64,000 nt of DNA from Glandiceps talaboti (lineage: Eukaryota; Hemichordata; Enteropneusta; Spengelidae). Position 1 is the stretch's first letter; each line of letters starts with the position of its first letter. A program made the position numbers and the translations under genes. The stretch lies in contig NC_135566.1 of the NCBI RefSeq assembly GCF_964340395.1, positions 6,801,001 through 6,865,000 of the forward strand, in the 5' to 3' direction. The notes under the pieces are model-generated. The model was not told the DNA's origin and ran no database searches. It saw nothing but the letters and a program-made list of their open reading frames with translations. This document shows positions 1 through 64,000 of the stretch, one piece after another.

Positions 1-86
1 CATGTGATTCTGGTAACTCACAGTCCCTCGGGTGTAATAAATGGGTGCTATAGCCCTCATGGCCAGGCAATGTGTTCAATATATAG

Positions 87-118
<32 letters not shown>

Positions 119-206
119 ACAATACATACATACATACATACATACATACATACATACATACATACATACATACATACATACATACATACATACATACATA
201 CATACA
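87..206. repeat. (CA)n then (CATA)n microsatellite
   Basis: A CA dinucleotide run is followed by about 20 copies of a CATA-type tetranucleotide. The short open frames across it (Thr-His and Tyr-Ile-His repeats) are by-products of the repeat and not genes. Confidence 0.97.
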
Positions 207-1956
207 CGAATCCAAGGAATTAGTCGGTTATTAGTATATATATATTATTCATTCTGCAACGTTCGTCTGCATCACCATGCCAACATATGAACAATTGTTT
301 ATTTTGAAATATTTTAGTGCTGTTAACTGTTTAAATAGTACAATTACAGACAAGTAAGCGTCACGCTTTGCTTAATTAAATTATCTACTACAGCAGCGAC
401 TTTCTGGATTTATCACAGTGTAATCTTTCACTCCGTATTGTTTAACCGTGAAATAAAATGTTGACAAGGGCAAGGCTAGCACAACTTGTCTCTGTGTTGT
501 GTCGTTGATGGATGTCATAAAAGAAAGCAAGAAAGCTCACAATCAATGTAATGTATACGCGCACGCCAAACGTTTTTCCGGTATAAATATTTATAAGATA
601 ATTAATTTCAACTGATTTCCGACCACGTACGATCTAACCTTGTGTTGTACCGTGTTACATCCTGGCACTTTATTTGTATACCATGTACCATTTACGTGAA
701 GGACAATAAGCGAACAAGCAAATCACATATATGATTGTGTAACAAGGCTGTTTTTTCTGTTTTATATGCAACATATCAGATAACAGGAGTAGAAAACCGG
801 AGGGCGCATCTTGTTGTAGATTTGTGAAGAGTTGTAGAGCCCACAAGTATGATGTCCTCTCTTTTTTAACGATTAAAAATTAAAAATTAATAAGAGAAAT
901 CATAAAGATGACCTCAATTCTCCGTTGATGCATATGTGTTGTCCTTTCGGTTCAAAGTCATTGTAAATATGATTAATTACTATGTCAGACGTTTATATTC
1001 ATAACGTTGGGCGTTTTACTTACGACATGCGAGAGGTGTTGTAATGATTACATTTTGATCTTTATATTCAAACGAGTACTAATTGTGTATAATGAATCAT
1101 TCCCAGCCTATCAATACCCCCTAACTAGTGAATCTCAGTGATGGTAGTCAGGCAGCTGTGAAAATGAACTTCACATAAAGCTATTTCCAATTCCTTTAAC
1201 CCTATACCTACGAGAAAACAGCAACGCCAACGCTCTCCAAAGATCATCCGAAACAGTTACGATGTCGACGCAGCTGGTTGGCAAAACTATCAGTCATGTA
1301 CACTTGTATGGTATCATCTTGAACTGAAGGCTACGGTGGCTTGTTAGTGCCATTGGGTGATTCCGACGTTTAAACGTGTGAATTTTTAAGTTCATTGTCA
1401 AAGTCCAAACCTGAAAATGTGGAAAATACAAAAATAAAGAAACAAAGTAAAAATGTCGGAAATTCAAAATTGACCTGAATTAATTTCCACCGCGGCTGTT
1501 TTACACCATGGCGGAATGTTTTCACCTAATAATGGGGAAGGGGACTCCGTACACCATCATTATTATATCAAGTGTATGGTATTTCGTTTACCAGATAACA
1601 AACTATGGGGTGTACGTAGATCAAGTTTTTAGTTAGCGGAAATATCTCCCAAGACTGGTTCAAACTTGATTATTTTATGTGGTATTTCAATGCAACAGAA
1701 ACCACAAACGTTTTGAAAACCATCATTTTCGTCAACTCTGTAAATATATACAGAGTTGATGAAAATGAAAATTCAGCATCATATTTGTCCAATTAGTGAC
1801 TGTCCCTGATCTCGTCAGCGGCCATTTTGCTCCTCAATATAGGTGACATCGTATTTCCCAGACTCAGCTGGGGTTATGCCCTCAACGACAAGAGGCTGGA
1901 TAACGTCATATCACCGGTGCAAGGGCAGTAAGTCATCATCAATACAACAGTGAACG
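207..1956. other. Non-coding flank upstream of FAAH copy A
   Basis: No convincing coding exon is visible. It holds a short inverted repeat around 1720-1770 (arms reading roughly TTTTCGTCAACTCTGT and its complement around a TAAATATA spacer). At 1868-1907 there is a fragment (GGGGTTATGCCCTCAACG and following) related to part of the foldback element in intron 3 of FAAH copy C (near 39035-39075). The promoter and 5' UTR of copy A must lie here, but no clear TATA box was identified. Confidence 0.6.
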
Positions 1957-4900
1957 ATGTCATTACTAACATGGATAAAGGAGCTGTTTGAAACATGGGG
2001 AAAGCAAAATGTGATAGCAATACTTATGGTGGTAGTTGGAGGTGCGTACATCGGAAAAAGAGCAGCAGATCGACAGAAAATTAGACTGGTATTTAAAGAC
2101 GCAGCGGTCACCAGACGACATGCAGCAGAAGATAAGAAGATAACACTTGCTGAGAAACTACACACAGATGACACGGTAAAAGACCCTCTTCCAAGATACA
2201 AGGGTATTTTAGTGGTCTGTAGTATGTGTCTGAAATACTCAAGGATCACAACAATAATTCGATGTTTGAGTGTTAATTGATATAGTATCATCCATTTCCA
2301 GTTAGCCTGACAGTACATGCAGTGTACCAAGTGTAGACTTTAGACACCCCCCAAAACAATGTATGGCCATGGATCGATGAAGGATACAGATGCAAACAGA
2401 ACAGAATATGAATAAATTGAAAGGCAACTGCAACATCATATTTCAATGGGTAAATGTTACCCAGCAAGGTTTACTCTCGTTTCTATTTTTCAGAAAGTTT
2501 TATCGTTAAGACAACAAATAATTGGTATGCCAATTGTGGAACTGATTCAGGAAATAAAATCTGGGACGTTTACCGCTGTCCAGGTACTGCATGCCTACCA
2601 AGCAAAGGTCAGTAACAGCACTAGTACGTATAAAGCTATAAGGTAAGTCAGAAATGTACATAACGACTGTCAACAAAAGTCAACAAACTTGTGGAAAATT
2701 TGTCTTGGACAATATTTTATCAAATACATTTTAAAACATCATGATAAATCATGATGTACAAATGGAATACTCTTATCACCTTGTTATGCGGTGGATTGAC
2801 CATGAAGTCTTACACTGAATGAAAGAAAGACTATGTTAAACTTTTTGTGGTGTTGTTGTTTTGGGTTTTGTTTGATTGGTGTGATGAATGGTTCATGAAC
2901 AAAGTCCATTGTAACTATTTAGTGGACCGTAAATTCAGGCCTGCACTCAAAGAAAAAACACAGTCACCGTATACGTCACATACAGCGTGAGAAATATCAT
3001 ATTAAACACTTTAAAGGGTGTACATGCATTAGTAAACTAGTACCATTATATATGAAATACCAAGGGTTATGATGCATTTTACTATATATTACTATATTTA
3101 GGCACTGGAATGTACTGACCAATTAAACTGTGTCACTGAACCTATCATGGAAGCTGAGGTGAGTGGTAACGTAGGTCATAACCTATGACCTATGACCTCT
3201 TAGTTGTTTGTGGTCTATTGAGTTAAAAGCAATGATGTACAGGTAACAGGCAATACATGACTAAATAGTTATGTTGTGCATGCCCCGTAGTAAAGTATGG
3301 GTTACAGGTTTGGCTATAATAACAGCCGCTGAATGATAAAGCACAACTAGTTGGTAAAATCATAGACCCTCGTGGGTGGAGATTAGTAAAATAAGTAGTG
3401 ATGATTAGTCAAATAAACAATGATGATTAGTAAAATCATGTAATGCAGTTAGGCACACAACTGCATTATTTACACAAAGGTCAATGACGTCATACTGTAT
3501 TCTATCTATGCATATTTCCTATGAGCATAAAGACTCGAGTACTGTTCACAAATTTAAATAAAGTCTATGTATTGAATACTAATAGAAATGGGCCAAGGAA
3601 CTAGACGGTCGTGACGTCAAAAGTGGAATTTTGTTTGGTATTCCATTCAGTGTGAAAGAAAGTCTAGCAGTCGAGGTAAGGCAGATACACAATAACATGT
3701 AATACATAATGGACGTATTTGTCATTAATATGTCGACGAAAGTGCCAGTTAATTAATTGGTGATTTCACAAGAATTTCATCGAAGACGTATGTTATTGAT
3801 ATGATATGATATGATATGATATGATATGATATATGATGATATATGATATGATATGATATGATATGATATATGATATGATATCATGTCATATCATATCATA
3901 TCATATCATATCATATCATATCATATCATATCATATCATATCATATCATACGCATGTGATGCGATGCGATGTGATGTGATGTGGTGTGATGTGATGTGAT
4001 GTGATGTGATGTATGATACTACATGGTATATGATATGATTATATATGATATAGGATGATATGAAATATGATGTGAATGTAATCTCTAGGACAGGATTTAT
4101 ACCATAACATAATACAATACACTATGTCACTAGTATTATTCCCCAATATTTTTCTTCGTTCAGCCAAGGAAGATACGAGTGACCTAAGGGTACTTTGTCT
4201 CTTCAAGTCGACGACAAATGACAAACCGCTCTGGTCATGAGTATTTTCCAGTATAGTTGATATAAAAATGTATTGCAGAATGATATCATTATTATACTTG
4301 CACAGGTATGAAAATTCGAGAGTAATGTCGACTTTGGGTGGTTTGCATCATATTTGAGCACCACAGAAGAAATGACGTAGATGCACATTGCCATGACGTA
4401 GATCGATGAGGGTATATATCCAGTAGATTTTGTTCGACACATTCAACAATTTACTTGCCTGTGGTATAATAAACGATGTCAACGCCATACCTCGCCTTAT
4501 GTATTCAACGAGATAAGCCGTATTTAAAGATCTTTATAGTTCAAGCCAGCTTTACTGTATTCACATGCAGGGATATGATTGCAACTTTGGTATGGCCAAG
4601 TACATTGGTAAAATAGCCGAAGCTGACCATGTGTTGATCAAGATGTTGAAAAGTCAAGGCGCTATACCATTCATGAGAACAAATCTACCACAGACTATGT
4701 TCAGGTTAGTGACGTCACCATTAATGTGAACAAAACTACCACAGACTGTGTCCAGGCTAATGACTTACTTGAAACTTGTTCCTCATTCACTGTTCAGTTG
4801 GGGTCCTTGCGAGTTAACTACACCCATAGTGTTGGTGTTCTGCTACTCTTCATACATAAATGGAATGTGTCACTTTTATTTTATTGCCACGTACACATTT

Positions 4901-7170
4901 CCTCTTGCTCAATAATTAAAATTGTTATTTCCTTTGACAGTTTTTCCTGTAGCAATCCCATATATGGAGAAACATTCAATCCCTATGATTGTGAGAGATC
5001 TCCAGGTGGTTCGTCTGGAGGAGAAGGTGCTCTGATTGGAATGAATGGATCTCTTCTTGGTTTAGGGTCTGACATTGCAGGAAGTGTTCGTGTTCCAGCT
5101 CACTTTTGTGGGATATGTTCATTAAAACCAACTCATAGGAGACTCAGGTATAAAGGGGGTGTGTGAGACATGTCGTGTAACTTACTGTGAACCCCTAAAA
5201 CATCCGAAGTAACGCTACAGGGAGCTCTGAAGATGGTGTTTTCATATTCTCATGCAAAGTGTGTGTTTATGTTTTACAAGACATTACATGATTCAAATTG
5301 AGATAGTGGAAACTTAAATTTTACGATAGAAATGACGAAACCTGAAACAAACGTCGTCTGGCTCAACAAAAATCTTGCCAACAGTGCTACACTTTATCGT
5401 CTGGCTCCACAAAAATCTAACGAACACTGCTAGAGTTTATCGAAGGGCTCAACAACAAAAAATCTTGCCAACAGTGCTACACTTTATCGTCTGGTCCACA
5501 AAAATCTAACGAACACTGCTAGGGTTTATCATCCGACTCCACAAAAAAACAACAGTGCTACGTTTTCGCGTTGGGCTCAACAAAAATCTTACCAACAGAG
5601 ATTGTTGTCGGGTAAGACGACACAATGTAGCAATTATATTAAAATTTGAGCAAGATGATAAAATGTAGCAATGTTTGGAAGATTTTTGTGGAGCCAGTTT
5701 TTGTGATTTAAATCGTAAAATTTATGTGACAGTTGTGAATGGCTCAGTGAACACTGATATTCATTTAACGTCTATATGATTGTTGATAGTGTTGTGTCAT
5801 CTGACTATTACATTGTTATATCCTACAGTGGGAAAGGCGAACCAACTGTTGTCCCTGGTCAGAAAGGAGGTAAGTAGTTATATACCTAGCAATATGATGT
5901 TGTTTTCTTAGTAGTCAATATAACCTGTGTAGTCAATACTACAGTTGAAAAACACAATAATGTTTAATGTCTTTTGGTTATTCTGTATTAATTTTAATTT
6001 TTCAAGTAAAACTTCAAAAAACAATCACAAGAAAAATTTATATACCATGTTAAAGTCTTTATCACTTTGGGGTGTGTGTAGGTAAAGGTAATGGAGAGGT
6101 CTATGAAAACATAGGTTGAACAGGTCTCTGTTCATGCATTAACAACATTTCATTTTGGTTATGAAATTGCAACATCATACTGGTGATAGTATTGGCCATA
6201 TTTACTTATAATTTAGACCAAATTGTAAACCATTTGCACATAATGGTTGATAGCTGTGACAAATAGCAGAGTATATTTAGTTTTTCGAATCATTTTTCAC
6301 AGTGCCTGGAGTTAATGGTCCAATGGCTCGTGATGTTGATACCCTGGTACTTGCAATGAAGGCTTTACTACAACCTGAAATGTATAATTTAGACTGTGGC
6401 ATTGTACCTTTGCCTTTTAATGAGGAGGTAAACGAAGTAAACCTATTTGACTTGATTTGAGACCGGAATATATCCATTTTGATTGAAGATAAGTTTTTCA
6501 AAACAAGAACAATGAATATATGGTCGAACAATGAATATTCATGAGTGGTATATATGGTTTAACAATTAATATTCATGAGTGATGTTTTTGTACTACCATG
6601 ATCTATTTCTACACCTTCCCATCATGCAATCGACCAAAGCAAAGATACCCTATAAAGGCACAAAATCATCTTGATGTTTCTCTGAAATGGCAAGTATTCT
6701 GGGTGATATAAAATCATGAAATGACTCTCCAGAACACATAATATATAAAAATGCCTTTATTCCCTGGAGAGGTGTTCCCCTTTGTATTGCATTTTGATAT
6801 ATTGTAATCTGCTTGCAAGCGATTTGTTCCTAGCAAGCAAACAAGAGGGACCTTTTACGGTGTATCATTGTACTGCATACAGGCAATATTGTCAATGTCC
6901 CATAATTGAGCAGCGTGTCTTTTGATATTGAAAAACAAATAAGGCAGTGTGTATTTCAGATATATTCAGACACGACACCTCTTACCATTGGTTATTATGA
7001 GGATGATGGTTACTTTACTCCAGTGCCATCCTGTAGACGTGCCGTTACCATGGCAGTAGAAGCTCTCAGGAAAGCCGGACATAAGGTATATAATCTGCTG
7101 AAATCCGAATCATTATTTTTGTAAGTATCATTCACAGTAATGTAAATTATTATTACCATGAATGCAAAGT

Positions 7171-7247
<77 letters not shown>

Positions 7248-10200
7248 AGAGAGAGAGAGAGAGTGAGAGAGAAATGTATTTTTCGTGAAAATTATATAGA
7301 ATTGGGTTAATGGTTAAGTTTTGGGTCAAAATTATGCAAATATATACTAAATATGGATATCATCACGTCAGCTGGATACTCTCACTGACATCATGACCAC
7401 ACGTGGCTACATGCCCCTTTCGGGGATTAAACAAACTATGAAAGGTAATGGAATGTGATCCAATCAGCTTTCTGGATGTTTTATCAACAGTTAATACCAT
7501 TTAAAGTGCCTCTATTGAGCGATAATGGTGATGAAACAGCTGGACGTCATGTATTTCGTCTACTGCATGCAGATGGCAACAGACTTTGGTTTTCACATTT
7601 GTAAGTATTTTAATCAAACTGAATTACTATTATTATGTAGAAATGTTCTCGCATACTTATATTGACTTCAGCATTCATTAATTTATCAGTAGTTTGACAT
7701 TTAGCCTTAACCTGCCGTAGCTATAACTGGAGTGTCATTTTTTTGTCAGACAGCCAACAACACATTGACAGAAAATTGTTAAAATACCAATAATTAGACA
7801 TTGTATATGTTAATTAGGGGTAAATTGTATCCAGAATTAATGCAACTACAGTTTGAAATCGTGTGCGCTGGTTTTTAGGTGCGGATCTGAAATCAATTTG
7901 ATTAGATTTGTCGTACCATATGATGTGTACGGCTACACAAATACATTTACCGACTGGTAATACTGTGCAGGCTGTACGATTTTACGAATAGGTAAATTAT
8001 ATGCAACAAAACAGTTTCAGAAAACGTTCAGGTTGCAGCTGGTGACAGTTTAAATCAAGGCTATAAACAATTAAGAACGAGTAAATAACCAGTCCCACTT
8101 TGATTTGACCAAATTAAATGGCATGTCCCAACTTTTATCTTTCCCTTTTAAACAAGTACAACGCATTGTGGGAAATAAACTTAATGTTCAGGCCTACATA
8201 ACTTCAATGAAATGGTTTGAACTAGCATTAGCAATGGAGAAAGTTTATCACAAGGAACACTTGATCTAATGTGGGTTTTTTTTCAAAATACAATCTGTGT
8301 TTACAAAGTATATACAAATGTACATAGTTCATTTATTAAAAAGTAATATATATTGTATTTATCAGTAATTTTTTCCATTCCAAGTACATGTGGCTCATAT
8401 GATTATGAAACGAAATATTTTTCATAGGCAAGGAGAAAAGACAGATAAACATCTTGGAACCCAAATTGCTTGCACTGCCGATCCATCACTGGCACAACGT
8501 TTATTGCTACCGTTTAGGGTAAGTTTAAGTACACAGCAATAACTGGAAAAAAGCTTCACACTGTCCGTGTCCGATACGCCATAGAATTACATTCCCTTGT
8601 AACTTACTGAGAAGGAATTGAATGTGCAATAACTTCAGTATCTTACGACCAAATATGGAATATCTTTGTCCAAATATGAAATATCGCACAGCAGTTTGCA
8701 GGTCGAGGTTCAGTTGATGTAAAGAGTGAACCGTACACGTCTGAGCGCCCCCACACGACATGATGAGAGTTTAAATTCTTATCGCGCGATCGAAAATATT
8801 GAGGTTTCCTTGTATGTCTGCCTGTCTGTGATGGTTTTTTTCTCACCTCCACCTATAGGTAGTGAATATTTAATGATTGTACGACTTTTTAGGAGGGACT
8901 GTGTCATCAAAATAGTTTGTATACTTAATATGGTAGCTTAAAAGGTATATTTTTCTGTTTAAGTCCTGCAGGATGAAAGGATTTCTTGATGACGTAGTAA
9001 ATGGAATTAAGACAACACAGGAACTATTCGCTAATTATGCAAAGAAAGATGTAAGTACCAGTGACGTTTACCAGAACATTAACACTTCACATATTTGTTA
9101 TTATGCATACATGGCATGTTCCACTTGGGATTACATGTTGTTAACATCAAATCAAAAATCTTAAACTTTTTGCTGTCGATTTGTTCTTTGACATTTTAAC
9201 CCAATTGAAGTTTACACCAAGACGAAGAATCAGGGGTCCTCATACAAATATTTGAAATAACAGTCAAAATGATATACCAATATGAAGACATTTTAGAATC
9301 CAATATGGCTGCCTAATCCAATATGGCCGCCGAATACTGCTTAAATCTATTTGGAGAGTAAAACATTGTCGATTTTCTTGAAAACAAGACAATGAAACCC
9401 AATTTTCTTTTAGTATTGCAAAATAACCAGGATCAACCTTTCATATGCCAAACGTTGACAAACTTGATTTTCAGGGGAGTTGGTCCCCGGGCGCATAGCA
9501 GCTTAAATATTCTGTAATATTTGTTACAGTATATGTTTTGTAAGGTGAGATGAAATCCAAATGATTAATTATTTTCTTTTACATAACCTTAGGTCATAGA
9601 AGACAGTTGGTTGAACATGTTTTGATATATTAGGGGATCTGAATAACTATATGCAATACAGGTTTGAAAATATCAGAATTGGACAGAGTGAATACGTGTA
9701 TAAAAATTAGAATTGTCATTTTGGAACTGTCATTTCAGGACTATGTGGCCAAGTTTGTGAAGACATGGGAGGATGCTAAACTTGATGGTCTTGTTTGTCC
9801 AGGATTTGGAATAACAGCTCCCAGTAATGATTTTGCTGCAAAATTAATGTGTATGTATTTACCTAGAGCAATAGCGTTTATGTGTAACTGCAATGCTGTC
9901 TCTTGAAGATCATTTTAAGTATAAGAACACCGAAGGAATCATGATATACGATACACACTGAAAATGGATCGAAGAACAATAATTGTTTAAGTAAAGACCA
10001 GTTACTTTGTTGAAACTTTCAACTCTCGTAACTTTGTTTATCCTTACCTCACAAGAACAATACCAACTATATCGTTATTCATTTTTAATTACCTGTATTT
10101 TAATTGTACTACTATTAAAGTCTTCCTACATACCAAGAACTATTTCAGAGGACTTCAATTTACAATCACAAGATGGCGTCCATTTTGAGACGCCTTTTGT

Positions 10201-11008
10201 CATTATTAACACACTGTGGAAATTATATTTTAACAGTTCTTGGTGGTACAACTGGACTGTATAATATGATAGATTTTCCAGCTGGTGTTATCAAGGTAAC
10301 CAATGTAACCAAGGAAGACGAAGACAATCTTGAGAGCCATTTTGTGGTAGAGGATACATATGACCAAATGGCTAAAGAGGTAATCCTCTTCCTGTGTGAT
10401 ACAGTGTAATCTCCAAAATTAATGTATATATATACATCTATTAATATTATTTTCAAAATATCAATTCATGTGGTTAAGGTTATTTTGAATTCAGTATAAT
10501 TGTTTGTATAATGCCGGGTTTTGTAACTAATATAAACATACTCAAGCAAAACTAAAGTTTGTTTCTGAACAGAAATGTACAGGATCACACAAAAGACTTT
10601 TCCCAAATGAACTTTGACATTATGCAAATAAGCCAACATCATGGTGGTCAGAACAGGGGATGGATATGAGCTTAGATAGTGACGTCATGCATCGTATTTG
10701 TCAACCGGTTACAGAGACACTGGTTACAGAGACACTTGACCCAGACAGGCGTGTCAGATCGGACGACAGCTGCATCAAAAGCTGTTCACCGATGAAAAGA
10801 ACTGAAAAACAATCACATTTTCAGACAAGTTGTCCCGAGGCGAATTCTCCAATGCATTACTTGTGTTAAATGACATGAATTTGTTTTTCAGGCCTGTACT
10901 GGTTCGGTTGGACTACCAGTTGGTGTACAATGTGTGGCATTGCCATGGAGAGAAGAATTATGTCTCAGACTGATGAAGGAAATAGAAACAGCCGTCAAAC
11001 AGTATTAG
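1957..11008 (+). CDS. FAAH: Fatty acid amide hydrolase (FAAH-1 type), copy A, 15 exons, 590 aa
   Basis: Membrane-bound amidase-signature serine hydrolase; the family hydrolyses anandamide and other fatty acid amides. Exons: 1957-2175, 2494-2607, 3102-3158, 3586-3675, 4571-4704, 4941-5147, 5829-5869, 6303-6427, 6960-7085, 7491-7600, 8428-8518, 8964-9050, 9739-9850, 10237-10379, 10892-11008. All introns are GT-AG, phases agree, and the sum is 1773 nt with no internal stop. Residues about 19-33 ([15 protein letters not shown]) form an N-terminal membrane segment. The Ser-Ser-Lys triad is complete: Lys154 in FSVKES, Ser229 in [10 protein letters not shown] and nucleophile Ser253 in GSDIAGSVR. Their spacings equal those of human FAAH (Lys142, Ser217, Ser241), and total length is close to its 579 aa. 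The C-terminus contains [19 protein letters not shown], typical of FAAH. Substrate preference cannot be read from the sequence. The exon model is inferred, without transcript support. Confidence 0.95.
3795..4020. repeat. Pentanucleotide array that reverses strand (intron 4 of FAAH A)
   Basis: About 85 bp of ATGAT/GATAT-type pentamers run up to about 3880. They are followed by about 70 bp of the reverse-complement pentamer (TCATA), then a TGTGA-type pentamer run. The two opposed arms could form one long hairpin. Confidence 0.9.
5367..5612. repeat. Degenerate ~43-bp tandem repeat (intron 6 of FAAH A)
   Basis: Five to six diverged units of the type AAAAATCTTGCCAACAGTGC followed by ...TTTATCGTCTGGCTCCAC. 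A further partial copy occurs near 17660-17740 in the pseudogene, where it lies close to the deletion junction. Confidence 0.8.
7174..7271. repeat. (GA)n microsatellite with G run (intron 9 of FAAH A)
   Basis: A GA dinucleotide run interrupted by a G run at about 7241-7247. Confidence 0.97.
9290..9490. repeat. Dispersed repeat in intron 12 of FAAH A
   Basis: It contains CCAATATGGCTGCC followed by a stretch that recurs in diverged form at about 46340-46540, downstream of FAAH copy C (AATCCAATATGGCTGCC, then a GATTT(C/T)CTTGAAA...CAAGAC stretch). No ORF and no clear ends were seen, so the class is unknown. Confidence 0.6.
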
Positions 11009-12301
11009 TCTAGTAGTGTCTTTCATATGGATTTGAGTGTCTGTTAAAGATTTGAGCTCAAAATAAGAATTACCCAAATAACACTGTGTCTTGATTGACG
11101 AACATTTTTAGTGCTTAATTTGGAATTTATTTCATGCAAGTTAACACTTCAGTGACATCAAACTGGCTTGACAGTGACAGATTTTGTCCATAGAATAATT
11201 GTTTGAAAAATGAAACACATGCAGCTCAGTGGCACGTTTAATTTGGTAGGTACTATTACTAAATGTGGGGCGATGTGACCCTAATATTCAAGGTTGCCAC
11301 TGATTGGAAAATATACATATACTTAATCACTCATTAACAATACAACCAACAGATGTGTTTGATTCCTTTGTTTTCAAACCAATCAGAATGAACCTTGTAA
11401 AGTGTTTCACAATATCTGGTAAATATGGTACATTGTATGATAACATCTTTGCTCGGACTCATGACAATGTTGAAAGTCATGATGTGGAAAACAGTCAATG
11501 ACAACGGTAATCGATAACACAAAATTACACATTTAGAAATTGTATTCACCGATTCAAGCCAATCTTCTGTAAGGTGTAATAAAAATGGATGACTTTAACA
11601 AGGTTTGTGTCGTAAGTAAGTAAAAATGTTGAATTTGTAGCACAAGTTGACCATATACATCGCCGAAGTATTGTTTAGCTAATATACGTAGAGTCAGTGA
11701 TGTCTTTGGGCAGAATTTTTTCCATATTTTGGTAAATTGACCACCAAATCTAGGATGGTTGTCCGTATTTACAAACACCTTCGTCGTTTCGCCGGTAAAA
11801 GCAAATGTCTATCCGCCAAATCTCCCTTTCCTACTTTGCTCTTAGAGGCATGTGTTTCTGTCAAGCCAGCTACTCTTTGGTTTTTTAATATTTCATTGTT
11901 AAGAAGTCGTGCTACCAGGAAACAGGTTTTTTACCCCCCCCCCCCCCAAGAGGTTAACAACTTGTCTCCTGTTAACCTCTGACCAATCGCAGGTTGAACA
12001 GCAGTCTATAAAGTTTCATGTGCCAAATCACATTGAAAAGAGATAAAGCTTCATCCAACGAAACATACGGCTGTGATTTGTAAACCTCAAAGTAGCACCT
12101 GGTTTCTATCAATACAATTATCTTTACTAACATCCAATCAAGGTAAGATATAGCATCTTGTTTCTTTCCGTACAAATAATCAATATCCAATCAAAGCTGT
12201 CCACGACTTGGAACTGTGTATATATATAACAAGGCATTGCGGGTGTACCGCCATTCCGGAGAATCTTTCACTGTGTTGTACTGGAGTGACTGAAAGACAA
12301 G
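11009..12301. other. Intergenic: FAAH A 3' flank and hevein gene 1 promoter region
   Basis: No coding exon was found. A possible poly(A) signal AATAAA lies at 11578-11583, and a C homopolymer run ends near 11947. The block is repeated at 20139-21435, and its 3' part at 27430-28217. Confidence 0.7.
12187..12228 (+). promoter_or_regulatory. CCAAT and TATA boxes of hevein gene 1
   Basis: CCAAT at 12187-12191 and TATATATATA at 12219-12228 lie about 115 and 83 bp before the ATG. Both elements, and the GCATTGCGGGTGTACCGCC block just downstream, are kept in the two paralogues (TATA at 21353-21362 and 28135-28144). This supports a shared core promoter. Confidence 0.65.
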
Positions 12302-15277
12302 ATGAACCGCTGTGGACTGGTTGTTGCCTTGCTGGCTGTCCTGGTTATAGTCCAGGCAAACGATGACAACCTGAGTGGAAAACTGGAGAACCTGCTGACC
12401 AAGTTGGCTAACATAACCGCGCATGAGGTAAAGTTTTCGTTAATCTGGTATTTTCATATCCATTTAGAGAAAATGCTATTTAAAACGTTACTGCAACATT
12501 TGAGAGGGCGAACCAATGAAAGTCTTGAGTATACTCGTCAGACATATTGCGTGCAGTGGGCCATTTCGTTTCAAAATGTGATACAATGAATTTAAGGCTC
12601 AAAATAGCTCGTCATATGGCTATTGATTTACCAATTCCTGGATTGTTCTAGTTGTTGTGTTCTTCGAAACATTGTGTAAAATCTTGGTGCACATTAACGC
12701 TACTGCTCGCCCATAACTGTAGACTCGTTTTTCAACTGAAATGTGTACAAAAACCCCACACGCTAAAACTACTTCAAAAGCGAATTGGCTTAACATGTGA
12801 TAATAGAGTTGCGCATGTACAAGAGGCTTGGTAACAAACGAGTCCTGGACATTCCTCTTATTAGTACCAGAACCTGTCGTATTTATATAAAATTCCTTGC
12901 GAGACCTTTAGTATCTAGACATTCGTCTGCATTTTTCTAGGAACACTAGGTACCTTTTTTCATCAATTTGTCACCTTTCTTGTGACAATGGCGTTTTCTT
13001 TAGCCAAGTCTCGTGTTGCAGAAATGGCGTGTGGAACACTGGATGTTGTACATGAACCCTTGTATTCTGAAAAGAAAGCGTTTTCCGAGAAAATAGTTGT
13101 TTGCATGTTCTCTCAACCTCTTTTTTTCTTTCAGAAACGGAACGGTACCAGCAATAACGAGAAGGGTAAGCAACTCCATCTATTCATTTGTCTTTGAGCG
13201 TGCTCCGAATGATCACTTGTGAAAAAAGGTTTTGACCACATGCTTGCAGAGGTTTTACTTCTTGATGTAGTCTTCATAGAAACGTTCAAAATGTACTATT
13301 TTACAAAACTCCAGGAGCAATGACAAAGTTATGGTCAGGTTTACCTGTTGGACACTTCTCCTGGCACCAACTATTGACTACGCATCTTATAAATCTACAA
13401 CTTGGTCATTTTATTCATACTGTATTTGGTCACTACATTTTCTCAGTTGATAAACCTACAGTTTCAGTCGTCCATTTCGGTATGCATAATGTACATTAAA
13501 GAAAATGATTTCACTTTTACCACAGTCTTGATACGGACTTTGTATTTGTCGAGACAAAATGTGACAAATGTTATTACCTCCCAAGGTTTTCACAACCGAT
13601 ACCGTTTACAGGAAATCCCAAAACATAAGGAGCAGTCGGGCTTTCTTGTAAGATTTCAGAGTTAAATAAGTTACAAAAAGATGCTATTTTATCACCCATC
13701 ATCGTATGCAAATTGATGGCAGTAATCCATACAAAATATGCAAGAGGCAAAATAAGTCTTGACTGGACTTGCCGTTCATTGATCTTTCACAGGTTTCACA
13801 TTCAGATTGTCGCGTTTAAAATTTCAGACTATCGTCTTAGCCTCATCTGGCCTCCCTACTATAGAGAAGACGGGAGATGTGGACCAGGCTTTATAGCACC
13901 GAATGGTGAGGTAGCAGAGTGTAACCCGTTGGGTGATGCACCCTGCTGTTCCAACTATGGCTGGTGTGGTTTTGGCGATCCATGGTGTGCATGCAGTCAA
14001 TGTGTTTACTATCAACCCAGAGGTAATAAAATTTCTGGTCACTTCAAATATACTATGCAGGTTTCAAGTGATGTAAAGTATCACTATAGTATATCTTAAG
14101 AGTATTTAACGATGTTGGGAGTGTTTTGCTATTGTGTTCGCTCGAGTATTTGGCAGTAAGCTAAACAGAAAGCTTTATTCCCATATCTAATACTTTTTGT
14201 GGTTGCAATATTTTGTCCATGGCGTTGAGATTCGTTGTTACCAAAGAAACACAAACCTGGTTTCTATAACTGCACCATGGTCAGTCTAACCTCGATGACA
14301 ATATCTTCATCCCCAGAATATGTACTTATTATAGGTCTTAAGGTTTGTTTCAATCCCGGGTCATCGAATTAGTGGCATCTGAAGGTCTACATCTGATCAT
14401 TTTCGTTCTGAGCCAAAATTTCCTAAAACTTGCCTACAAAAATTGTAGCATTTGTTGTGATTTTGAGGGTATTTTCTTCTGTTTTGTGTTTTTTTTCCGT
14501 TCCGATGTTTAACTAACAATCACATTTCACACTTGCATTGCAATCATAATCGAAGTGGACCTTTTAAATATAACCTCATGTAAACATTTATATTCTGTTG
14601 TATTCTGTCGAATTCAGCTTACAGAGAGGACGGGAGATGTGGATCTGGTTATGTTGCCCCAAATGGTCAAACGGCAGAATGCAACCCGTCGGGTGACGCA
14701 CCCTGCTGTTCCAACTATGGCTGGTGTGGTTTTGGCGATCCATGGTGTGCATGCGGTGGATGTATTTACTATCACGGATATGCTGGTAAGAAGCATTTGA
14801 AATCTGTTGGGTAAAGATATGCAACAAAAGATGACACTATTGGCACTCTTAACATTTGAAGGATTGACGTCAAGACTACAGCTTTGTAATATAATTATTT
14901 CATGTATAGCCTTCGTAACGGTTTGGTTGAATAGTAGCCCAGATACACCATTTAATTCAAAGTTACGTGGTTGTCCAAAATGCGTTGTGAATTTGAGCAA
15001 AACATGTACAAGGTCGGACCAAAGAGGGAGGGTCTCGAAATAGTGTCAAAGAAGGAAAATCTGTACAGTAACTGCATGTCCAGAATATTTTTTTCCCAGA
15101 AACCAATTTCCACCAATACCAGATGTTCGATTGTTAAGAAATTAAGTTACTTTGAACTCTTTTAACATGCATATAATAATCATTCTGGAAACCATTTGTC
15201 TTTAACTCCTAGATGTAAACGTCTTAAAGAAAGACAACTCTACTCTGAGAGATGGATCTCGTGGAAATCACTACTGA
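12302..15277 (+). CDS. Secreted protein with two hevein-like chitin-binding domains (paralogue 1, 194 aa)
   Basis: Exons: 12302-12427, 13135-13165, 13828-14022, 14618-14785, 15213-15277; sum 585 nt, frame intact. Residues 1-19 (MNRCGLVVALLAVLVIVQA) form a signal peptide. A short amphipathic stretch follows, with NIT and NGT sequons and a Lys-Arg pair at the exon 1/2 junction. Two cysteine-rich domains follow (residues about 53-117 and 118-173), each encoded by one exon with phase 1 at both ends. Each domain has eight Cys in hevein order, including CCSNYGWCGFGDPWC, where the Ser and the aromatics correspond to the sugar-binding residues of hevein-type (CBM18) lectins. A hydrophilic tail ends the protein. 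Binding of chitin or GlcNAc is inferred from the family; a defence or cuticle/mucus role is speculation. Compared with paralogue 2, one domain exon is deleted near 13780. The first domain carries an N-terminal insertion of about 10 residues (RLSLIWPPYY). Confidence 0.85.
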
Positions 15278-16576
15278 TGTACGCAAAGAAACTCCAACGC
15301 TAAATCCAATATACAGGATGGCGGATGAGATCGTGTGCTGAATGTAAACAGCAAAAGTATCTTTAAAAATGGCTTACTCTTCAGGAATAATCTGCATATT
15401 TTTGATGGGCAGTTTGGACTAACTGTAATTTATTTGAGACAGTTCAGATTGCTTTAAATGTTTTTATTCTTTGGATAGCAAAGGCGTTATTTTTAAAGTC
15501 CCTTTCAGAGTCGTTTGCCCCTCCTGATGAGGTAATTACTTTTTTTTGGAATATTTTTCTGAAATGCATTATATTGGTTGTTTTGAACTACAACTTACAA
15601 GCTTGGTTTGTTTGACGGTACCAACTTTTTTAAATCGTTTTTTTCTAACGAAATAGTTTTTTAGAGTTGAGAATTTCTTTAGTGCATTGGAAAACTTATG
15701 ATCTGCATTTTACTGTAAACTTGTTTACAAGTTATTTAGTAGTGTGGTGAACATTCCATGACTAATTCTGTACAGTTTTGTTCCCAGTAGTTTATTTTAT
15801 TTATGGAGGCGACTTGAGCATTTGTTTTGTACAGAAAATTGTTTTTTTAATGAAGCTTGTTTTCAATAAAGTTCTGATTAAGCCAATGTTTTACCTATCT
15901 TTACTTTTAGTAGACTAGTGTTTGAGTGTCAGTTCGATGATAGCTGAGTGGTTTGAAAGAATGCCCTATCCTACCCCTACAATGATTATTTAAACATCAC
16001 CTTGTCTATTGCTTTTGGTCAAAACTTTTCTCCCTTGGAAATGTTATCTTGGAAGTGTGAATCCTGACTGGTTCATTTTTGGCCAAACTTTAGAGGGAGG
16101 TAGGGAGCTTTTGAGAATTTGAAAGAACATGTCAATCTAATGTTCTGATTCTCTGCACACTGATTTACGTCCACCCATCTGGCACCTAACTTGATAATTC
16201 ACTAGCTGCTAATTTACATACAAAGTTAACACTCGCTGATTTTCATGCCAACCCAACATGCTTGACCAGGGTTAAACTTGAGGTCACCATTTTATGACAT
16301 GGCATTTATTGCAGTTACAAAGTTGCATAGACTTCTTGGTCTGTTTCACATTGTTTTTAAAGTATAAAACATAGCATAGTAGTACAAAGCGAATTATCCA
16401 TATTGCCACTTCAAAATCTACAGCAATAGACAACAATACAAGAGACCTTATTCCGCTTTTAATGATAACGCTAAGAACTCTGGGATACTTGCTGCAAATG
16501 ACATTTACCAGTGTATTACGTTCTAGGACGACACACACTGTGCATGGGCCAGAATTTCAGGTTAAGACACATCAGG
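15278..16576. other. Hevein gene 1 3' UTR and flank of FAAH pseudogene
   Basis: The long 3' UTR runs to about 15890. After it comes non-coding DNA that is the upstream region of the FAAH-type exon at 16577. From about 16115 it is nearly identical to 26025 onward. No other coding signal was seen. Confidence 0.6.
15865..15870 (+). terminator. Poly(A) signal of hevein gene 1
   Basis: AATAAA about 590 nt after the stop. It is conserved in the same context (TTTTCAATAAAGTTCTGAT) at 25765-25770 and, slightly altered, at 33237-33242. Confidence 0.7.
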
Positions 16577-19500
16577 ATGTCGGTACTGGACTGGATAAAG
16601 GAACTATTGGAGACATGGGGAAGAAAAGCGTTAATAGCAGCCCTGATGGTAGTGGTTGAGGGTGCGTATCTCGGAAAACAAGCCACAGACCGAAGAAAAC
16701 TAAAGGCAATATATAGACACGCTGCTCTCGACAGACGACAGGTAGCATCTGACATGAAGATTGAACTTGCCAAGAAACACTGTAAACATTTAAAGATCAT
16801 AGTTTTTATTTTGATAAATCAAAAGGTTATATATAGAAATACATTATACTGGAACAGCATAATACTGATCGGCACTGTGTCTCATCTGTAATTGTGTGCT
16901 AACAACACACATATACCACTTTATAGGACATAATGTACAATTTCCCAGCCTGAACTAAAGGGAACGATGTTTACTCAGTATATATGATTACATTGATCTT
17001 CAAAATAACAATGTACTATAAATGATGTCACATCCCTGCCTCGGCATCAAGTTGCATTAAACCTTCCATTTTCCACAAATAGTTAGTTGCCTGTGTCTCT
17101 CCGAGTATGTGTTTGAGACATGTTTTGTACATGAAAATACTAAAAAGGTAATGTGCAGTTAAAGTGGACACACTGAAATCATGACCTTTGGCAAACGACA
17201 AGGTTATAGTCTCTGGACATGCTCGATTGTGCACTATCAATAAACCGAGGTCAATATTGGGGAGTCATTCCAATCCGTTCGAAGTCCTAACAAAAATCTA
17301 CTCTCCAGATGATAACTGCTGACACTCTTTTCATAAGTTTTCTCTGTAAATCATTGTGAATGACACTTATTCATGTTGTTGTAGTCACCATCTCAGTTTA
17401 CAATAGTGGTCCTTTGTACAATGAATGGGTAGTCATTTTGGGCTTTTTCATAAACAATTGTAATTTTTCAAGTAGAAACCAAAGTAAGTTATTTTATTGA
17501 TTAAAAACATTCCAAAATAGTAGGCTACCCTTTTCTCATCCACAAAGCCACTTCAATGTATGTTCAGAGACAGAGGTTAATGAACGCAAATAATACATAG
17601 ATGACCTTGAGGTAACTTCTACATTCTCTAACTACCATGAGATGTTGTCTCGTGACGTTTTCTTCAACAGTGCTACATTGCCTTCATTGGGCACAACAAA
17701 AATCTTACCAACAGAGATATTTGTCGGGTAAGACGATACAGTGTAACAATTATAGTTTTTGTAATTTTAATCATAATATTTATGTGACAGTTGTGAATGG
17801 CTCAGTGAACACTGATATTCATTTAACGTCTATATGATTGTTGATATTGTTGTGTCATCTGACTATTACATTGTTATATCCTACAGTGGGAAAGGCGAAC
17901 CAACTGTTGTCCCTGAACAGAAATGAGGTAAGTAGTTATATACTTAGCAATATGATGTTGTTGCTTTCTTAGTAGTCATATAATCTGTGTAGTCAATAAT
18001 ATCATAACTAGGCAAAGCCCATAAGCTCGAGCAGGGTAGATTCATTTGTGACCGGCTGCCTCTCAATGATATGGTAGATAGCGGCCTCCGCGTGGAGAAT
18101 GCGCATACGATATAGAGGTACATGCATAGTCATTGTGCCGCAATGCGTCCTTGGGTAAAACCCACCAACAAACATCACATAGACAATCGCACAGTATATA
18201 GGGTGTGCATGTGTACTAGTCATTGAGCCGATACGCGGCTGCTGCATGAGCTACTACAGTTGAAAAACACAATAATGCTTAAATGAGTATTCTGGTTATT
18301 CTGTATTACTATTGATTTTTCAAGTATAATTTTAAAAACAATCAAAAGAAAAGCTTTATATACTATGTAAGTCTTTATCATTTTAGGGTGTGGTAGGTAA
18401 AGGTAATGGAGAGGTCTATGAAAACATAGGTTGAACAGGTCTCCGTTCATGCATTTACAACATTTCAATTTGGCTATGAAATTGCAACACCATACTGGTG
18501 AAAGTATTGGCCATATTTACTTATAATTTAGACCAAATTCTAAACCATTTGCATATGGTTGATTGCTGTGACAAATAGCAGAGTATATTGAGTTTTTCGA
18601 ATCATTTTTCACCGTCCCTGGCATTAATGGTCCAATGGATCGTGATGTTGATACCCTGGTACTTACTATGAAGGCTTTACTACAACCTGAAATGTATCAT
18701 TTAGACTGTGGCATTGTACCTTTGCCTTTTAATGAGAACTAATTTGACTTGATTTGCAACCGGGATATATCCATTTTGATTGAATATAAGTTTTTCAATG
18801 AAATTCATGAGTGATGTTTTTATACTCAAGGGCTCAACCATGCTCTATTTCTACACCTGCCCATCATGCAATTGCCCACCGCAAAGATACACTATACAAA
18901 CTCTGAGATACAACACAACATCAACTTGGTGTTTCTCTGAAATAGCAAGTAATTGTGGGTGATGTAAAATCATGAAATGAGTCTTCAGAACCCATAGTTT
19001 ATGAACATGCCTTTATTCCCTGGAGTGGTATTCCCCTGTATATTGTATTATAATATCTTCTGATCTGCTTGCAAGCGATTTGTTCCTAGCAAGCAAAAAA
19101 GAGGGATCCTTTACGGTGTATTTGTTATTCGTTAGCTTATAGTATTCATCATTATACTACATACACGCAATACTGTGTATGTCCCTTAATTCAACAGCGT
19201 GTCTGTTGATATTGAAAACAAATAAGGCAGTGTGTATTGCACATATATTCAGACAAGAAACCTCTTACCATTAGTTATTAAGAGGATGATGGCCACTTTA
19301 CTCCAGTGCCATTCTGTAAACGTTCCGTTACCATGGCAGTAGAAGCTCTGAGGAAAGCCGGGCATAAGGTATATAATCTAATGACACCCGAATCATTACT
19401 TTTGTAAGAATCATTCACAGTAATATAAATTATTGTTACCATGAATGCAAATTTTGAGAAAAATATGTAATTTTTGTGAAAATGATATAGAATTTAGGTT

Positions 19501-20138
19501 AATGGTAACGTTTTTGGTCAAAACTATATAAATATATACTAAATATGGATTTTATCATCACGTCAGCTGGATACTCTCATCACTGTCATCATAACCACAG
19601 CTGCTTACCCTTTCGGTGATTAAACAAACTATCAAAGGTAATTATAATGAAATGTGATCCAATAAGTTTTCTGGATGTTTTATCAACATAAACATACTCA
19701 AGCAAAACTTTGTTTCTGAACAGAATGTACATGATTACACAAAACACTTTTCCCATCAACTTTGACATCATGTAAATAAGCCAACATCATGATGGTCAGA
19801 ACAGGGGATGGCTGGATATGAGCTTAGATAGTGACGTCATGCATCGTGTTTGTCAAACAATTATCAGATCAGACGACAGCTGCATCAAAAGCTGTTCGCC
19901 GATGAGTCTGAATTCGTTTTAAAAGAACTGTACAAAAAACAACCACATTTTTAGGCAAGTTGTCCCTTGTCGAATTCTCCAATGCATTACTTGTGTTTAC
20001 TGACATGAATTTATTTTTCAGGCCTGTACTGGTTCGGTTGGACTACCAGTTGGTGTACAATGTGTGGCATTGCCATGGAGAGAAGAATTATGTCTTAGAC
20101 TGATGAAGGAAATAGAAACAGCCGTCAAACAGTATTAG
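16577..20138 (+). pseudogene. FAAH pseudogene copy B (exons 1, 7, 8, 9, 15 only)
   Basis: Recognisable pieces are exon 1 (16577 to about 16775), exon 7 (17887-17927), exon 8 (about 18615-18738), exon 9 (19243-19368) and exon 15 (20022-20138). Exon 1 has lost the conserved HTDDT end and its donor site. Exon 7 has a TGA at 17924-17926. Exon 8 has lost both splice sites (CACCG for the acceptor, and the donor deleted). Exon 9 has lost its acceptor AG and contains TAA at 19279-19281. Exons 2-6, with the triad Lys and both Ser residues, are absent: intron 1 passes directly into intron 6-like sequence near 17640. Exons 10-14 are absent through a junction near 19688. Exon 15 remains fully open and ends in the same KQY as copy A. 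The locus cannot encode an active hydrolase. Confidence 0.92.
18001..18252. mobile_element. ~250-bp insertion of unknown class inside pseudogene B
   Basis: It lies within sequence otherwise collinear with intron 7 of FAAH A (the empty site is near 5930-5942). The insert is richer in GC than its surroundings and has no copy elsewhere in this window. No clear terminal repeats, poly(A) tail or target duplication were identified, so it may be a SINE-like or other short element. Confidence 0.5.
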
Positions 20139-21435
20139 TCTAGTAGTTTCTTTCATATGGATTTGAGTGTCTGTTAAAGATTTGAGCTCAAAATGAAAAT
20201 TACCCAAATAACACTGTCTCTTGATTGACGAACATTTTTAGTGCTTAATTTGGAATTTATTTCATGCAAGTTAACACATCAGTGACATCAAACTGGCTTG
20301 ACAGTGACAGATTTTGTCCATAGAATAATAGTATGGAAAATGAAACACATGCAGCTCAGTGGCACGTTCAATTTGGTAAGTACTATTACTAAATGTGGGG
20401 CGATGTGACCCTAATATTCAAGGTTGCCACTGATTGGAAAACATACATATACTTAATCACTCATTAACAATACAACCAACAGATGTGTTTGATTCCTTTG
20501 TTTTCAAACCAATCAGAATGAACCTTGTAAAGTGTTTCACATTATCTGGTAAATATGGTACATTGTATGATAACATCTTTGCTCGGACTCATGAAAATGT
20601 TCCAAGAAATGATGTAGAAAACAGTCAATGACAACGGTAATCGATAACTCAAAATTACATATTGAGAAATTGTATTCAATGATTCAAGCCAATCTTCTGT
20701 AAGGTGTAATAAAAATGGATGACTTTAACAGTTTGTGTCGTAAGTAAGTAAGTAAAAATGTTGAATTTGTAGCACAAGTTGACCATATACATCGCCGAAG
20801 TATTGTTTAGCTAATATACGTAGAGTCAGTGACGTCTTTGGGCAGCATTTTTTCCATATTTTGGTAAATTGTCCACCAAATCTAGGATGGCTGTCCGTAT
20901 GTACAAACACCTTCGTCGTTTCGCAGGTAAAAGCAAATGTCTATCCGCCAAATCTCCCAGTCCTCCTTTTCTCTCAGAGGCATGTGTTTCTGGGTTAAGC
21001 CAGCTACTCTTTGTTTTTTAATATTTCATTGTTACGAAGTCGTGCTACCAGGAAACATGTATTTTACCCCCAGAACAGGTTAACTATTCGTCTCCTGTTA
21101 ACTTCTGTCCAATCGCAGGTTGAATCGCAACAGCAGTTTATAAAGTTCCATGTGCCAAATCAGATTGAAAAGAAGATAAAGCGTCATCGAAGGAAACATA
21201 CGGCTGTGATTCGTCAACCTCAACGTTGCACCTGGTTTCTACCCAATACAATTATCTTTACTAACATCCAATCAAGGTAGGATGTAGCACCTTGTTTCTT
21301 TCCGTACAAATAACCAATATCCAATCAAAGCTGTCCACGACTTGGAACTACGTATATATATAACACGGCATTGCGGGTGTACCGCCATTCCTGAGAATTT
21401 CTCACTGTGTTGTACTGTGGCGACTGAAAGACAAG
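20139..21435. other. Intergenic copy, hevein gene 2 promoter region
   Basis: Diverged copy of 11009-12301. TATA box at 21353-21362, about 74 bp before the 21436 start codon. No coding exon is visible. Confidence 0.65.
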
Positions 21436-24400
21436 ATGAACCGCTGTGGACTGGTTGTTGCCTTGCTGGCTGTCCTGGTTATAGTCCAGGCAAACGATGA
21501 CAAACTGAGTGGAAAACTGGAGAGCCTGCTGACCAAGTTGGCGAACATAACCGTGCACGAGGTAAAGTTTTCGTTAATCTGGCATTTTCATATTCATTTA
21601 GAGAAAATGTTATTTAAAACGTTATTGCAACATTTGAGAGGGCGAACTAATGAAAGTCTTTGATTATACTCGTCAGACATATTGCGTGCAGTGGGCCATT
21701 TCGTTTCTCAGACCTTCAAGTGGCAATTTCAGTCGCTCACTTTTTCAAAATGCGATACAATGAATTTAAGGCTCAAAATAGCTCGTCATATGGCTGTTGG
21801 TTTACCAATTCCTGGATTGTTGTAGTTGTTGTGTTCTTCGAAACATTGTGTAAAATTTTGGTGCACATTGACACTGCAGCTCGCCCTATAACTGTCGACT
21901 CGTTTTTCAACTGAAATGTGTACAAAAAACCCAAACGCTAAAACTTCTTCAAAAGCGAATTGGGTTAACATGTGATAGTTGCTCATGTTCAAGAGGCTTG
22001 GTAACAAACGAGTCCTGGCATTTTTGGACATTCCTCTTTATTAGTACCAGAACCTGTCGTATTTATATTAAATTCCTTGCGAGATCTTTAGTATCTAGAC
22101 ATTCGTCTGCATTTTTCTAGGAACACTCGGTTCCTTTTTTCATCAATTTGTCACTTTTCTTGTGACAGTGGTGTTTTCTTTAGCCAAGTCTCGTGTTGCA
22201 AAATGGCGTGTGGAACACTGGCTGTTGTACATGAACCCTTGTATTCTTAAAAGAAAGCATTTTCCGAGAAAATAGTTTTTTGCATGTTCTCTCAACCTTG
22301 TGAAATCGGAACTCTTTTTTTCTTTCAGAAACGGAACGGTACCAGCAATAGCGAGAAGGGTAAGCAACTCCGTCTATTCATTTGTCTTTGAGCGTGCTCC
22401 CAATGATCATTTGTGAAAAAGGGTTTTGACCACGTGCTTGCAGAGGTTTTACTTCTTGCAGGTCTTCATAGAAACGTTCAAAATGTACAATTTTACAAAA
22501 CTCTAGGAGCAATGACAAAGTTATGATCATGTTTACCTGTTGGACACTTCTGCTGGCCCCTACTATTGACTACGCATCTTATACATCTAAAACTTGATCA
22601 TTTTATTCATACTACTTTTGGTCACTACATTGTCTCAGTTGATAAACCTACAGTTTCAGTCAATGTACATTAAAGGAAATGATTTCACTTTACCAGTCTT
22701 GATATGGACTTTGTATTTGTCGACACAAAATGTGACAAATGTCATTTCCTCCCAAGGTTTTCACGTATAACCGATATCGGTTACAGGAAATCCACAAAAT
22801 ATAAGGTGCAGTCAGGCTTCCTTATAAAAATTTCAGAGTTGAATAAGCAAAGGTGCTATTTCATCATCCGTCATTATGCAAAATAAGTCTTGACTGGACT
22901 TGCCATTTCATTGACATTTCTTTAATTTCAGGTCTATCGGCAGCAAGTTTCAGAATTGATGAAAGATGTGGACAATATTATTTAGCACCGGATGGTTTAC
23001 CGGCGAAGTGCGACCCATCAAGTAGTGGTCCTTGCTGCTCCGAATGGGGCTGGTGTGGTATAGGCAACGACTGGTGTGCATGTGATGAATGCAAAGACTT
23101 TAGAATTAGTAAGTGGCATTTAAATTCTTCAACCTGTAAACTTCAATCTGTATAAAAAGCTACATATTGTACTACGTTCTTCTAATTTTGCATTATACTT
23201 TTCGGTCTCTTGTCTCGTTCAATCTTGATGACGGCTATAAATCGAATTTGTCCCTTCATACACGTGCGATTTAAAGTTGGTGAACATAATTGCAATCTTA
23301 GCTGAATGGAACTCTTCTGATCCTGCCCAGTGCGTTGTCTTAATGTTACTATCAAGAAACGCACCACACGACACCAAGGCAAGGCATGGCATATGCACCA
23401 CTGTGCAATATTTTACCAACAGCTCTCAGATTTGTACTGTTGGACATCATGCATCTCCTTGAAGTAAGACAAATCTCACCTGTGTACAGGGATTTGTAAG
23501 AATATTTTTGCCATTTGGGAAGGGTAGAATTGACACCGAGTTTCTGAATACATATTTTCATTGGTTCTGGTATCAATGATTTATTGTAGAAGTTGGCAAT
23601 TTTAGAAATTTGTCAACAGATTTCCTTGAAAGACATGCGAAATATTTGCTACAAAACTAAGGAAAATACACGCACCTGTTATGACTTTGCCGAAGATGTA
23701 AATTTATTTGAATAGGTATAACAAAAGAAATTTACATACTAAAGAAATCAGAATTTAAAATTATAATCAGGTTTCACATTCAGATTGTCTTTTAAATTTC
23801 AGACTATAGAGAAGACGGGAGGTGTGGACCAGACTTTATAGCACTGAATGGTGAGGTAGCAAAGTGTAACCCGTTAAGTGATGCACCATGCTGTTCCAAC
23901 CATGGCTGGTGTGGTTTTGGCGATCCATGGTGTACGTGCAGTGGATGTATTGACTATCGACCCAGTGGTAATAAAATTTCTGGTCACTTCAAATATGCTA
24001 TGCAGGTTTCAAGTGATGTAAAGTATCACTATAGTATATCTTAAGAGTATTTAACGATGTTGGAGTGTTTTGCTATTGTGTTCGCTCGAGTATTTGGCAG
24101 TAAGCTAAACAGAAAGCTTTATTCCCATATCTAATACTTTTTGTGGTTGCAATATTTTGTCCATGGTGTTGAGATCCGTTGTTACCAAAGCAACACAAAC
24201 CTGGTTTCTATAACTGCACCATGGTCAGTCTAACCTATTTTCATCCCCAGAATATGTACTTATTATAGGTCTTTAAGGTCTGTTTCAATCCGTCATCGAA
24301 TTAGTGGCATCTGAAGGTCTACATCGGATCATTTTCGTTCTGAGCCAAAATTTCCTAAAACTTGCCTACAAAAATTGTAGCATTTGTTGTGATTTTGAGG

Positions 24401-25198
24401 GTATTTTCTTCTGTTTTGTGTTTTTTTTCCGTTCCGATGTTTAACTGCCAAACAATCACATTTCACGCTTACAGTACAATCGTAATCGAAGTGGACCTTT
24501 TAAATATAACCTCATGTAAACATTTAATGTTGTATTCTGTCGAATTCAGCTTACAGAGAGGACGGGAGATGTGGATCTGGTTATGTTGCCCCAAATGGTC
24601 AAACGGCAGAATGCAACCCGTCGGGTGACGCACCTTGCTGTTCCAACCATGGCTGGTGTGGTGATGGCGATCCATGGTGTGCATGCGGTGGATGTATTGA
24701 CTATCGCGGCTATGCTGGTAAGAAGCGTTTGAAATCTGTTGGGTAAAGGTATGCAACAAATGATGACACTATTGGCACTCTTAACATTTGAAGGAGAGGT
24801 GTCGAGACTACAGATTTATAATATACTTATTTCATATGTAGCCTTCGTAACGGTCTTGGTTGAGTAGTAGCCCAGATACACCATTTAATTCAAAGTTACG
24901 TGGTTGTCCAAAATGCGTTGTGAATTGAGCAAAACGTGTACAAGGTTGGACCAAAGAGGGAGGGTCTCGAAATAGTGCCAAAGAAGGACAATTTGTACAG
25001 TAATTGCACGTCCAGAATATTTTTTCCCCAGAAACCAATTTCCACCAATACCAGAGGTTCGATTGTTAAGTTACTTTGAACTCTTTTAACATGCATATAA
25101 TAATCATTCTGGAAACCATTTGTCTAGATGTGAACGTCTTAAAGAAAGACAACTCTACTCTGAGAGATGGATCTCGTGGAAATCATTCTATCTACTGA
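21436..25198 (+). CDS. Secreted protein with three hevein-like chitin-binding domains (paralogue 2, 245 aa)
   Basis: Exons: 21436-21561, 22329-22359, 22932-23108, 23803-23967, 24550-24717, 25128-25198; sum 738 nt, frame intact. The signal peptide and propeptide-like segment match paralogue 1. Three domain exons follow, each with phase 1 at both ends. The first (22932-23108) is a divergent domain (CCSEWGWCGIGNDWC) found intact only in this paralogue; the other two match those of paralogue 1. Its CCSEWGW motif is closest to plant hevein (Ser, Trp and Trp of the sugar site). The third and fourth coding exons lack the 10-residue insertion seen in the equivalent domain of paralogues 1 and 3, so this gene may be nearest the ancestral form. 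The tail ends NHSIY. Function is inferred from domains only: extracellular, disulfide-rich and probably chitin- or GlcNAc-binding. Confidence 0.85.
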
Positions 25199-26486
25199 TG
25201 TACGCAAGGAAACTCCAACCCTAAATCCAATACAGGATGGCGGATGAGATCGTGTGCTGTACGTAAACAGCAAAAGTATCTTAAAAAATGGCTTACTGCA
25301 TATTTTTTCATAGGCAGTTTGGACTAACTGCAATTTGAGACAGTTAAGATTGTTTTAAATGTTTTTATTCTTTGGATAGCAAAGGCGTCATTGTTAAAGT
25401 TCCTTTCAGAGTCGTGTGCCCCTCCTGATGAGGTAATTACTTTTTTGGAATATTTTTTCTGAAATGCGTTATATTGGTAGTTTTGAACTACATGCTTGGT
25501 TTGTTTGAAGAAGGTACCAATTTTTTTAAATCGTTTTCCTAACGAAATAGTTATTTTTATAGTTGAGAATTTCTTTAGTGCACTGGAAAACATTTATGAT
25601 CTGCATTTTACTGTAAACTTGTTTACCAAGTTATTTAGTAGTGTAGTGAATCTTTCATGACTAATTCTGTACAGTTTTGTTCCCAGTAGTTTATTTTATT
25701 CATGGAGGCGACTTGAGCATTTCTTTTGTACAGAAAATTCTCTTTTTTTATGAAGCTTGTTTTCAATAAAGTTCTGATTAAGCCAATATTTTTACCTATC
25801 TTTACTTTTAGTAGACTAGTGTTTGAGTGAGTGTCAGTTCGATGATAGCTGAGTGGTTTGAAAGAATGCCCATCCTACCCCTACGAGGATTAGTTAAACA
25901 TCGCCTAGTCTATTGCATTTGGTCATAACTTTTCTCCCTTGGAAATGTCATCTTGGAAGTGTGAATCCTGACTGGTTCATTTTTGGCCAAACTTTAGAGG
26001 GAGGTAGGGAGCTCAATGAATGGAGAATTTGAAAGAACGTGTCAAACTAATGTTCTGATTCTCTGCACACTGATTTACGTCCACCCATCTGGCACCTAAC
26101 TTGATAATTCACTAGCTGCTAATTTACATACAAAGTTAACACTCGCTGATTTACATGCAAACCCAACATGCTTGACCAGGGTTAAACTTAAGGTCACCAT
26201 TTTATGACATGGTATTTATTGCAGTTACAAAGTTGCATAGACTTCTTGGTCTGTTTCACATTGTTTTTAAAGTATAAAACATAGCATAGTAGTACAAAGC
26301 GAATTATCCATATTGCCACTTCAAATTCTACAGCAATAGACAACAATACAAGAGACCTTATTCCGCTTTTAATGATAACGCTAAGAACTCTGGGATACTT
26401 GCTGCAAATGACATTTACCAGTGTATTACGTTCTAGGACGACACACACTGTGCATGGGCCAGGATTTCAGGTTAAGACACATCAGG
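25199..26486. other. Hevein gene 2 3' UTR and upstream flank of FAAH exon-1 copy
   Basis: Copy of 15278-16576. From about 26025 it is nearly identical to 16115 onward at a constant offset of 9910 bases. No other coding signal was seen. Confidence 0.6.
25765..25770 (+). terminator. Poly(A) signal of hevein gene 2
   Basis: AATAAA in the same context as in paralogue 1, about 570 nt after the stop. Confidence 0.7.
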
Positions 26487-26685
26487 ATGTCGGTACTGGA
26501 CTGGATAAAGGAACTATTGGAGACATGGGGAAGAAAAGCGTTAATAGCAGCCCTGATGGTAGTGGTTGGGGGTGCGTATCTCGGAAAACAAGCCACAGAC
26601 CGAAGAAAACTAAAGGCAATATATAGACACGCTGCTCTCGACAGACGACAGGTAGCATCTGACATGAAGATTGAACTTGCCAAGA
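26487..26685 (+). pseudogene. Damaged FAAH first exon (copy at 26487)
   Basis: It encodes MSVLDWIKELLETWGRKALI and the following membrane segment. Like the 16577 copy it lacks the HTDDT end and normal donor, and reads into KKHCKHLK. No exon 2 follows; about 0.9 kb later the sequence enters the next duplication unit. The lesion is shared with 16577, so the two arose from one already damaged copy or were homogenised. Confidence 0.88.
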
Positions 26686-28217
26686 AACACTGTAAACATT
26701 TAAAGATCATAGTTTTTATTTTGATAAATCAAAAGGTTATATATAGAAATACATTATACTGGAACAGCATAATACTGATCGGCACTGTGTCTCATCTGTA
26801 ATTGTGTGCTAACAACACACATATACCACTTTATAGGACATAATGTACAATTTCCCAGCCTGAACTAAAGGGAACGATGTTTACTCAGTATATATGATTA
26901 CATTGATCTTCAAAATAACAATGTACTATAAATGATGTCACATCCCTGCCTCGGCATCAAGTTGCATTAAACCTTCCATTTTCCACAAATAGTTAGTTGC
27001 CTGTGTCTCTCCGAGTATGTGTTTGAGACATGTTTTGTACATGAAAATACTAAAAAGGTAATGTGCAGTTAAAGTGGCCACACTGAAATCATGACCTTTG
27101 CCAAACGACAAGGTTATAGTCTCTGTACATGCTCGATTGTGCACTATCAATAAACCGAGGTCAATATTGGGGAGTCATTCCAATCCGTTCGAAGTCCTAA
27201 CAAAAATCTACTCTCCAGATGATAACTGCTGACACTCTTTTCATAAGTTTTCTTTGTAAATCATTGTGAATGACACTTATTCATGTTATTGTAGTCACTA
27301 TCTCAGTTTACAATAGTGGTCCTTTGTACAATGAATGGGTAGTCATTTTGGGCTTTTTCATATACAATCATGGTAATTTGTCAAGTAGAAACAAAAGTAA
27401 GTTGTTTTATTGATTAAAAACATTCCAAACTCGTTTCAAGCCAATCTTCTGTAAGATGTAATAAAAATGGATGACTTTAACACAGTTTTTGTAAGCAAGT
27501 AAAAATGTTGAATTTGTAGCACAAGTTGACCATATACATCGCCGAAGTTATATTTAGCTAATATACGTAGAGTCAGCGATGTCTTTGGGCAGCATTTTTT
27601 CCATATTTTGGTAAATTGTCCACCAAATCTAGGATGGTTGTCGGTATTTACAAACACCTTCGTCGTTTCGCCGGTAAAAGCAAATGTCTATCCGCCAAAT
27701 CTCCCATTCATACTTTGCTCTCATAAGCATGTGTATGTGGGTCAAGCCAGCCACTCTTTGGTTTTTAAATATTTCATTGTTACTAAGTCGTGCTACCAGG
27801 AAACACGTTTTTTTAACCCAATCCCCCCCCCCCCGCGATCGGGTTGAGAACTCGTCTCCTGTTAACCTCTGACCAATCGCAGGTTGAATTGCAACAGCAG
27901 TTTATAAAGGTTCATGTGCCAAATCACATTGAAAAGAAGATAGAGCTTCATCCAACGAAACATACGGCTGTGATTCGTCAACCTCAACATAGCATGCGCA
28001 CCTGGTTTCTACCCATATAAGTAACCAATACAATTATCCTTACTAACATCCAATCAAGGTAAGATATAGCACCTTGTTTCTTTCCGTACAAATAACCAAT
28101 ATCCAATCAAAGCTGTTCACGACTTGGAACTACGTATATATATAACACGGCATTGCGGGTGTACCGCCATTCCTGAGAATTTCTCACTGTGTTATACTGT
28201 AGCGACTGAAAGACAAG
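26686..28217. other. FAAH intron-1 remnant, unit junction and hevein gene 3 promoter region
   Basis: Intron 1-like sequence runs to the junction near 27429. The hevein gene upstream region follows (matching 11555 onward), with a C run at about 27823-27834 and a TATA box at 28135-28144. No coding exon was found. Confidence 0.65.
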
Positions 28218-31200
28218 ATGAACCGCTGTGGACTGGTTGTTGCCTTGCTGGCTGTCCTGGTTGTAGTCCAGGCAAACGATGACAAAGTGAGGGGAAAACT
28301 GGAGAACCTGCTGACCAAGTTGACTAACATAACCGTGCACGAGGTAAAGTTTTCGTTAATCTGATATTTTCATATCCATTTAGAGCAAATGCTATTTAAA
28401 ACGTTACTGCAACATTTGATAGGGCGAATCAATGAAAGTCTTTGATTATACTCGTCAGACATATTGTTGCAGTGGGCCATTTCGTTTCTCAGACCTTCAA
28501 GTGGCAATTTCAGTCGCTCACTATTTCAAAATGCGATACAATGAATTTAAGGCTCAAAATAGCTCGTCATACGGCTGTTGGTTTACCACCAATTCCTGAA
28601 TTGTTCTAGTTGCTGTGTTCTTCAAAACATTGTGTAAAATCTTGGTGTACATTAACGCTGCAACTCGCCCTATAACTGTAGACTCGTTTTTCAACTAAAA
28701 TGTGTACAAAAATAACACGCACTATAACTTCTCCAAAAGCGAATTGGGTTAACATGTGATAATAGAAAGAGTTGCGCATGTACACGAGGCTTGGGTAACA
28801 AACGAGTCCTGGCATTTTCGGACATTCCTCTTATTAGTACCAGAACCTGTTGTATTTACATTAAATTCCTTGCGAGACCTTTAGCTTCTTGACATTTGTT
28901 TGCATTTTTCTAGGAACACTAGGTACCTTTTTTCACCAATGTGTCACCTTTCTTGTGACAATGATGTTTTCTTTAGCCAAGTCTCGTGTTGCAAAAATGG
29001 CGTGTGGAACACTGGATATTGTACATGAGCCCTTGTATTCTTAAAAGAAAACTTTTTCCGAGAAAATAGTTTTTTGCATGTTCTCTCAACCTTGTGAAAT
29101 CGGAACTCTTTTTTTTCTTTCAGAAACGGAACGGTACCAGCAATGTCGAGAAGGGTAAGCAACTCCATCTATTCATTTGTCTTTGAGCGTGCTCCGAATG
29201 ATCACTTGTGAAAAAAGGTTTTGACCACGTGCTTGTTGAGGTTGTTTGCATATCGAACGATAACTTTATATTTTATTGACAAGGCTTTTACTTCTTAGAG
29301 TATAGTCTTCATAGAAACGTTCAAAATGTACTATTTTACCAAACTCCAGGAGCAATGACAAAGTTATGATCAGGTTTACCTGTTGGACACTTCTCCTGGC
29401 CCCTACTATTGACTACGCATCTTGTAGATCTAAAACTTGATCATTTTATTCATACTGCATTTGGTCACTACATTGTCTCAGTTGATAAACCTACATTTTC
29501 AGTCGTCCATTTCGGTATACACAATGTACATAAAGGAAATGATTTCACTTTTACCACAGTCTTGATATGGACTTGTATTTGTCGAGACAAAATGTGACAA
29601 GTGTCATTTCCTCCAATGTTTTCACATATAACCGATACGGGTTAAAGGAAATCCCCAAAGTACAAGGTGCAGGTCGGCTTCCTTGCAAGATTTCAGAGTT
29701 GAATTAGTTGCAAAGATGCTATTTTATCACCAGTCATCAGATGCAAATTGATGGCAGTAATCCATACAAAATATACTAAAGGCAAAATAAGTCTTAACTG
29801 GACTTGCCGTTTCATTGACCTTTCTTTAATTTCAGGTCTATTGGCAGAATGTTTTTTGCCATTTGTGAAGCGTAGACTCCAATTGAGTTTCTGAATACAC
29901 ATTTTCATTGGTTCTGGAATCAATGATTTATTGTAGAAGTTGGCAAATTGTGAAATTTGTCAACAGATTTCTTTGAAAGACGTGCGAAATATTTTCTACA
30001 AAACTAAGGAAAATGCATGCACCTGTTATGACTTTGCCAAAGACATAGATTTATTTGAATAAGTATAACAAAAGAAATTTACATACTAAAACTCGCTATA
30101 CAGTCTACCCAAGTTGGAAAGTGTTTTATTCAGCGTTTCATTTAGTTAGTACATTTTTATGCAACATGTGTAACTTTATTGATTCCTAAGTGTACTTTTA
30201 TTGATAAAACGCAATTAATGCTTAAAATATTGACAAATATGGGTCAATGAAGTTATGAAATACGGAACCTCCAAGAATACCAGAGTTGTGGGTAAAATAT
30301 TGTACAGTGTGCACCTGGAAGCATGGAAATAACTTGGAATTTAAAATTACTATAATCAGCTTCTAAAATCTAAGTGGCCCTTAATAGAAGCGGGCACTTG
30401 TAATTGGTCACCATCCTACTGCAAGTCCATGAAGCAGCGATTACGTCATAGGTTTACATACAAAATCCACTTATTCAGAGTCATTGGTATTAATTTCGAA
30501 TTCCAAACTGGTCCCCGAGTGCAATGTCTTGGCTTGATATGTAGAGGACTCGCTCCTTTTTAATAGATGGTCGCGTGGCTATATGAATTCCTGCTAGCTG
30601 CGCCGTGTATTACTACCGCAAATCTTGTCTCAATTCACGAGTGAAATCAAAATTTAAAATTATAATCAGGTTTCACATTCAGATTGTCGCGTTTAAAATT
30701 TCAGACAATCGTCTGACCCTCATCTGGCATTCCTACTATAGAGAAGACAGGAGATGTGGGCCCGGCTTTATAGCACCGAATGGTAAGCTGGCAGAGTGTA
30801 ACCCGTCAAGTGATGCACCCTGCTGTTCCAACTATGGCTGGTGTGGTTTTGGCGGTCCATGGTGTACATGCAGTCAATGTATTTACTATCAACCCAAAGG
30901 TAATAAAATTTCTGGTCACTTCAAATATACTATGCAGGTTTCAAGTGATGTAAAGTATCACTATAGTATATCTTAAGAGTATTTAACGATGTTGGAGTTG
31001 CTATTGTGTTCGCTTGGTTATTTGGCAGTAAGCTAAACAGAGCTTTATTCCCATATCTAATACTTTAGTGGTTGCAATTTTTTGACCATGGTGTTGAGAC
31101 TCGTCGTTGCCAAAGCAACATACGTACCTGGTTTCTATAACTGCACCATGGTCAACCTAGCCACAATGACAATATCCACATCCACATCCATATCCACATC

Positions 31201-32699
31201 CCAAAACATGTACTTATTGGAGGTCTTAAAAGTATGTTTCAATCCCGGGTCATCGAATTAGTGATATCTGAAGGTCTACATCGGATCAGTCTTTTTCTAA
31301 GCCAAAGTTTCCTAAAACTTGGCTGCAAAAATTGTAGCATTTTGTTGTGGTTTTGAGGGTATTTTCTTCTGCTTTGTATTTATTTCCGTTCCGATGTTTA
31401 ACTGCCAAACAGCCACATTTCTTTTTTGAATTTCTGAATTTCTGTTCAATTTGTATTCTGTCAAATCCAGCTTACAGAGAGGACGGGAGATGTGGACCTG
31501 GTTATCTGGCCCCAAATGGTCTAACGGCAGAATGCAACCCGTCAAGTGATGCACCCTGCTGTTCCATCTATGGCTGGTGTGGTTTTGGCGATCCATGGTG
31601 TACATGCAGTTTATGTATTGACTATAGCGGATATACTGGTAAGAAGCGTTTGAAATCTGTTTGGTAAAGATATGCATCAAAAAATGACACTATTGGCACT
31701 CTTAACATTTGAAGGATTGGCGTCAAGACTAAAGCTTTGTAATATAATTATTTCATATGTAGCCTTCGTAACGGTCTTGGTTGAATAGTAGCCCAGATAC
31801 ACCATTTAATTCAAAGTTACGTCGTTGTCCAAAATGCGTTATGAATTAATTGAGCAAAACGTGTACAAGGTCGGACCAAAGAGGGAGGGTCTCGAGATAG
31901 TGCCAAAGAAGGGAAATTTGTACAATATGTACATCCAGAATATTTTGTTTCCGTTCCGATGTTTAACTGTCAAACAATCACATTCCATTTGCATTTCAAT
32001 CGTAATCGAAGTGGACCTTTTAAATATAACATCATGTAAACATTAGATGTTGTATTCTGTCAAATTCAGTTTACACAGCTTACACAGTGTACAGAGAGGA
32101 CGGGAGATGTGGATCTGGTTATGTGGCCCCAAATGGTCAAACGGCAGAATGCAACCCGTTGAGTGCCGCACCCTGCTGTTCCATCTATGGCTGGTGTGGC
32201 ATTGGCGATCCATGGTGTACATGCAGTTTGTGTATTGACTATCGCGGATATGCTGGTAAGAAGCGTTTGAAATCTGTTTGGTAAAGATATGCAACAATAC
32301 ATGACACTATTGATGACACTCTTGTTAACATTTCAAGGAGTGGCGTCGAGACTACAGCTTTGTAATACAATTATTTCATGTGTAGCCTTCGTAACGGTCT
32401 TGGTTGAATAGTAGCCCAAAATGCGTTATGAATTAATTGAGCAAAACGTATACAAGGTCGGACATAAAAAGGAAAATTTGTACAGTAATTGTACATCCAG
32501 AATATTTTTTTTCCAGAAACCAATTTCCACCAATACCTGAGGTTCGATTGTTAAGAAATTAAGTTACTTTGAACTCTTTTAACATGCATATAATAATCAT
32601 TTTGGAAACATTTTGTCTTTACTCCTAGATGTAAACGTCTTGAAGAAAGACAACTCTACTCTGAGGGATGGATCTCATGGAAATCATTCTATCTTCTGA
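28218..32699 (+). CDS. Secreted protein with three hevein-like chitin-binding domains (paralogue 3, about 252 aa)
   Basis: Exons: 28218-28343, 29124-29154, 30705-30899, 31471-31638, 32088-32255 (alternative starts 32070 or 32079), 32629-32699; sum 759 nt with the 32088 start, frame intact. It has the same signal peptide and Lys-Arg segment as the paralogues. The divergent domain exon of paralogue 2 is deleted here: only its acceptor and about 12 nt remain near 29837-29848, followed by sequence matching the downstream intron. The last-domain exon is instead duplicated (31471 and 32088, about 0.6 kb apart), restoring three domains. Motifs are CCSNYGWCGFGGPWC, CCSIYGWCGFGDPWC and CCSIYGWCGIGDPWC, each with eight Cys in the domain. 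The tail ends NHSIF. Function as for the paralogues, inferred only. Confidence 0.83.
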
Positions 32700-33236
32700 T
32701 GGTAGAAGACGAGATAGTGTACTGTACATAAACAGCAAAAGTAAAAAAAAAATGGCTTACTCTTCAGAACATGTTTTTTGAAATTCAGTTTGGACTAACT
32801 GCAATTTATTTGAGACATATTTTAGATTGCTTTAAATGTTTTTATTCTTAGGATAGCAAGGGCGTTATTTTTAAAGTCCCTTTCAGAGTCGTTTGCCCCT
32901 CCTGATGAGGTAATTACTTTTTGGAATATTTTTCTAAAATACGTTATATTCGTTAATGTTTTGAACTACAAACTAGGTTAGCTATAAAGTATCCTAAATT
33001 TTATCGGATTTTATTTTTCAAATGAAATGGTTTTTCATAGTTGAGAATTTCTTTAGTGCCTTGGAAAGCATTTATGATCTACTGACAAGTCTCTAAACAT
33101 TGTACAAGTTATTAAGTAATGATAATTCTACGACTAATTCTGTAGTTTTGTTCCCAGTAGTTCATTTTATTCATGGAGGCGACTTAAGCATTTGTTTTGT
33201 ACAGAAACTTAATTTTACGAAACATATCTTCAATAT

Positions 33237-33242
33237 AATAAA
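33237..33242 (+). terminator. Poly(A) signal of hevein gene 3
   Basis: AATAAA about 540 nt after the stop, aligned with the signals of the two paralogues. Confidence 0.65.
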
Positions 33243-33662
33243 GTTCTTTTCAGCCAATAGTTTTACCTGTCATCTTTACTTTTAGTAGACTGTACTGTTT
33301 GAGTGAGTGTCAGTTCGATGATAGCCGAGTGGTTTGAAAGAATGCCATATCCTACCCCTACGAGGACAAGTTGAACATCGCCTAGTCTATTGCTTTTGGT
33401 CAAAACTTTTCTCCCTTGGAAATGTTGTCTTGGAAGTGTGTTATTTTAAGGTCTCATGAATCCTGACTAGTTTATTTTTGGCCAAAGTCTAGATGTGGGG
33501 TAGAGCAAAGGAATGGTGAAATTTGGAAGAACGTGTCAAAAATAATATGCTGATTCTCTGCACACTGATTTACGTCCAGCCATCTGGCACCTATCGTGAT
33601 ACATCGAATTTTTTTAATTCACGTTACCTGCTAATTTATATACAAAGTTAACACTACGTGTA

Positions 33663-34140
33663 GACTGTCGACAGTCGTTCGTGCCTTTTTGCTACGTTTT
33701 ATCTAAAACTGAAGTCATTGCCTCGCACCGATCCACAGGGGCGTGTAATATTGCATAGATTGTTGTTTTCCAGGTCTACAGACTAAATATAACAACCTTT
33801 TGAATATATATTCCTACCTGTATAGGGAAAGAGAGATTTATAGTATACGTAGTACTATACTAGATCGATACATTTGTAGCAGCAAGATTCGTATGATATT
33901 TTCCTAAGAAAACGGAAATCTAAGCAATAATACACGCCCCTGTGCACCGATCCGGAGCAATACTATAACCGCGTACTGATCAGCGAGTGCCGGAGGCACG
34001 AGCGAGAGTCGTTCGTCGATCGTGCCTTCAGCAATCGCAGTTCCTATCAGTACGCATTAGTATTCAGTGCTACGGAGCGAGGCGCCGACTTTGATTTAGA
34101 TGAAACGTAGCGAAAAAGGCATGAACGACTGTCGACAGTC
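33663..34140. mobile_element. Non-autonomous inverted-repeat element (MITE) flanked by TA
   Basis: The ends are inverted repeats of about 40 bp beginning GACTGTCGACAGTCGTTC, and TA lies on both sides. Further inside is a second inverted pair (ACAGGGGCGTGTA near 33737 and TACACGCCCCTGTG near 33941). The same site is empty in units 1 and 2 (near 16235 and 26145). There is no transposase ORF. The TA target suggests a Tc1/mariner-type element, but this is inference. Confidence 0.8.
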
Positions 34141-34531
34141 TAATTTACACGCTAAGCGAACATGCTTGACCAGGGTTCAACTGATGGCCATATGTTAGTA
34201 TCTAGGTTAACATACTTGTGCTTAACATGTCACCACTTTATGACACGGCATGTATTGCAGTTACACTTCCTGGTCTGTTTCAAATTGTTTTTTAAAGTAG
34301 AAAACATAGCATAGTTGTTATACAAAACGAATTATCCATATTGCCACTTCAAATCTACAGCAATAGACAACAGTACAGGAGACCTTATTCTACTTTTAAT
34401 GATAACGCTAAGAACTCTGGGATGCTTATTGCAAATGACATTTACCAGTGTGTAACCGCACTGTAATACGTTTTAGGACGTCACACACTGTACACGTCAC
34501 AGGTCAGGATTTCAGGGTAAAACGCATCAGT

Positions 34532-34750
34532 ATGTCGGTACTGGACTGGATAAAGGAACTATTGGAGACATGGGGGAACAAAAACGTTATAGCGGCCCTG
34601 ATGGTAGTGGTTGGAGGTGCGTATCTCGGAAAACAAGCCGCAGACCGAATGAAACTGAAGGCAATGTATAGACACACTGCTCTCGACAGAAAACAGGTAG
34701 CATCTGACATGAAGATTGCACTTGCCAAGAAACTACACACAGATGACACG
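34532..34750 (+). other. Intact orphan FAAH first exon, possible alternative first exon of FAAH C
   Basis: It encodes 73 residues from MSVLDWIKELLETWGNKNVI to HTDDT and ends in phase 0 at a GT donor (GTAGAA), exactly like exon 1 of copies A and C. No exon 2 follows before the next first exon at 37355, so splicing to 38015 would give an open FAAH C isoform with a slightly different membrane anchor. It may equally be a silent relic. Confidence 0.75.
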
Positions 34751-37354
34751 GTAGAAATTTAAAGATCATAATTTTTATTTTGATGGTTATATATAGAAAT
34801 ACATTATATTGGAACAGCATAATACTGATCGCCACTGCGTCTCATCTGTAATAGTTGTACATGTGTGCTAATAACACACGTAAAATATACCACCACTTCA
34901 AAGGACATAATATACAATTCCCCAGCCTGAACTAAAGCGACCGATGTTTACATGATTCAGATATATCTGTGAAAATAGTACCAATCACTTTTTTTTCAAA
35001 TGTTCTCTATATAAGATTGTGGTGATCTTCAAAATAACACTGGACTGTACATGCTGTCACATACCTACCTCAGCATCAAGTTCCACCAGACCCTTCACTT
35101 CGACAAATATACAGTTGTTCGTGTCTCTCCGAGTATGTGTTTGAGACATGTTTTGTACAGTAAAAAGGTAATGTGCAGTTAAGGTGGCCCACACTGAAAT
35201 CATGACCTTTGCCAAACGACAAGGTTATAGTCTATATGAATAAACCAAGGTCAATTGAAGGTCATTCCAATCCGTTCGAAGTCCTAACAAAAATCTACTC
35301 TCCAGATGATAACTGCTGACACTCTTTTCATAAGTTTTCTCTGTAAATCATTGTGAATGACACTTATTCATGTTGTTGTAGTCAACATCTCAGTTTACAA
35401 TAGTGGTCCTTTGTACAATGAATGGGTAGTCATTTTGGGCTTTTTCATAAACAATGGTAATTTTTCAAGTAGAAACCAAAGTAAGTTATTTTATTGATTA
35501 AAAACATTCCAAAATAGTAGGCTACCCTTTTCTCATCCACAAAGCCACTTCAATGTATGTTCAGAGACAGAGGTTAATGAACGCTAATAATACATAGATG
35601 ACCTTGAGGTAACTTCTACATTCTCTAACTACCATGAGATGTTAGCGGCAAGATCAATAGTTTATAGTTTAATAGGCCTCAGAACCCCGACCCCAGGCCA
35701 CACCCCTTTCTAACTTAATTAGCAAAATTGAAAATTGTTTCAGACAGCATGCGCATCTGATTTTTATTGAAAGCTCTTTTTCTATTTGTCTGTATTTTTT
35801 ACGTGGTTGAATAAAATTTATTTGAAAAATGACTTGACAGGTAATCAAAAATTGACACATTGGCAAAACGTATACACTTTACTTTACTTTACTTTACTTT
35901 ACTTTACTTTACAAGTATGAGAACTTGCAATACAAAGCCACATCCGTCTAAACATAAACTGCTACGGCTAGCTAGTAGTAGTGGTGGTGGTGGTGGTGGT
36001 GGTGGTGGTGATTATTTTAAAATTAACATAGGCCCCATCTGTATTCATACGCTGATTATATTTTGTCATATTCCTAAAAAACTTTCTTAAATATTTTAAA
36101 TTTATTTATTACTAATTGTGTGCACATACATAATAACATGCTATATAATAATCAGTTTGAATTGCGCGTAAATACAACTAAATGGTCAAAACTGGTACCG
36201 GTTGTGCATGGAGGTGTTTTCATGTCATATGGGGAACCGACAGATGCATGTACAGACAGGACGTGACGTAATGATTAATTCGATTTATTCACGTGAGTCC
36301 CGTACGTGCAATTACAAACCTTTACATAGTGCGTTATCTTTTATAGTTTTTTGCAATTATTGGGTTAAAAATATCGATCTGAATCTGAATACAAGAATCC
36401 AAAAGAAATATCCAATTTCCCTCCATGTAGACACTTCAAACTTCAAACTGTGTGTATATCAGTCACTAGACAACAATACAGGGTGTCATTAACCCATTTC
36501 TCATGATAACTCTGAGAACCCTGGGACGGTAAATGACCATTTAGGGAGTCTCCAGTAATTACAGGTGAGGGAGGGCTTGGGGAAGCTTTGGGGTTATGTT
36601 TTACAAATTGGTTCTCGGGGAGGGTCACATTTTAGAAAGTGAGAGTTAGTGGAGGGTCACAGTTCACGTTTGATTCATTGTATTATCTAATTTTGCATTA
36701 TTTTGTGATTTTGGCATCCGACCGGTGTCACATACTCCACAGCTGCCAGATCCCACCACTGCCACAATTTTTCCAGAACATATCAGTCAAATCGCTGACG
36801 ACAACCATGCAGTGAATCAATCATTAGTGGTATGAGGAGAGGTCAGTGGGTCTCAATGGAGTGATAGTTTGTTCAACTTAGTGTGGCTCCCTGAAAGTTA
36901 AATGGATTTATCAGGAGACTTTTCGGTCTTTCACGGGAATCAATTAACAAAGTGCCATCACACAATGAAATTCATTGCAATGGTAGTATTTGGAAACAGC
37001 CCATCCCTTTATAAGTATCATTGTTGTAACAGGTGAAATGGAGTCCTTACCATTGAATCTGGCTAGTGTCCATTTTCACATCTATTCATATATCAACATT
37101 CTAACCCATTTAACATATTCAAACCGGGGAAGTTCATGTTTTAGAGAAACAAACTTGATGCGATGGAGGGCCACTGTTAGATAAAGGGGTGGGGGTGTTA
37201 CATTTTACGCGAAATTCCGAGCTTAATTTCTCCTGGCCCTCCTCCCTGTAATTACTGGAGGCTCCCTTACCAGTGCGTATTAAGTTTCGGACGACATACT
37301 ACTCTAACTTCAAAAGGCGTCAGCAGGCCAGGCTTTCATGGTAAGCGCATCAAT
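34751..37354. other. Intron-1-like remnant, low-complexity DNA and FAAH C upstream region
   Basis: Intron 1 sequence runs to about 35640. It is followed by a CTTTA pentamer run (about 35876-35912), a GGT run (about 35979-36009), sequence related to the FAAH exon 1 upstream region (from about 36430) and a MITE at 36544-37266. No coding exon is visible. Confidence 0.6.
36544..37266. mobile_element. PIF/Harbinger-like MITE (723 bp) in the FAAH C promoter region
   Basis: The terminal inverted repeats read GGGAG(T/C)CTCCAGTAATTACAG and are flanked by a TTA duplication (36541-36543 and 37267-37269). The uninterrupted site is visible upstream of the other first exons (CATTTACCAGTG near 34440). A three-base TTA target is characteristic of PIF/Harbinger elements. 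No transposase ORF is present. It ends about 88 bp before the FAAH C start codon. Confidence 0.85.
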
Positions 37355-45974
<8,620 letters not shown>

Positions 45975-47608
45975 GACATTTTGAAGGAAACTAAAATTTG
46001 TGTCTTGCTAGCATGTTTAGTGGTGTAGTAGTCGCTAGTACTAATAGTCTTTCACATCTATAGGAAGGCTAAAATTAGCCTGGGTTTATACAATTACAAT
46101 ATGTGCATCCAATATGACAGTAAGGTATACTAGTAGAGTAGACTCTTATGTCTGTCAAATTTACTGATTGTCAATGGAGGGAAATAGTTCAGTGAAAATC
46201 TTATCATAAACACAGAAAAATTCTTAAATATTTTTTTTTCAGATGCACTTAGTACGCTATTGAAGGTCTTTGACATTTTTGTGCTATTTGCAAAAAAAAA
46301 TCAGGAATAACTAAATTTTTGACATTAAAGTCAAAATGTTGTCATTTTAGAATCCAATATGGCTGCCAAATATGTTACCGGTAGGTAAATCTAAAGGAAA
46401 ATAAAGCAATCATTGATTTCCTTGAAACAAGACGGTTTCTTTTATTATTTTAAAAGGGCTTGGAACAAGCTTTCATATGGTAAGGTTTGGAGAGATTTTA
46501 CTAAATTTGATTTCAATGGACACTGGTCAGTGCAGCACATTCTACTTTAAATCAGTCTTACCGTGGAGAGAAAACAAGTACAGCATAATTTGTATTATTT
46601 CCTGTGACAAGCTGTTTTAATGATGTGTGACCCTTAAAAATGACAGATTTACATTTCACCTGCCTTGACATGTCAAAGGTCATCAAATGACAATTCAAAA
46701 TTTGACATTTCATCAAGCAAAAAATAGATTTCCATCAAATTTCAACTTTGACAAAGTGCCCAATATAGAGGTTTCGTAGGGTGGTATTATATGTTGTTAC
46801 ATTCACAGTATAATATAATACACTTAAACAGACAACTGCCGACGTCTGGGACCCTATTTTGCATATGACTGACTGTATGTTTGGAGGTGGAGAACTTGTG
46901 ATGACTCACTGGCAAGTAATCACCAAAATATAAACATTCCCTATATCTGGGTTTTTCACATGCAAATGCCGCACATTTGAATAATCCTGAATGACACACA
47001 ATCTAAGCAGCTGTTTGCAGGGGAATTTGTCTCATTTGGAAAGATTTTTTAATTCTATGAAACAAACAGACTGATTTTCAACTAATTTGTGTATCAAGTT
47101 ACCATCCTACGACATTCACAAACAACTTGTACATGATACATGACCTGTATGTTTCTCGGAGCACAGAAAAAATGCTGAAAACAAGACCCAGAAGCTAGTG
47201 CTCTGTACAGCAGTTTGAATTTCCCGCATTTGCATAGATTAGCCATAATCCTCTTTATATAGGGCAGTTCTGTCTATAAAACAAATTAGACTATATAAAG
47301 TATCTATTATTTGTGTTTGTAGATACTCAGAAGTCGTCTGATGAAATGACTTTATTGATAAATGACAGAGACAAACCTCAGTTGAGTTTAATAGCTTATC
47401 AGAATTTTCACCCAAGTAAAAATAACTCTGCGCTTACTTTTGATGAAATACCTGGTAATAGAGTGAAAACTCTACACAGAGTCCTGAGAATTGGGGAGAT
47501 TTTAAAAGTACCTCACCTGCCTGTACATTTAGTATTACTGAGTTCACAGAGTATAGTTAAAGTATACTTGATTTTTATAGCTAGCACTGTGAGTATCGTC
47601 TCTAAGAT

Positions 47609-47836
47609 ACAACATGTCCTACCACCCTATCAGCCAAAGGGAAGGCACAACATGTCCTACCACACTATCAGACAAAGGGAAGGCACAACATGTCCTACCA
47701 CCCTATCAGCCAAAAGGAAGGCACAACATGTTCTACCACACTATCAGCCAAAGGGAAGGCACAACATGTCCTACCACCCTATCAGCCAAAGGGAAGTCAC
47801 AACATGTCCTACCACCCTATCAGCCAAAGGGAAAGG
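47609..47836. repeat. 38-bp minisatellite, six units
   Basis: Unit ACAACATGTCCTACCACCCT followed by ATCAGCCAAAGGGAAGGC, starting at 47609, 47647, 47685, 47723, 47761 and 47799, with few substitutions between copies. Confidence 0.95.
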
Positions 47837-48553
47837 CTGATGGGAGTGGAACGACATGGAACATCTAGTGTGACAAGTAATCAGAGGATAACCAGGGTTA
47901 GGATGTACTGGTAGCAAATCACTCTACTGAACTGCTATTATAAACAGTGCCCTCTAGTGGTGGTTTGATATTTCTCAAGTGTTAAAATACACTGAAGTAT
48001 TGCTATATAACAAACAAGTCATTGTATATCAAGCAAACAAAGGTATACTGAATCATTCACTGAATTATATTGAATTTGGGCAAATGAAAATACACACGTT
48101 TATTCAGGTGACATGTATGTACATGGTGATCAACACACTAACTTTTACCTATGTCTTGTGTTAGCACCAGTGGTTACTATATATACCACAAAATTTGCCT
48201 ACGTACCATCCATATCCAGTGTGAACTCCAAATTTAAGTAGAAATAACAGTCTCCCATAAAGAGACAAAAAGTGTTTGCTTCACATTCAATAAACCTTAA
48301 AACGCACAAAATTTACATAAGTAGAATTCATCACCTTAGTAACCATGGTAACCATCATCTATTTTTACATCACAGTACAATATCTCTAAACCATACACCA
48401 TCTTTTGTTTACACATGTTCATAAGTAAAGCTACACTAGTTGCACCTGGAATGCTTTTTTGAAACTGTTTTGTTAGATATAATTGATTTACTCATAATAT
48501 TGTACACCCTGAACAGTATTGAATCACCCGTGGGTAAATGTATTTGTGAAAGC

Positions 48554-48685
48554 TGTACAGATAATATGCTGCAATATATCTGTACAGATAATATGCTGCA
48601 ATATATCTGTACAGATAATATGCTGCAATATAGCTGCACAGATATGCTGCAATATATCTGTACAGATAATATGCTGCAATACATC
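48554..48685. repeat. 27-bp minisatellite, five units
   Basis: Unit TGTACAGATAATATGCTGCA followed by ATATATC, starting at 48554, 48581, 48608, 48635 (a 24-bp variant) and 48659. Confidence 0.95.
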
Positions 48686-49796
48686 CAATAAAATAGATTT
48701 TTGGGACCGCACCCAAAAATCAGTACCGCTTATATTTACCTTTACACTAAATTTCATAAATGTTCAGTCTTAAGCAAATCAGACACATGTACAACCATGA
48801 TAATATATAAAGTATACCCTGATGTATTCATTAAATCTTCAACAAGGGAAATGGAAGGTAAAAACTGAAGTAAATATGGTTCAATGGAATTATAGAGATA
48901 AACGTTTGGAATGACCTACTAGTGTACAAAAATAAAACTGAAATTACTTGAATAGACAGATCTTCGGCAAGGATGTGTGATATATTGCACGGCTAAAATT
49001 AACATAGTTTGGAATGTATCATATACACTGGTCTACTTGGCAAGAAAATGTTGAAAATTCCACACGTAAAATTTTCATTTCGTGTGATGAACCTGAGCAG
49101 GTCAGAAAATGAAAGTGGTGTACATATTGAAGTGCGGTATCTGACATTTGTGCTAGGTTTGGTTGAAATCAGGATGAGTCACAAAGTTCAACACTGAGGG
49201 CACTATAGTACAGCCCTGCATAAAATTTTACTAGATCCTACTGTACAGTGGTAACTGACATATTTACTAGGTGTTAACGTCATTTTGTTATATCTTGTAG
49301 AAAGTAAAATGGAAACAACAAAGTAATACATTGTCTCGCTCTATAGCAATGAAAGGTAACAGTAGTCTGGAATACTAAACAATTGTCTGTGAAGTTCTGG
49401 TTTGATTTCAGTAGAAAAATTTGCTGTTACAAAACCAGGACTTTCATAATACCCTGCAGGATGGTATGTACATATGACAATACACTGACATACTATCATA
49501 TAGCATTGATTGGTAAATTACATAACATATTCTGCAATATTTGAATTGTGTAATTAAAAAAAGGAAAACAAAAACTTCAAAATCTCAGCAATTGAAAATC
49601 AAATTCTGGGGTAACATTTGTTTGTTTACATTGTTCATGCAATTTCTGTTGTAAATATTAAGATTGCCTTCATGAACATAAATGGAAATATATCATTTTT
49701 ACATAAGCAGTGTCTACAGATATATGATCATATCACACAGTTAGAAATACACGTAGACTTACTGAAGAGAGAAAAAGTCAGTGTGCAACCAATCTG

Positions 49797-49799
<3 letters not shown>

Positions 49800-49859
<60 letters not shown>

Positions 49860-49878
49860 GTGTGTGTGTTTGTGTGTA
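49800..49878. repeat. (GT)n microsatellite
   Basis: GT dinucleotide run with a few interruptions near its 3' end. Confidence 0.97.
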
Positions 49879-51276
49879 TGTGATTGATAATGACTATGTC
49901 AATGTATAAACAGTGTCTTTTCTAAGGTCTGGGAACCCCAGTAACAGTAAGTGAGAAATCTGGTAAGACTGATAGTTTTCCATACATTACAAATATGTAT
50001 CATAATTATGGTGGAGAACCCAGGTAAAATGACTGGTGATTTTACCTACTTACCACCCTTAACAAAAACACTACTAAATGTTTCAAATTACAGAGATTCA
50101 ATTTGGTACAGTAATTTGATTACATATCTGGACCATGTTTGAAATAGTGTAGACTTCTTTGAGAAGAGTTGAGAAGTTGTAAACAAAATAGAACATATAG
50201 AAAAGACTGGCAAGGACATACAATTTACAATAATAATATATTCCTGCTGTGAATTTTAGACTAATATGTGAAAGTATAATATTACTAGAAACAACCCAAC
50301 TTTATAATACAATAGGAAGACATTAGGAATTGCTAATTATGTTGTAAATAAGGGCAAAACTGCACAAAACTGTCCATGCATAACCTATGGGTATTGTGAT
50401 AAGGCATACAGTAAGGGCTTATCTATGGCCACAGTAACGGACCAACAAATCTATGGGTGTTACAACAGTGCAAACAACTTGGATATGGAATCATGGAATG
50501 AATACATATTTCAACAACAACAAATTGAAATCAACACTTTTTATATTTCTGGTAGATGATTTGATTTGATTTGATCTGATTTGATTTAATTTTGATTTTT
50601 ACACTTCAGCAAAATATTTAGTGTAGCCTTCTCCTATGTTATTACCCATTTCAATACGTAAGTATGTGATTATGAAAACTGCATGTATCAATGTTGAAAA
50701 CCCTTCCTAAAAGTTCCCTGTATTTCAGTTCTAGTGTTTCTATTACAAAAAAATATCACTTTTGGTTACCATCATGTTGAAAGCAGGCACACATTTCAAA
50801 TACTACTACTGAAAATGTACTATCGGCAAACTAAGAAAGGCACGATATAAAACTATTGTTGCTCGATGTGGTAGATTACAAAAATGAGTGATACCATGGT
50901 TATGTGGATATTATCACCCTGTAATCAAGATAGTGTAAATACTGAATGAGGTTGAATGTGGCGCCACTTGGGAAAAACTCCCTATCACAAACACCACTCC
51001 ACTGTGAGTATAATTACATCAAAACCAATTAATACATTAGATCAACATGTTGCAATAATAGCTTAACTTTTAGTGTGTGTGTTCATTAGCTTGCCGATAG
51101 TTCATTTTCCATTGTTGTAACTCTATTGTTATAAGTTTTAACTATGCCATTTCAACAACCTTGTTGCAGTGCATCTCTGATACAGTGGCATCATCTTATC
51201 CTTGTCCCTCCTAGATAAATGGAATGATCCATCCATTCAATGTTGACCATTCCAAAGTCTTGTAGGGGTGGAACCA

Positions 51277-55534
<4,258 letters not shown>

Positions 55535-58500
55535 TGTGACTTGATTATATATACATGTATAATAGTAGACCTGCAATCACAAACAATACAGAAAAAAATT
55601 TGGTAAAGCATAAACAGATCGTAGATATAATGATTTTTACAGATTTTATTATTTACCCTAATTAGCATTTAACAGGCATCATTTGAATAACATGATTTCA
55701 TAAATTGAGTGAAATTATTTTATGTGTAAAAACTTAAAGATATAGGGACAAAAAATCAAAAGCCCGATCGATCACTGAGCACACGGATATCAACGAGCAT
55801 GCCACTTGCCATATTTGGACAAAGCGTGCCAAGGTGTCATATAGAAAATCATTTCACAAATTCATGAGCAGAGCAGCACCCCTCTTATGAAACAGTATAC
55901 CACTTGAAGTTTGTTCATCACATACTGTCGATATTAAAATTCAAGAAGGATGTTGAGACATCTGTTCGCAAGAGCTTTCAGACTTTTACAACAATCTACT
56001 ACATATATATACTCTACGTAGATGAGTCTTCATCATAAAATCTGCAATAGAATTGTTCCTGTTCAGCACCATAGAACATTACTTAGTATTGGATTTTGGC
56101 ACTATAGATTCTTTTGATTGATTGATTGATTGATTGATGCACGCACACCCACCATTGCATTACATTGAGTATATAATAATGATTACTTTTCATATTTACA
56201 CCTATATCTACATACAGAGCCCATAATTCCACTATAAATTAAAGAGTTAACAAATCTGTCTCCCCTGTTACTGACACAAAATAGTTTTTACCTGATAACA
56301 CTTTCTATCCAAATACAACACATACAGCCTAACTACTTTTATAACATGAAAAACACCAGCTGTTGATTCCATTAAACTCAGATATTACTCTACAAATACT
56401 GTAACGTGTCAATAACCGGTTCCAAAGTTCACACACCACGCTATATGGCCTGACATGACATTTCTCTTTTGTGTCTGGCTGACTGAAAAACTCAACTCAA
56501 GGTCATTTCAACTCAGACCTAACCTTTGACCCCAAAGTAAACAAGAGCGTCTGAGAGTAACATATTTTTCCATACAAAATTATAAAATATTTATTGCATG
56601 GAAAGATTGGAAAACACGGGAAGGATTATGTTGTGTGTATTACTAGAGTTTAGCTATTATAGATACGTACTTGGTACAAGGCACCAACAAGTTTTGAATG
56701 GAACGTGGCTACCTGGCTAAGAGACTCTGTAATAGAGTACATAATATTGACTTGCATTAATATTAACGAAGTCTGTGTTGTATACATTTAGTCTGGGGCA
56801 ATGACTTAGTCTTTCCATTGTCGTTTACAGAGAGGTTGGCTACCAAGAAAGTAAATCAAACTTACATGCCTATCAAACAGTCTCTTAAAAATCTGACATG
56901 ATTTATAACTTAATGTTCATTTCTAACTGATAACCTTTCTGAACTAAGTTAATATAAGTTCATTTTAAAGAAATACCTAACCTGGTTAACAGTTCACCTG
57001 CTTACAGTACACCTCTGTGGCTGCCAAAGTATCACCACTATCTGAGTATAACCATACACCCTATATGTGTCTATGGTGTACCTTAACCTTTGACATACTA
57101 GATACAGGTACTAGTACATCATGACTTTGTCACCTCTCTAATGCATGGCGTTATTACATATATATGTATAATGTCATCTCATTTCACATGCATGGTGCTA
57201 TCACTTCATATACTGGGGATGATGTCATCATATCTTAGATACATGATGTCATCATATCTTAGATGCATGATGTCATTATATCTTAGATACATGATGTCAT
57301 TATATCTTAGATACATGATGTCATATCTTAGATACATGATGTCATTATATCTTAGATACATGATGTCATTATATCTTAGATACATGATGTCATCACATCT
57401 TAGATACATGATGTCATACCTTAGATACATGATGTCATTATATCTTAGATACATGATGTCATCATATCTTAGATACATGATGTCATCATATCTTAGATAC
57501 ATGATGTCATTATATCTTAGATACATGATGTCATCATATCGTAGATGCATGATGTCATTATATCTTAGATGCATGATGTCATTATATCTTAGATACATGA
57601 TGTCATCATATCTTAGATACATGATGTCATCATATCTTAGATGCATGATGTCATTATATCTTAGATACATGATGTCATCATATCGTAGATGCATGATGTC
57701 ATTATATCTTAGATGCATGATGTCATCATATCTTAGATGCATGATGTCATTATATCTTAGATGCATGATGTCATCATATCTTAGATGCATGATGTCATCA
57801 TATCTTAGATGCTTGATGTCATTATATCTTAGATGCATGATGTCATCATATCTTAAATACATGATGTCATTATATCTTAGATGCATGATGTCATTATATC
57901 TTAGATACATGATGTCATATCTTAGATACATGATGTCATCATATCTTAAATACATGATGTCATCATATCTTGGATGCATGATGTCATCATATCTTAGATG
58001 CATGATGTCATCATATCTTAGATACATGATGTCATATCTTAGATACATGATGTCATATCTTAGATACATGATGTCATCATATCTTAGATGCATGATGTCA
58101 TCATATCTTAAATACATGATGTCATTATATCTTAGATGCATGATGTCATTATATCTTAGATACATGATGTCATATCTTAGATACATGATGTCATCATATC
58201 TTAAATACATGATGTCATCATATCTTAGATGTATGTTACATGTACTATATCTTAGATGTATGATGTCATAACACTGTAGATGCATGAATGAAAGTCATCA
58301 TACCACAGACATGTGATGACATCACATCTGTGACAGATGACTCAAAAGTAATTCGCTAGGACTATCTGTGTAAACAACTTCAGATGACCTAATCCTTATG
58401 AGGACACTGACCTGTCATCAAATCTCACTTGTCTGTGCAACTAATGAGTAAATCTAACAAATTCAAATCTAACTGATCAATGAAATCAATTTTACTCCAT

Positions 58501-61500
58501 ATCAATGAACTTGTACATCTTTTGAAGTATGTTCAATCACACCATAACACATTTGATAGGAGTAGTCATGTACTGTGTGACCTTAGTAGGGTAGTAATCT
58601 CTTTAAAACTGACATTTTATCTACACAGGCTTACACAATCAATAGCGCTACATACCAGCTTGTCTGACTGACTGACTGCTGTTTAAAAATTTAGGTGCAG
58701 TAATGTTTAATGTTTTAGAAATGTTTAACATTTGACTACCATTTGAAAGTTTAGTAAGGTTTAATTTTTTTGGTATAGTAAGGTTTTTATTTTAAATAGC
58801 CATGAATAATTTTTACTTGTACTCTGCTGTTACATGCATTATTTCCTTCAAGTTTTGACTCCAGTCAACGTACAGAAAAAAATACATGGTGGTTAGATCA
58901 AGAGAAACTTTTTTTTTAAAAACTAAAGGCCATTCTGTCGTGTTTTGTGACACATGTTAGTTGAATAGTGACTAATCTACAGAAAGTGACAGGCAGTTGT
59001 GTCCTTTTCAAAGTACCGGTACTTTTCACGAATCAATTTGATATATCATACCATCTGCCTGAACTTTGGCATTTTTATCAAAATGTTTCATTTCCTCAAC
59101 ATTATTCACAAAGCCATGTTTGATGTTTGTACTGGTCAGTCTGGAGATGTCAGTTATTTTGCTGTCAGTTGTCAGCAAAATAACAAAATTTAAACTGTTG
59201 AAAAAAAAATTTCCTACATATGTCATTGTCCGCACATTATTTCCGAAAGAAATGTTTGAAGTATATAAGTTGTAACTAGTAGGTCTGTCAGAAAGTTTCA
59301 GTTATTTTGGCCTCAGAAATAAAAAACAATGTAATGAAATGCAATGCAATGCAAAAAATAAAATTTAATAACTTCATATTCAGTTACAACTTGAAAATTT
59401 AGCTAATATTGAAAATTTCTAATCACAGAGTCAAAATATTTCTTGGAAGCAAATGCCCAAATTTTTGTTTCAACAGAACTGTTAGGGTGTACTACATGGG
59501 GTATTGAAAATTCATGTTATTTCTGCCGCCTTAGAAATACAGTGGCAAAGAGAGACATGGAAGAAGAGTAAAAAATCAAATTTATTGCAGTCAGTTGCAA
59601 CTTGAAAATGACCTCATCAAAGGCCCAGGTCATCTATTCTTTTCGACATTGCATCAACACATCTGTTAATCGACAAATCAATACACTTCAAAATCAATAA
59701 CATGAATTTCCAATTTTTTATTCTTTGTTTCAAACAGCTTAGGTTGTGTACGACACATGTCATGTTTTTCTCAAAAGCTGACTAAGTGTCCAAATGTGAC
59801 AACATGTTTTCTTTGCATGCTCCCTTTAGAAGCCAGTGTATCCCCATGTTTTTTTGCAAAATTCTACTGAAAGAAAGCAGTGACCTTGAAAATACAATAT
59901 CATCATCACCTGATGTTTGATGGGTTATTGAGTTACAAATGTTGTTGTTTATTAGCAAATCTCTCATTTTTTTCATGTTCTACATTTCAAGGACAAGACA
60001 TCCAAAATTACAGACTATCCCCTTGCTTGAAAACACTCCCAATGTGTGTTACTGTATACTAACGATGACATTACACAGCAAATCACTGCACACCGCAGTG
60101 TGCCCTACATTGACAAACACTGCTTTCTTGTGACCAACCACAATTCTGAGTACTTGAAATAAGATATTACTGCCTAGGTGCATCATAAAAATAACGAACA
60201 TTTGATTTCTTGGTCAACACCATAACTTCCGCTCCACGTGCTTCACATGTATAGGTGCACGTGAGAATAAGTCGACCTTCTTGTTCTATTTTGACCCTCT
60301 AGCATGAGGTAAAATGGTAATTTGCAGGTACTGAGAATTTGATGTTCTCTTATGCCTAACTACATGTATTAGTACTACGTGCCGTGGATTGGTGACTGAC
60401 ATTAAAACTTCTGTTTTATAATCTAGACCCACCACAGAATATGTTTATTACTGAAGCGTACACTACAGCACAGTATTGCATGTTGCCCATATCCACCAAT
60501 AGAATAAATTTTATTTCCTAGAATATCATCACCAGGAAAGCAAACAACACATACTAACTTTCCCTTGCTTGCAACATTGGATATTGGAGGAAATCTCACC
60601 AAGTACCCATAATTTTGAATCCTAAAAGATCTCGGCAAATAGAAAGTAATACAGAACAAAATAAAATATGCTTTGTATTAATTTCATTGGCTTTCAAAAT
60701 GAGTGTGTCTAAAACAGGTTGTCGTTTTTTATTATAGTGAAGATTGTAATTTATTATATTTTAAAACAGGTAAGTTCAAATCTGACTCTTGTAAACTTTA
60801 TCAGCTATCTTCTACAAAAATGTTCCCACTTTTAACTCTAATAAATTATATCATAGAACACTTGTAGACATCATAATATGTTAATTACTTAAATTATGTC
60901 ATAGATGAATGGTGGTACTTAGTAATTAGATGCAGGTGATAGAGAGACTGCGGTAGTGCATGGGTCCTCCACCCATGGGTGGAGGGTCTATGGGTGGTGC
61001 TATAAGCAGAGAAAGTTAAATGTACATATGTAGATAGTAATCACTCTACTGTAGGGACACACTATATATTCGTATGCAGTACCATAATTATATTGGTAAA
61101 TAACAATATTTGATGTTGACACACAGCAAACATATCAATAATTGACAAATAACATTTTTTCACATAATCAAATCACAAAACACCTGTGCATCTAATGCCT
61201 AAATGTATTTTTGAAAGCTCCTTTTTGAAATAATCAAATTGAATCTTTGGAATGTAGTTATTGCAGTTTACGTGGCCTCAACTATCATTGGCCTTGGTAA
61301 CAATTGGTATGCTGCTAGCTAAAAGACCCCCGTCCCAGGACCTGCCCACAAAAAAAATGTTGTCACGATCCAATGCACTACACTGAGTTGATAAGTTCTG
61401 AGATCCGTCAACTTCATTTAATCATTATCAGTATTACTATTATCTCCTCATAATCTTTACGCTTACCTCAACTCAATTAATCCAATGTCAACTTAGTATT

Positions 61501-61982
61501 TTCAATAAAATCACGAATTCTTATCGTAAGGAGCTCATAATTATCCAATCGTTGATCGAGTTGTAAAATATTCCCACGTTGATTGTCAATATTATAGCAG
61601 CAGCTGATGACCCAAGGTCAACATCCGGGTATTTTCATTATATACAGACCCCTTAGCATACGCATTGATAAATAATTAGAAATCAAAATAACTTTATTTT
61701 CTGGGATTTTATTTCATCTTTTTTGTCTCAAGAACATTTAAATTATATGATACGATGTATAATATGAAGTAATCTGTATGCAACATGCTTTATTTTTGAA
61801 TGTACAGAAACGCCTTTTCGGCCGTATTGCAAATATTGGTTGCTTAGAGGGTTTTACCAGGAAATCAACGAAACCACTTCTTACTCGTAATCTGTAGTAT
61901 AATCGGTCCGTCACGATCTACGACGATTTTGCACCATGATTTCGTGAATTTCAACTTCGCTTACAAGGTAAAGCATATATCG
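55535..61982. other. Intergenic region between the divergent PhnD-like and SH2B genes
   Basis: The two genes are transcribed away from each other, so both promoters lie here. Only simple repeats are recognised: GATT units near 56112-56139 and the 24-bp minisatellite. The stretches 55577-57218 and 58270-61982 hold no convincing exon on either strand and no RNA gene that could be recognised. Confidence 0.55.
57219..58268. repeat. 24-bp minisatellite, about 1.05 kb
   Basis: Unit ATGATGTCATCATATCTTAG followed by ATAC, with 21-bp variants lacking three bases. Units vary mainly at two sites (TCATCA/TCATTA and GATAC/GATGC). Because 24 and 21 are both multiples of three, long frames stay open on both strands (repeats such as MMSSYLRY), but this is repeat structure and not coding sequence. 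Confidence 0.96.
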
Positions 61983-62609
61983 ATGGAGAACGGCAGTGTG
62001 GGCAGCCATGAGGCAATTTCGACGGCGGTGGACTGGGCAGAGTTCTGTGAAAATCACGCCCAAGTTGCAGCCGCGGAGTTTGCCCGACATTTCCGTCACT
62101 TCATAACAGAACACCCTCAATACGAGGAACCGGAAGCAAGTAATAAGTTTGCACGAAGATATGTTGAACATTTTTTTGACCATTTCGAAGTTGAAACACA
62201 CAAAGGCTTCAATGCGTCGGGGGACACAAGGGGTACGCAGTTGAACGGCAGAAAGCTGGGAGAAATAGAGTTTAGCAACTCACACTTTGCCGAGGAGACA
62301 AATAATCAATTTCGGCATAGTTTACATTCCAAAGAGGAGAAATCGAAGCCACCACCGTCTTCCAAAATTACTGTCAGTAAGAAACTCTCATTTAGAAACA
62401 TGAAAGAAAGTGTCCGGGCGAAATTTCGAAGGCATTCGGAGGACAAGGATTTATCCAAACAACGTCCGAGACACGACATCTTGAAGGAAGGGATCGTCAA
62501 CCAGTTAATTGGAGAGGATCCACATGGAAGAAACAAATGGGAAAGGAGTCGATTGAGTCTGGTTAAAACTGATGGAGGACATATGCTAGAATTCTACAGC
62601 CCTCCGAAG
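61983..62609 (+). CDS. SH2B: SH2B-family adaptor protein, first coding exon (N-terminal 209 aa; gene continues)
   Basis: SH2B/Lnk/APS adaptors link receptor tyrosine kinases, insulin and cytokine/JAK signalling through a dimerisation domain, a PH domain and an SH2 domain. This exon encodes the Phe-zipper dimerisation domain (about 16-72, with WAEFCENHAQVAAAEFARHF and HPQYEEPEASNKFARRYVEH). A basic linker follows (SFRNMKESVRAKFRRHSEDK, about 135-160), then the start of the PH domain (about 170-209, ending MLEFYSPPK). It stops at a GT donor (GTGAGT at 62610) in phase 0. The rest of the PH domain and the SH2 domain must lie beyond the window. The ATG at 61983 is preferred over the in-frame ATG at 61929 because family conservation begins after it. 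A single SH2B gene is usual in invertebrates. Confidence 0.88.
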
Positions 62610-64000
62610 GTGAGTGGTTTCCTGTGTCAATTCTCTGAAATGATTAACACAATTAAACTGATGATTGTACTTTTCGCCCACCACAGTTTGACAATCTGGT
62701 GATATACTACTGCATGTAGTATGGCCTAAGTTTACATACATGTACATTATCAGGAGGTGATAATGAACCAAAGGAAGATCGGTGCTATCACTATGGCAAC
62801 GATCTTCATCTTCCTGTCAATGTTACATGTAAATTGAAGTCAATTCATCTGTTCTTAATCTTATCCCAACATGATTCTGGGTAGAATTTTCTTGGTATTA
62901 AGTCAGTATTTGGAGATATTTTGAGCCTTGATGAAATTAACCATCAAATTTGTGTGACTTGCACACAAGTGAGAATGAATAATAGATAGCAAATCTGCAG
63001 CATGACATAAACAGATCAACGTGTAGCTTATTTCCTCAAGAAGCCATTTGTAGGATTTACTACACACACTAGTTGGTTGTAACCTGAGGCAGACACCATA
63101 ATGTTATAAAGATCTGTGAACCGTGATGTCATCGTAGGAATCATGTAGGATGTAACAAATATACCTAATATCCAAATTGATTCAGTACAAATTTTGTGTA
63201 ATCTCTACATAGCCTAGTTAACACCATCACCTGCTTTGCCTCATCACATGCACCTGTTGATAACTTGGGTTCTAGAAGTTTCGAATACAGTAAATATGGT
63301 TTAGATGTTGATCAATTATATATATGATATGATTGTCATGGCTGCCAGCATTTTTTTTTTGTGTGTGTGTGTACATATTTTCCAGCTTTTCTTTCACATC
63401 ACTTCTCCATTATCCATTCTGTCCAAATTTGTCCAACATTTCTGTTTTCTGTAATTTTCTTGACAAAAATGATAAACTACTTTAAAACAGCCACTTAAAC
63501 CAGTTTTGTTTTTTTGTTGCTTTTTGAGGTGGGGGGGGGGGCATGACACGCAAATTTATCACAAACAGGATGTTTTTTTACAATGTAATGTCTCTCAGGA
63601 CTATGTACTTGTTGAAACAAGTGTTGTAAATAAATAGAAGCATTAACATACAGCATAATGAAAGAGTTCAAAGAGAGAGGAAACATCTACATTTTAGACG
63701 CACAACAACAAAAAAGAATATTAGTTCCACGCTAGAGTTATCAATTACTCCATTTTATCGTTTATTTTATGTAGAAAAGTCTTTGAATACAATGAAGAAG
63801 AACAGAGGATATCAAACTTAAATGTAAAATGAAAGTTGCTTTTTTTTTGGAATTCAGTATCCAGCCACACATATCAACAGCTCTTACCATTTTTTATCAG
63901 AAGTAAAAGAAATGTTTTAAGACAATAAAATGCAAAATGGCACAAAACTTTACTTTTTACAAAGTTTTAGAATTAACTGAACCCCAATTCAGTTGTTCTT
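62610..64000 (+). other. Intron of the SH2B gene (incomplete)
   Basis: No following PH-domain exon was recognised before the window ends. It contains short T and G runs (near 63350 and 63530) and nothing else that could be identified. Confidence 0.6.

Follow-up and report, generated by a model that had tools for sequence, protein, structure and literature searches.

A tandem cluster of three genes for putative secreted lectins built from animal-type hevein domain exons

Gene cluster and its duplicated units

The window, that is the whole 64,000-nucleotide stretch of DNA analysed here (GC 0.365; CpG observed/expected 0.58), contains a cluster of three tandem genes on the plus strand, H1, H2 and H3, extending over 12302-32699 from the ATG of H1 to the stop codon of H3 (Table 1). 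The three genes follow a common plan consisting of a hydrophobic leader (assessed by eye), a short linker, two, three and three domain exons, respectively, and a common tail. All introns are GT/AG, and each of the eight domain exons is in phase 1 at both ends; a whole domain can therefore be dropped or added with the frame intact. Upstream of the ATG, TATATATATAAC at -83 and CCAAT at -168 and -115 are found in all three genes. A preliminary description had proposed three paralogues with this number of domains, one phase 1 exon per domain and a shared promoter, signal peptide region and tail, and these points are borne out by the splice models with their intact frames, by the element positions and by alignment of leader and tail. 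In Pfam, the leader gave a weak match to Flp_Fap (14.7 and 11.4 bits, under the 32.2 cut-off). Neither Rfam, applied with its gathering scores, nor a tRNA scan gave a match anywhere in the window.

Table 1. Positions in the window of the genes, exons, deletion and duplication traces and FAAH copies
Feature	Position	Strand	Remarks
H1 upstream region	12002-12301	+	TATA-like at -83, CCAAT at -168 and -115; common to H2 and H3
Gene H1	12302-15277	+	194 aa, 5 exons, domains B + C; splice model, GT/AG introns, consistent phases
H1 exons	leader 12302-12427; linker 13135-13165; B 13828-14022; C 14618-14785; tail 15213-15277
H1 deletion junction	13788-13790		domain A exon and flanks (H2 22920-23768) missing
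FAAH copy F2	16571-20120	+	degraded; matches for 4 of 9 exon queries, none of them from the catalytic Ser region
Gene H2	21436-25198	+	245 aa, 6 exons, domains A + B + C; splice model
H2 exons	21436-21561; 22329-22359; A 22932-23108; B 23803-23967; C 24550-24717; tail 25128-25198
FAAH copy F3	26481-26687	+	N-terminal hydrophobic exon only, 1 of 9 queries
Gene H3	28218-32699	+	258 aa, 6 exons, domains B + C1 + C2; splice model
H3 exons	28218-28343; 29124-29154; B 30705-30899; C1 31471-31638; C2 32070-32255; tail 32629-32699
Domain A exon relic in H3	29836-29854	+	acceptor (ends 29835) remains with about 19 bases of the exon; the others are deleted
H3 tandem duplication giving C1 and C2	31473-32514	+	31473-31952 versus 32090-32514, 79.9% over 488 columns
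FAAH copy F4	34526-34753	+	N-terminal hydrophobic exon only, 1 of 9 queries

A fatty-acid amide hydrolase (FAAH) gene multiplied along with the cluster. FAAH1 is the best solved match of the FAAH exons, and of seven window stretches searched for domains, four matched Amidase, one (a single exon) Phe_ZIP and the other two nothing. Together, the FAAH exons and the Phe_ZIP exon support an animal genome as the source of the window. Plant or fungal contamination was rejected because the lectin genes sit within the duplicated unit that carries FAAH exons, on the same strand. The same segmental duplication accounts for the promoter and introns shared among H1-H3, and this sharing is therefore not separate evidence of selection. 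FAAH has decayed in the duplicated units (F2 has an in-frame stop in exon 19255-19371), whereas the lectin frames are open in all three copies.

Domain framework and superfamily kinship

All eight domains have an identical framework of eight cysteines, C-x13-C-x7-CC-x5-C-x6-C-x-C-x2-C. A six-frame scan of the window for this framework returned those eight domains and no further ones; none occurred when the window was shuffled 20 times at the mononucleotide level. Each domain thus contains the hevein core CC-x5-C-x6-C along with the eight cysteines, while the C-x8-C-x4-CC start of classical plant and fungal hevein is replaced by gaps of 13 and 7. The complete series of gaps (13, 7, 0, 5, 6, 1, 2) is that of the chitin-binding domain (CBD) of amphioxus BbtPGRP3, to which every domain is identical at 24-28 of 51 residues.

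Profile searches point the same way. Searched against PDB with a profile of the eight domains, the BbtPGRP3 chains ranked top (2.3e-16 and 2.9e-16), and the remaining 25 of the 27 sequences listed are hevein-type lectins or peptides by name, with plant lectins at 1.3e-4 at best. With a single domain as query, a weak match to an unrelated chain (8oks, E 0.58) was also listed. Pfam at E up to 10 returned PF00187 (Chitin_bind_1) for the three full-length proteins and for all four single domains tested of the eight. Scores relative to the 27.8-bit cut-off uphold the CBM18 assignment of the preliminary description for full-length H2 and H3 (35.5 and 29.0 bits) and leave H1 (19.4 bits) and the four single domains (14.3-23.8 bits) under it; the proven amphioxus CBD is also under the cut-off (23.9 bits). 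NCBIfam matched none of the eight domains at E up to 1. A pattern scan of genomic contigs (95 stretches matched) and viral contigs (55) yielded no confirmed relative, which says little because these prokaryote and viral collections are the wrong ones for an animal domain.

Could the domains belong to an unrelated cysteine-rich family, such as CBM14/peritrophin, that merely resembles hevein? Their gaps before CC and at the C-terminal end do differ from plant and fungal hevein spacing (the plant spacing being drawn in part from general knowledge). Pfam at E up to 10, however, returned no CBM14 family for the four single domains or the three full proteins, on which ground CBM14 identity was rejected, and the PDB profile matches are the amphioxus CBD and hevein-type proteins. 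The preliminary description had allowed for such an outcome, which we now consider highly improbable. Judged by their sequences, the domains are members of the hevein/CBM18 superfamily, of an animal subtype.

In amphioxus, PGRPs are described as containing hevein domains, and the BbtPGRP3 CBD as binding chitin, with binding abolished by W53A/W55A (PMC4610682). The predicted binding-site Ser is kept in all eight domains, as is Trp at the place of W55, the second aromatic. At the place of W53, the first aromatic, five domains have Tyr, two His and one Trp. The fourth binding-site place, that of the third aromatic, is Trp throughout, where BbtPGRP3 has His. His as the first aromatic in two of the eight domains is an observation that counts against a sugar-binding reading. 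AlphaFold2 run on domain alignments gave low-confidence models (mean pLDDT 45.3 with H1_B first and 45.2 with H2_A first); with models useless at this level, the fold assignment relies on sequence.

Exon turnover and constraint

Domain A is intact only in H2. Around its relic in H3, H3 29557-29854 aligns to H2 22694-22950 and H3 29853-30090 to H2 23505-23743. The breakpoints of the loss differ between H1 and H3; since the H1 deletion spans all of the H3 deletion, H1 may have come from a copy in which the exon was already missing. In a tree of the eight 153-base domain cores, class B forms one branch (support 95/100), while class C does not resolve into a single branch. In a three-way comparison, the H1-H2 distance is the smallest of the three in 11 of the 13 windows between 14155 and 17516; upstream of 14155, no pair is consistently the closest. 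This pattern is consistent with H1 and H2 having undergone a later exchange. The lectin family changes by deletion, by tandem duplication and probably by exchange among neighbouring copies. Exon gain and loss, as originally suggested, is substantiated by the breakpoints, the relic and the C1/C2 duplication.

An earlier view of the family as fast-changing holds for part of the comparisons. Using NG86 over 51 codons, where single values are rough, dN/dS was 0.38-1.09 for the nine recent within-class domain pairs of 28 and only 0.14-0.34 for the 19 between-class pairs. Two signal-plus-linker pairs with H3 have dN above dS, on only 9 and 8 changes per 156 bases. Substitution rates in exons and introns were 0.054 versus 0.068 for H1-H2, 0.080 versus 0.091 for H1-H3 and 0.094 versus 0.207 for H2-H3, the last intron rate being probably inflated by poor alignment around the lost exon. 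In H1-H2 and H1-H3 the exon rates are barely below the intron rates, which indicates that constraint has of late been weak, or that change has cancelled part of it. Indels point to frame constraint: the three pairs have 1, 1 and 0 in 555, 584 and 561 aligned exon bases, both 6 bases long, whereas the introns have 28, 35 and 44, and the lengths of 21, 31 and 35 of these are not divisible by three.

These data bear on an alternative in which the cluster arose as a side effect of segmental duplication and at least one of its copies is decaying. Degraded FAAH parts in the same units, the within-class dN/dS and the closeness of exon and intron rates in two of three comparisons would all suit it; three intact frames with GT/AG introns, and exon indels that are few and in frame beside many frame-breaking intron indels, argue otherwise. 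We regard this alternative as unlikely.

Proposed function and known systems

Taking gene structure, leader, framework, profile kinship, binding-site residues, frame constraint and exon turnover as the observed basis, we think it probable that H1-H3 are secreted, soluble, multivalent lectins of animal-type hevein (CBM18-superfamily) domains and putative chitin/GlcNAc binders; their secretion, fold, sugar binding, avidity and role are what we infer from it. Each domain would presumably be held by four disulfides, and the Ser and aromatic side chains may make up a binding site for glycans that contain GlcNAc, chitin among them. Two or three joined domains could provide higher avidity for polymeric chitin or for microbial or mucus glycans. 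The proteins would most likely act within an epithelial secretion, where they may coat or agglutinate microbes, or else retain chitin or mucus.

A narrower alternative concerns their role and agrees with the lectin reading as far as chitin binding goes. In it, the proteins are structural and have no part in defence: they cross-link chitin that the animal itself produces for a matrix such as a shell, chaetae, a tube or a peritrophic membrane. Chitin-type domains arranged in tandem and joined by short linkers would be well suited to this, and the binding-site residues apply equally. Neither the lack of a long repetitive low-complexity stretch in these proteins of 194-258 aa nor the service of the closest known relative to a peptidoglycan-cutting enzyme, as described in PMC4610682, is decisive against it, and we hold it to be possible, if doubtful. 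As precursors of antimicrobial peptides, by comparison with hevein-like plant peptides, the proteins would lose their leader and have single domains or the whole string freed by proteolysis. The domains are indeed separable one-exon units with eight cysteines, and in all three proteins the string could be freed at a Lys-Arg pair in the linker, ahead of the first domain, and a Lys-Lys pair in the tail, behind the last. The three translations have no basic residue pairs between successive domains, however, and the computed pI of the mature proteins is acidic (4.9-5.8, assuming cleavage after residue 19), which makes a precursor role quite improbable.

The cluster clearly illustrates how exon units turn over in what is probably a family of secreted lectins: two of three copies are without one domain exon, one of them retaining a relic, and one copy has duplicated another domain exon. 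It may be, and we judge the chances evenly balanced, that animals own an ancient hevein branch with a distinct cysteine framework, deployed in amphioxus as a PGRP add-on and in the present cluster as secreted multivalent lectins that stand on their own. If the window comes from an animal other than amphioxus, this common framework would speak against the published proposal of a horizontal transfer from plants to the amphioxus lineage. Amphioxus PGRP3 is the one example found here that is both solved and binding-tested; the eight animal hevein-type sequences added here make the question of plant origin versus old presence in animals testable. A literature search of open titles and abstracts, with subscription journals mostly outside it, gave no free-standing multi-hevein secreted animal protein among the matches listed, which is weak evidence of absence.

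Wheat germ agglutinin and the nettle agglutinin UDA are strings of hevein domains without an enzyme. With these plant lectins H1-H3 share the core CC-x5-C-x6-C and the Ser/aromatic site; their first two gaps are longer and their C-x-C-x2-C end is compact, plant hevein having longer C-terminal gaps. Similarity to plants (best E 1.3e-4) is far weaker than to amphioxus (2.3e-16). Among fungi, Batrachochytrium is described as having a species-specific rise in CBM18 domain number, like the present cluster, with a motif, X3CGX7CX4CCSX4CX6CX3C, unlike the H1-H3 framework, of which CGX7CX4CCS is said to be common with plant hevein (PMC3569864).

Hevein domains, initially taken as a plant and fungal type, are already published in animals (PMC4610682, PMC5297725), and it is the amphioxus spacing that H1-H3 match. 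The hevein-like domains of nematode chitinases, according to PMC5297725, are all associated with a GH18 chitinase domain and have the first aromatic changed to Ala or Gly and the second Trp to Tyr; H1-H3, unlike these, have no enzyme and retain Trp. The N-terminal CBD of amphioxus BbtPGRP1-3 (PDB 4Z8I, 4ZXM; PMC4610682) is the closest counterpart, BbtPGRP3 having the spacing, Ser and second Trp of H1-H3. As described there, it is a single domain fused to a peptidoglycan amidase, whereas H1-H3 have two or three domains and no enzyme; with E up to 10, Pfam lists no PGRP amidase domain for any of the three proteins at full length.

Domain identity and predicted ligand site

A six-frame scan of the window recovered eight occurrences of the eight-cysteine framework, compared to none in 20 mononucleotide shuffles. 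The eight domains are encoded by H1, H2 and H3, three tandem genes for putative lectins of the hevein type (CBM18 superfamily). All eight have cysteine gaps (13, 7, 0, 5, 6, 1, 2) identical to those of the chitin-binding domain of amphioxus peptidoglycan recognition protein 3 (BbtPGRP3), with which they share 24–28 of 51 positions. This amphioxus protein is also the best match of the eight-domain profile among solved structures (2.3e-16 and 2.9e-16; 27 sequences up to E 1), followed by nettle agglutinin (1.3e-4) and others with hevein-type names.

The CBM18 profile search proposed in the preliminary description gave a divided outcome: full-length H2 (35.5 bits) and H3 (29.0 bits) exceed the Pfam PF00187 cut-off of 27.8 bits, whereas full-length H1 (19.4 bits) and all four single domains tested, out of eight (14.3–23.8 bits), fall below it. 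Because the experimentally proven amphioxus domain, used as control, also falls below this cut-off (23.9 bits), the PF00187 model scores this animal hevein type too low. Plant hevein has a longer end of the domain than the H1–H3 type. The start of the domain is shorter in plant and fungal hevein than in H1–H3, and the fungal CBM18 motif CGX7CX4CCS is described as common to plant hevein (PMC3569864).

In BbtPGRP3, the binding site consists of Ser51, Trp53, Trp55 and His62; the domain binds chitin and W53A/W55A abolishes binding (PMC4610682). All eight domains retain the Ser and the second Trp and have Trp where BbtPGRP3 has His62; the Trp53 place is occupied by Tyr (five domains), His (two) or Trp (one). 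Most of the domains are therefore likely to bind chitin or a GlcNAc-glycan.

Gene models and exon turnover

H1–H3 have a common exon order, namely leader, 31-base linker, two or three domain exons and tail, with GT/AG at every intron of the splice models. Three paralogues with domain exons of phase 1 at both ends had been described from the initial reading, and this is borne out for 8/8 exons. The leader exon of H1 encodes MNRCGLVVALLAVLVIVQA; in the shared layout the tail exon encodes DVNVLKKDNSTLRDGS... All three upstream regions contain TATATATATAAC at -83 and two CCAAT motifs further out (-168 and -115); the first downstream AATAAA lies at 15865 (H1), 25765 (H2) and 33237 (H3). In all three translations the domain string is bracketed by Lys-Arg (ahead of the first domain) and Lys-Lys (past the last), basic pairs at which the leader part and the tail could be trimmed off.

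Lectin genes (H1–H3) and FAAH copies (F1–F5) in the window
Feature	Position	Strand	Product or query matches
H1	12302-15277	plus	194 aa
H2	21436-25198	plus	245 aa
H3	28218-32699	plus	258 aa
F1	1957-10990	plus	9/9 queries matched, one weakly (E 0.004)
F2	16571-20120	plus	4/9 queries matched; stop in one exon
F3	26481-26687	plus	1/9 queries matched, the first
F4	34526-34753	plus	1/9 queries matched, the first
F5	37349-45962	plus	source of nine exon-like queries

Domain classes A, B and C, with one exon per domain, were assigned by order, flanks and divergence; in the tree of the eight domains, class B forms one branch (support 95/100) and class C was not recovered as a single branch. Exon B measures 165 bases in H2, compared to 195 in the other two genes. 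Exon A is retained in H2 alone. The H3-H2 alignment stops at H2 22950 and restarts at 23505, with an exon A remnant (acceptor and about 19 bases) at H3 29836-29854, and the H1-H2 alignment stops at H2 22920 and restarts at 23768. Of these two breakpoint sets, that of H1 could reflect a deletion superimposed on that of H3. The second C exon of H3 arose by tandem duplication (spacing 617 bases). With phase 1-1 in every domain exon, the frame survives when a complete one is lost or gained.

Duplicated unit and constraint

The lectin cluster expanded as part of a larger duplicated unit. Exons of fatty-acid amide hydrolase (FAAH) lie between and on both sides of H1–H3, in the order F1-H1-F2-H2-F3-H3-F4-F5 along the plus strand. 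FAAH identity is supported by Pfam Amidase matches in four of seven stretches of the window and by one exon whose top match among solved structures is FAAH1 (9.1e-27). Decay of the FAAH copies between the lectin genes contrasts with the lectin frames, which stayed open in these same units; this internal contrast argues in favour of functional lectin genes.

The three pairwise gene comparisons show 1, 1 and 0 exon indels, each of 6 bases, in a class that excludes differences of whole exons and the first 30 bases of exon B; intron indels number 28, 35 and 44, of which 21, 31 and 35 are not multiples of three. Substitution rates in exons and introns stand at 0.054/0.068, 0.080/0.091 and 0.094/0.207; in the third comparison, poor alignment has probably inflated the intron value. 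Constraint on the recent copies is therefore visible mainly as frame keeping. At the domain level, dN/dS is 0.14–0.34 for between-class pairs (19 of 28) and 0.38–1.09 for within-class pairs (9 of 28).

The H1 and H2 units are 99.6–100% identical over three successive 250-column windows (16312-17084); upstream of 14155, identity is 91–96% in nine of ten windows and 76% in the tenth, at the lost exon. This pattern suggests a recent gene conversion or unequal exchange between the two units. The H3 unit carries a 482-base element (33661-34142) with near-perfect terminal inverted repeats (30 nt at 97%, then 22 nt at 91%), which looks like a transposon insertion; neither the H1 nor the H2 unit has it at the corresponding position. 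A 51-base tandem repeat (40125-40295, 3.4 copies) overlaps an exon-like stretch of F5.

Elsewhere in the window, a 24-base minisatellite (57219-58230, ~43 copies) reads open on either strand, in frames of 389 and 362 aa, so that these long ORFs do not count as evidence for a gene. A partial gene at 61848-62702 encodes a phenylalanine zipper (Pfam Phe_ZIP, 4.8e-19) of the kind that occurs in SH2B adaptors.

Proposed role and known systems

H1–H3 are quite probably secreted multivalent GlcNAc/chitin binders. The products would be secreted, each domain would adopt a four-disulfide fold and bind GlcNAc-glycans, and the presence of two or three domains would raise avidity. Such proteins may be used in a secretion of an epithelium or of mucus, directed at microbes or at chitin; their role may lie in defence or mucus, or it may be structural, on chitin.

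The paper on hevein-type domains of amphioxus PGRPs proposes that they were acquired from plants by transfer, and refers to >250 hypothetical chitin-binding domains encoded by the amphioxus genome, some plant-like (PMC4610682). If the window is from an animal other than amphioxus, the shared cysteine framework would speak against such a transfer; if it is from amphioxus, that argument lapses. Nematode chitinases with hevein-type domains are presented as the first report in animals (PMC5297725). No secreted, free-standing string of amphioxus-type domains was found in a limited coverage of the literature on animal hevein and chitin-binding domains, a weak negative, and such genes may well be listed already in automatic annotations of animal genomes. 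In both amphioxus PGRPs and nematode chitinases the hevein-type domain is fused to an enzyme, whereas the strings encoded by H1–H3 are free-standing.
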